Assembly (NCBI GenBank): GCA_963669155.1
Contig: OZ022596.1
Span: forward strand, 3,373,304 to 3,437,303
DNA: 64,000 nt
Reading direction: 5' to 3'
Source: Arbacia lixula
Taxonomy: Eukaryota; Echinodermata; Echinoidea; Arbacioida; Arbaciidae
The notes beneath the pieces are model-generated. The model was not told the DNA's origin. It saw only the letters and a list, made by a program, of their open reading frames with translations, and did no database searches. The position numbers were made by a program, and so were the translations under genes. This document shows positions 1-64,000 of this stretch, piece after piece; position 1 is the first letter of the stretch, and every line of letters starts with the position of its first letter.

Positions 1-949
1 CACTGTTCTATAGAAGGAACCATCTCCAAAGTTTGGTAATTACTCATAAAAATAGGACTTCACACACGCATAATGACCACATAGATACTGTAACAAAGAC
101 TAATACTTTTTTCGTAGTACGAAAAAAGTCGGTTTGAAATTTAACGGCTGAAATTTTTTACATATACAGAAAGCTTCAACATGCTATATTGTTAGAAATG
201 CTCTTGAATCACACTTTCTTCAATTTACGATCGTGATAGACGATTTCAAATGTTTAGTTTGCAAAAGGGACGGACAATCTTTAAAAGAGAGTAAACCAGA
301 CTTTAGAATACCTAAAAACTTAAACAGAACGAAACTTTCTTATCCTTTCACGGATTATCGTCAAACCCTCACTGATATGTCTCTTTTATGTCTCTGCGTT
401 TATTCAAACCAACTCAACTTCAGGGTGCACTTCCCTTTTAAACTAGCTTAATACGTTTGAAGTTTATATTTTTAGCAGCCTATGACATGCCACAATATTC
501 TAATATGAGTCTATTTACTGCTTCCCCGCCTCAAATCATGTTCTTCATGTTTATGATTACTTGCCAGAAGAAGAGGAGATGCACTACTCTCAATCAGCTG
601 GGAAAGTTACGACTGGTCTCGTGGGAAGAACATCGTCCTGCATGTAACTACAACGGAAATGTTTGTTAAACTAGTTCTATGATTTGTATCGTTGAACATA
701 CACTGATTCTATTGTTATCATTTTTTTAGTTGTGGACAAGAATAACGCATCAAAATTAAAGTGTAAATTCTAGACATATGTACTCCGGCCATTTATGCAT
801 TCAAAAAAAGTGGCGGAAACAATAACATACGCACACAAAGCAGGACAACGTAGTTGACCAAGTTACAGCTGCGGAACTGGAAAGCTTGGTGCCATTAGAC
901 ATCGAAGCATACTCACGATCACAGTAAAATTGAACTGGGAAACATAATT
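1..949. other. No gene recognised
   Basis: A/T-rich sequence with short ORFs at 233-451 and 457-669 that match nothing I know. A perfect 25-bp palindrome ACTTTTTTCGTA-G-TACGAAAAAAGT lies at 105-129. Confidence 0.6.
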
Positions 950-2370
950 ACAAAATATTCAACGAATAGTACATAATTGGAAAGAAAGAAATCTTACACT
1001 TATAGGTAGAGTGCTTATAATAAAGAAAGTTATCATCGGTCAAATAATTTATCCGATTATATTTTGCTCTACCAGATATGATTATGAAAAGAAAACATAT
1101 TATCAAAGACTTTGTTGATGGTGGAATTAGAATGATTTGACTATATAATAAGCTTTATTGAAATATTTGGGTAGAATACTGAATGACAGTGAAGGGAAAA
1201 GTCTTCGTCCATTTACAATTTCAACCTTTTGAAAGTTTAAAATTACTTCATAATTGTTGCATAGAAAATGAAGGGGCTTTTTCTTGGAAAGAATACTAAG
1301 GTCTTATGATAAAATATTAAAAGCCTGGCCTAATGTTATTAGAAATGGTGAACCGAATGATATTAAATTCTTTAGTGAAACATGTATGTCACATATGGAA
1401 ATCGAACATTTGTTTCATGAAGATTGATTTTCGTGTAGTATAGTTTATTGGAAAAAGTTTTTCTTCTGAAACAAAGCTTATATCTGTCACATGATCTGTA
1501 AAGTGAATGATAAGTAAGTCTAAAAATGCAAAAGCAAAAGCAACTCAGCCTGCCATGTTTGATTTTTCAAAATTGAGGTTTGAATGAAAATGGTTCAACA
1601 AGAAACTGTTTTCAAAATCCATATTCATAAAAAAGAAAGATTTATTCAATCTTTGTACAGTAGAATGTTCTATTCCATTTTGTCTAAAGAAAACAGTAAC
1701 ACCCAAATATTGGACAAACAAATTGAAAGACAAAGTTAAATGAAAAGATGTTTTCAAAAGAAATTTGCATGATGCGAAAGAAAATGAATTGAAACAGTTT
1801 AACTCGAAAATGTTCCAGTCAATACTCCAATACATTCCAGTCAACAGGAAGTTATTTATGCAGAACCTCATAAAACCGAAAATATGAATTATGTTTATGA
1901 AGACGACTTACAACTGTATGCTCCCCTAAACTTTGAAATGAATATTTCCTTTTTTAGGAAATGTGAAGAAACGATAAGAAATGTTGATGGGGGGAGGGGG
2001 GGGGGAGGGGGTTGAAGAAAGATATTTGTTCTTTGTTAAAAACACACCCAATTGATGAGGTTTTTATTAATGCGTTTGGAAATACAAAATTATTATTTCA
2101 ACAAAACCAGCCTGGTGCATATCACAAATATGCAAAGTTATGGTTGATGATTTTGAATGAAATCAAGATTTTTGTAGAAATTAAGGAAGCACTGAAGAAA
2201 GAAGGAATCAAGGTAAGTGCTTTATTAGTTACTATAAAAGCTTAAGCTGTACATTCAGCTTAAAATTGATGTGTTAAAAATACAAATGTTATTTCGTCAG
2301 AGCGAAATGTTATGAATTATTTTTGTGTATCTTGAATAAATACCTGTTTCAAATGAAAGAAAAGAAGAAA
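950..2370 (+). mobile_element. Degenerate LINE fragment, L1/Tx1-like 3' part
   Basis: Translated fragments include ERNLTLIGRVLIIKKVIIGQ (around 990-1,045) and an open stretch at 2,012-2,245 (KTHPIDEVFINAFGN). The end, about 2,335-2,365, reads AATAAATACCTGTTTCAAATG. The copy is frameshifted throughout. It matches the LINE on the minus strand at 52,250-53,160 over several blocks (for example 1,580-1,725 with 53,020-52,880). Confidence 0.75.
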
Positions 2371-2874
2371 AAACTATCCAGAAGACCAATTACTCTGATG
2401 TTCATAGCTAACCCGTGAGTTTTCGTGGGGCTAGTTTATATAAATAACATTTACATGAATTCGGGAATTGTGGCGTAATGAAGGTCCAGTTTGTGTGGAA
2501 TATGCATATAACCCATTATATAGCCAAGAAACCGGCCCCCTCAAGGAGTTTTACTATGATCGTGCACGTTAATCTTTTGAGAGAACCAGTAGGCCTATAT
2601 ATTCAGCGATTTGTTATCCATAAGTTACCTATCAAACATTGATTAGAGTTTTTCGAGATCATTTTTTTTATTTATGATCTCGAATAACTCTGATTAATGT
2701 AAAAAGAATGTCATACCTATAAAATATTCACCAAAGTAATTCAAAACCTGATGAAGATGATATTATACCAGGAATCAACATAGGGAGCGAGCGGGGTTTA
2801 GAGGAAGTTTTTCAACAACAGATCATCTACAATCAATCAATCAGTTCATTGATAAGTCAAATGAATATTAGCTC

Positions 2875-3410
2875 AAGCTTTGTCTAGCTTCGTAGACTTT
2901 CAGATAACATTCGACTCCATAGAACATAAGGACATGTTTGATGCTCTAAGAAACATAGGAATTGAAGAAGGTTACATTCACATCTTGGAAGACATATACA
3001 CAGATGCTACTGCAAGAATCCACATCGATAATGATATTTCAAAAGAAGTGAACATAAATAGAGGTGTCAGACAGGGGGACACATTATCACCTAAATTTTT
3101 CACAGCAGCATTACATGACGTGTTTAGAAAGTCAAAGCTTGAAAAAAAAAAGAATCAACATAGATGTAGAAAAACTAACTGACCTACGATTTGCAGACGA
3201 TGTGGCACTGATTACAACCTCTGTACAAGATATGGAGGAACAGTTACGCAGTCTGAACGTTGAAAGTAAAAGTGTTGGCTTGCAAATGCATATGGGATAG
3301 ACAAAATTCGTGACTAATTTTGAAACAACAGACGAAATAAGAATAGGCCATCACCAGTTAGAGAAAGAAGGAACCTAGGAAAGTGTTTCATCAGTGACCA
3401 GAAATGCTTA
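2875..3410 (+). mobile_element. RTE-like LINE reverse transcriptase fragment
   Basis: Two overlapping frames carry DFQITFDSIEHKDMFDALRN, INRGVRQGDTLSPKFFTAAL and then LRFADDVALITT, the RT palm motifs, with the FADD catalytic aspartates. The wording (GVRQGDxxSPKLFTAAL, LRFADD) is that of the RTE/BovB-type clade. One frame change lies near 3,150 at an A-run. No endonuclease domain or 3' tail is recognised. It lies between two copies of the other LINE's 3' end and downstream repeat (2,270-2,700 and 3,430-3,880). Confidence 0.78.
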
Positions 3411-3419
3411 CATTGTACA

Positions 3420-6400
3420 ATCAGAGTAAGATTGATATGTTTAAAATAAAAATGTTGTTTCATCAGAGCGAAAGTGTCTAAAAAAAAAAATTCTTTGTAC
3501 CTTGAAGAAATACCTGTTTCAGATGAATGAAAAGAAGATTTCTTTTATCCAAAAGACCAATTACTCTGAAGTTTATAGCTGACCCTTAAGTTCTTATATA
3601 GCTAGTTTATATAAATTACAATTACGTGAACTCGGGAATTGTGACGTATTTAAAGTTCAGTTTTCTGAAATATGTATCTTACTCATTATATATCCAAGAA
3701 ACTGGCCCTCTCAAGGAGTTTAACAATATTGTTTACTTTAATATTTTGAGAGAACCAGTATATATTCAGCGATCTTGCATTCACCAGAGTTACCAATCAA
3801 TTATTAATCAGAGTTTTTCGAGATTATCGATTCATCAGAGATATAAATATACCTCAGGCAGAGATATCATCGAGTGTAAGAGCTAAGTAGCACATCAAAT
3901 GTAACGCAACCTTTCATACCCTTTGAGTCTGCGAGTCCTCCTCGCAGACTTAGCCTAAGAATTCAGCAATACATGTTCAATTATAAAAAGTCGATTCTGA
4001 CACACAACACTAACACAAGAATATGTAACTGAGAATTACTTACCCACTCCTCTTCCAGCTCCCGTCGGTTTGACATTCTCTTAATCCTTCTTTAATCCAA
4101 CTACCAGTTTTCTTGTCCAAACTAAATTAAAAGAACTAAAAGAACAACTGTGAATGTCAGGTTCTCGCGGCATTTGCCGTACACCGCGCTTCATACGATG
4201 CTAAGTAATGTGAATGGCATCTTTCTGTATGATTCCAGAGGGAACTTGGGTTCATTTAATAGTCATACTTGATTCCTAGTACTCCCTGGACCACAATCGA
4301 CCGCGACAGCTACTATTGTCACGTTTTCTATAGAATTATTTATTGAAATTCAGTTCATTATCATTTGGCGTGGATTTTTTTTTTACGAATGCATTTGGTG
4401 TAACCGATTGCATTTGCTAATGTGCACCCATGCACGTTATGCGGCAGATTATTCAACCACACACCACTATGGTGGTGCCGGGCAAGGCCAGTGTCTATCG
4501 TGTTCATAGCTTTGGGGACTGAGCAGGGGAAATCTTTCAGTGGAGACGAGCTACTCCTCCCCCCCCCCCCCCACCCGCCCCTCTTCTCGAACAAATAAAA
4601 GCAGTCTGCCAAAAATATTGCAACCTACATCATTTGAACTCTTGTGTCATTCTCCATGGTGTTTTTTTTTTGTACGTACGTCTATCTATATAGAGCAACG
4701 TTTTAAAGTGAATTCTTTCTGTGTGCCACGTGTGGCATTTTCACATGTAGGCCCCTAATACACACAATTACATTAGAGCAGCAGTTTATCTGGCATATAA
4801 TGTGTTAATGGGTTTATATGTAGGTGTATATGTGTGGGTGTTAATAACGTCCCATGGCTACGGTAAATATACACTCGGTTGCACAACGGAAGCACTATAC
4901 AGCTTGTCCCCAAAAATACAACGGCATTTTCCGCAACGTTAACTTTAAAGAAATAAGCTCATTCAGAATAATATTTCATGCAGGTTATGGTTCCGCAAAT
5001 ATGAATGTATTTGGTCTCAGCTAGCCCTCACATACTTCAAGGTAAGCACTACCAGACGCGTACGCAAAGGGGGGCGGGGGAGGTGGAGGGGTGTTAAATA
5101 GCTCTTTGAAAACAGTTTGAAGTGAAAGAGATGGCTATTACAGATCGGTTTCAACAATGAGAAGGTCAAAAACGTACCTATGAAATACCAAGGAACAAGA
5201 TCGCATGAACGGCTTGGCAATGTTCAACATTCACTGTGAGATACAGACCAGAACAGACGAGATCGTCACGTATTTCCCAGGTCGAAATTCCCATAGAAAC
5301 CAGTATAAACCAGTAGAAACCAGTAGAGAGCGTCTACTGGTTTCTGCTGGTTTTTCATAAACCAGTAGAGTCTACTGATCTGAAGAGAAACTGCAAAATC
5401 AAACGAGACATACTTGTGGACAAGTGTAAGGTGGTCTGCATTGACAAATACATGCACAGGCATGGGCTGGTAAATGCACGGTGACACCATGAACTTTCAA
5501 CGGTGACACCATCTATTTATTAGAAATGAGAGGCACGCTCAAAAAAAGTTCTTACCGCACCTACAACATACTATTAAACATTTTCAGAGACTAATTCTCG
5601 TGATCGTTTCGTTTATTTTGTTGGGTTTGTCCCAGCTTCCATCCCGGGACGCGTGCTTGCCACGTATTTCAGACTTTAAACAATGTCAATTTAACAATTG
5701 AAGAATGTCATCAATTTACCCAAAGAAAATGAGGTTGAGACAACGCTAAGATTGATTTAACTTTAGCGGTGAGTTTCTTGCTACCAAAATACAAGCGAAA
5801 TCATGTCAAGGCTCTGTGACATGCGTGAGCCCAAAAGTTTAATTTTTTTAGTGCATAATCTAATTTTCAGGTATGAGGCATGTCATTTTATTTTTGTTTT
5901 GCTCAATGTTCACGAAGAGTGAATCATTGGCTTCAAAATGGGCCACGCAACATCAACTTTGGTCATCACGCATTCACAGATCAATATGGGCATGGATTTG
6001 GCATTACTTGTCTGATATATGATATGTCACACAAATAACGCAATTTAATCCATGCCCATTGATCTGTGATGTGATGGCCAGTCTTGATGACATGTATGCC
6101 ATTTCAGTGAAACCAATGATGCACTCTTTGAATATGGAGCAAAAATAAGTAATGTACCATGCTCTATATCTCAAAATAAGATTACATACTAAAAAAAGTC
6201 AACTTTTTCGGTCACACACATTATGGAGAATGGCCAAAGGAATTAGACGCGGGTGATAATCACCATCAGTGATATTTCCAGTTATATCTGGGTTGCACCA
6301 TTACATTAAAAGAAACTTTCTCTGATTTTTGTGTTTAGTTTGATTGTTATATAGAAATATATGAAATCATGTTTGTCATACAGCATTCATTTATGCTCCA

Positions 6401-7690
6401 GTAGTTAAAAACAGATGTTTTGATACGTCTTCAGTATTTTACTGCAATATCATGTGTGTTTTTTTTATGGTCGAGGTGGTTCACTTTACGAATGGTGTTC
6501 TCTTGTCAAAAAGAAGCAATATTCATCTGTAAAGTTCCATCATTATTTCTATGGAACGACTTGATACTGATGCACAGTTTGTCTTTGTTTTTACCGGCAG
6601 GGGAGGGGTATTGTGGGGTCAAGGTTCAACATGTTCAAGATCAGGCGCGTATGTAAGGGAGGCGGGGTTGGCGGTTCACCCCCCCCCCCCCCTTCCGTTC
6701 CGTTTCCTTTTTATTTCCTTTGCAAGGGGGTGTTTTGGGGTACCCCCCCCCCCACATTTTTCTTTTTTTCCTTTTTTTAACCCCCCTCCCCCTTCTTCGC
6801 ACATCACTTTTTAGAGAGTGGACAGGATTTTAAAAAGTGCAGCTCGAACCCCCCTCCCCTTTAAAAAAATCATGCGTACATGCCTGTTCAGGATGATTCA
6901 CTAGTGAAAATAAGCATAACGTCATTAAATACCTGTATTCAATCAATGGTACGGGACAATTCCTTGTTTACATGTTTTGGACTTTATAATATAGTCAGTC
7001 TATCGCCTAACATTATCGAGCAATTAACCCGTTTTAGCTTTTTTTTTCTGGGGTAGGGTATGTGCAAGACAGTTATTAAAAACGTTTGTTATCCATCACA
7101 TAAATAGTGTAGGTCAAATTCGTCATCGAACGAGGATTTTTTAATGTAGCACCATGGCCGTCACCAGAGGGGTGCGGAGGGTGCGAACGCACTCCCCTCC
7201 ATACCACTTTTTCTTTTTGTGAAGGGGCGAGTCAGTTTTGTTGTAGTTTTTTTGTGGGGGGGGGGGGGGCGGGGCGGGACGTCGCCGAGAAATGGAGGGG
7301 GGTATATGTCTTTTAGATAAGCGACCTGTTGCAATATTTGTGTCTTCTTTCCCCCAAAAGCACCCCCACTTGAAGAAAGCTGGTGCCGGCACTGAGCACA
7401 CACCTTAAGGCAGAAGTGTCATTAGTTATGTAATGCATGTCCATCGATGATAAGCTTTGAAATAAACTTGCCACGTATTAATTTTTAATTCAATACTTTG
7501 ACATTTTGCGTTTGTGTTCACTCTAGATTATTTTTTCCTAAGTTGCCTTATACCATTAGCATGATTACGTTGGAATGTCACGCTCCGTTACGTAGTTCTT
7601 TGATGTTTAAGTATTTTTAATTCTACGTTACATATATATTTATAACTGGCCCCATGGAAGACAATCGGTAGTATTATAGTTACTTGAACC
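3420..7690 (+). repeat. ~4.3-kb repeat, left copy of a large inverted pair
   Basis: Matches 52,390-47,890 in inverted orientation. Anchors: 3,895 and 51,450 (ATGTAACGCAACCTTTC), 5,281 and 50,300 (GTCGAAATTCCCATAGAAAC), 5,641 and 49,955 (CAGCTTCCATCCCGGGACG), 7,150 and 48,425 (TAGCACCATGGCCGTCACC), 7,645 and 47,930 (AACTGGCCCCA). It has internal poly-C/poly-G tracts and a foldback at about 5,930-6,130. I recognise no gene in it, so its class is unknown. Confidence 0.85.
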
Positions 7691-8679
7691 TCATTGTATA
7701 GGTTTGAATGTTATGTGATTTTTATATGGAAATGAAACCAAACCAATTACGTCCTAATTTGCACCCCCTTCCGAGTAAAACGATTTTGAGAATGAGAAAA
7801 TACTAGCAAGCAATGTTTATGCATTTTGAAACACACTTTGATAGGGTTAACATGTAAAATCTTCTAAAAACTCGAAAGCTTTGATCTCCACGTAATGATT
7901 CCTCCAGGATCTCTCATTTCTGTGCCTATCTGTAATGGAATTCTGAACAGCTTCTTCTTTTAACGTTCACAATTGAAAGTAATTATAGGCCTACTGAATT
8001 CGTATTGCTTTGCTTGCATGTTCTTCTTGCCTTTTTTACGTTTTCTGCCCCAATACTTCTTTGCCTTACACTATTATAGTCTCTCCACTATTTTCGTTTT
8101 TCTCAAGTTTAGAAGCGAGTAGTTAGCTACCACATAAAACACTTTATTAATGTAGAAACTAACTTTTCTACCATTCAACTTTGAGGGTCAACATACAAAT
8201 GTTCAATTTGAAATGGTATTTGGGCATTATTATGAAAAACGGAGAGAAAAATAATGATAATAATTATAATCATGATAATAATACAAGTGCAAGATTTCAA
8301 AATATAATTCATATTTTGGGATGAAGTAAAAAAAGAAGTGTAAATGAAAAAAAGAATAATTCATCATGCATGATGAAGTTACTTTCTTTTTATAAATGAT
8401 TTTTTCTCATACCAAGCTTCGGAAAAATTTATTTCATAAACATAAAAGCGGAATGATTAATGTACACAATCAATATTCCGTGACTAAAAAGTCAGTGTTG
8501 ACAATCGTCGGTTTTCATTGGCTGAGAGGCAAGTACTAGCCTCTGACTGTTACTATCGTAACTGTCGGAGAAAGACAACTTATCAGTGTAAATGGTGCTG
8601 ACACCTTTCACGAAATGTCCCACCGATGACGCGTCTGGTCATCTCACGCGGTGATGCACCGGCGCTAAAGTACTTTTTT
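7691..8679. other. Intergenic, nothing recognised
   Basis: A/T-rich sequence between the large left repeat and the LINE, with a TAATGATAATAATTA-type low-complexity patch at 8,250-8,285. No supportable ORF. Confidence 0.6.
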
Positions 8680-11155
8680 TTTAAAATGCTTTTTAGCCTT
8701 TATTCAGAAAATAATAATACATTTTCTCATACATAGTAAATAAAATAGTTATACATACTTAAATACACATCCATAATCAATATATTAAATTCATGCAAAT
8801 AATGTACATCCTGACTTCATTTTCGTACAAAAAATTATGACATAATAAAGTGCTTATACCTAATGAAGTAAACATCATTATAACAAAGGAATGAAAATAA
8901 TGTACATTGTTACATAACTATTCGTACACAAATAATCAAAAACCGTAAATACTTGACATTTCTTTTTTGCCTTAGCAAAATAAATGATACATCTGAATAA
9001 AGATTCTATATATAAAACACAATAACACACATAACACATAAACACAAACAGATAGAAACACAATATACATATAAACACATACAGAACAAAACAAAACAAA
9101 AAAAAATGTGAGAGATGAAAAAGCTAACCCAGAACCCATCCATTTTCTTTTTCAGCAAAAAGAACATGATTATCTTTAAAAAAAATCTTTCATATAATAA
9201 ATGTAATTATTTTATCACTGTTATTCTTTTTAATAATTTTATCTAAATGGAGCTTTGTAGTAAGATGACTATATGTACATTTTTTTATCATTTAATTGAA
9301 ATTGATAAATGAGGATCAGTGAGAGAAACTGGTAGAAAAAGGGAAGATTTGAAAATAAAAAATATCCCATTATTGTATGATATAGTGTTAATTAATCCCA
9401 GTGGGAGAAAGAGTTTGAAGAAAGAAGGAAAATAAATAAACACTTAGGTGTAATTGACCTACATTTAAACTGACAACTGGAAAAATTTTCCCATTTTGTA
9501 AAGTGTAGTGTCAATTTATCTTTTCTCCTCGCCTTATCATGTTCAATCTGTTTTGATCTTTTAATGGTACTGCATATTTCTTTACATGTAGGGACTTTTC
9601 CCAGTTTACGGTTATTGTAAATCATATGTTTGACCAAAATTATTACATGATTTAATAAAGCATTCTGTTTTACATTATCTCTAACACCGAGTAATACTTC
9701 AAGCCACTGGAAATCAAGAAGTTCCAAAAAATGTAATTTATTTCCTATTTCAGTCCAAATCTTAGAGACTTCAGCACATTTGTAAAATATGTGATAATAT
9801 GTTTCTGTCTCTTTTCTACAGAAAGAGCAAGTATTGGAATCTATTAAACCAAACTGGAAAAGTTTGTCATTACAAAATATAATGCTTTGTAAAAGTTTAT
9901 ATTGAAATTCTCTTAGCTTCCAGTCTAAAGTGGAGACTCGAGGGATACAAAAGCAAATTGCAACTGCCGACTTATTCATGTTTAAAGCTGATACATCTGG
10001 ATGTTTAAAAGCGAATGAATCTTGTATTGTATTAATAAATATATTATATATCATTTTGGACGACACCGAGGTAAAGGAAAACACATTCTTATATCAAAAT
10101 GGATGTTAGAAAAATCTAAATTATTGTGAACTGTGTCACCTCTACCAGAGGATGTTCTCCTCTTCTTCCATTCCATTGGCATCCTGCTATACACGTCCCT
10201 AAGAGAAAATAAATCATTTACATTTAATCCTTTTCTTAAGAGAAAATCTCCTGTTCTCATTTTACCATCTGTATCAACAATGTGTTTAACTTGAAAAGGG
10301 TTAACCTTAAATAATTTTTCATTGAAGTGAAAGGTCCTACCTTTTATAAAAGTATTATTAAAAAAATATATGGTTTTCCCAATGCACTTCTCTTATAATA
10401 AATTCTCTTTCTCTTAAGTAATTCCAAATGTCCAAAAATTCTAAGTACAGTTTAGGTGCACTGATGTTGAAAGCTCTGGCATTGTAGTTACAAAGAAATA
10501 TTAAAGTTCCTCCTAAAGATCTGAATACATGTTGGAAAAGGTATTTCCATTTCATTTCCTTACCACCGAGAAGTCTTTTTATCCACATAACGCGCTGAGC
10601 ACAAACAATGTATTTAAAATTTAACATTTTCAAACCTCCTACATCATAATTTGTGTAAAGAATGCTCCTTTTTATCTCATCGTGACCATTCCAAAGGAAA
10701 TTAAAGCAGATCTTCTCTATTTCCTTGAACACCCATTGTGGTACCGACATTATGGAAGATACATATAACAATTTTGATATTCCAAAGGCTTTAATTAACT
10801 GAATTTTCCCAAATAGGGTTAACCGTTGCCTTCGGCACCAACCTAACAATCTTTTTTTTTTTTTTTTTTTTTTTTTATCTTACTCAGTATTTCTTTATAA
10901 TTCATTTCTTCTTTAATATTTAAATCAAGAGAAAAATAAGCACCTTTACAGTGGTGACCAATTTACCTAACGAAAGCTCAGACAAGCTATCACTATTTTG
11001 ACTACAAGAACCCAGTTTCGTGATATAAGTCTTGTCCCTATTAATTTTCAATCCAGAAATATGGTAGAATTAATTTGATATTTTGTCTAATGTTTCTATA
11101 TCACTTGTATCTTTAAAACAAATTGAAAGTATTGAAAAAAATAAAGTATGGATGA
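8680..11155 (-). mobile_element. 5'-truncated LINE, L1/Tx1-like
   Basis: On the minus strand, from about 11,150: RT palm-end sequence (SGLKINRDKTYITKLG), then LTLFGKIQLIKAFGISKLLY (10,849-10,358), then the C-terminal zinc-knuckle-like block CSFCRKETETYYHIFYKCAE (10,084-9,392). These are typical of the region downstream of the RT in L1-type LINEs. The open frames are interrupted and a run of about 25 A (minus) splits it at 10,853-10,877. The A/T-rich 3' UTR runs to about 8,680. The endonuclease and most of the RT are missing, so it is dead. Confidence 0.8.
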
Positions 11156-11689
11156 ATAGCGCCTTCATTCACCTCCATTTTTCAGGGTTCTTAAATACAC
11201 TGGAGTTATGAGCCCAGCACTGTACATGCAGCCTCACAAAAGCTACACCACCGCCATGCTTGTTTGTCCTCATCACTGACATTGACGTTTCAACTTGATT
11301 TTCAGAGTCGTAGGCTAAATTTGACAGTATGTATTTCACTGTGAGTAATACATTGTTCGTGACGTCGCAGTGAGGGCGCTGTAGTTGATAAGCAGACGGT
11401 AAGGTGAGAAGAAGGTAGGTCTGGAATACGGTTTGATTTGGAAGATTCACTGACTACTAGATCCTATATTCTGTCATTTGCTTGTATTTGATGAGATTTT
11501 TCCATTAATATTTCAATAACATTATCGCAAGAGATGAGTTACATTCGTACACACGTTTCTTCGTCTGGATCTACGTTGAAGAAATTAACTGTAGCCCCAC
11601 ATGCCGTCCTTTGAGTTAGTGTTGTGACACTAAATATTGTGGCACTCTGTCTCTGGTTCTGCCTTTTTTTTATACCTTTTTTTTAGGCT
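11156..11689. other. Intergenic, unassigned ORF on minus strand
   Basis: A 93-aa minus ORF (11,450-11,169) has no recognised domain. It lies between a LINE and a SINE and is probably chance or repeat sequence. Confidence 0.5.
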
Positions 11690-12035
11690 GAATAGCCTTC
11701 TAGGGTGAACCATGAGGAATCGGTATCTCTCACTCGTTTTCCATGAAAGGCTTTCTATCCACTCCAACAGGTTTTCACCCTGTTCTTAATTGAGAAGTGA
11801 AACTGAAAATGAAATGGACTCTTTAACATGTGTGTAAATGTAATCGAGTGTGGCTGTATACGGGACTAGACCCTCATATGCCGTCCTATCCGAGGGACAG
11901 AGTGTTTTCCCCATGAAGGGGAGGTGCAAAAACACACAACACTGGCTCTTTTGCAAAGGTCGTGTGTTAGACTCGAACCCATGGCCTTGCCATTGAGAGA
12001 CAAACTCTACCAATGCAATGGCAATGAGCCACTCT
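11690..12035 (-). mobile_element. tRNA-derived SINE (minus strand)
   Basis: On the minus strand: GAGTGGCTCATTGCCATTGC, TTGGTAGAGTTTGTCTC (A-box region) and GGGTTCGAGTC (B box) near 12,030-11,960. An unrelated body follows, then a pyrimidine-poor tail with AAAAAAAAGG near 11,680. The ORF at 12,013-11,786 overlaps it and is not a gene. Confidence 0.65.
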
Positions 12036-12100
12036 TCTTAGTCTTACTAAAAATGACATTATTGACTATTTTCGTATTATTTTAGACATAGACTAGACTA

Positions 12101-12298
12101 GTAGTACACCATATATTTCACAGGGTTTTTAATTTCATTTTCACAAATTTTGCAAGTTTGATGCTATTCGCGAAACTATGTATATGAGCACCTAATAATC
12201 TATGATCGCGCATTTAACCACTCGCGCAAGTGTCGAGGTCGAGAAGTCGTGATTCGCAAAAAATTAGACTCGCAAAATTTATGGCGTATACAGTACAT
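12101..12298. mobile_element. MITE with CCATATATTTCAC / ATGGCGTATACAGTA ends, copy 1
   Basis: Left AGTACACCATATATTTCAC and right TTATGGCGTATACAGTAC form inverted ends. The body has GCATTTAACCACTCGCG and AATTAGACTCGCAAA, shared with 35,002-35,224. Confidence 0.75.
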
Positions 12299-12721
12299 CT
12301 AGTAAGCATTGCCATTGGTTGGATGTAGATAGACTCTAACTTAAATTTTTTGCAAGTTTATCTCAAGTCTGTCTCTGTCTCTACACGTGACAAGGCAGCT
12401 ATTCAGACCTTTATAATTTAAACCAATGACAGTTTTGTAATCTCGATTATTACTGTCTTAATAAGATGACTATAGTCTAGAGACAGAGTACTCAAGAAAT
12501 CTGCTGTATTTGTAAATTGTTTTAGAGACTGCGCTTGTTTTTTCCGTGCTCTGTAAATTTTATGTAAAACATATGTAAAATCAAATAAATTCAATTCAAC
12601 ACATTATCATTCAGTGTGATTGAGATAGCACAAAGCATGACAATGGTCCAATCAGGGTGGATAACGTGTGATGTATGACAACAATCTTTCAGGTTAACGA
12701 GACCAGAGTCAAGGAAAGAAG

Positions 12722-15700
12722 ATGGCGAGCATCACATGCAGCCCGGACAGCCTAGTGGTCACCAGTGGATCAAGAGTAAAAGTTCTACCCTTCAGGTAAT
12801 TGGAGATCTAGGTCATACATTTAAGGGATAGTTCACCCTGAAGAAGAGTATGTTCAAAAAAAAGCAGAAACATGACAGAAATATGTATTACAGAAGGTTT
12901 GACGGAAATCGATCAAAGGAAAAGAAAGTTATTAGATTTTGAAATTTCAATTTTGTGACGTCACATGCGAGGTGATTGTTTTTTCATACAGGTATGTGTA
13001 AAAAATATATTTCTGATGATGCATCAAATGCACAGGTTAAAGGATATATATCTTTTTGAGAAATGCATATTATAAAAAAAGTGTACTCAACATATGGGAG
13101 AGCACCTCACACGTGACGTCAAAAAATTAAAACTTTAACAGATCATAGCTTCCTTATCGTTTGACAGATTTTCTTCAAACCTCCGCTGATATGTATCTTG
13201 TTTCTGTTTTTATTGAAACCAACTTAAAACCAACTCAGGGTGAACTACATGTATTCCTTTAAACTGTTTGTTCGAGATAGGCTGCAAAGCCTTTTGAAGA
13301 TTATTACAGGAGAAGAAGAAGAATGAGACGAAGAAGAAGAAGAAGAAGAAGAAGAAGAAGAAGAAGAAGAAGAAGAAGAAGAAGAAGAAGAAGAAGAAGA
13401 AGAAGAAGAAGAAGAAGAAGAAGAAGGAGAAGGAGAAGGAGAAGGAGAAGGAGAAGGAGAAGGAGAAGGAGAAGGAGAAGGAGAAGGAGAAGGAGAAGGA
13501 GAAGGAGAAGGAGAAGGAGAAGGAGGAGAAGAAGAAGAAGAAGAAGAAGAAGAAGAAGAAGAAGAAGAAGAAGAGGAAGAGGGGGAGGAGATTGGATCTC
13601 AAGTCTAGACCCTTTTTTATGTTATGATTGATATCAATCACAATTCAAGTTTTGATCAATCGCAAATCTTTATAAGACCTGGCCCAGGTTTACTTGTGGT
13701 ACATGTAAAAAAGCGATAGATGACAAGACATTTCCAGGCTTTATTGAACAGAAGCATCATCTACAATATCTTTATTTTGGTGGAAAATGAGTTTTTAGTT
13801 CCTCATTTATCTTTTCCATTGTGGATGTGTTGGGTTTGAATGATTATGATTCATGTTGTGTCTTTCGTTCATAGTGATCCATCGACTTGCATCGAATATG
13901 AGCTGAAAGCAGAACCAGTGAAGAAGGAATTGCAGGAGAGAACGAAGGGCGGACAAACGAGAGACACTAAGAAGGTGGAGGAAGATAAAGCTCCTGGCAT
14001 GTGAGATAAAAAGAATTTTAGACTTTTTAGACTGTTTTTAAAAGTTTCCTAACCCGGTACTGAGCCCACATATTTGTGGGCTGGCATTTTTCCACTCAGA
14101 TACAGAGCAGTGTGACTCCAGTGTAATCTGATGTATAGATAATAGATGATCCGCCCAAAACTTCTGATTCTCGCAACCTATAATTCTGCAGTCAATTTCC
14201 GATTCTATGTGTAGTATTATTGGGAGGAAAGCTCTCAAAAATCTCTCTTTCATTTTCCAAAGTTTTCACAAAATTTGATGTTCTTTTTTACCTGCAAAAG
14301 GGACTTGCTCTATTATACTCTATACGTCTATATTTTTGCGTTTACAGATATTTTCACGAATGAAGGGGCTGCAGGCATATTTGCGGGTTGTTTGATAAAT
14401 GACACCCAGCTCTGTACTGCTCCCACGCCCACTATGATATTCACACGCAAATGTGAGAAAACAAACTGTACTTGCACATGTTATTGCAATGCTAGATTGT
14501 GTGCGGCATGGCATGCTATGCAAGCTAGCAAGCTATCGTGCCAGCACCCCATCATGAGATCGATAGCATACGATGTGTGTGCGCATTTGTGTGTGGTGCA
14601 TGCACGTAACGAAAATAAATCCTTGCGAAAATAACAGCTTATACAATAACTCATTCTTTTCCACAGAGATCCCCATGTACCGACTGGCCGGATCCTAGCG
14701 GCTACTTTCTCTACGAGCGGGGCTTACTTTGCAGCCAGCACAGATGAAAAGGACCTAGTCTTGTGGTCAACCCAGCCCGAGTGGACAAAGAAATGGACCA
14801 AGTGTGTATATTTGCAATTTGTAATTTATTGTTTCCACAGCTCATGTACACTATAGCTCAAAGGAATTGGCATAGGGAAAGGGAAAGGGAAGAATTGGAA
14901 GGAGCCGCAGTTTTCAACCGCGGTATATTTTGTCCAGTTCAGCATGAAACATGATGCTTTAGCCTAAAAAGCATCGTGTTTCATGCTGAACTGGACAAAA
15001 TAAACCACAGTTTAGCACCGTCTCACACAGTGCCGTGACAGTGTAGAATTCAGTCATGAGTTTGTCCACTTCTCCATTCGAAATATCTTCAAAATTTATG
15101 TGTTTCACCTTTGCAAAGCGCTTTAATGTAATTAATGAGTATTCGATGCTTTGAGTTGAATTTGTACTTACTGAAAGCATCTGAATCGTCCAAAATTTGT
15201 TTCAATTCTTCATCTAACTTTATCAGAGTTTCGTGAGATTCGTGGGTGCCGACATTAGCGTAAACAACATTGGTATCGATCATATCAATTCTCGGTATCG
15301 TGATATCGTGCTGATATCGTGTTGATATCGCGTGCTGCCAGTAAGAAAAAATTACACGGTAATTACGGGTAATTAACCAATCAGATTGCAGAGATTCTGA
15401 CACCCATTCTATAATAATTTATGACAGACCACCAAACGATTATCCTTTCCTCTCTCTCTCTCTCATCTTGTTTATAAAGGTCAGTGACGAAGCGTTGCAT
15501 GGCCCTAACCTTTGGCTTGGCAGAGACTGCCCTCTTTGTTGCGGACAAGGCAGGCGACGTCTACCAGTTTGATGTGCAGGATGACAGCAAAGAGGGCGCT
15601 GTTATTCTAGGACATGTCTCAATGCTGCTGGATGTGGTATGTGACATATGTTGTTTTATTTTGACTATTTTAGCCATTATCATGTTGTACATTTTTAACA

Positions 15701-18029
15701 AAAATTAGATTGCTAGTGATAATCGTATGACTCGCAATGTGTGGTCAACAAGGGATCTAAGATCACAACGTCTCGTGCGCCACTGTAACACTTCATCAGG
15801 TGTGATACAAACATATTTAGCAAAGAATAGAATAAATTTCTTGAGTTTCTTCTTTATGACAGGATAAAAGCTGTGAAATCTGAGAGCCTCGTGCTAGGCT
15901 GTGAGATGCATAGACACAACCTAATCTTTTAACAACTATGTCTGGTAACACAGAGCTATGCCCTAATCCCATCCTCCTCATGAGAGAGGAAGGAGCCATA
16001 GGAGCTATGATGTAATTAGGGCATAGTCTGTGTTACCAGACACAGCTGTTTTAACAGACTGGGTTTTGTCCATGCATCTCACAGCCTAGAAGGAGCCACT
16101 AACACAAATCTTCTTGATTGGTCAATCACCCGTGAGTGCCGGCCAATGGGCTTTGTCCTTTGTCCTTTGTCGGTAACATGTTACTGCCCGACGATGCGAG
16201 CTGTACCAGCAGCCTATTATTTGGTCGAGCATCTGGGTGCACTGCCCAATAGTATTGGGCTTCGTCCTTTAACCGTTTAGAAGCGGGTTCTCGGTTAGTG
16301 CGCTGCACCGACCAAATGGTATTTAAACCCCTACTCACTACAATTTTGTATCTCACCTTGCGAATTGTTGCAGCGGCGCACAAATCTTTTTTTATTCCTT
16401 CTTGACCGTACATTATGAGACAAACGATTATCACAAGCAACACATCTTCTTGTCTATAATTCTATCTCTTTCTCTCTCTCTCACTCCCTTTCTCTCTCTC
16501 TCTCTCTCTCTCTCACATACACTCTCTCTCTCACTCTTGTAATACTCACTCAGTATGTCCCAGGCAGAATGTGTGTATGTTGTATACATTACGAAGATGA
16601 CTAACTCGTATCTTCCCATCTCTCTCTCACACTCTCTTTCTCTATCTGTCCGTCTGTCTGTCTCTCTGTCTCTCTTTCTTTCTTTCTCTTTCTTTCTCTG
16701 TCTGTCTGTCTCTCTCTTCTCATTCTTGTAATACTCACTCAGTATGTCCCAGACAGAATGTGTGTAGGTTGTATGCATTCGGAAGATGACTAACTTGTAT
16801 CTTCTCATCTCTAATTCTCTCTCTCTCTCCCTCCCTCTCACTCTCTCTCTTCCTCTGTTTCACACACACTCTCTCTTTCTAGTAATACTCAGTATGTAAT
16901 AGGAAGAATGCGCTTTTTACTAGGATTTGATTAGTGCAAAAATGGGAAGATGGCATACAAAGAGTTGATTTCATTCAATGAAAGTTTTGAATTTTCCTAT
17001 GGTATGAATTTGTTGGCTCTTGCCATTTTGTTCTTTTTTTTTTGCTCATTTTCTCTCTATTATCTGTTTTCCTCAGTATAGTTTCTTAATCATTTCTACT
17101 CCTGTTCTTATCATAATTCCTTCAATCACAGCATAGATTTTTTAAATAATGAAAAAGAAAAGGTTTAATACATGTAACTCCTTATACGCAATCATCAATA
17201 GGATATGATTTATGTTATCCAGGTTTTTTCTGGCATGTCTGGCAATATCCTTTTCTAAATCATTCTAGCCCCTGTTATGTATTACGTGTTAAGTGAAGAT
17301 TTGTGGATGAATTGTTAAAGAGGCTAACTTAAGAACGCATGACTCCGGTTCGACTCCTGGAGTGGGTAGGGTCATTCCATTATACCTTTTGCATTGTGAT
17401 TTTTGCCTCCTCCTATTCTTTACCTTACTATGTCCTTCTCTTTGATATTCTCTTTACCATTTTTCTTCTCTTGAACCTTTTTTTTTTTTGTTAGCACAAA
17501 CATGTAGCAGGCAAGTCTCTGAAATGCTTGTATGTGGCGCATTTGTCAGCTGTGTCCTTGCATGAATTTGCCTTGACAGACCACCTCATATTTGTACACA
17601 AGTATTTTTTGTTTGTTTTGTTTTCTTCAGGCGGTGTCGGCTGATGACAAGTTCGTCCTGACAGCAGAAAGAGATGAAAAGATACGAGTTAGTCATCTTC
17701 CGAATGCATACAACATACACACATTCTGCCTGGGACATACTGAGTGAGTATTACTAGAAAGAAAGAGATCGGTAGAGAGAGAGAGAGAGAATTGTTGATG
17801 AGAAGATATGAGTTGGTCATCTTCCTAATGCATACAACATTCACACATTCTGTATGAGTGAGTATTACTAGAGTGAGAGAGAGAGACAGATAGACAGATA
17901 AAGACAGAGAGAGTATGAGAGAGAGATAGAGGCAGAGAGAGAGAGAGAGAGAGAGTGTGTGTGTGTGAGAGAGAGAGACATAAAGAGAGAGAGAGAGAGA
18001 GAGAGAGTGTGTGTGTGAGAGAGACATAA

Positions 18030-18062
<33 letters not shown>

Positions 18063-18126
18063 GACAGACAGAGAAAGAAAGAGAGAGTATGAGAGATAGA
18101 TAGAGGCAGAGAGAGAGAGAGAGAGA

Positions 18127-18160
<34 letters not shown>

Positions 18161-18163
18161 CGT

Positions 18164-18196
<33 letters not shown>

Positions 18197-18551
18197 GAGT
18201 GTGAGAGAGAGAGATGAGAAGATACGAGTTAGTCATCTTCCTAATGCATACAACATACACACATTCTGCCTGGGACATACTGAGTGAGTATTGCAAGAGT
18301 GAGGAGAGAGAGACAGACAGAGAAAGAAAGAGAGAGAGAAAGAAAGAGAGAGTGTTTCAGTCAAATAAAATAAAATATTCATGAACAGAATTTTGACTTG
18401 ACACCAATGATATTGAAGAAACAAATTTTTTAATGTCGCTCTGAAAAAATATGATACCTGTAAAGAATGTTCACTTCTGGCCAAAATAAATTAGCCACCT
18501 CCTGTAAAAGGGTTCTTCGTGTGTATTCTTTAAGAGAGACAGAGAGAGAGG

Positions 18552-18607
<56 letters not shown>

Positions 18608-21600
18608 GAAAGAGAGATGAGAAGATACGAGTTAGTCATCTTCCTAATGTATACAACATACACACATTCTGCCTGGGACATACTGTACTGAGTGACTATT
18701 TATATGTTTTGGAGCAAAAGGTTTAGGTACGAGTGTATGCTGTGTGTGAGCGCGAAGCGATAGAGAAAGAGAAAGCTAGAAAGTGTCAGACATATAAAAT
18801 CAGTTATCATCGGTGGGCTTTGGTGGAGAGAAAGAAAAAATACCATAAAGAGAGAGAGAGAGTGGAAAAGAGGAAGAGCGAATAGAAGGTGATGGTGATC
18901 TTTTTAATGTAACACACACAACATCTACCCCGCTATGTATTGAGAAAGGTTAGAAGATATAAATTGGTCATCTCGTTACTACTGTGTACTGTCGTGGGTG
19001 TGGGGAACAAGCGAACGATTGGTGTTTGCCACTTGAGCCAAACCAAAACAAACAAGTACACAAAACAGCAAAGCCAGATTTAAGCTGATTCATTAATTAC
19101 CTTTACTTCTAATTCTTTTTTTGCTACAGATTTGTCAACAGGCTTGCTGTTCTACCAAATACAGATGTTCTCTTGTCTACTGCCGGAGTAAGTAATGATA
19201 TTTACTTTTCATTTACATTTACTTAATTTCAGGAAGAAGAAGAGGAAGAAGAAATACTCACACAAGCACATGTTGCAGGGGAGACTACTGTTCTGCCCTA
19301 CTCTGACAAAAGGAAGCAAATGACAAATCACTCAAATCTGTGTTATTGGTATACTTAGATTGTACCCAGCATTCCCTACATACAGCCAAAATCTGGACGA
19401 GAAATATTCATCTTGCCATGAGATATTAAATCTAACATGATGTGGTTTTGCACTGATGCCAATGCAAGTGAAAGACACAATTAGCTAATTTACAAGAAAA
19501 GTCTCTTTTTGTTAGTTGCTTCCTTTTGTCAGAGTAGGGCTGTGTTGTTGTGCCTAGTTTGTTTTTTGGCTGCTGTCATTTCTTCCACTGCCTCTTACTT
19601 ACTGAGTGATGAAATGGTGATGAAGGAAATGGAGGAGCAGACGTGAGAGAAGGGCAAAGAGGGAAGAAAGAAAGAAGCGCTGAAAGTATTCATTCATTTA
19701 TTCATTATCTTTATAGTCCTCAATGGATATTCATTCATTCATTATCTGTATTGTCCTCAATGGAAATTCATTCATTAATTATCTGCATTGTCCTCAATGG
19801 AAATTCACTCTGTTGGCATTACAAATATGTACATACATTATTTACATAAATTATACTGCAAAATAAAAAATCAATTATGAGAGTATAAACATCATATTCA
19901 TAACAATGTCATAACAAAAAGAAATACGGAAGATAATGGCAAACACCTTGGTCCGTAATGATTTATGCAACATTAAGACAATACACACTCTGCGATATGC
20001 AATCAACAAATGAAAAATGTGGAACAAAAATTTTCAATCTCTACATACATGTACATGCAATATTAAAGACAGGGTGTCCTCCTGCAGGTCAAAAAAATGG
20101 AGGAAATAAAGAAAGATCAATGAAGATGGAAATGGAAAATAAGAATAGGATTGATCCGAGATAAGGGGATGAAAAGAAAGAATTAGAAATGGAAAACACA
20201 CATTAAATCATGTTGAAAACAAGTTTGATGTGCTTTTGATTGCAATACTTGTAATTGGATCAAGATGTAGTCCCTCATTAACCATGTGTATGCTAGATGA
20301 AAACGGCGCTCTAAAAGATTTCTGTAGATTCATTGTGAATAAATGTAGAAGTGCAACTTAGAGAGTTATGTGGCATCTCATTTTTTGTCATTCCAGGACA
20401 CCACAATAAGGCTGTGGGACTACAGAAAAGGAACAGAGCTCTGCCACGTATCGTACCTCTGTGACCAACCCTCGTCAGAATCCACCAACAAACATGACGC
20501 AACCGTTACCTGCCTTTCCTGCTCAAAACAACACAGCCTGGTTGCCATGGCAATTCTAGAGTAAGTATAAGCAAGATTGCACCTGGTTGCAACCTTATTT
20601 ATTACAAATGAAACATGTAAAACAGTTGTACGAAACAAAATGGCCAGATGATATCAAAAGTGAAAAGTTTCCTACACAAGCAGTGATAAAGAATGTCAAT
20701 GTTAGGGTAGTCAATCATTTCCAAATTTCAAACAAATTACATGAAAAGAAAGAGCATTAAGTTTTTGGAACTTTTTAGCATATTATTTTAAGGAAAAATT
20801 ATAGCCATTGAGATACGACACATTGTCTTCAGAACAGGGCCTGTTGCATAAAACTTACCATTGATGGTAACTCTGCCATCAATGGTAACTGCCATGGTTA
20901 CATTGCCGGACAGCCTATGAAATTCAAGGTTTCCATAGAAATTGCAATTGGTATCAAAATTACATTCAATGATAAGTTTTATGCAACAGGGCCCAGGTGA
21001 AAACTGCCCCCTTCCAAGTAAATGCCGTAGAGGGGTGTTCGCTAGTTCGCTCAGCGAACGCAAAACGCAAAACTTACATAAACCTCACTCCACAAAAACA
21101 ATAAAATTTCATATTTAGATTTATTCTTTTGGTCTAAAATAACAACACATGATACATTAAACTAAAATGAATCTCATAAGATAAAAATCCAAAAACAAGA
21201 TTTGTTTTTGTTTCATGAGTGAATTGTCAATTTTCTCGGTTTGAGCAAGTGCTACTTGTCTCTCATCTTGGGCTGTCAGATCTCATATGCCGTAGAGGAG
21301 TGTATGGCCTGCCGTATGAAGATTTAATGCGCATAATGTTATTCTCATTCCAGCCATTGCAGTGTGCTCGTCTTCCATGTCGCAGAGAAGGAAGGGAGGT
21401 GGACCATTGAGGAGGTTGCTAGGCTACAGTGTAAACACCCCCCATGGTCTGTGACCTTTGACCCTAAGGGTCAGCTGTTTGTTCTTGTCCCTGACCCAGA
21501 CAAGCCTCTACTTGTTTACAGAGTGCTCCAAGGCGAGGAGCAAGTATTTCAGGTAAGATATATCATGTTCAAATCATGTTTTATTATGCATATGACTAGG

Positions 21601-24600
21601 ACCACGTGAAATAAAAATCTTAATAATGACGTGACGTCCTAAACTCATTTTGTATTGAAACTTATAATTAACCATTATCTGTTTGACTAGGATGGTCTGC
21701 ATCTCCCTGTATGTGCAATAACATTTAATGGAATACAGTGAATGTTAATTATGATAGCTTTTTGTGGGGTATGAATTGCTTTTCACTTGTCTGTATTGTA
21801 CCATTTTCTTGCTTTTTGTGCATGGACACAACCCAGTATGTTAAAAACTATGTCTGTTAACGCGTACAGACTGTGCCCTATTCCCATCCTCGCTGTGGAA
21901 GCCAGAGGAGCTATGACGTCATTAGGCCATAGTCTGTGTTACCAGACATAGTTGTTGACAGACTGGGTCATGTCCATGCACCTCATAGCCCAGTACCTAG
22001 GCTACCACTGTGAAGAATTGGTGCATATTACTGGTAAAGAATTATGATCACAGAACACAGAGAGTTACTGTCTCTCAAAAGAAATTTGTTGAATTAAAAA
22101 TTCCTCTGCTGGTGTAAAATGCTTTGTTTGTTTCCCCCCCTTCCTCTCAAAACGCACAATTATTTTTAGATTGTGGAAGATATGTCAACAGAGGGCGGTA
22201 CAGCTATCTTGGCACAGCAAGTCCAGAAGGACTGGGAGTTCTTGAAATGTGAGTACAGTCGTTAAGGACCATGCATTGAAACACGTTTCAAAATGTGTGT
22301 TGCAGATGCTCGTTTCGAAACGCTGGTTCTAACTTAATACAGTGGCTAAGTAGTTTGAGGTATTGGTAGGTTAGCTAGCTGAAGTAAAAATGCCTTAATG
22401 TGATCTGAATGTGACTTTTGGCATTTGACTTACCCAAGCCAAATGCTAAGTAGCTTTTGTACTGACCTCAAGTATTTTATGGTATACCAGCCCTAATTCA
22501 ATCTATTTCTTTGCTCACATGTTCATGCGATGTTCCCTTCCACAACATGCCTGAATATCTTCCTGTCTTTCTTTCATGTGTCTGCTTTTATTGAAAGCAA
22601 CATAATGTTAGGCTGAAGCATCCCTTTAAGCTTCTCCAAACTCCTGATTCCATCCATACATGTAGGTTCATGTGACATGCCCAGTCCATTCCGTGGCCTT
22701 CACAAGATGCCCATCGACAACATGCCAGAATATCTTCCTTTCTTTCTTTCATGTGTCTGCTTTTATTGAAACCAACTGTTTCTTTGCTTATACATGTAGG
22801 TTCATGTGACGTTCCCAGTCCATTCCGTGGCCTTCACAAGGTGCCCTTCGACAACATGCCCAAATATCCTTCTTTCTTTCTTTTATGTGTCTGCTTTTAT
22901 CGACACTAACTGTTTCTTTGCTCATACATGTAGGTTCATGCGACGTTCCCAGTCCGTTCCGTGGCCTCCACAAGACGCTCTTCGACAGCATGTCTGAATA
23001 TCTTCCTTTCTTTTATGCGTCTGCTTTTATTGAAACCAACTGTTTCTTTGCTCATACATGTAGGTTCATGTGACGTGCCCAGTCCTTTCCATGGCCTTCA
23101 CAACATGCCCGTCAACAACATGCCCGAAAATCTTTCTTTCTTTCTTTTATGTGTCTGCTTTTATTGAAACCAACTGTTTCTTTGCTCATACATGTAGGTT
23201 CATGCGACGTGCCCAGTCCATTCCGTGGCCTTCACAAGGTGCCCGTCAACAACATGCCCGAATATCTTTCTTTCTTTCTTTTATGTGTCTGCTTTTATTG
23301 AAAGCAACTGTTTCTTTGCTCATACATGTAGGTTCATGCGACGTGCCCAGTCCTTTTCGTGGCCTTCACAAGGTGCCCTTCGACAAGATGCCCGATTATC
23401 TTTCTTTCTTTCTTTCATGTGTCTGCTTTTATTGAAACCAACTGTTTCTTTGCTCATACATGTAGGTTCATGCGACGTGCCCAGTCCTTTTCGTGGCCTT
23501 CACAAGGTGCCCTTCGACAACATGCCCGAATATCTTTCTTTCTTTCTTTCTTGTGTCTGATTTTATTGACACCAACTGTTTCTTTGCTAATACATGTAGG
23601 TTCATGCGACGCTCCTAGTCCTTTCCGGGGCCTCCACAAGATGCCCTTCGACAACATGCCCGAATATCTTTCTTTCTTTCTTTCATGTGTCTGCTTTTAT
23701 TGAAACCAACTGTTTCTTTGCTCATACATGTAGGTTCATGCGACGTTCCCAGTCCTTTCGTGGCCTTCACAAGGTGCCCTTCGACAACATGCCCGAATAT
23801 CTTTCTTTCTTTCTTTCTTGTGTCTGATTTTATTGACACCAACTGTTTCTTTGCAATACATGTAGGTTCATGCGACGTTCCCAGTCCTTTCCGTGGCCTT
23901 CACAAGATGCCCTTCGACAACATGCCCGAATATCTTTCTTTCTTTCTTCCTTGTGGCTGCTTTTATTGAAACCAACTTTTTCTTTGCTCATACATGTAGG
24001 TTCATGCGACGTTCCCAGTCCTTTCCGTGGCCTTCACAAGATGCCCTTCGACAACATGCCCGATTATCTTTCTTTTTTTCTTTCTTGTGTCTGCTTTTAT
24101 TGAAACCAACTGTTTCTTTGCTCATACATGTAGGTTCATGCGACGTTCCCAGTCCATTCCGTGGCCTTCACAAGGTGCCCTTCGACAACATGCCCAAATA
24201 TGTTTTTTTCTTTCTTTCTTGTGTCTGCTTTTATTGAAACCAACTGTTTCTTTGCTCATACATGTAGGTTCATGCGACGTTCTCAGTCCTTTCCGTGGCC
24301 TTCACAAGGTGCCCTTTGACAACATGCCCGATTATCTTTCTTTTTTTCTTTCTTGTGTCTGCTTTTATTGAAACCAACTGTTTCTTTGCTCATACATGTA
24401 GGTTCATGCGATGTTCCCAGTCCTTTCCGTGGCCTTCACAAGGTGCCCTTCGACAACATGCCTGAATATCTTCCTTTGTTTCTTTCATGTGTCTGCTTTT
24501 ATTGAAAGCAACATAATGTTAGGGTGAACTATCCCTTTAAGCTACTCCAAACTCCTGATTCCATCCATACATGTAGGTTCATATGACATGCCCAGTCCAT

Positions 24601-27600
24601 TCCCGGCCTTCACAACATGCCCCAATATCTTTCTTTCTTTCTTGTGTCTGCTTTTATTGAAACCAACTGTTTCTTTGCTCATACATGTAGGCTCATGCGA
24701 CGTTCCCAGTCTTTTGCGTGGCCTTCACAAGATGCCCTTCGACAACATGTCCGAATATCTTTCTTTCTTGTGTCTGCTTTTATTGAAACAAACTGTTTCT
24801 TTGCTCATATATGTAGGTTCATGCGATGTGCCCAGTCCATTCCGTGGCCTTGACAAGGTGCCCTTCGACAACATGCCCGAATATCTTTCTTTCTTTCTTT
24901 CTTTCTTTCTTGTGTCTGCTTTTATTGAAACCAACTGTTTCTTTGCTCATACATGTAGGTTCATGCAACGTTCCCAGTCCATTCCGTGGCCTTCACAAGG
25001 TGCCCTTCAACAGCATGCCCGAATATCTTTCTTTGTTTTATGTGTCTGCTTTTATTGAAACCAACTGTTTCTTTGCTCATACATGTAGGTTCATGCGACG
25101 TGCCCAGTCCATTCCGTGGCCTTCACAAGGTGCCCGTCAACAACATGCCCGAATATCTTTCTTTCTTTCTTTTATGTGTCTGCTTTTATTGAAAGCAACT
25201 GTTTCTTTGCTCATACATGTAGGTTCATGCGACGTGCCCAGTCCTTTTCGTGGCCTTCACAAGGTGCCCTTCGACAAGATGCCCGATTATCTTTCTTTCT
25301 TTCTTTCATGTGTCTGCTTTTATTGAAACCAACTGTTTCTTTGCTCATACATGTAGGTTCATGCGACGTGCCCAGTCCTTTTCGTGGCCTTCACAAGGTG
25401 CCCTTCGACAACATGCCCGAATATCTTTCTTTCTTTCTTTCTTGTGTCTGATTTTATTGACACCAACTGTTTCTTTGCTAATACATGTAGGTTCATGCGA
25501 CGCTCCTAGTCCTTTCCGGGGCCTCCACAAGATGCCCTTCGACAACATGCCCGAATATCTTTCTTTCTTTCTTTCATGTGTCTGCTTTTATTGAAACCAA
25601 CTGTTTCTTTGCTCATACATGTAGGTTCATGCGACGTTCCCAGTCCTTTCGTGGCCTTCACAAGGTGCCCTTCGACAACATGCCCGAATATCTTTCTTTC
25701 TTTCTTTCTTGTGTCTGATTTTATTGACACCAACTGTTTCTTTGCAATACATGTAGGTTCATGCGACGTTCCCAGTCCTTTCCGTGGCCTTCACAAGATG
25801 CCCTTCGACAACATGCCCGAATATCTTTCTTTCTTTCTTCCTTGTGGCTGCTTTTATTGAAACCAACTTTTTCTTTGCTCATACATGTAGGTTCATGCGA
25901 CGTTCCCAGTCCTTTCCGTGGCCTTCACAAGATGCCCTTCGACAACATGCCCGAATATCTTTCTTTCTTTCTTCCTTGTGGCTGCTTTTATTGAAACCAA
26001 CTGTTTCTTTGCTCATACATGTAGGTTCATGCGACGTTCCCAGTCCTTTCCGTGGCCTTCACAAGGTGCCCTTCGACAACATGCCCAAATATCCTTCTTT
26101 CTTTCTTTTATGTGTCTGCTTTTATCGACACTAACTGTTTCTTTGCTCATACATGTAGGTTCATGCGACGTTCCCAGTCCGTTCCGTGGCCTCCACAAGA
26201 CGCTCTTCGACAGCATGTCTGAATATCTTCCTTTCTTTTATGCGTCTGCTTTTATTGAAACCAACTGTTTCTTTGCTCATACATGTAGGTTCATGTGACG
26301 TGCCCAGTCCTTTCCATGGCCTTCACAACATGCCCGTCAACAACATGCCCGAAAATCTTTCTTTCTTTCTTTTATGTGTCTGCTTTTATTGAAACCAACT
26401 GTTTCTTTGCTCATACATGTAGGTTCATGCGACGTGCCCAGTCCATTCCGTGGCCTTCACAAGGTGCCCGTCAACAACATGCCCGAATATCTTTCTTTCT
26501 TTCTTTTATGTGTCTGCTTTTATTGAAAGCAACTGTTTCTTTGCTCATACATGTAGGTTCATGCGACGTGCCCAGTCCTTTTCGTGGCCTTCACAAGGTG
26601 CCCTTCGACAAGATGCCCGATTATCTTTCTTTCTTTCTTTCATGTGTCTGCTTTTATTGAAACCAACTGTTTCTTTGCTCATACATGTAGGTTCATGCGA
26701 CGTGCCCAGTCCTTTTCGTGGCCTTCACAAGGTGCCCTTCGACAACATGCCCGAATATCTTTCTTTCTTTCTTTCTTGTGTCTGATTTTATTGACACCAA
26801 CTGTTTCTTTGCTAATACATGTAGGTTCATGCGACGCTCCTAGTCCTTTCCGGGGCCTCCACAAGATGCCCTTCGACAACATGCCCGAATATCTTTCTTT
26901 CTTTCTTTCATGTGTCTGCTTTTATTGAAACCAACTGTTTCTTTGCTCATACATGTAGGTTCATGCGACGTTCCCAGTCCTTTCGTGGCCTTCACAAGGT
27001 GCCCTTCGACAACATGCCCGAATATCTTTCTTTCTTTCTTTCTTGTGTCTGATTTTATTGACACCAACTGTTTCTTTGCAATACATGTAGGTTCATGCGA
27101 CGTTCCCAGTCCTTTCCGTGGCCTTCACAAGATGCCCTTCGACAACATGCCCGAATATCTTTCTTTCTTTCTTCCTTGTGGCTGCTTTTATTGAAACCAA
27201 CTTTTTCTTTGCTCATACATGTAGGTTCATGCGACGTTCCCAGTCCTTTCCGTGGCCTTCACAAGATGCCCTTCGACAACATGCCCGATTATCTTTCTTT
27301 TTTTCTTTCTTGTGTCTGCTTTTATTGAAACCAACTGTTTCTTTGCTCATACATGTAGGTTCATGCGACGTTCCCAGTCCATTCCGTGGCCTTCACAAGG
27401 TGCCCTTCGACAACATGCCCAAATATGTTTTTTTCTTTCTTTCTTGTGTCTGCTTTTATTGAAACCAACTGTTTCTTTGCTCATACATGTAGGTTCATGC
27501 GACGTTCTCAGTCCTTTCCGTGGCCTTCACAAGGTGCCCTTTGACAACATGCCCGATTATCTTTCTTTTTTTCTTTCTTGTGTCTGCTTTTATTGAAACC

Positions 27601-30090
27601 AACTGTTTCTTTGCTCATACATGTAGGTTCATGCGATGTTCCCAGTCCTTTCCGTGGCCTTCACAAGGTGCCCTTCGACAACATGCCTGAATATCTTCCT
27701 TTGTTTCTTTCATGTGTCTGCTTTTATTGAAAGCAACATAATGTTAGGGTGAACTATCCCTTTAAGCTACTCCAAACTCCTGATTCCATCCATACATGTA
27801 GGTTCATATGACATGCCCAGTCCATTCCCGGCCTTCACAACATGCCCCAATATCTTTCTTTCTTTCTTGTGTCTGCTTTTATTGAAACCAACTGTTTCTT
27901 TGCTCATACATGTAGGCTCATGCGACGTTCCCAGTCTTTTGCGTGGCCTTCACAAGATGCCCTTCGACAACATGTCCGAATATCTTTCTTTCTTGTGTCT
28001 GCTTTTATTGAAACAAACTGTTTCTTTGCTCATATATGTAGGTTCATGCGATGTGCCCAGTCCATTCCGTGGCCTTGACAAGGTGCCCTTCGACAACATG
28101 CCCGAATATCTTTCTTTCTTTCTTTCTTTCTTTCTTGTGTCTGCTTTTATTGAAACCAACTGTTTCTTTGCTCATACATGTAGGTTCATGCAACGTTCCC
28201 AGTCCATTCCGTGGCCTTCACAAGGTGCCCTTCAACAGCATGCCCGAATATCTTTCTTTGTTTTATGTGTCTGCTTTTATTGAAACCAACTGTTTCTTTG
28301 CTCATACATGTAGGTTCATGCGACGTGCCCAGTCCATTCCGTGGCCTTCACAAGGTGCCCGTCAACAACATGCCCGAATATCTTTCTTTCTTTCTTTTAT
28401 GTGTCTGCTTTTATTGAAAGCAACTGTTTCTTTGCTCATACATGTAGGTTCATGCGACGTGCCCAGTCCTTTTCGTGGCCTTCACAAGGTGCCCTTCGAC
28501 AAGATGCCCGATTATCTTTCTTTCTTTCTTTCATGTGTCTGCTTTTATTGAAACCAACTGTTTCTTTGCTCATACATGTAGGTTCATGCGACGTGCCCAG
28601 TCCTTTTCGTGGCCTTCACAAGGTGCCCTTCCACAACATGCCCGAATATCTTTCTTTCTTTCTTTCTTGTGTCTGATTTTATTGACACCAACTGTTTCTT
28701 TGCTAATACATGTAGGTTCATGCGACGCTCCTAGTCCTTTCCGGGGCCTCCACAAGATGCCCTTCGACAACATGCCCGAATATCTTTCTTTCTTTCTTTC
28801 ATGTGTCTGCTTTTATTGAAACCAACTGTTTCTTTGCTCATACATGTAGGTTCATGCGACGTTCCCAGTCCTTTCGTGGCCTTCACAAGGTGCCCTTCGA
28901 CAACATGCCCGAATATCTTTCTTTCTTTCTTTCTTGTGTCTGATTTTATTGACACCAACTGTTTCTTTGCAATACATGTAGGTTCATGCGACGTTCCCAG
29001 TCCTTTCCGTGGCCTTCACAAGATGCCCTTCGACAACATGCCCGAATATCTTTCTTTCTTTCTTCCTTGTGGCTGCTTTTATTGAAACCAACTTTTTCTT
29101 TGCTCATACATGTAGGTTCATGCGACGTTCCCAGTCCTTTCCGTGGCCTTCACAAGATGCCCTTCGACAACATGCCCGAATATCTTTCTTTCTTTCTTCC
29201 TTGTGGCTGCTTTTATTGAAACCAACTGTTTCTTTGCTCATACATGTAGGTTCATGCGACGTTCCCAGTCCTTTCCGTGGCCTTCACAAGGTGCCCTTCG
29301 ACAACATGCTGGAATATCTTTCTTTCTTTCTTTCTTGTGTCTGCTTTTATTAAAACCAACTGTTTCTTTGCTCATACATGTAGGTTCATGCGACGTTCCC
29401 AGTCCTTTCCGTGGCCTTCACAAGGTGCCCTTCGACAACATGCCCGAATATCTTTCTTTCTTTCTTTCTTGTGTCTGCTTTTATTAAAACCAACTGTTTC
29501 TTTGCTCATACATGTAGGTTCATGCGACGTTCCCAGTCCTTTCCGTGGCCTTCACAAGGTGCCCTTCGACAACATGCTGGAATATCTTTCTTTCTTTCTT
29601 TCTTGTGTCTGCTTTTATTAAAACCAACTGTTTCTTTGCTCATACATGTAGGTTCATGCGACGTTCCCAGTCCTTTCCGTGGCCTTCACAAGGTGCCCTT
29701 CGACAACATGCCCGAATATCTTTCTTTCTTTCTTTCTTGTGTCTGCTTTTATTAAAACCAACTGTTTCTTTGCTCATACATGTAGGTTCATGCGACGTTC
29801 CCAGTCCTTTCCGCGGCCTCCACAAGGTGCCCTTCGACAACATGCCCGATTATCTACGCAGGAAACAGGAGAGGATGGAGAGCGTGCAATCGAAGAAGGG
29901 GAGAAGGAGGAACGTTTGGAGACAGAAGGGAAAGAAGAGATCTAGTCCGGATGATGCTGAGGACGGAGAAGACGCTAAGAGGACTTTGCACGATGATAAC
30001 GAGGAAGGGGAGGAGGAAGAAGATCGAGATATGGAGGAAGAGCAGGAGAAGGAGAACGGGAAGACGGAAGCGAGCATGGAAGTTCAGTGA
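12722..30090 (+). CDS. WDR4: WDR4, non-catalytic WD40 subunit of tRNA (guanine-N7) methyltransferase, 10 coding exons
   Basis: Coding exons: 12722-12795, 13875-14000, 14667-14801, 15480-15636, 17631-17743, 19130-19187, 20397-20560, 21354-21552, 22170-22248, 29786-30090. They total 1,410 nt (469 aa), and phase agrees at all nine GT-AG junctions. The protein starts [15 protein letters not shown]-type blocks include TDEKDLVLW (exon 3), DKAGDVYQF (exon 4), the family hallmark [24 protein letters not shown] (exons 5-6) and [12 protein letters not shown] (exon 7). After the propeller comes [15 protein letters not shown], matching the WDR4 C-terminal helix, then a lysine/arginine-rich and Glu/Asp-rich tail longer than the human one. 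By family knowledge WDR4 (yeast Trm82) holds METTL1 (Trm8) for m7G46 methylation of tRNA. Odd: intron 9 is 7.5 kb, nearly all an array of copies of its own 3' splice site and exon-10 start. Intron 1 holds a foldback element and a GAA tract. The identification is firm; which exon-10 acceptor is used in vivo is inferred from the ORF. Confidence 0.95.
12821..13263. mobile_element. Foldback MITE with TTAA ends in WDR4 intron 1
   Basis: The left end is TTAAGGGATAGTTCACCCTG. The right end is the inverse, CAGGGTGAACT then ATTCCTTTAA. Inner inverted parts include GTGACGTCACATGCGAGG against CCTCACACGTGACGTC. TTAA at both ends suggests a piggyBac-type target duplication. The same terminal sequence (AGGGTGAACTATCCCTTTAA) occurs in units of the WDR4 array at about 22,605, 24,515 and 27,740. 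Confidence 0.8.
13318..13585 (+). repeat. (GAA)n / (GAAGGA)n purine tract in WDR4 intron 1
   Basis: About 265 bp of almost pure purine: GAA repeats, then GAAGGA repeats, then GAA again, with an AGGGGGAGGAG end. The reading frames give poly-Arg (+) or Phe/Ser-rich (-) products that are not genes. Confidence 0.97.
14848..15010. mobile_element. Foldback MITE (CTATAGCTCAAAGGAATTGG family) in WDR4 intron 3
   Basis: Begins CACTATAGCTCAAAGGAATT. The core GTTCAGCATGAAACATGATGC is mirrored by its inverse around 14,965-15,000. The right outer arm is missing. A full copy is at 43,746-43,938. Confidence 0.8.
15893..16090. mobile_element. Foldback MITE (TGGTAACACAGACTATGCCCTAAT family) in WDR4 intron 4
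   Basis: CTAGGCTGTGAGATGCAT at the left is mirrored by ATGCATCTCACAGCCTAG at the right. Inner arms contain CTATGTCTGGTAACACAGA and its inverse. A related copy is at 21,819-21,985. Confidence 0.85.
16531..18700. repeat. Copies of the WDR4 exon-5 3' end plus donor, in both orientations, set in GA/CT microsatellite
   Basis: The parent is exon 5 around 17,676-17,755 (encoding [20 protein letters not shown] plus donor GTGAGTATTAC). Direct copies lie at about 17,799-17,880, 18,213-18,304 and 18,617-18,700. Inverted copies lie at about 16,531-16,625 and 16,719-16,812, with a fragment near 16,880-16,915. The copies keep about 80 bp including TGAGTGAGTATT. (GA)n, (GT)n and (GACA)n or their complements fill the gaps. 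Confidence 0.9.
20837..20994. mobile_element. 158-bp foldback MITE (CCTGTTGCATAAAACTTACC family) in WDR4 intron 7
   Basis: GGGCCTGTTGCATAAAACTT at the left and AAGTTTTATGCAACAGGGCCC at the right, with repeated TACCATTGATGGTAA palindromes inside. A second copy is at 36,243-36,400. Confidence 0.88.
21819..21985. mobile_element. Foldback MITE, second copy, in WDR4 intron 8
   Basis: TGCATGGACACAACCCAGT at the left and ACTGGGTCATGTCCATGCA at the right, with inner AACTATGTCTG and CAGACATAGTTG arms. It is the same family as 15,893-16,090. Confidence 0.8.
22515..29862 (+). repeat. ~134-bp minisatellite made of WDR4 intron-9 end, 3' splice site and exon-10 start
   Basis: About 54 units each contain a pyrimidine-rich stretch, the acceptor ACATGTAG, about 60 bases encoding [19 protein letters not shown] and MPEYL, then CTTTCTTTC runs and TGTCTGCTTTTATTGAAACC. 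The last unit (acceptor at 29,785) runs into the true exon 10. The most upstream unit (about 22,517) is decayed. Acceptors recur at about 22,664, 22,793, 22,927 and so on to 29,780, mostly 133-135 bp apart. Since 134 is not a multiple of 3, the frame rotates between units and gives many spurious overlapping ORFs. Entry from exon 9 into any upstream acceptor would read the same first ~25 residues, then [11 protein letters not shown] and stop. Confidence 0.95.
22830..29280 (+). repeat. Higher-order duplication (3,225 bp; internal 1,891/1,334 bp) within the WDR4 array
   Basis: Blocks in the array recur nearly identically at +3,225 bp (24,588 and 27,813; 22,961 and 26,186; 23,070 and 26,295). Part of the block also recurs at +1,891 and then +1,334 (23,225; 25,116; 26,450; 28,341). 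Comparing translations I saw only a single substitution between some 3.2-kb copies (a Phe-Asp-Asn versus Phe-His-Asn codon near 28,631). This implies very recent unequal exchange, or an assembly artefact. Confidence 0.85.
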
Positions 30091-31440
30091 CTGATGCTTG
30101 GAAGGTGAAGGTGTGAATGAAAGAAGAGGAGGAAGAGGAAGAGTTGAAGGAGGAGAAATGGAAAAGAAAGGCTAAGTAAATGATGCTTGGAATTGTTATG
30201 GATAATGGAAGGAAGGATGGAAGGAATGAGATGTAAAGAATAGTTGAAGGAGAAAGAGAATAGGAAGAGAGATGCAAGCATGGGAGTTCAGTAACTGATG
30301 CTTGGAAGGTGAATGAATGAAGAAAGAGGAGGAAAGAAAAAGACAAACTTAGTGACTGATGATTGGGAGGTCATAAGAAAGACTGAATGAAGGAATGAGA
30401 TTTAACAAATAAGAAGACAGATGGAAGCATGGACGTTTGGTGACTGATGCTTGAAAGGTGAAGGAATGAATGAATGAAGGAAGGAAAGAAGAGAAGGAAA
30501 GAAAAACGCACGATAAGTGATCGATGCTTGGAAGGTCATAAGGAAAACCAAATTAAGGAATGAGATATAAAGAATAGTGAAGGAGGAGGAGAATAGGAAG
30601 AGAGATGCAAGTAAGGAAGGTCAGTGACTGATGTGTGGAAGTTGTTATGGAAAATGGAAGGAGGGAAGGAAGGAATGAATGAAGAAGGATGAGGAAGAGT
30701 AAAATGGGAATAAAAGGAAAAGGCAGGTTTAGTGTTAGATGCTTGGAAGTTGATAAGGAAAATGAGGGGAGGTACATGTAAGGAATAAATGCAGAAAGAA
30801 GAACAGGAAGAAGAGTTGAAAGAGAAGAAAAGGAAGAGGAAGGCTAAGTGACTGATGCTTTGAAGTTGATACGAATAACGAAAGGAAGGAATGAAGGGAG
30901 AACTAAAGGAAAAGGGGAGGAGGATAGGAACTGATATACAAACATGGAAGTTCAGTGGTTGGAAGTTGAAAAGAAAAGGGACGGGGAGGAAGAGGAGGAG
31001 GAGGGAATGAAGGGCAGAGGAGTAGCAGAGCTGCCAAGTAATTACTGATTTTCAGTAATTCATACAGAAATGTGTGAAGAATACTGAATGTTTCATGCAA
31101 AATACTGATTTCATTTGTTCTAGTTCATGGGTTGTTCTATTGTCTTTATTTGAAAATACAGATTTCCATCAAAATACTGATTTTCAGCCTTAACTCTTAA
31201 TCTGCCGCTGTCACATTTTTGCGACTAACGGGTAACGTGCCGCTGTCGCAAATTTGCGACCAAACTGGAATAGAGAAAACCTCTGGCACAGAGGGGTTTT
31301 ACCCCCGGCAAGTTAAGAGTTACGAGTACTGAAATGTTTTGATTAAGGTTGGCAGCCCTGGAGTATGGGGTAGGGGAAGGAGATGAGGAGGATGGGAAGA
31401 AAGATACAAGCATGACAGTTGAGTGACTGATGCTTGGAAT
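30060..31440 (+). repeat. Degenerate repeats of the WDR4 stop-codon region in its 3' flank
   Basis: The coding end GGAAGTTCAGTGACTGATGC (30,079-30,098) recurs in variants such as AGTGACTGATGCTTGGAAGG near 30,290, 30,349, 30,440, 30,515, 30,620, 30,735, 30,846, 30,950 and 31,420. The copies are often preceded by GCAAGCATGG-like sequence, which is the codons before the stop. The intervals are GGAAGGAATGAA-type purine tracts. This may be the 3' UTR and downstream flank; I saw no confident polyadenylation site. Confidence 0.75.
31026..31360. mobile_element. hAT-like MITE
   Basis: Ends CAGAGCTGCCAAGTAATTAC and TTGGCAGCCCTG are the typical hAT CAGxGxTGCCAA inverted termini. The interior repeats TACTGATTTTCAG. 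It interrupts the purine-rich WDR4 3' flank. Confidence 0.65.
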
Positions 31441-32999
31441 TGATAGGTTGTCCAGGCAGCTGAATGCAAGAGGCACAATACATGGACAACATGAGATCTG
31501 CAGAGAGCAGAATGCTTTTCCCTTCCACTCCATGGTTAAGAGTTTTTTCTATACAGGCTCTGATTAATGTGTCACATGATGATAACTCATTCACGACCAT
31601 GATCTGTTTAGAGCACTGTGGTCCTCAAATTGGCAACGATATTGCGATGAAAAAATAGTTTGTTGTTCATGAACAAAAGATACATTCCATTCAATGATAG
31701 TGCCAGTTTACAAAGCAAAACCATGATTTAAACTTTCCAAGTATGTTGCCAATTTGAAGATTCAGTTATCATTTTACATGTATTTTGCTTTCCAAAACCA
31801 TCACAAAGGTAATAGACATCACTAAACAGCAGAGGCGATTCATCTCATGAGTGCAGAAATTAATGTTATTTCATTTGACATAGCTTATGTTTAATAAATT
31901 TTGATCCTTTACATCAAACCTCATATCTATGGTACATGTGCTTACTTGGTGGTGAATGGGTTAAAATCTGTGTTATCTAAAGCCTCGATCGTAAATAATG
32001 CAATGAATGTTATCATCGATAGATTAATCAGGTAATCATCCTTTTGATCATATGATCGACAGTAAATCAAGTGCCATGTCGAAGTGGATGTTAAATTGGA
32101 GTTGAATAAAATGGGCTGATATTGGGCATATCCAGAAAATATTGTCTCCATTCATTGTTACATCTCACTTATTAACATGAATGGTAGTTTCCCAAAAAAT
32201 AAAATGAGATTAATAAAAAAAATACAATTGTGGGATAAAAAGTTAATATTGACGTTGGAAGCATGTTAAATGTAGTAGGCCTTACATGCTCTTGTTTATT
32301 TACAAAAAAACTTTGGAATTATATTTATACATGTAGTAATAAAAGGTATGGATAGGCCTATCCCAGATGCCTGTTTGATAAAGATGTCAGTTGACTCGGC
32401 AAAAATTGTGGATGACGAATCATGTTCCATGAAAAAAATTTCCACAATCACAAAAATTTGCCCGTTTTTTGGTAAGCTTTCGCTTGCTAGGCTGCAAGCT
32501 TCGTCAGACCGTCGTAGCTGTAGCTTTGATTATTGTGAGTACTCTCGTTATGAGTGCCCGACACTGCACTTGCCTTCTGGACAGACGAAAGCTCACACTT
32601 GAACGATGTTATTTAGAAATATATCCCTCATGCTCTGAAAAAGCCCAGCCATAATGGTGTTAAGCTTGATCCTTTTCGCCTGAATGTCAATTATGTATGC
32701 CTCAATGGCTTACACATGCTATAGATCGCAGTTATGATTTATGATGGGAAGATTTGCAACTCTTTTATGAGAGATATTACTCTGAATTATTGTACTTGAA
32801 CTGTACAACATTCATTGCAAATGTGTCATTAACTTTGTTTATAAGCCATACAATTTTAATATACAAATGTCATTACCCATTGTGATTTTATGTGTAACCG
32901 TGTGTAGTGGGGACAAAATTTGAGTTGGTGTGAAAGAAAATGTAAAATTGTGCAAGCTGGAGATTGGCAAAGGTGTGCGGAAGATTGGATGAATATATG

Positions 33000-33208
33000 C
33001 AGAGCTACCAACATTGAAATTCAATAATCAGGAAGATTTTAGGAAATTTCATCAGAAAGAAGGGAGACGTCCATCAGCTGCATACAACCTAATGACAATA
33101 ATCTATCAATAATCAGGGAGATTGGGTTGATGGGATGAAATCCAATACAGTAATATTGCTCTTTTTTTAGGGAGTCTCCTGCAAAATCAGGGAGACTTGG
33201 CAGCTCTG
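33000..33208. mobile_element. hAT-like MITE, second family member
   Basis: CAGAGCTACCAACATTG at the left and CTTGGCAGCTCTG at the right. Internal TAATCAGGGAGATT repeats. Confidence 0.6.
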
Positions 33209-33694
33209 TATATTATTCATGAGATCAAGGGAGAGAGAAAAGTGATGTAGGAAGGATGGGATCAGAAAGAGGGGATAAGAATGAGAAACAGACGAGTGAT
33301 ATGAAGAAGATATCGAATGTTCAGCAGACAACACACAACAGCATGTACAAACTGGATATATGAAATACCTCACATTTTATTACCTGTATTACATAATTTA
33401 CAAGAAATATATACAATGTACATGCATTTGGTCGTTTGAAAATAGATTACCAAAACCAAACAGTATTTTTTTTTAGAAAGCAAACAACCTCATAATGGTA
33501 CCATTGAGTAAAATTAAAGATCAATTGATAATTAGGCCACCTAGTTCTAGATGTGTATTTTTGGCACAGGACTGTGCATTGGTTACAATTAACGTACACT
33601 CACAGATACCTAGAACTAGTAAGAGTCGTCTATAAAGTACCAAAAAGTGCGACGTCCAGTCATACGAGCATATTGTCAAGAGAACTGGTTCAAA

Positions 33695-33830
33695 ACTATG
33701 CGGGTAGAGCAAGCAGCAGTGATCACAGCGGGGACTCTAACTGAGAGTGCCAGACACATAGAGCGCTAGACAAATTCGGACTGGTAAAATCTCACTGAAG
33801 TGATCTTGTTAAGAACCAGAAATCTGCATA
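33695..33830 (+). repeat. Dispersed repeat, copy 1 (inverted relative at 43,575-43,725)
   Basis: Shares AGAGTGCCAGACACATAGAG..CTAGACAAATTC, CTCACTGAAGTGATCTTGTT and AAGAACCAGAAATCTGCATA with the inverse of 43,575-43,725 (TTTTTGGTTCTTAACAACAT, TCACTGGTATGACATTGTC). Class unknown. Confidence 0.6.
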
Positions 33831-33988
33831 ACAATGGATAGGACGAAACCACTTCGGTACTTGATTGCATGGGTACCATCGGCTGTTAAATAAATACACA
33901 TTCACCTACACGTACTTCCCTCAAAGTCTGTAAAGAAGGCTTGACTATCAACCTCCTGGCTGATGCAAGGATTTAATGCAAGAACAAA

Positions 33989-34277
33989 ACGGGGTGTACA
34001 GAAGATTTTAGGGAAAGATACACTTACACTGTACTACCAGTGCATTCATGTTAATGTAATAACAAAATATCTTTCCATAAAGTCATGCCTGCTCAAAATG
34101 TAACTTTGCCTTGCAGGAGGAAAATACAGTTTTTACGACTTTACGGGGTGTGCAGAAGATTTTAGGGAAAGATACACTTACTAACAGTGCATTCATGTTA
34201 ATATAATAACAAAATATCTTTCCATTAAGTCATGCCTGCTCAAAATGTAACTTTGCCTTGCAGGAGGAAAATACACA
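33989..34277 (+). repeat. Tandem duplication, 154-bp period
   Basis: ACGGGGTGTACAGAAGATTT starts at 33,989 and recurs at 34,143 with the same body (ACTAACAGTGCATTCATG, TTTGCCTTGCAGGAGG). Only small indels separate the two units. No gene seen. Confidence 0.85.
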
Positions 34278-34675
34278 TTTTTTACACTTTCTTACGTGAT
34301 TCCCTGTGAAAACGTATATTGAACCGGTATTAGGAGAGATGGAGAAAATCCGAAGAAAGTTATCATGTTTGGACAAAAAATGTAGAAGGAAAGAGAAACA
34401 TAGGAAGGCAGAGTCTCAGGTGGACTGATGGCATTGTTTCCACAACTAACATGTCAATATGCTGCTGCTACTCAAAATCTCAGTGTCATCGCGAATTTAG
34501 AGCCTTCATCAATGGGGCGATGAGTACTCAACCATGAGTAGAATGATGACAAGATATTTTCCTCCCCGATAGGAAACATGTTAAACACATCGTAGCAAGT
34601 AATTTAGCATTTGTATACCCTTGTCCCCCATGAGTACATATTACAAGCACTACACGATTGGACTCGGATCATACA

Positions 34676-34986
34676 CACATTGAGGGCACTGTGGTATAAT
34701 GGTGAGAGGCCTTGACTCCCGCAGAGAGATCCTGGGTTCAAGCCCAGCCCGGTGCGTACACCCTCGGACAAGGTGCTCATGTTTGTCCCTCTCAACCCAG
34801 GTGTAGAAAATGGGTACCTGGCAGGAATATAGTACATGTATTCCAGATCTAATTAGATCAACTAGCTCTCAGCGCTACATACTTGGCTGCTTGGCTAAAG
34901 CCAGGGTAATAATCAAGCGCTTTGTGTAGTACTTAGTACTAGGAAAGTGCTATATACGCGTAAGAATCAATTAATATTATTACATT
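34676..34986 (+). mobile_element. tRNA-derived SINE with LINE-like tail
   Basis: The A-box-like TGGTATAATGGTGAGAGG and B-box GGTTCAAGCCC are spaced as in a tRNA. They are followed by an unrelated body and a tail AAGTGCTATATACG..AATCAATTAATATTATTA. The tail resembles CR1/L2-mobilised SINEs with ATT repeats. It is not a functional tRNA gene, since the stems do not close. Confidence 0.8.
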
Positions 34987-35001
34987 CTGCCTGTTCTATT
35001 A

Positions 35002-35224
35002 CTGTATACGCCATATATTTCACAGGGTTTTTACTGTCACAAATTTCGCGAGTCGGGTGCTATACCCAAATTCAACAACATGCGAAAATATGAATATGAC
35101 ATGCATGAGCACATGTACTACTAGTACCAGTAATGCATGATCGCAAATTTAACAACTCACGAAAATGTCGAGAAGTCCTGATTCACGAGAAATTAGACTT
35201 GCGAATAATATGGCATATACAGTA
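35002..35224. mobile_element. Same MITE family, copy 2
   Basis: TACTGTATACGCCATATATT at the left and ATATGGCATATACAGTACA at the right. The body aligns with 12,101-12,298 (CATGATCGCAAATTTAAC, GTCGAGAAGTC). Confidence 0.78.
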
Positions 35225-35277
35225 CATCATCCGGGTGGACATGACACAATGACATAATCGCCTATACAATGGTATTG

Positions 35278-35650
35278 TTAAAGGGCATATACTGTACTGG
35301 GAAGGCAAAAGAGCCTTCAAAATGTAATTGTCAGCAATCTTCTTGCCAATGGTCTTAAATTCATGTATTGTCTACTTTAGAAGCTTGCTGAAAGTTATTT
35401 GCCCTCAAATGATCCACATATGGAGTAATTAATGATTAATGATTAAATCCTAAAAATGTTCGGCCCGAACATTTTGAGGATTTGTGATTCAATCACTCAG
35501 TACTCCAAATGTAGATCATTTGAGAACATATAACTTCCAGCAAGTGTCTGAAATAGACAATACATGAATTTAAGACCATTGGCAAGAAGATTGCTCACAA
35601 CTACATTTTGAAGGCTTTTTTGCCTTCCCAGGACAGTATATGCCCTTTAA
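35278..35650. mobile_element. 373-bp foldback element with TTAA ends
   Basis: TTAAAGGGCATATACTGTAC at the left and GGACAGTATATGCCCTTTAA at the right. Nearly the whole element is one imperfect palindrome centred on GTTCGGCCCGAAC (about 35,459-35,471). TTAA at both edges suggests piggyBac-type integration. No coding content. Confidence 0.85.
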
Positions 35651-35699
35651 CAGCAGATGGCAAAGATGAATATTCAGTGGCAGCAGAGACATAGTCTGA

Positions 35700-38600
35700 A
35701 AGGAATAAACTCTGGTTGGTTGATGTAGTCATTAAAACAGAGCAGATACATTTCCACATCTCATTCTTTGTTTTCCTATGGCATCTTTGAACAACATAAC
35801 AATCATCATTTATCCAGTTTTTGGTTTATTATCATGCCAATTGACAATATAACCGATGTCTGTGATCTTCTGAATGATGTAGTTGTTTGAACAAAGAAGA
35901 TCCACTTCCACCCCTACCTCATTGTTTTTCTATGGTGCCTTTCAATGGTATAACCATCATCATTTAACCATTTTTTGTTTCTTCAACGATTAAACTACAA
36001 TCCTCACTTAAATGGTCGATGTAGTCATTGAAACAAAGAAATTACCTCAGTGCCTAACTACATGTATCAGCATTTATCCAGTTGTTTTTTTTGTCTTCAA
36101 CAATGAAACTGTAGTCTTTGCTTTTATAGCCAACGTAGTCATTTAAACAAAGAAAAAACTTCCACCTCCAACTACATCGTTTAACCAGTTTTTGCTCCTT
36201 TACTGTTCCTATCGACTATAAAACTGTTCTCTTTGCTGCTCTGGGCCCTGTTGCATAAAATTTACTATTGATGGTAACTTTGCGACCAATAGCAATTTCT
36301 ATGGAAACCTTGAATTTGATTAGCTGTTGAGTGATGTTACCATGGGAGTGACTACTGATGGCAGAGTTACCATTGATGGTAAGTTTTATGCAACAGGGTC
36401 GTGGTCAATGTATTCATCAAAACAAAGAATGTCCATAGCCATATTTAGTCCATTGTTTAATTTACAATTCCACTAAACTAAGCAATGATCATCATTTATC
36501 CAGTCTTTGCTTCTTGATGGTGCCTTTCGACAAGATAACGTCGGTCTCTGCTCTTGTGGCCAATGTAGTCGTTGAATTAACGATGGGCGTTGTAATGGTT
36601 ATTGTCACTAAGCAACAGTCATCGTTTATCCAGTTTTTGCTCCTTGATCGTGCCTATTGACAAGATAACGTCGGTCTCTGCTCTTGTGGCCAATATAGTC
36701 ATTGAACCTACAGAGGGCGCTGTGATGGTTGTTGTCACTAAGCAACAATCATTATTTGTCCAGTATTTGGTTCTTGATTGTGCCTATTGACAAGATAACG
36801 TCGGTCTCTGTTCTTGTGGCCAATATAGTCATTGAACCTACAGAGGGCACTGTGATGGTTGTTGTCACTAAGCAACGATCATCATTTGTCCAGTTTTTGC
36901 TTCTTGATCGTGCCTATTGACAAGATAACGTCAGTCTCTGCTCTTGTGGCCAATATAGTCATTGAACCTACAGAGGGCGTTGTGATGGTTGTTGTCACTA
37001 AGCAACAATCATCAATCGTCCAGTTTTATCGTATTGATAGTGCCTATTGATGAAATAACGGTGGTCTTTGGTCTTGTCGCCAATGTAGTCGTTGAATCAT
37101 CGATGTGCGCTGTGATGTTTATTGTGACTAAGCAACAATCATCATTTGTCCAGTTTTTGCTTCTTGATAGTGCCTATTGATGAAATAACGGTGGTCTTTG
37201 GTCTTGTCGCCAATGTAGTCATTGAACCAACAATGGGCGTTGTGATGGTTGTTGCAACTATTAAAGGAACAATCATCATTTTTCCAGTTTTTGCTTCTTG
37301 ATCGTGCCTATCGATGATATAACAGTGGTCTTTGGTCTCGTGGCCGATGTTGTTGTTGAACCTACAGAGGGCGCTGTGATGGTTGTTGTCACTAAGCAAC
37401 AATCATCATTTATCCAGTTTTTGCTTCTTGATCGTGCCTATCGATGATATAACAGTGGTCTTTGGTCTCGTGGCCGATGTAGTTGTTGAACCTACAGAGG
37501 GCGCTGTGATGGTTGTTGTCACTAAGCAACAATCATCATTTATCCAGTTTTTGCTTCTTGATCGTGCCTATCCATGAAATTACGATGGTCTTTGGTCTTG
37601 TGGCCAATGTAGTCGTTCAATCATTGATGGGCGTTATGATGGTTGTTGCAACAATTAAAGCAAAGATCATCATTTATCCAGTTTTTGCTTCTTGATCGTG
37701 CCTATCGAAGATATAACAGTGGTCTTTGGTCTCGTGGCCAATATAGTCATTGAACCTACAGAGGGCGCTGTGATGGTTGTTGTCACTAAGCAACAATCAT
37801 CATTTATCCAGTTTTTGCTTCTTAATCGTGCCTATCGATGATATAACAGTGGTCTTTGGTCTCGTGGCCGATGTAGTCGTTGAATCATAGATGGGCGCTA
37901 TGATGGTTGTTGGGACTAAGCAACGATCATCATTTGTCCAGTTTTTGCTTCTTGATGGTGCCTATTGACAAGATAACGTCGGTCTCTGCTCTTGTGGCCA
38001 ATGTTGTCATTGAACCTACAGAGGGCGCTGTGATGGTTGTTGTCACTAAGCAACAATCATCATTTATCCAGTTTTTGCTTATTGATAGTGCCTATTGATG
38101 AAATAACGGTGGCCTTTGGTCTTGTCGCCAATGTAGTCATTGAACCAACGATGGGTGCTGTGATGTTGATTGTGACTAAGCAACGATCATCATTTATCCA
38201 GTTTTTGCTTCTTGATCGTGCCTATCGAAGATATAACAGTGGTCTTTGGTCTCGTGGCCGATGTAGTTGTTGAACCAACAATGGGCGTTGTGATGGTTGT
38301 TGCTACTATTAAAGGAACGATCATCATTTATCCAGTTTTTGCCTCTTGATCGTGCCTATTGATGATATAACAGTGGTCTATGCTCTCATGGCCAATGTAG
38401 TCATTGAACCAACAATGGGCGTTGTGATGGTTGTTGCAACTATTAAAGGAAAGATCATCATTTATCCAGTTTTTGCTTCTTGATCGTGCCTATCGAAGAT
38501 ATAACAGTGGTCTTCGGTCTCGTGGCCGATGTTGTTGTTGAACCAACAATGGGCGTTGTGATGGTTGTTGCAACTATTGAAGGAACGATCATCATTTATC

Positions 38601-38709
38601 CAGTTTTTGCTTCTTGATCGTGCCTATCGAAGATATAACAGTGGTCTTTGGTCTTGTGGCCGATGTTGTTGTTGAACCTACAGAGGGCGCTGTGATGGTT
38701 GTTGAGACG
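35700..38709 (-). repeat. ~130-bp array of the SAP30BP terminal coding segment
   Basis: Read on the minus strand, about 17 clear units (36,480-38,709) each encode TTITAPSVGSTTTSATRPK and KTTVISSIGTIKKQKLDK-stop, with substitutions. The unit nearest the gene is the real end of exon 7. About four decayed units extend to about 35,700, interrupted by a foldback element at 36,243-36,400. Decay rises with distance from the gene. Many units have a potential acceptor just upstream of the coding part: TTGCTTAG before TGACAACAACC, or CCTTTAATAG before TTGCAACAACC. Both would join exon 6 in the SAP30BP frame. Confidence 0.93.
36243..36400. mobile_element. Foldback MITE (CCTGTTGCATAAAACTTACC family) inside the decayed SAP30BP array
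   Basis: GGGCCCTGTTGCATAAAATT at the left and AAGTTTTATGCAACAGGGTC at the right. It separates the four decayed distal units from the fresh ones, so it inserted after the distal units existed. Confidence 0.88.
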
Positions 38710-41700
38710 AGGGAGAGTAGCGGCCGTTGCATGAGGGGGACGGGAGGGGGGAGAGACTGGACAGGGTTGTCCCATTTGCTCTTTCTCTTCTTCTCTTCCT
38801 CTGTAGCAAAGAGAAGTTAGAAAATGGCAGAGGGATTTAATCAGCTTCATAGAAACATTGGAAGTTCATGAATCATGGTCATCAGCAATTCCTCATTGTA
38901 TCTCTACATTTTCTACTACAGGCAAACTACTATAATAGTGTGCTCATGAATGTCAAAAGCATTCCATAATCATGACAATGCTTTGGTTTACCATGCGCGG
39001 GGCCGACATTTAGCTGTTGTCAACTTGAAAAGAAATTTCTTTAAATGCCCATTTGTCTCTAGAAGCTCTGTTTTTGACAAAATTTGTTAGCAAACTATAA
39101 GGAGGTTAAGGGCAGATTATGACAGATCCTTTACTCTGCTTTAGTTTCGAAAAGTAATGAAGAATCATAAGAAACATTTGACATATAAAATATTTGTATT
39201 ACTAACAAAATTGACTAATTTCTTCACTTACCAACATCTTGTGCATTTGTAGGATTTAACCATTCTCAAAATGATATAATAAGCTATGTATTATTATTAA
39301 CGGTGTTTGTGTGCCTTTGCGTGCAGTGGAGAAATTTTACTTGAAAAACTTATTTATATGTGTTTGCTGATACCTGTTATGCTCATGGAAGTATTGATGT
39401 CATTAACAGAAGAGGACAAACAAAATCCGACTCTACATTTCTTTTGTTCTCTCTGAGGAAACTGTTGCCACACAATCATCTTCGTCCTTGTTCAAACACC
39501 TGAAGAGCACCTGTTAAAAACACATAACTGTTCTCTCTGAGAAACTGTTGCCACACAATCATGTTCGTCATTGTTCAAACACCTGAAGAGCACCTGTAAA
39601 AACACATCACAGCGGCATGGAGCATGGGTTCAAAGAAAGAAAGTTGTTTCATATCCTTCCATAACAGTATCCCTGATCTTACCATGGCCACTGCCCTGTG
39701 GGACTGGGAGCAGGGGGGATGGGGCAACCCCCGTGGTGCTGGTGGTACAGCACCATAAAAGCACCATAACAGCTTCCATAACAGTATCCCTGATCTTACC
39801 ATGGCCACTGGCCTGCGGGACTGGAATGGAGGGGGGGGGGGGGGGGGGGGGGCAACCCCGTGGTGCTGGTGGTACAGCACCATAAAAGCACCATAACAGT
39901 ATCCCTGATCTTACCATGGCCACTGCCTTGAGGGACTGGGAGCAGGGGGGGTGGAACAACCCCCGTGGTGCTGGTGATGACCGGGGCCTGGATCTGGGGC
40001 TTACGGGCCATCCCTGTCACAAACTCCACCTTTGTCCCCTTCTCCTTCTTCTCCTTCTCTTTCTTCTTCTGGATCTCCTCCCTCTGGGCTTTAGCTGAAA
40101 GAAGAAAACAACACACCCACACAAAAAAAAAATATATAAGAAAAAGTATAGAAATATTACTAGGAACATGGTCTCTTGTTTCGCAGACAAAATCGAAAAT
40201 GGACCCTTTGAAATGCTGTCTGTGTAACGAGAGACCATGTTTAAAGTGTATATGGCTTTAGAGCACTTTGTATTCCATGTCACACACTGTCTTATCTTTT
40301 TTCCGTATTCCTCTTCTCCTTTTGAGCCATTCCATATAAGTGTCACGCGAGTCACGCATGCTGTGTCTTACGAGTCACATGTCAGGGTATAGGTGATTGA
40401 TTTACTTGATCAAGTAATGGATTCAGCTCCAATATTTTCTCAGTTTTGATCTAGACACTGCTTTGCACATTGTGTGACATGAAACATGTGTGACTCACGT
40501 GACATTTATGTGGAATTGCTCTTTTCAATCTCCTCCCTCTGTGCTTTCGCTAAAGAACAGAAAACACCACACCAAAAATTATCCTTTCTATCGCATTTAA
40601 AATGCAGCTTTCGTGCATTTCGGACTCTCTTTCCCACTCAAACTAAATTTTGGTTCCTTTCTGTTTGCCTCGTCCTTCTTCTTTTGAACCTCCTTCCTCT
40701 CAGGTTTTGGCGGAACAAAAGAAGACATACACTGTGAATTCCTTCTGTTCGATATGAATAGAAGCTTTAGAGCATTTCTCCTCTCCTTCTCGATTTGTTT
40801 TGAATGTGACATGGATTCACCCAATCACAGGCCATCTTACATGGATTCAACCAATCACAGTCTGTCTTACATAGAATTAACCAATCACAAACCATCTTAC
40901 TAGTCTGACACAAAGAATGATTGGTACCTACCTAATGCATCGTAGTAAGACTCCTCTCCCCAACTATACGGATCGTACATGTCCTTGGGGTAGTTGGTTC
41001 CTAGTTCATCCACTCCAGCAAAGTTGATTAATTTCTCGTATATACTGGAAAAATAAAATTTAAATAGATACAGTTGAGGCCCAAAGTTTACATACAGCCA
41101 TGGAATTCAGTGAAATTTGTTCGCTTGCCAAACAATGTAAAATTTACTATATCTTTAGAAAAATAAGTACTACCATGATGAATTTTGGATCAAATTAAAG
41201 AGCATATTAAGCTCTTTCACATAATTGGAATGCCGTTGGGATTAAATTATATTCCAGGTGGAATTTTCTCTGAAGAAAAAGAAAGTAATATTTGTGCCAA
41301 ATGTACTCTATTTGTTACTATATTTTCAAATATCATTTCATTTAAATATATAAATGTCAAATCTATAATTTATATTACATTTTCTACCATGATATTTCAC
41401 CACTGAAAAAAAAAAGTGTAATCTGAAATGTTTGAGTAGTAGGACGGAGGAGAAAAGTAAGACGATGAAGAAGAAGGAAACAGAAGATGTAAGAAGATGA
41501 AGTGATCAAAGAAGGAAAAAGTTTAGATGAGGAGGAAATGATATGAAGTGGTAGAGAGAAAGGAAGAAAAATGAAAATGAAGGAACAAAATAAATAAAGC
41601 GGTAGAAAAAACAGAGTAAAGGACAACATCAACAACAACAACAAGAAAGAGGCATGACATCATCTCTGCATACCTTGGGTTTCGAAAGTCTTTTCTTCTT

Positions 41701-44269
41701 TGGATGATCTGGTTGAGATTTAAGTTCTTCCTGTAATAGCTATTGATCTTCTCCTGTAAAAGAAAACAAAAAAATTGATCACCATCACTGCAAGCAAATA
41801 GATCAAACAGTACCCTTGATGCATGCATGCGAAGAAGGGAAGCGACAGAAAGAAAATAGAGGGCGTAGGGTGGGAGAAGGAGAGAGAGGGAGTGCTGTTA
41901 CATGTATGTAGATTCCAATGTACTCCACTAAACTTCACTTTTTTTTTATAAATGGACAGCCTTTATGAAATAATGAACAGTGGGGCCTCCAATTTATAAA
42001 CACACATTCACTGATACCAACTCTTTATGTGCCTATTTCCTTCCCATCCCTAAACCCCCTTCCTGCTCATCCTTAAATCCCATCCCCCTACCAGCTCATT
42101 CCTAAATCCCCTCACTCTCACCCCCTCCCCCCTCCCTCATTCTTGACTCCCCCCCCCCCCCCCCTCCTCCTAAATCCCTTCCCCATCCCTTAAATCCTCT
42201 CTCCCTCCCATCCCTAAATCCCCCACCTCCTCCCCGTTTAATTCCCTTCCTTTCCCATCCCTTAACCCCCCGCCCCCCCCCCCTCCACACACACACACAC
42301 ACACACACATATACATCCAATGGGACTGACCTGTAGATGTCTAGAGCATCTCCCTTGAGGTTCTGGGGGTAACTGCACTTCATCTGCGCTCAATCGACGG
42401 ATCTTCTGAGATAGAGCTGACTCTGGCAGGGACATAGAAGCACTCAAATCCGCATTGTCAGCAAACTATGAGAGAGGAAGGGAGAAAGAGAAGAAAAGAG
42501 GAGAGAGAAGGGGAGAGAGAGAGGGAGAGGGAGAGAGAGGAAGAGGAGAAGAGAGAGAAGGAGAGAGAGAGGGAGAGAGAGGAAGAGGGGAAGAGAGAGA
42601 AGGAGAGAGAGAGAGGGAGAGAGAGGAAGAGGAGAAGAGAGAGAAGGAGAGAGAGAGAGGAAGAGGGGAAGAGAGAGAAAGAGATCCAAAGGAAAAGAAA
42701 GATATAGGAAGTGAGGAAGAGAGAGGGAGAGGAAGAGAGACAGAGAGAGAGAGGTAGGAAGAGAGGAAGAGAGCAGGAGATGAAAAGTGACGGAGGGGTG
42801 AGGAAGGGAGAGCTCATGTGTCATTATATAATGTTGCATAATTTGGAACAGTATGTCACTTTCCAAAATTGGTGTGAAAAGTTAAGTAAGATTAAAAAGA
42901 GAAAAAGCAATGAAAGCTTACAAGCCAATTGCGTGTAAAGATTACCGCTGACCTTTGACCTTCCATTCTCACCTTGATATTGCTGACCTTGACCCTCTCC
43001 TCGAGGTCAGGATCGGTGGGAGAGGGCTTGACCTCCGACCAGGAGTCATCGGGATCGCCCTCCTCCTCGTCTTCCTCCTCCTCATCCCTCCTGCCGTCAT
43101 CGTCTTCCCCATCGTAGGAAACCAATCCCATCCGTTTCTTCCGTGGCTCTCCCTCATCCTGTGATCCTTGACCATCGTTAGCATCACCTTCGAGAGAGAG
43201 AATTATCATAATAAATGTTTCTTATAGAGCGCATGTCAATACCAAAAGAATTCTCAATGAGCTTTACATGGAAAAGACTTGGATTTACATTTTACATTTA
43301 CTCTACATACCATGTACATCATAAAATTGAACTGAACAAAGATCAAATTACATCTTAAATTACAAAAATAATTACATAATTACAAACATTATAACATAAT
43401 TAGAAAAATAATTGAATAATTAATATAAAGAAAACAAGAGATGAAAAGATGCAGCTGCAAGCTTAATAAAATTCATACTCACACATACAATGTACAGAAT
43501 GCCTCTTTGAATGATCATTGCTGTTTGCTAATGAGAGTAGATGTGCAACATCACGATTTACTGCACTAGAGTACAGTGGTATCATAAAATCATCATACTA
43601 ATTGTTATGCATGTTTTTGGTTCTTAACAACATCACTCCAGTGAGAGTTTCACTGGTATGACATTGTCTAGCGGGCTAGAGTCGAGCACTCTCATTGAGA
43701 GATCCTGCTATGATCACCAATGTTTAATAAACCCACATAAACTTCAGCTCAAAGGAATTGGCACAGTGAAAGGGAATGGGAAGAGAGGGAAGGAGCCGCA
43801 GATTTAAACCGCGGTATATTTTGTACAGATCAGCATGAAACATGACGCTTAAGCCTTAAAAGCATCATGTTTCATGCTGAAATCTGTGGCTCCTTCCCTT
43901 TCCCTCTCCCTATGCCAATTCCTTTGAGCTATAGTGTAGACAAAAAGACTTACTGAGAAGAGGTTTGAATTCTAATTCTGGCTTGGACTTTGAACCTTCC
44001 TGCTCCACGACCATGAAAGTGTCTTCTTCCTCGATGAGGTCGACCTCTGAAGGTTCTCTCTTCACCTCTGCCTCTGGTAGTTCAGCCTGTCCTTCGATCT
44101 CCACTTCACCTACTTCTCCTCCTTTCATTACTCCTTCCTCCTTCACCTCTCCTTCCTCCTTCTCCTCCTCCTCCTCTTCTTCATCCTTGCCTCGCTCTTC
44201 GTCTGAGTCGGATGTGTAGCTGACGAGATGGGCCAAGCCCCTGAAACCAGTGCTCTCATTCCGTGCCAT
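38592..44269 (-). CDS. SAP30BP: SAP30BP (HCNGP-family) nuclear transcription/splicing cofactor, 7 coding exons
   Basis: Exons on the minus strand: 44269-43954, 43187-42973, 42465-42331, 41753-41674, 41044-40932, 40094-39915, 38800-38592. They total 1,248 nt (415 aa), and phase is kept at all six junctions. The N-terminus (MARNESTGFRGLAHLVSYTS) is followed by a very acidic region through exon 2. The HCNGP core runs through exons 3-5: VQLPPEPQGRCSRHLQ, QIIQRRKDFRNPSIYEKL, DELGTNYPKDMYDPYSW. Exon 6 has KVEFVTG. Exon 7 begins EEEKKRKSKWDNP, which resembles a UHM-ligand motif (about residues 350-357), and ends KTTVISSIGTIKKQKLDK-stop, close to the human C-terminus. It is about 100 aa longer than human, mainly in the acidic N-terminus. 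Known family roles are SAP30/HDAC-linked repression and, with RBM17, splicing of short introns. Odd: the exon-6 donor end is triplicated and the exon-7 coding end is repeated about 20 times downstream. It converges on WDR4 with 8.5 kb between stops. Confidence 0.94.
38930..39660 (-). repeat. Dispersed ~0.7-kb repeat in the last SAP30BP intron
   Basis: Its minus strand matches 59,850-60,510 (+), the 3' flank of the Harbinger gene: GGAAGGATATGAAACAACTT, TTTGAACCCATGC, CAACAGTTTCTCAGAGAGAA, and TGACATTCAT at the end. A shorter relative is at 47,180-47,340. It may be a Harbinger-derived non-autonomous element. A ~65-bp direct duplication occurs within it near 39,455-39,600. Confidence 0.7.
39655..39970 (-). 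repeat. Triplicated SAP30BP exon-6 3' end with donor site
   Basis: Three ~116-bp copies each contain ACCAGCACCACGGGG, a C-rich run, CAGTGGCCATG and the donor GTAAGATCAGGGATAC (minus strand). Donor-preceding bases are at 39,915 (used in the CDS model), 39,800 and 39,683. The extra exon lengths would be 115 and 232 nt, so neither alternative donor preserves frame into exon 7. Confidence 0.9.
41071..41400. mobile_element. Possible Tc1-type MITE or solo end in SAP30BP intron 4
   Basis: CAGTTGAGGCCCAAAGTTTA then CATACA at 41,070-41,096 has the wording of Tc1 (Sleeping Beauty-like) inverted repeats. The expected inverse end was not clearly found before 41,400. A/T-rich interior without coding. Confidence 0.4.
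42040..42310 (+). repeat. C-rich TCCCTAAATCCC repeats and (CA)n in SAP30BP intron 3
   Basis: Imperfect CATCCCTAAATCCCC repeats with several C-runs, then a (CA) run of about 12 units ending about 20 bp past the exon-3 donor. No gene. Confidence 0.8.
42466..42790 (+). repeat. GA-rich microsatellite in SAP30BP intron 2
   Basis: About 320 bp of GAGAGAGGAAGAG-type purine repeats starting right at the exon-3 acceptor. On the gene's strand it is a very long pyrimidine tract (CT-rich) feeding that 3' splice site. The ORFs across it are spurious. Confidence 0.9.
43575..43725 (-). repeat. Dispersed repeat, copy 2, in SAP30BP intron 1
   Basis: Inverted relative of 33,695-33,830, with GTTCTTAACA and GAGTGCTCGACTC blocks. 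No coding capacity. Confidence 0.55.
43746..43938. mobile_element. Full foldback MITE (CTATAGCTCAAAGGAATTGG family) in SAP30BP intron 1
   Basis: AGCTCAAAGGAATTGGCA at the left is mirrored by TGCCAATTCCTTTGAGCT at the right. Inner arms CAGCATGAAACATGA and TCATGTTTCATGCTG flank a short loop. The right edge lies about 15 bp from the exon-1 donor. Confidence 0.85.
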
Positions 44270-44621
44270 GTTAATTGAAATCTACAACCACAGTGAAAAG
44301 AGGGGGAAATGTGTGATAGAGCAAAGTTGGGAATTCTGTCATAAAACTGTAATTTCTCTGGAATATTCTCACAAGACATGTACACAAACAGTCCAATTTG
44401 GAATCATAAGAGCGCAATTTGATTGTTACACTAGTGAAATTTCAGTAATTTAGTTGGTCATCTTAACTAAGCATGAATATATTCAAAGGAAAACAAATCA
44501 AGGGGTATGGTAGGAACCCGTATCATTAGATCATTCATATAGCTCACCCGCACATGTACATTATACACAAGGTGGACGTTTATTTTCACACAACCAAAGC
44601 AAGCTGTGCTGTGCAGGGTAA

Positions 44622-44760
44622 CCAGTCAACTCACACCACGACCAAGTCGCACCACGACCAACTCGCCCCAAATTTGCTCAAGTCGCCCCACGTTTTGGTC
44701 AGGTTGCCCCACGCTTTGGTCAGGTTGCCCCACTTTTTGGACACGTTGCCCCACTTTTTC
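44622..44760 (+). repeat. ~21-bp tandem repeat upstream of SAP30BP
   Basis: GTTGCCCCACGCTTTGGTCAG-like units repeat about six times, the first ones being AAGTCGCACCACGACC variants. It lies about 350 bp upstream of the SAP30BP ATG, possibly in the promoter region. Confidence 0.8.
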
Positions 44761-44945
44761 TTCACATAAAATTTTATGATTGTTCAGCTTTATACCTGAC
44801 TTTGTTCATAAATGGTTTGAAAAATATATATTTCACATAATGAATGTATACCAAGGAATTAGGCAAAACTCTACGGAGAGAAAAAAGGTCTAATTCTGAG
44901 GCGCTAATTGTATCCATACTTTGGCACTTATTTTATTAATTTGAA

Positions 44946-45020
44946 GCCTAAACCTAACCCTGACCCTAACTAACCCTAAACCTAATTCTAAACCTAACCT
45001 TGACCCTGACCATAACCCTG
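44946..45020 (+). repeat. Interstitial telomere-like tract
   Basis: Degenerate CCTAACCCTGACCCTAACTA / CCTAAACCTAATT repeats, about 75 bp. It is isolated within unique sequence. Confidence 0.7.
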
Positions 45021-47179
45021 CCATTGAATTCATCCAAAAAGGTGATTTCGAGGTCTGCATTAGTGCTCATTTAGGCCCTAGCCCTGGGACTGCGACGAGC
45101 TACCCGTGGCTAGCCGCCTAGGCTGCCGTGGATACACTTATGAACTAGCACCAATTCTGATCGTACATATTCCATGTTCACGGCGATTCCGTCAAGAGTC
45201 ATGCCACACACATTTTTTCATGACATGAATTCTTACTCTTACTCCTTACTAGACGCACTAGCAAAAATGTGTATATCAGAACGCAATGGTAAGCGTATCA
45301 TGCGTGCGCGTGAGACTACAGAATCATCATTGGCACGACAGTTTCAGTCAAGCTACGCAATTGCAAGTAAAAAAAAAAAGTTTCAGAAAATTAATCATCT
45401 TTTGAAATTTTAACCTAGGCCTAGGCCTACAAAAATTCACAGTAGTCAGTAGGCCTATTTGGCAAATATCACCATCGATCACATAATCAATCAGGAAAAG
45501 CCCATTGATAATACACGTAAACGCTGCGGCGTTTAATACAGGAGACACACATTTTCGGCGATAGATATTGACAGGCTGATAGTTATGCTCTGAAAATTCA
45601 TATTTCAGGAAGTGTTAACTCCAAATGTATAAGTATCTTGATTCTGAACGTATAGAGCATCAAAGTAAGTGTGATTTAGTGTAAGGGTTAATATATTTTC
45701 GTCTAAAAAAAAAGTCAAATCGTAAGTGCGGCGAGAATGGGTATGTAGTTTAGCAGCAGCACGTAAATTTTATTTTGGGGCAGATCTGCATCTGACCGGT
45801 ACGGTGCAGTCGATTTTCGGAAGTGTAACGTAGTCATTTCCAACCTTTCACGTGAAAAACACACATTCATTTTAATCACGTGGACTTGATCAATGCATTG
45901 GTTACCAAACAAAAAATAAAAATGCCACATGCATCATAAAAGATGCCTATTATTGAAAATTAGAAACACAAACAAACAACTTACCTTGTTTCACCCATAT
46001 ACACAGACTACATGTATGATCTCGTTGCATTGCAAGTTCGTTGGGTTATTTTGGGTAAAACCTAGCGCCTCTATTCCTCGGCTACGCGCAGCAAGTTGTG
46101 GTACGGTAGCCGTAATGCGTTTCCTTCTAAAGCAGGGAAAACCTAAAACCAGTTTTAGTACAGAGTGAACAAGTCAGTGGAGAGAGACTGTGAAAAGTTA
46201 AACAGACAGCGACATAGAGAGAGAAAAAAAGGAAAGAAAGTGTGTGTGTGTTTACATGTCCAATCGTATTGTCTCATTCACTCTTTCAGATACTTTTCTC
46301 TATACTCCCATCTGTCTTCTCAGGCTTTTGAGCTGTGTCATTCTTTTTCTCCATCATACATTTTACTGTATGTATCTTCCTGTGTCTCTATGTTACATCT
46401 GTCGATCACTCTGTCTCCTCAGTCTCACTTTGAATTTGTTTCATCAATATTGTACTTCATGGAGAAAACAAACATAATTACTTGTGGACACTCTGCATGG
46501 GCTTATTCCATTCATTTTTAATGACACTCGCCTTCTCCCGCATTCTTGCCAAACCTTAAAGTATTATCCCTAAGCTATATATATAAAACAACTAATACTT
46601 CATACAAATTGCTTTTCGAAACTAGAATCACTAACACTGTGTAAGAACGCGAAAATCAATATCTTTTGAGGCGCTGTTCAAAGCGGTCACTTCTCAGAAC
46701 TAAAACATGTTTATTGTTCATAATCTGAAAAGATGCGGTGGCGCGGGTTGCATTCCCAAATTATCACACTCCCGACTCAACTTGAACCATGTTCCAAAAA
46801 CTAAAATATGTTTATTTTTCATTATCTAAAAAGAGTACATAAAATCAATAATCAAGGTATAAAATAAAGGCTTTCCACTATCAAATCTACTTTGAAAAGA
46901 CAATGAAAATAGCTGTTTAGGGGAGGATATGATAAACACATTCATAACAACATGACCCAATGCACTAGGCACATATTCAACGTAAGTGGGTGGAACAAAA
47001 TAACATGACTAGAAAGGCAAATAAAATATTTGTCACGGTTATTTTCCTTCAAAACAATCTCAGTGCAAAACTAGCGCCTGATTTATATAGCGCATCCCTG
47101 TCGGGATTGTGTGAAATCCCTGCACTCTGAAAACAATACGGCGCATAGGGGTTAATGAGTGAACACACAAAGAGTTATA
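45021..47179. other. Upstream flank of SAP30BP, no gene recognised
   Basis: Short ORFs only (for example 46,165-46,521), none with recognisable domains. The promoter and any 5' untranslated exon of SAP30BP presumably lie near 44,280-44,900, but no clear core-promoter motif is visible. Confidence 0.5.
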
Positions 47180-47340
47180 AGAATTAACAGAATTGACAAT
47201 GCTTTGGTGTTCCATGATCATGATTAGCGCCCACATTTAGCTGATGTGAATTTGGGAAGCTTTAATTACCCACTTGGTCTCTAGAAGCTTTGTTTCTTAT
47301 CACATGATTTTGCAGAGTTCAATTAAGGAAGTTAGGGGAG
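47180..47340 (+). repeat. Fragment of the same dispersed repeat
   Basis: GACAATGCTTTGGTGTTCCA and GCCCACATTTAGCTGATGT match 38,974-39,115. TCTCTAGAAGCTTTGTTTCT continues the match. Confidence 0.7.
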
Positions 47341-47394
47341 AACCATTAAGCAAAGTATACCCAACTTTCTTCAATTGTTGATTACATTGTTTAA

Positions 47395-47890
47395 AAGTCT
47401 GATATACTGGGCGAACACGTGTCCCGGGAAGAAAGCCGGGACAAATCAGAAAAAAAAAAAAAAAAAAAAAATCATGCGAAATTCGTGGCGATCTCGTTTG
47501 TACTGGTCTGTATCTCACAGTGAATGTTGAAAATTGCCAAGCCGTTCATGCGATCTTGTCCCATGCATGGTGTTTGATAGGTACGTTTTCGACCTTCTCA
47601 TTGTTGAAACCGATCTACAACAGCCCTCTCTTGCACTTCAAACTTTTTTTCAAATGGCTGTATACCCCGGCCTCCCCCCCTCCCCCCCCCCCCCCCCCCC
47701 TGCGTACGCGCCTGGTAGTGCTTACCCTAAAGTATGTGAGGACTAGATGAAAGCAAATACACATTTGCGTACCGTAACCTCAAATATCCTTCTGTTTGAT
47801 ACAATTTCTTTACCTAGCGGAAAATTCCGTCATATTTTGGGGGGACAAGCTGTATAGTGCTCCTCTTGTGCAACCGAGTGTATATTTACC
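47395..47890 (-). repeat. Partial third copy of the large repeat
   Basis: Matches about 49,910-50,720, in the same orientation as the right copy: CGTGTCCCGGGAAGAAAGCC, CTCACAGTGAATGTTG, CCAAGCCGTTCATGCGATC. A 22-A run replaces part of it. It directly abuts the full right copy. Confidence 0.8.
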
Positions 47891-50800
47891 GTAGCCATTA
47901 TAACCGCTGGTCTTCCGTGGGGCCAGTTATAAGTGTAATGTAACGTAGAATTCAAAATACTTAAACCTCAAAGAACTACATAACGGAGCGTGACATTCCA
48001 ACCTAATGATATAAAGCAACTTAAAAGAAAATAATCTAGAGTGACAAAAAGCAACAACACAACCGCAAAATGTCAAAGTATTGAATTAAAAATTAATACG
48101 TGGCAAGTTTATTTCAAAGATTATCATCATGGACATGTATTACATAAATAATGACAGTTCTGCCTTGAGGTGTGTGCTCAGTGCCGGCATCAGTTTTTTG
48201 TCAAGTGGGGTGCTTTGATGGGAAAAAAGACACAAAAATGCCAATAACAGGTCGCTTATCTAAAAGACCTATACCCACTCCATCCCCCCCCCCCCCCTTT
48301 CTCGGCGACGTCCCCTCTTCCCCGTAAAAAAAAAAAACAATCTGACTCGCCCCCTTCAAAAAAAGAAAAAGTGGTATGGAGGGGGGTGCGTTCGCACCCT
48401 CCGCACCCCCCTGGTGACGGCCATGGTGCTACATTAAAAAAAAGATCCTTGTTAGATGACGAATTTGACCTACACTATTGATGTGATGGATAACAAACGT
48501 TTTTAATAAATGTCTTGCACATATCCTTCCCCAGAAAAAAAAAGTAAAAAGGGTTAGTTGCTCTATATGTTGGGCAATGGACTGACCATTATAAAGTCCA
48601 AAACGTGTAAACAAGAAAAGGGGAACTGTCCTGTACCATTGATTGAATACAGGTATTTAATGAAGTTATGCTTATTTTCACTCTATGAATCATCTTGAAC
48701 AGGCATGTACGCAGGGTTTGGAAAGGGGAGGGGGGTTCGAGCTGATTTTTTTTTTAAAATCCTGCCCAGTCTCTAAATCGTGATGAGCGAAGAAGGGGGA
48801 GGGATTAAAAAAAAAGGGAAAAAAGAAAAACGGGGGTGGGGGGGGGGGGGTTAACCCCCCAACACCCCCTTGCAAGGGAAAAAAAAGGAAACGAAACGGA
48901 AAGGGGGGGGGGGGATGTACCCCCAACCCCTCCCCCTTGCATACGCGCCTGATCTTGAACATGTTGAACCTTGACCCCACAATACCCCTCCCCTGCCGGT
49001 AAAGACAAAGACAAAGTGTGCATCAGTATCAAGTCGTTACACAAAAATAATGATGGGACTTTACAGATGAATATTGCTTCTTTTTGACAAGAGAACACCA
49101 TTCGTAAAGTAAACCAACTCGACCATAAAAAAAAAGACATGATATTGCAATAAAATACTAAAGATGCATCAAAACATCTGTCTTTAACTACTGGAGCATA
49201 AATGAATGCTGTATGACAAACATGCTTTCAGATATTTCTATATAACAATCAAACTAAACACAAAAATCAAAGAAAGTTTCTTTTAATGTAATGGTGCAAC
49301 CCAGATATAACTAAAAATATCACTGATGGTGATTTTCACCCGCGTCTAATTCCTTTGGCCATTCTCCATAATGTGTGTGACCGAAAAAGATGACTTTTTT
49401 TAGTATTTAATCTTATTTTGAGATATGGAGGATGGTGCACTATTTATTTTTGCTCCATATTCAAAGAGTAAATCATTGGCTTCACTGAAATGGCATACAT
49501 GTCATCAAGACTGGCCATCACATCACAGATCAATGAGCATGGATTAAATTGCGTTATTTGTGTGACATATCATATTTCAGACAAGTAATGCAAAATCCAT
49601 GCCCATATTGATCTGTGAATGCGTGGTGACCAAAGTTGATGTTGCGTGGACCATTTTGAAGGTAATGATTCGCTCTTCGTGAATATTGAGCAAAACAAAA
49701 ATAAAAGGTCATGCTTCATACCTGAAAATTAGATTATGCACTAAAAAAATTAAACTTTTGGGCTCACGCATGTCACAGAGCCTCGACATGATTTCGTTTG
49801 TATTTTGGTAGCAAGAAACTCACCGCTAAAGTTAAATCAATCTTAGCGTTGTCTCAACCTCATTTTCTTTGGGTAAATTGATGACATTCTTTAATTGTTA
49901 AATTTACATTGTTTAAAGTCTGAAATACGTGGCAAACACGCGTCCCGGGATGGAAGCTGGGACAAACCCAGAAAAATAAATGGAACGATCACGAGAATTA
50001 GTCTCTGAAATGTTAAATAGTATGTTGTAGGTGCGGTAAGAACTTTTTTTGAGCGTGCCTCTGATTTCTAATAAATAGATGGTGTCACCATGGAAGGTTC
50101 ATGGTGTCACTCTGCATTTACCAGCCCATGCCTGTGCATGTATTTGTCAATGCAGACCACCTTATACTTGCCCACAAGTATGTCTCGTTTGATTTTGCAG
50201 TTTCTCTTCAGACCAGTAGACTCTACTGGTTTATGAAAAACCAGTAGAAATCAGCAGACGCTCTCTATTGGTTTTTACTGGTTTCTATGGGAATTTCGAC
50301 CTGGGAAATACGTGACGATCTCGTCTGTTCTGGTCTGTATCTCACAGTGAATGTTGAACATTGCCAAGCCGTTCATGCGATCTTGTCCCTTGATCCTGAC
50401 CTTTGTTGAAACCGATCTGTAATAGCCCTTTCTTTCACTTCAAACTTTTTTCAAAGAGCTATTTAACAACCCTCCCCTCCCCCCCCCCCCCCCCCCGCCC
50501 CCGCCCCCTTTGCGTACGTACGCGTCTGGTAGTGCTTACCTTAAAGTATGTGAGGGCTAGCTGAGACCAAATACATTCATATTTGCGGACCCATAACCTG
50601 CATGAAATATTATTCTGATTGAGCTAATTTCTTTAAAGTTAACGTTGCGGGAAATGCCGTTGTATTTTTGGGGACAAGCTGTATAGTGACCTTTTTGTGC
50701 AACCGGGTGTATTGACCGTATCCATGAGACGTTGTTAACACCCATACATGTAAACCAAGAGTTCAAATGATGAAGGTTGCAATAATTTTGGCAGACTGCT

Positions 50801-52390
50801 TTTATTTGTTCGAGAAGAGGCGGGGGGGGGGGGGGGGATGGTAGATCGTCTCCACTGAAAGATTTACCCTGCTCAGTCCCCAAAGCTATGAACACGATAG
50901 ACACTGACCTTGCCCTGCATGGGAAGTGATGGGTGCACACTAACAAATACAATCGGTTACACCAAATGCATTCGTAAAAAAAAACAACGTCCCAAATGAT
51001 AATGCACTGGATTTCAATAAATAATTCTATAGAAAACGTTACAATAGTAGCCTTCGCGGTCGATTGTGGTCCAGGGAGCACTAGGAATCAAGTATGAGTA
51101 TTTCTGACGCCAAGTTCCATCTGGAATCATACAGACAGATGCCATTCACATGACTTAGCACCGTATAAAGCGCGGTGTACGGCAAATGCCACAAGGACCT
51201 GACATTCAGAGTTGTTCTCTTAGTTTTTTTTAGTTTAGTTTGGACAAGAAAACTGGTGGTTGGGTTAAAGAAGGATTAAGAGAATGTCAAACCGACGGGA
51301 GCTGGCAGAGGAGTGGGTAAGTAATTCTCAGTTACATATTCTTGTGTTTGTGTTGTGTGTCAGGATCGACTATTTATAATAGAACATGTATTGCTGAATT
51401 CTTTGGCTAAGGAGGACTCGCAGACTCAAAGTGTACGAAAGGTTGCGTTACATTTGATGTGCTACTTAATTAGCTCTTACACTCGATGATATCTCTGCCT
51501 GAGGTATATTTATACCTCTGATGAATAGATGATCTCGAATAACTCTGATTAATGTTTAATAGGTAACTGATGAATAACAGATCGCTGAATATTGGTTCTC
51601 TCAAAATATTAAAGTAAACAATCATAGTGAAACTCCAGTTTCTTGGATATATAATAACTAATATACATATTCCACACCAGCTGGGCTTAAAATACGTCAC
51701 AATTCCTGAATTCACGTAATTGTCATTTATATAGACTAGCCATATAACAACTTAATGGTCAGCTATAAACTTCATAGTCCAGATACTGGCCGTATTTTAT
51801 CGTCCGCCTCTTCTCCCACACACATTACGCCACTGATTCACATAGTACGCACACCGGCCGCGCCAGACCGCTGATTGCGCGACTCCATGAATCTGTCCGT
51901 ATGGCAAGCCGTTTTAACATTTATTCCTATTTCTCGATATCAAGAATTGCCATTACTTGACTACACAAAACCATTTCTTGATATCAACAATTCGAATTCT
52001 TAAAATATCAAGATGTCGAATTCTTAATATTACGAATTCGATTTCTTGATATCAAGAATTGATTTCTTGATATCAAGAATTCGAATTCTTGATATCAAGA
52101 AAATTATGGTTTTGTGTAGTTAAGCAATGGCAATTCTTGATATCAAGAAATCGAATTCTTGATATCAAAAAATCAATTTCCTGATATCAAGAAGTCGAAT
52201 TCTTGATATCAAGACTATACACTTCAGAGTAATTGGTCTTTTAGATAAAAAAAAAAAATCTTCTTTTCTTTCATCTGAAACAGGTATTTCTTCAAGGTAC
52301 AAAGAAAAATAATTTATTCACTTTCGCTCTGATGAAATAACATTTTTATTTTAAACATATCGATCTTACTCTGAATGTACAATGTAAGCA
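47890..52390 (-). repeat. ~4.4-kb repeat, right (inverted) copy
   Basis: Collinear on the minus strand with 3,420-7,690, but carrying an extra foldback-type insertion at about 51,785-52,205. In both places the repeat follows the 3' end of the same L1/Tx1-like LINE. The short ORFs inside (for example 51,081-50,557) match nothing I know and span low-complexity tracts. Confidence 0.85.
51785..52205. mobile_element. Insertion rich in TTCTTGATATCAAGAA palindromes
   Basis: GGCAAGCCGTTTTAACATTT (51,903) is followed by several TTCTTGATATCAAGAA palindromes to 52,205. It interrupts the large repeat. The flanks read GAAGTGTATAG and GAAGTTTATAG on the minus strand, a likely ~11-bp target duplication. 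A compact relative lies at 63,484-63,625. Confidence 0.7.
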
Positions 52391-52664
52391 TTTCTGGTCA
52401 CTGCAGATAAAACACTTTCATAGATTCCTTCTTTCTTCAGTGCTTCGTTGATTTCGACACGAATCTTGATTTCATCAAAAAATATAAACTATAATTTAGC
52501 AAATTTGTGATCTACACCAGACTTGTTTTGTTGAAATAATCCTCTTGTATAGCTCCAAAAAGCAATAATCAAAACCTCATCAGTGTTTTTAACAAAGAAC
52601 AAATATCTATCTTCAAACCACTCGATAAACATTTCTTGTCAATTTTCCCAATTTCCTAAAACAA

Positions 52665-52695
<31 letters not shown>

Positions 52696-54692
52696 TCTGC
52701 AAACTCCACAGTTTATAGGAGCATACAGTTGTTCATATAAACATAATTCATATTCTCGGTTTCATGAATTTCTACATAAATAATTTCCTGTTGACTGGAA
52801 TGTATTGGAGTATTGACTGGAGTATTTTGGAGTATCTTTTGAAAACATCTTTCCATATAACGTTGTTGTTTAATTGTTAGTCCAATATTTGGGTGTTACT
52901 GTTAGAATATTTTCTTTAGACAAGATGGAATAGAACATGTACACACATTGAATTAATCTTTCTTTTTTATGAATAGTTGTGGTTGGGATTTTCAAAACAG
53001 TTTCTTGTTGAACCATTTTCACTTTATCTACTTTTGAATTCCATAAAGAAATAAAAACTATACATGCTATTTCCAGTCTTTTCATAATCATATCTGGTAC
53101 AGAGCATAATATAAGTGTAAGATTTATTCCTCTCCAATTATCTACTACTCGTTTAATCTTTTCTATCTTTGTTCCCCACATCAATTTTACTGCTAAATCA
53201 AAATTTGTGTCCATGTATGTTCTTAAATATATGATACCATTTCTGCACATAGCAAAACAAAAGGACACAAATCTCATTGTCTGTGTATTGGTCGTAACCA
53301 TTTCAAAATTGTATTTTCTTTATTCATCACAGGACCGGCAACTCGACCGAATATATCGAATTCTTCTAAAATATACTTCATGTATGATTCTGTTCTAAAT
53401 ATTACAGAAGTATCGTATGTGTACTGATGTACTTTTATTTATTTTGAAATATCATTGTCTTCATAGTGGATTACTTCAATGCGACCATTTCCCCTTATTT
53501 TCTCTGCCATGATTCACACTGCTAAAATATACCACATTACTGGTAGAGGGCAACCCTGTCGGACTCCTCTTCTTAACATGAAACTTCTTGTTTTAAAACC
53601 ATTAACCAATAATGCACTTTGCACATTGTCATACCTCAGTCGTTGCCAACTGTGACAGTCTTTACCAAAAATGAAATAAACCAGATAGTCTTAAATCTAA
53701 TTCAATTCTATTGTGCCGAAGGCTTATTGAAAATCAATCATCACTAACGCATCTTTTTACTTTTTTAATGCATAAATTCCATAACATTTTTACTAAGTCT
53801 TATGTGAAAAGCACTTATTCTATGCTTTATATGACCAACTTGATTTCCATTTATGATATATCACTTCATGAAGCCTGCTTGCCATGGCAGCGGCCATAAT
53901 CTCATAATCATAATTAAACATAGTTATTGGCCTCCAGTTCATTCAATCCTCAATATCTCCTTTTTTTGGAAACAAGCATAAAGAATTCCCTGCCTTCTTG
54001 TATCAGACATGCGTTCATTATTATAAAAAGAAGTTGATTCATCCAGAAGAATAACCTCTATATCATTCCAAAATGGGTAATCTATCTCTACCAGGTGATT
54101 TATTTCATAGCATCTTACATGCAGCGTTTTTACATTCTGCTTTGGTTAGAAACCATTCACAACACATTTTTCTTCCTAGATTGAGATGTCAATACGAGTA
54201 CATTCGAAATAACTGTTGACATGCTCTTTTATCTATCTTTTTTCTATCATAAAATGATGCAAACCTATTCAGAATATCACTTTGTTTTTAATAAACTTTT
54301 TTACCCTTTTCTTAATCTTAGCTTAATTTTCCTCTCTGCATTTCTCTTCTGTAGACTCAAGAAATACTTAGTATTTCTTTCACATTCATCTATCCACTTA
54401 ACTCTTGATCCAAAGCTTGCCTATTTGCACTCTGTTCTGAACATTTTGTTCTGATTGACATTTTACTCTGATGTAATATTTCTTCTTTTCATAATCAATT
54501 TCTGCATGATCATCGAATTCATTACTAAGATTGGTTAATTTCTGTTCTGATAATGTTCTAATAATGGGGGTGGGGTAGGGGTGTGCACAGTCCATTTCGA
54601 AGTGATCGCTTGCTTTGCAGCGTCTGCAAATGCCTTGCGAAGTCCGTTGCGAGCAGTGGTGGCCGATCGGCAAGCAATTTGAGCATGTCAAT
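52250..54692 (-). mobile_element. L1/Tx1-like LINE, 3' portion (ORF1 zinc knuckle, RT and tail)
   Basis: On the minus strand: CCHC-type knuckle TCSNCLPIGHHCSQ..CRRCKASDHFEMDC (54,691-54,398); RT motif RRGVRQGCPLPVMWYILA near 53,560; an open stretch at 53,301-52,870 with VVDNWRGINLTLIL; and a 3' end at about 52,250 with the AATAAATACCTG-like tail. The spacing between knuckle and RT is too short for a full ORF2, so there is an internal loss. Its ORF1 upstream part lies beyond the 8.7-kb insertion, at 63,382-64,000. Confidence 0.8.
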
Positions 54693-55405
54693 CACAGTGT
54701 TGCCACAGTGTGTTCACATAGTTAACTATGTGTAAACTGTGTGTTAACTATGTGTTCACAGTGTTGTCACAGTGTGGCATTTCAGACCACATAGTTTACC
54801 ACATAATTACCCACATAGTTGGCATACCGAACACAGAGTGGCACACATATACCACAGTGTGGTATGTATTGAACTATGTGTAAACTGTGTGTTCATAGTG
54901 TTATCACAGTGTGGCATTTCAGACCACATAGTTTACCACATAATTACCCACATAGTCGGCATACCGAACACAGAGTGGCACACATATACCACAGTGTGGT
55001 ATGTATTGAACTATGTGTAAACTGTGTGTTCATAGTGTTGCCACAGTGTGGTATTTCAGTTTATGTGGTTTACCACATTCCCACATAGTTGGTATACCAA
55101 ACACAGTGTGGTATATTTTGAACTATGTGTATACCCTGTGTTCATAGTGTTGTCACATTGTGAGATTTCACATCATTCATTTACCACATCATCCCACAGA
55201 CTCTGCATACTGAACACACGGTGATTCATGCTCACCACAGTGTGGTATACGCTGAACTATGTGTATACCCTGTGTTCATAGTGTTGTCACACTGTGAGAT
55301 TTCACATCATTCATCTACCACATCATCCCACAGACTCCGCATACTGAACACAGTGATTCACGCTCACCACAGTGTGGTATATGCTGAACTATGTGTAAAC
55401 CCTGT
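54693..55405 (+). repeat. Left CACAGTGTGG-rich tandem array
   Basis: Tandem units start near 54,774, 54,911, 55,048, 55,161 and 55,293. Each holds CACAGTGTGG, TTTACCACAT, CACATAGTTGGCATACC and GAACTATGTGTAAACTGTG in order. The short ORFs here are by-products of the repeat. Confidence 0.85.
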
Positions 55406-55406
55406 G

Positions 55407-55690
55407 GCCGGTATTCTGAAGTCGGGTTTAAGCAAAGTTAAACCCGACTTCGGGTCTAAAATCCCGCCTAACTTTAAACCCGAAGTCGGGTTTAACGATT
55501 TGGTATTCTGAAGTCGGGTTTAAGCAAAGTTAGACCCGAAGTCGGGTCTAAGTCGAGTCTAACTTTAGACTCGAAGTCCGTTTTAACGATTTGGTATTCT
55601 GAAGTTGAGTTTAAGCAAAGTTAAACCCGAAGTCGGGTCTAAAGTCCCGCCTAACTTCAAGAAAAGTTAAACCCGAGCGAGGGGTAGTTT
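55407..55690 (+). repeat. Three ~91-bp palindrome-rich repeats upstream of the Harbinger gene
   Basis: GGTATTCTGAAGTCGGGTTT begins copies at 55,410, 55,502 and 55,592. Within each, AAGTCGGGTTTAA and TTAAACCCGACTT alternate as inverted motifs. They end 15-20 bp before the ATG at 55,705. They are plausible Harbinger terminal or transposase-binding repeats. I did not find the inverse at the 3' side. Confidence 0.7.
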
Positions 55691-55704
55691 AAGTCCGGAC
55701 TAAA

Positions 55705-58700
55705 ATGGCGGAGTTGCTCGACATTTTCGAGAGGGCAGCACGCTATGAGGAGTTAATAGAGCGATACCAGGGACTGGGAAGACCGGAGAGACCACTCCTA
55801 GACAGGAAAAATCCTTTTCTCATCTACGACGAATTTGAGTTTAGGTACAGATTCCGATTTACGAAGCAAACGACGATTGGGCTGATCGATTTATTAACCC
55901 CTTCGCTCTTGCGACATTCTTCTCGCGCGGATGTACTTCCAGTGCATTTGCAAGTATTGACTGCACTGCGGTTTTACGCTGTAGGTGAGTACAACTCAAT
56001 CATTGAGTAACCTATTTAAATCTTTATTTTCAGTGTATTTTTGTGGAAGTAGTAAACTGTATATTTTATTTCACATTTTACAAGATACCTTACATGAGAG
56101 AGCCCGCTTTGAATTGATCTGCGCATATCTATATCATATTCGCTTCTACGCACGAGCGGGAAAGTAACTTTCCCTTTATTTGTCATAGCTTCACGGAACT
56201 ATTTTCCGATTTTGTTTGACATCGCAAATTTTTTGCAGTGTGGAAATTGGAAACTGGAACTTTCTGCGTTTGCTGAGCATTTGATGCCAGCAGAATTACT
56301 ATTTTGAAGGAATTACGCCGATGGAAATATCGGACTCTGAGAAGTAGCAGGGGGCTGGCGTGAATGCGCCGAGTAGCCCTCAGCTGCAGTGCGGTGTCGA
56401 GTCCGGCTAAGCCCGGGGCGCCCGGGGGGAAACCGACCGCCGCGAAGGGGTCTAATCGCCTGACGGCGAAGTCACATAACAAAATGTCGGTGCCGAAAGC
56501 GAAGGGACCTAAGACAAGTGTTCAACGGCCAAACAGAATTCCAAAACAGTTATCAAAGGACATTCAACCAGAGACAGTTACTTTGTCACATGTGAACTAT
56601 ATCAGGATGTGACCATCACTGAAGAGTGAATGACACCTACACCTGTGCACCTGGAATAGCATGGGCTGTTGCAAGAAAATGGCAAGTTGTTCAAAACAAA
56701 CACATGTCAAACTTCCATTGTTTATTACATGTACTATGTAGGCCTATCGCAAATATAAATGTGACTACTGATCTTCGAAATCTCATGTAAGGTGTCTTGT
56801 AAAATGTGAAATAAAATAGAAAGATTAAACGAGAACTTACCTGTTTGAAGTTTGATCTTTATTTTATGAATAATTTACAAGGGAGCTTACATGCCCACCG
56901 CTCCCTCCCAAATAAAACAAGCTTCAGGTTAAGTTCTTTGTTAAGTTCTTGACTTTGTGGTTGAAGTCGCATTTCCAGCTTCGAAGCATGATACGTGTGC
57001 GCAGAGCGGGCTCTCTCATGTAATTTGTAAGCTCCCTTGTAAATTATTCATAAAATAAAGATCAAACTTCAAACAGGTAAGTTCTCGTTTAATCTTTCTA
57101 TTATTGCGGTTTTTAAAGTACGATATGTACTGACGTTCTGCAGTATAGCTATTCAAGATGATTAATTTGAGCTTGATATTTCTGGTATTAAGGGTTGTCG
57201 TCTCCTACCTGTAATTGGCGCTCGGTCGCCAGCTCCAGGTGTTTACAGTGATCCCATACAATGTTATTTGTGTAGGTCTATGTATTTTTTGTTAAAGATT
57301 TTTTTTTTTGTTACAAGATTTGTTTATTTCGATTAGAGCCAGACCAGGTAACATAAGCTATTATAAATGCATTACGTGTGCGGGAACTGGAATGCCAGTT
57401 TTTCGTCCATTGAAAGTGACCTAGAAATCACTTTTTTTTGGATGAATTTAATTGCAATAATGCTTACATAAAAATATATCATTTTACAAAGCTGGTAAAC
57501 TGTAAATCCATCATCATTTCTCTGTCACATTGCAATCCAAACATCAGTGCATGACGAGTTCAAGGCTGTTTGGTTTGCTATGTGACAACATAGACATTCT
57601 TAGATGGTTGCTGTTGGTATGAGTCTAGAAAATAACTAATGATAGTTCGTAGCCCTGTCAAAAGCGACAGCAGTTTGCTGGTGTTACAAAATACATGCAC
57701 TAAGATAAGATGCAGAGTGCAAACTATACTTGACTGGGGCATTTTGTAGAAAACATAATCATAACTGGGATGGGCTAGATATATATCACATGAATGTTTG
57801 ATTTGATGAAATATGTTTGAAAGAGGCAATCTTAAAATAAATAGGAAATCAAAAGTAAGCTCTATATGTAGCTCTCTCTCTCTCTCTCTTTCTACAGTCC
57901 AGACTTGGCTCCTGCCTTCCCGTGTATATAACTCTTGTTATTATATTTTATTCTTTTGTGATAATAATTTTCTTAAAAATTTCTTTTTTGGCAGGATCCT
58001 TTCAGATTCTACATGGTGATGAGGCATGTATGTCTCAACCCTCCTTGTCCCGCATCACTTTGGACGTATCGACTGCACTAGCAACTCTACGTGCCAGATA
58101 CATCTCCTTTCCAACCACGCTGCAGCAGGTGCAAGAGACGCAGCTTGCCTTCTTCGAATATTCAGGGTTTCCTGGCGTGATAGGTGCCATAGACTGCACA
58201 CATGTACCTATTCGCAGTCCTGGTGGAGAGCAGGCTCAGAGGTTCATCAACCGGAAGGGACAGTTTTCCATTAATGTCCAGGTATGAAAACTATGAAATT
58301 ATGAAAACCCTGCATCGATCATCATTTAGCAACATACCACAGTGATATTGTATGAAGAAACTGAAATGTTGTTTTAATTTCCATTCCATTCCCCCCCCCC
58401 CCCCCCTTCTCTATCATAGCATATATTGCCTACAATAACATATTGTAGTTTGTAGCATAACTTAACTTCAGTATATCATTTATAAAAGGTGTTGTAATAG
58501 TCGTGTTGATAATGAAATTACCAATTTGTTTGATTTTTTCTTGTGCCAAAACAGGCCGTTTGTGACGCCAATGGACGGCTCACTAACATTGTGGCCCGCT
58601 GGCCAGGTGGCTGTCATGACTCCAGGATTTTCAGGGAATCGAGCCTCAAGCAACAGCTAGAAGTGGGGCGAGAAGCCAAGTGGCTGTTGGGGGATAGTGG

Positions 58701-59800
58701 GTAAGTTTAAAGGATGTGTACCAAAAGGAAGAACATGATATTTGTGAAAAAATGTATTTCTTATGCTAAAAACGTATCAATCGAACCTTAAAGAAGGAGC
58801 TGCATGCCTGAAATGATTACTTTTTATCCATTACATAGGTGAATTATAAGGGGGCAATTAACAAATACAAGCATAATTTTGCATAATCAATTAATACTAA
58901 ATCAATTATGTTACAAGTAACATATGTGCCAAATTTTGTGGATGTTGCATGCTTCATTGCTGAGTTCCCTAGAAAGGATACATCAAAGGCCATCTAGGGG
59001 TCATAAGGTCATATTGCATATGTTATTGATTACGAAATAAGGCGACTCATCGTTCGTGAACCACCTTATTTAAAATGGTGATTCAAAATGCCTTATGAAG
59101 CTAATAAATCTAGAAATATTTATCAATCAAAATTAATTTATGCCTTTTCCTCCTTCTCTCTCCTCCCCAATCTCCCCCGACCACCCACCTCCACCTCTTG
59201 CCCCTCTCTCCATCACTCTCATTTGAAGCTTACATTATTATTCATATGCTTTTTTTGCATAGTGAATGTTTATCTTTTCATATCATCTAATGGATTTTTT
59301 TTTACATATAGGCCCATTTGTAAACTGTTATGAGCCAGGAGCTGCAATCAAATTATAGCCATGAATAATACACTATTTTCACCTAAAACTTTTAATCAGG
59401 TATGGCTTTCTCAACATTTTCTTCCTTTCTTCATTTATATCTTCCATCTAGGTATGCTTGTCAGCCATACCTCATGACCCCTCTCCTTCAACCTGCGAAT
59501 GCTGCAGAGGTGCGCTACAATCGTGCACACCGTCGGGGGCGTTGTATTATCGAGCGGACCTTTGGAATGATCAAACGCCGCTTTCCGTGCCTTCGGGGTA
59601 TGCGGCTAAAGCTGCAAACCACACTGACCACGATTGTAGCAGTGGCTGTCTTGTGGAATATCTCTATTGCAAGGGGGGAGCCTGAGATTGATGGCCACCA
59701 CGTTGATGAGGCTCCAGAAGATGACGTACCACCACTTGGTGGCAACAACTTAGTAGGATTAATGCGGAGAGAGAACCTGATCAGGGATCATTTTGCATGA
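55705..59800 (+). CDS. PIF/Harbinger (HARBI1-like) DDE transposase, four exons, apparently intact
   Basis: Exons 55705-55984, 57995-58281, 58555-58700 and 59452-59800 join in phase (GTAG/GTGAG, CAG/GTATG and GG/GTAAGT donors) to give 353 aa, the usual HARBI1 size. The N-terminal helical region (MAELLDIFERAARYEEL) precedes LTALRFYAVGSFQ, a Harbinger signature. Catalytic residues by my count are D160 in GAIDCTHVPI, D211 in GGCHDSRIF and E272 in RCIIERTFGMIKRRF. The end, RRENLIRDHFA, resembles the HARBI1 C-terminus. Harbinger transposases cut and paste DNA with a separate Myb/SANT-like partner; I do not see that partner here. Three ~91-bp repeats rich in AAGTCGGGTTTAA palindromes lie just upstream and look like transposase-binding or terminal repeats. 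The gene sits inside a larger CACAGTG-flanked insertion. It could be an active element or a domesticated gene; the repeat context favours a transposon. Confidence 0.88.
56360..56620 (+). other. GC-rich island in Harbinger intron 1
   Basis: CpG-dense block (GCGCCGAGTAGCCC, CCCGGGGCGCCCGG, GACCGCCGCGAAGG) carrying an open frame at 56,364-56,612 (82 aa, basic, KMSVPKAKGPKTSVQRPNR). Its composition is unlike the AT-rich neighbours. It could be the promoter or 5' end of another inserted element. No family recognised. Confidence 0.4.
56830..57105. repeat. Inverted repeat with ~72-bp arms carrying CAG/GTAAGT
   Basis: AAAGATTAAACGAGAACTTA (56,830-56,900) is mirrored by TAAGTTCTCGTTTAATCTTT (about 57,025-57,100). 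The right arm presents a strong donor AAACAGGTAAGT. A second inverted pair joins 56,065-56,105 (TTTTACAAGATACCTTACAT) and 56,780-56,816. Probably foldback elements inside Harbinger intron 1. Confidence 0.75.
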
Positions 59801-59849
59801 GCTGAGCCTGAGTAGCAAACTTCATAGTACTATGGTTGCACCAGGGATG

Positions 59850-60510
59850 TGTTATGGAAGGATATGAAACAACTTTATTTCTTTGAACCCATGCGTGCCA
59901 CCGCCGAAAAATTTGTGGTTTCAGCATGTGCTTTTCAGGTGTTTTAACAATAACGAACAGGATGCGTAGCAACAGTTTCTCAGAGAGAACAAAAGAAATG
60001 TAGAGTCTTATTTCGCTTGTCCAGTTCTGTTGGATTGCATCAATTCTTTTGTGAGGAAAAGAGATATCAGCGAACAAAAATAAACAGTTTTTTTTCTAGT
60101 AAAGTATCTCAACTGCACGCAAATGCACGCAAACTCTGTTAATGAAAATACGCAGCCTTACATGTGATTTTGATAATGATTGAATTCCACATTTGCGGAA
60201 ATCCGGGAAAGTGCAGAAATTTGTTAATTGTGTTAGTAAGAATATTATCTTATATCTCCGTTTGTGCATCATTCAACAATTATTTAGAAGAAAACCGAGT
60301 GCAGGATCTTTAGTGGTGTTGTCCTTAACTTTCTAGTAAATTGCAAAATAATGTGATAAGAAACACAGCTTCGAGAGACAAAATAGGGAATTAAAGATAT
60401 TGCTTTCCAAGTTAACTACAGCTAAATGTCGGTGGCGCGCATGGGACATCAAAGCATTGTAATGATTTTGGAATGCTTTTGACATTCATTAGCACGCTTA
60501 TAGTATCCAT
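59850..60510 (+). repeat. Dispersed repeat copy in the 3' flank of the Harbinger gene
   Basis: Collinear with the minus strand of 38,930-39,660. It starts about 50 bp after the transposase stop, so it may be the element's 3' untranslated or subterminal part. Confidence 0.7.
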
Positions 60511-60774
60511 ACAGATGTTTGCATATATTATGCTCGAGTTGTTCCTCCTTCCTCACACATCCCTGGTTGCACACTGTATTTGCATTCTACATCCCTGTGC
60601 AAATTAACTATTTTACAAGCTCAACCTGTATGGTGTACTCCTGCTTCATGCACTCATCCACATAATTGTCTTCAAAAGGGATGAACTATTATTGTCTATG
60701 TCTGACATTTTTCAAACCAGATTGAACTAGACTTACATGTATGTGCTAAGGTTAGTCTAGTATTGATTACTTGC

Positions 60775-61475
60775 AGTTGGCAGCAAAATGATTCAACCCC
60801 CCCTTTCATTTTTCACATTCTGTCATAGTGAATGATATTGCAACAGCAGATTGCTACTCAACCATTAAGATAGTTAGCTGACAGTTAATTACTAAAGAAT
60901 CCCGGAGAAAAAAAAATCAAATTTTACCTCATACTTCACCTGAAATCGTAATTTGCGCCCAAAAAGCATGTTGCAAAATTATTCAACCCCCTATTTTACA
61001 CACAAGAAACAAATGCACAAATAGTGACAATTTTAAAGCCAGTGCATATATTCTGAGGTGAATGCTGATTTTATTTATTCTCCACCTGAAACTGGAACCT
61101 TTATATGCACAACTAACAAGTTGTAACATCATTGAAACCAGATGGGCATGTCTTTTAGTACTTTGTACAGCATCCACTTGCTGCAATGACCTCCTGCAGA
61201 CGAGATGAATGGCCTCTCCCAAGCTTCTCACAAGGCTCCTTTGGGATTTTGGCCCATTCCTCTTGCGCAATGGTCTTTAGTTAAGCATTGCTTGTTGGCC
61301 TACGTGTTGCAACAGCTTTCTTCAGATCCCACCACAAATTCTCTATTGGGATTAGGTCTGGAGACTGCGATGGCCACTCAAGGTGCGCAAGAGAAACACG
61401 TTCATCGCAACAAGTGCGCATCCAGGGATGCGCGTTTACAACGCCGAGATGCGTCGCGACACTGCTAGGCAACGC
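60775..61475 (-). mobile_element. Tc1/mariner transposon, C-terminal transposase fragment with one end
   Basis: On the minus strand: [20 protein letters not shown] then [13 protein letters not shown] (61,472-61,281). After an in-frame stop comes LKTIAQEEWAKIPKEPCEKL (about 61,275-61,215), ending GCCTKY-stop. This is the DDE C-terminal block of Tc1-type transposases. An A/T-rich tail runs to a GGGGGTTGAATCATTTTG-like end at about 60,780. The N-terminal two-thirds and the other end are missing. Confidence 0.85.
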
Positions 61476-61543
61476 AGCATTTCAAAATACTGTACTTCAC
61501 TGCACTTGATAAAGTCCACAGGAGTGGACGAAACGTTGTGCAT
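61468..61543 (+). ncRNA. Degenerate hammerhead-ribozyme-like motif (Penelope/retrozyme type)
   Basis: TTGATAAA, a perfect 6-bp stem GTCCAC-AGGA-GTGGAC, then GAAACG, copies the layout of a hammerhead core (CUGAUGA, stem II, GAAA). CAACG upstream (about 61,471) can pair with CGTTG (61,534-61,538) and GCAG with CTGC, as in a type III fold. The core departs from consensus at two positions, so activity is doubtful. Such motifs are known at the ends of Penelope-like retroelements; no Penelope RT is seen here. Confidence 0.5.
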
Positions 61544-61559
61544 TTCATTCAAGTAAGTT

Positions 61560-62139
61560 TTTCCAGCATTATTATTTATAATTATACTCTAATATGTACA
61601 TGTAAGGTTTGCTAAAAGGATTTGGTTTTACACATTGTAATCATTGATTTTAACATTTTTTTCCCCAACATATTGTGTTATGTACACATATGGAAATCGA
61701 GGAAAAAACTTTATTCATGTACTAGTATTTGTATTCACAGTGTTTGTATTCATGTACCAATTGTTTTTTTTTTTCTTTTTAGATTAGTGTTTTATATGTA
61801 TTAAAAAAGGTATAACAAAAACAACAATTTAAAATTGTTAATTTCTTATTATTAGTTGCTAGTATCCTGTGGATTTCTCCCGTGTGTGACTCCTCGGATT
61901 GGAACCAGAGCACAATGTTACCATATGACCACGCAAGTATATCACTTCCTGCCAGGTACAGCAGACAAATTACTATTCCCAAATCAAAGATTGTGTTCAG
62001 GGGAGTGGAAGCTTGACTGTACATTATTTTTTCATCAGGGATTGCCAAATGAGAAAAGTGATTATAAAGTTGCTTTGAATCGGTATGTTTGTTCTGAGCT
62101 TCCACTGGTATTGAGATCAATAGTACACAATCTTTAGTC
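61560..62139. other. No gene recognised, inside the 8.7-kb insertion
   Basis: Overlapping short ORFs on both strands at 61,779-62,137 with no recognised domain. This is the place where a transposase of the outer element might be expected, and I cannot support one. Confidence 0.5.
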
Positions 62140-63381
62140 TAAATGTCTGCATGTGGACATTCGGGTAATATTGGCATGGTTGGTATACTTTATGGTCAAT
62201 ATGGTATACAATATTACACTGTGCTTGGTTCCAGTTGACCAGTGTTTGCAGATTGTGAGGCTAACACTCCTGCTTTAGTGCAGTGGACTATGTGGTATGT
62301 GGCGTATGGCTACCAATGTGGTGGATTACATGTATGTGCTATTTGTAAATACCACAGTTTAGTAGATATGACAGACTATGTGGTCAATATCACAGTGTGG
62401 TGGACAATGTGACAGAGTATATGGTCTATGCCACAGTGTGGTGGACTGTGTAGTGATTGCCACAGTGTGCCGGACTGTGTGATTGACTGTGGTGAAAATC
62501 ACAGTGTGATAGACTGTGGTAATTACCACAGTGTGGTAAGCACCACACTGTAGTGCACTATGTGATTGGACTATGTGGTACAAACCACAGTGTGATAGAC
62601 TGTGTGGTAAATACCACAGTGTGGTGAGCAGTACACACTGTGGTGGACTATGTGGTGAATACCACAGTGTGGTGCACTATGTGATTGCACTATGTGATTG
62701 GACTATGTGGTAAAAACCACAGTGTGATAGACTGTGGTAAATACCACAGTGTGGTAAGCAGTACACACTGTGGTGGACTATGTGGTGAATACCACATTGT
62801 GGTGCACTATGTGATAGGACTATGTGGTAAAAACCACAGTGTGATAGACTGTGGTAAATACCACAGTGTGGTAAGCAGTACACACTGTGGTGGACTATGT
62901 GGTGAATACCACAGTGTGGTGCACTATGTGATAGGACTATGTGGTAAAAACCAGTGTGATAGACTGTGGTAAATACCACAGTGTGGTGAGCCGTACACAC
63001 TGTGGTTGACTATGTGGTGACTACCACAGTGTGGTGGACTATGTGTTTATAACCCTGTGGTACACAGTGTGTGAGACTGTATGGTTTAATCGACAGTGTG
63101 TTTACTATGTGTTTTGTACCGTGTGGTGAAGCTGTGAAATTTCCCATAGTGTTTTATGGCTGTGTTTTGGACCCTGTGGGCAACTGTTTCACAGTGTGGT
63201 AACGCTGTGTTTCACAGTGTGGTAAAAACACAGTGTTACCACACGTCCCAAAATCATATATTACCCACACGGTGCTATTACTCTGTGTTACACACTGTGT
63301 TACACACTGTGTTACACACTGTGTTATACACTTTGTTACACAGTGTGGCAACACTGTGTTACACAGTGTGGCAACACTGTG
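62140..63381 (+). repeat. Right CACAGTGTGG-rich tandem array
   Basis: Dense CCACAGTGTGGT / ACTATGTGGT / GACTGTGGTAAATACC motifs. A longer unit of about 120 bp repeats around 62,680-63,000, and TGTGTTACACAC units lie near 63,280-63,340. The motif class mirrors the left array in inverted sense. Confidence 0.85.
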
Positions 63382-64000
63382 TTCTTTCCATAAGGGTCAC
63401 TTTGGTGGGATCTGCTGCGGTCTGCTTGTAGTAGTAGGCCCTGCCTCTGAACAAGCCAAAATATATTAATCTGGCCAGTGCGTATGGCAAGCCGTTTTAA
63501 CATTTATTCCTATTTCTTGATATCAAGAATTGCCATTGCTTTACTACACAAAACCATTTCTTGATATCAAGAATTCGAATTCGTGATATCAAGAAATAGG
63601 AATAAATGTTAAAACGGCTTGCCATAAGTGCGAAAGTTGGCTGCTCTATGTCTCACGTAAGGCAGTCTATCAAGCAACAGTCTATCCTAAGTCTCTGGTA
63701 GATAGTAGTTGGTGATCAGCGAGTCGTGGGCAGATAGAGGAATATCCTCAATCAAAACTCGTAGTGTATCCTCTCTCTTGTATATTAGAAATGGGTTTGC
63801 GTCGTCCGCTGCCACGTTCACATTTCTCATGTTCAAACCATTTGTAATCAGGTTCACATAGGCCTCTGTACTTTCTGTGTAAAATCTCCACAAACCACCA
63901 ATGCGTTGAATTACCTTTACTTCTCCATTCGGAACTACTGGTACAAGAACATTACCCCACCGACAGTTTTATATCGGTGATCGTGAATATACCTCGATGT
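63382..64000 (-). mobile_element. L1/Tx1-like LINE ORF1, N-terminal part, continues past window end
   Basis: On the minus strand: VIQRIGGLWRFYTESTEAYV, NPFLIYKREDTLRVLIEDIP and LSAHDSLITNY (63,893-63,687), a typical Tx1-type ORF1 N-terminal domain. After a 142-bp MITE (63,484-63,625) the stretch GLFRGRAYYYKQTAADPTKV (63,480-63,400) follows. It leads into the knuckle found at 54,691, on the other side of the 8.7-kb insertion. Confidence 0.75.
63484..63625. mobile_element. 142-bp MITE with ~46-bp inverted ends
   Basis: Starts ATGGCAAGCCGTTTTAACAT and ends with the exact inverse, both arms running into TTCTTGATATCAAGAA. It interrupts the LINE ORF1. It belongs to the same family as part of 51,785-52,205. 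Confidence 0.85.

Follow-up and report, generated by a model that had tools for sequence, protein, structure and literature searches.

The window analysed here, a 64-kb stretch of echinoid DNA at C21:3373304-3437303, contains on its plus strand the WDR4 gene (12722-30090), whose 10 exons form a single open frame of 469 codons plus a stop and are separated by nine introns, all of the GT-AG type (9/9). The original prediction had named this gene as WDR4, and both the gene model and protein homology bear this out: the predicted protein matches human WDR4 (7u20_B) with an E-value of 3.3e-69, and the nearest named proteins among the matches listed are sea-urchin WDR4s, from Lytechinus (57% identity) and Diadema (54% and 52% identity), with two unnamed proteins in the same set at 59-60%. 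It was also right in calling the gene single-copy, since a genome-wide protein search (607 Mb, 590 contigs; 76 of 76 candidates scored) placed 54/54 WDR4 matches inside one locus. A neighbouring gene on the minus strand has a Pfam match to HCNGP (PF07818, E 6.4e-31), and we take it to be SAP30BP-like. Rfam and tRNA scans of the whole 64-kb window gave no matches. The exons of the two genes referred to below are as follows, those of WDR4 being taken from the one-frame GT-AG gene model.

12722..12795, plus strand: WDR4 exon 1, with the start codon (also by homology)
13875..14000, plus strand: WDR4 exon 2
14667..14801, plus strand: WDR4 exon 3
15480..15636, plus strand: WDR4 exon 4
17631..17743, plus strand: WDR4 exon 5
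19130..19187, plus strand: WDR4 exon 6
20397..20560, plus strand: WDR4 exon 7
21354..21552, plus strand: WDR4 exon 8
22170..22248, plus strand: WDR4 exon 9, donor AAT/GTGAGT
29786..30090, plus strand: WDR4 exon 10 (true), through the stop codon; non-repeat part 78% purine
38592..38800, minus strand: last coding exon of the SAP30BP-like gene (ends counted by hand)
39915..40094, minus strand: penultimate exon of the SAP30BP-like gene (PF07818, E 6.4e-31)

Most of WDR4 intron 9, between the end of exon 9 (22248) and the start of exon 10 (29786), is occupied by a single tandem array, which is far beyond chance. Tandem Repeats Finder places it at 22655-29855, with a period of 134, 53.6 copies and 89% matches, while a count anchored on the acceptors gives 54 units, with first exonic bases from 22666 to 29786 and an intact AG in 54/54. 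The units are usually 134 bp long (114-175 bp individually). In each, a pyrimidine tract and ACATGTAG are followed by ~68 nt from the head of exon 10, and these by a TTTC tract and a fragment of a dispersed repeat. The true exon 10 begins with unit 54; the 53 units upstream of it are decoys. The original prediction is upheld on each of these points, namely a tandem array of about 54 units at the exon 10 acceptor, a unit that spans the intron 9/exon 10 boundary, and a true exon 10 that forms the last unit; its start of the array at 22515 is fair, given a decayed copy at about 22507-22654.

22507..22654, plus strand: decayed first copy of the unit, lacking the TAG of the acceptor and some of the exon-like segment (by eye; ends approximate)
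22655..29785, plus strand: 53 decoy units, each with an acceptor, the exon-10 head and a CU-rich tract (Tandem Repeats Finder; acceptor anchoring; unit typing)
22934..26158, plus strand: 24-unit higher-order block, copy 1 (unit typing)
26159..29383, plus strand: 24-unit higher-order block, copy 2, with 11 differences in 3,225 bp (unit typing)

Within the decayed first unit, the sequence at 22507-22530 reads ACAT/GTTCATG, as expected after the loss of one GTAG-to-GTAG unit; slippage between two GT steps accounts for it equally well.

The 53 decoys fall into 23 distinct sequence types, which follow one another as ABCDEFGHIJKLMNOPQREFGHIJSTCDEFGHIJKLMNOPQREFUHIJSVWVW. The array thus contains nested duplications, a six-unit run that recurs 14 units further on in addition to the 24-unit lag, and both the higher-order block and the order of the units can be read as the product of unequal exchange within a minisatellite. 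The true exon 10 differs from every decoy at 3 or more positions over 66 nt. A genome search with the unit gave 93 matches, 54 of them at the WDR4 locus and the other 39 limited to query bases 85-132; this part of the unit is a dispersed repeat. The exon-like half was matched at the WDR4 locus only (40 of 52 first-look candidates scored, very common words skipped), and the WDR4 segment repeated in the array is present as a single copy in the five closest homologues, all from other species (three named sea urchins, two unnamed proteins). The longer version of unit 14 has relatives in WDR4 intron 1, at 12820-12881 (76%) and 13196-13227 (84%).

In their core acceptor signals the decoys are indistinguishable from the true site, 42 of the 53 scoring at least as high as that of exon 10 with a general matrix that is not fitted to echinoderms. 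The presence of AG in 54/54 units says little, because the units are of few kinds (23). With 2 events, the acceptor core also varies less than any other 16-nt window of the unit, a possible hint of acceptor use, but a window this quiet is expected by chance 26% of the time and selection keeping the acceptors is not supported. The original prediction had every unit retaining both its acceptor and in-frame exon codons; this holds for the acceptor AG but not for the frame, which 47 decoys keep to residue 21 and six (units 9, 15, 23, 33, 39 and 47) do not. It also proposed that use of a decoy would truncate WDR4 before its C-terminal tail, an acidic segment present in the five closest aligned homologues. 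The truncation is confirmed by the decoy readings, as 53/53 reach a stop, 33 of them after adding 34 residues, but the 11-residue ending named for it is exact in 18/53 only, the shorter ending ...CFY being common to 45/53.

The exon-like codons of the decoys show no significant selective constraint. Of the 41 substitution events counted in the exon-like part across the 23 decoy types, 14 are synonymous and 27 non-synonymous. The synonymous share (34%) lies above the neutral expectation of 23.5% but not significantly so (p=0.14), and substitutions are denser in this part (0.60 per site) than in the 45 nt at the end of the intron tail (0.40 per site). Together with the six frame-shifted decoys, this makes productive use unlikely, and the decoys are not supported as productive coding exons.

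The decoys and the true exon diverge in what follows the exon-like part. In the decoys this sequence has a mean of 24% purine and 0 GAR hexamers in all 53, whereas exon 10 beyond the repeat is 78% purine with 34 GAR hexamers (the same 12 hexamers counted in both), and UCUU occurs 3.9 times per decoy versus 0 in the rest of the true exon 10; the enhancer and PTB motif sets, like the splice-site matrices, are general ones, not fitted to echinoderms. The poly(A) signal AATAAA is absent from the array and first occurs after exon 10 at 30709 and 30784. Its weaker variant ATTAAA is found four times in the array (29349, 29483, 29617 and 29751, corresponding to units 50-53), so that the last decoys might in principle end transcripts, a point that weighs slightly against the skipping of all decoys. 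Apart from the GTAG of the next unit, no site in the decoy sequence reaches 6 bits as a donor.

The intron 9 array is accompanied by other copies of exon edges in the 64-kb window, which we sought by BLAST of the exons against it.

16525..16627, minus strand: inverted copy of the exon 5 3' end and donor, intron 4 (90% identity)
16713..16812, minus strand: inverted copy of the exon 5 3' end and donor, intron 4 (93% identity), with predicted pairing to the exon 5 end
16869..16910, minus strand: short inverted fragment from the exon 5 donor region (46 columns, 80% identity)
17797..17882, plus strand: direct copy of the exon 5 3' end and donor, intron 5 (81% identity), donor TGAGTGAGT kept
18206..18298, plus strand: direct copy of the exon 5 3' end and donor, intron 5 (95% identity), donor kept
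18602..18693, plus strand: direct copy of the exon 5 3' end, donor weakened (91% identity; no GT above 5 bits found)
30248..31439, plus strand: four old copies of the stop-codon region in the WDR4 3' flank (77-84% identity)
36477..38591, minus strand: about 16 copies of the SAP30BP-like last coding part and stop, downstream of the stop (16 non-self BLAST matches; Tandem Repeats Finder)
39668..39840, minus strand: two copies of the 3' edge of the SAP30BP-like exon at 39915-40094 (93.5% and 87.5% identity; donor in both by eye)

Intron 5 thus contains three direct copies of the 3' end of WDR4 exon 5 with its donor, and intron 4 two inverted copies plus the inverted fragment of 46 columns. Between the end and donor of exon 5 and the nearer long inverted copy, an RNA duplex of ~100 bp is predicted (calculated without a shuffled control at that length); by burying the true donor, such a duplex could promote exon skipping, RNA editing or the formation of circular RNA. 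The copies of the WDR4 stop region lie at 30248-30321, 30413-30473, 30562-30644 and 31364-31439. In the SAP30BP-like gene, the stop-region array is a 130-bp repeat (36477-38704) whose exon copies past the stop would sit in the 3' UTR, and the donor-edge copies are found at 39668-39744 and 39785-39840. Every direct copy in the window sits on the outer flank of its exon and alters no codon, as expected if selection removes other placements. Further tandem repeats detected by Tandem Repeats Finder at 54692-55657 and 62369-63383 have periods that reach 137 bp, and motifs of the CACAGTGTG type are present in many of them.

Elsewhere in the genome, exon-edge copies were found at 4 of 106 distinct exon-match places, a rough figure for this one animal genome because the places came non-randomly from rankings of 132 kinase (30 + 20 taken), 150 WD40 (36 taken) and 60 chaperonin matches (20 taken) and some are exons of one gene or of paralogues. 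The flanks searched were ~0.4-1.5 kb, with length cut-offs of 30-35 nt; queries reached 60 nt beyond each match, and 30 WD40 loci were extended along the open frame. Edge copies were seen at none of 30 kinase matches (often within long open frames), one of 30 WD40 matches, two of 20 chaperonin matches, one of 20 shorter kinase matches and none of six further WD40 matches, L071 being the same exon as L063 (no copy) and counted once. The WD40 case (L066) is a coatomer-alpha-like exon, coatomer-alpha being its best PDB match after the WD-40 repeat protein 2ymu, and has 62-bp units with three decoy acceptors in an array (1266-1527) upstream of the exon. Older, decayed copies lie further upstream of this 62-bp array. 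A chaperonin theta-like (CCT-theta) exon has at least nine acceptor-bearing places including the true one, 60 bp apart, which run off the end of the sequence taken for this locus (L086:1-1151); a chaperonin zeta-like (CCT-zeta) exon (L075) has two donor copies, and a kinase exon (L092) has one donor-side copy at 80%. We set aside L024, where the copy is an inverted one of the whole match, and L060, L061, L084, L101 and L117, where the copies lie outside the matched stretch; that at L060 was read by eye as a palindromic element.

The WDR4 array, which the original prediction implied to be a one-off, belongs to a described class and recurs in kind at other exons of the same genome. By four structural features of its sequence, it is a very large minisatellite of the mirage type: its repeat unit spans an exon-intron boundary, the unit length is minisatellite-like (134 bp, compared to a published range given as 10-160 bp; PMC3087553), many units bear AG/GT splice signals (AG in all 54 anchored units, though not in the decayed extra copy), and a homogenised interior, with its higher-order block and shared unit types, is framed by divergent borders, the decayed first copy and the true exon. 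Mirage minisatellites have been described in the amphioxus genes Adh3, BflGb6 and BflGb9 (globins), TnC and PGBD5 (PMC3902484), where regular splicing is reportedly undisturbed (PMC3087553, PMC3902484). The WDR4 array differs from these in its echinoid host, in the derivation of part of its unit from a dispersed repeat and in its size, with 54 units and a 24-unit higher-order repeat compared to the 6 and 3 units given for haplotypes of BflGb6.

Other known systems resemble the WDR4 array in part. The VNTR in intron 18 of human ABCA7 is likewise an exon-edge tandem repeat whose unit opens with a splice signal, described at ~12-427 units, but it is the donor that is repeated there, in a 25-bp unit, and effects on splicing and expression have been shown (PMC5954066). 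In the account of potato RdRp, the intron tail and exon head were similarly duplicated with branch site, pyrimidine tract and AG, but a single duplication gave rise to a new spliced intron and exon with RNA-read support (PMC4974935). In WDR4, by contrast, there are 53 copies, and nothing points to a new exon. A minisatellite with many splice sites at an exon-intron boundary is also reported for human IFI6 (6-16), in that case with donors in 12-bp units. In the open-licence literature we found neither a report of a mirage in sea urchins nor another splice-acceptor VNTR array; what is new here, measured against that literature, is an echinoid mirage of 54 units with a 3.2-kb higher-order repeat.

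The reading we favour, with a probability of roughly 70%, is that this mirage-type minisatellite is passed over by the spliceosome, which would ignore its 53 decoys and join exon 9 to unit 54, marked as the right site by the purine-rich sequence of exon 10. The array may have arisen by a short tandem duplication of the intron 9 tail and the first ~68 nt of exon 10, followed by fusion of the duplicate, at a CU-rich stretch, with a portion of a dispersed repeat. The array would then have grown, presumably via slippage and unequal exchange, to ~18 unit types first and later through the repetition of a six-unit run and of a 24-unit block. Such copies would be tolerated on the outer side of exon 10, where no mRNA codon changes while the last acceptor is used. 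The decoys could be skipped because only unit 54 leads into a purine-rich, enhancer-like exon, and then to the AATAAA signals, while each decoy runs directly into a UCUU-rich, PTB-like tract without any of the counted enhancer hexamers. Exon definition through enhancers and the 3' end would be the simplest account of this choice. Occasional transcripts that use a decoy would encode a truncated WDR4, have a very long 3' UTR and presumably be lost.

The original prediction had offered three fates for the decoys, which the cell might skip altogether, use productively or remove in steps. Skipping of all 53 is the most likely and fits best, because the decoy codons show no significant constraint and the mirages of amphioxus reportedly leave splicing intact. 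It is unlikely that some transcripts end in a decoy, giving truncated or destroyed products, with copy number tuning WDR4 output. The kept frame in 47/53 decoys, the stop reached in all of them and the four ATTAAA motifs are compatible with such a role, as is the association of the length of the donor-containing ABCA7 VNTR with exon skipping and lower expression (PMC5954066), but the lack of significant codon constraint, the six shifted frames and the presence of the acidic tail, which decoy use would remove, in the five closest homologues argue against it. The array might also act as a chain of potential ~134-nt introns, cut singly or severally before exon 9 joins exon 10, since the acceptor ACATGTAG overlaps a donor-like CAT/GTAGGT. 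Its GT is rightly placed in 54/54 units and it scores 6.5 bits in 50 of them, more than four of the true WDR4 donors reach (nine donors, 5.4-11.0 bits, with a matrix not fitted to echinoderms), while outside the array plus-strand sites of at least 6.4 bits occur once per 636 bp. The motif, however, accompanies any copy of the acceptor and its frequency is no evidence of use, and we consider this stepwise removal quite improbable. Classic ratchet-type recursive splicing was rejected: a ratchet regenerates a usable donor directly after the acceptor, and the AAT/GTTCAT formed at the junction of exon 9 with a unit scores only -2.2 bits with the same matrix, the overlapping GTAGGT being a different arrangement. 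Similarly improbable is the strong form, in which a dual-use GTAG would allow the units to be removed one by one, intron 9 becoming a set of ~53 nested introns whose number tunes the output of full-length WDR4.

The true array could also be shorter than assembled, for example if two haplotypes had been joined, and the presence of the 3,225-bp block twice with 11 differences is what such an error might leave. The 23 distinct units with their duplications nested at 14 and 24 units speak against this, as do the arrays of the same kind at other loci of this genome and the fact that no second copy of the locus was found on another contig in the genome searches made, and an artefact is in our view very unlikely.

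If the spliceosome does pass the decoys as we propose, the WDR4 array would be a natural experiment on splice-site choice, with dozens of near-identical core acceptors of which presumably one works, and the mark of the right site would therefore lie outside the core signals. The WDR4 array is apparently one of many edge-copy cases in this genome; it places an echinoid beside amphioxus as a carrier of mirages, which appear not to be rare in this host. Exon-edge arrays of this kind may mislead gene predictors. If they are common in deuterostomes, the tandem copying of exon edges would provide a steady route to longer introns and the raw material for new ones.
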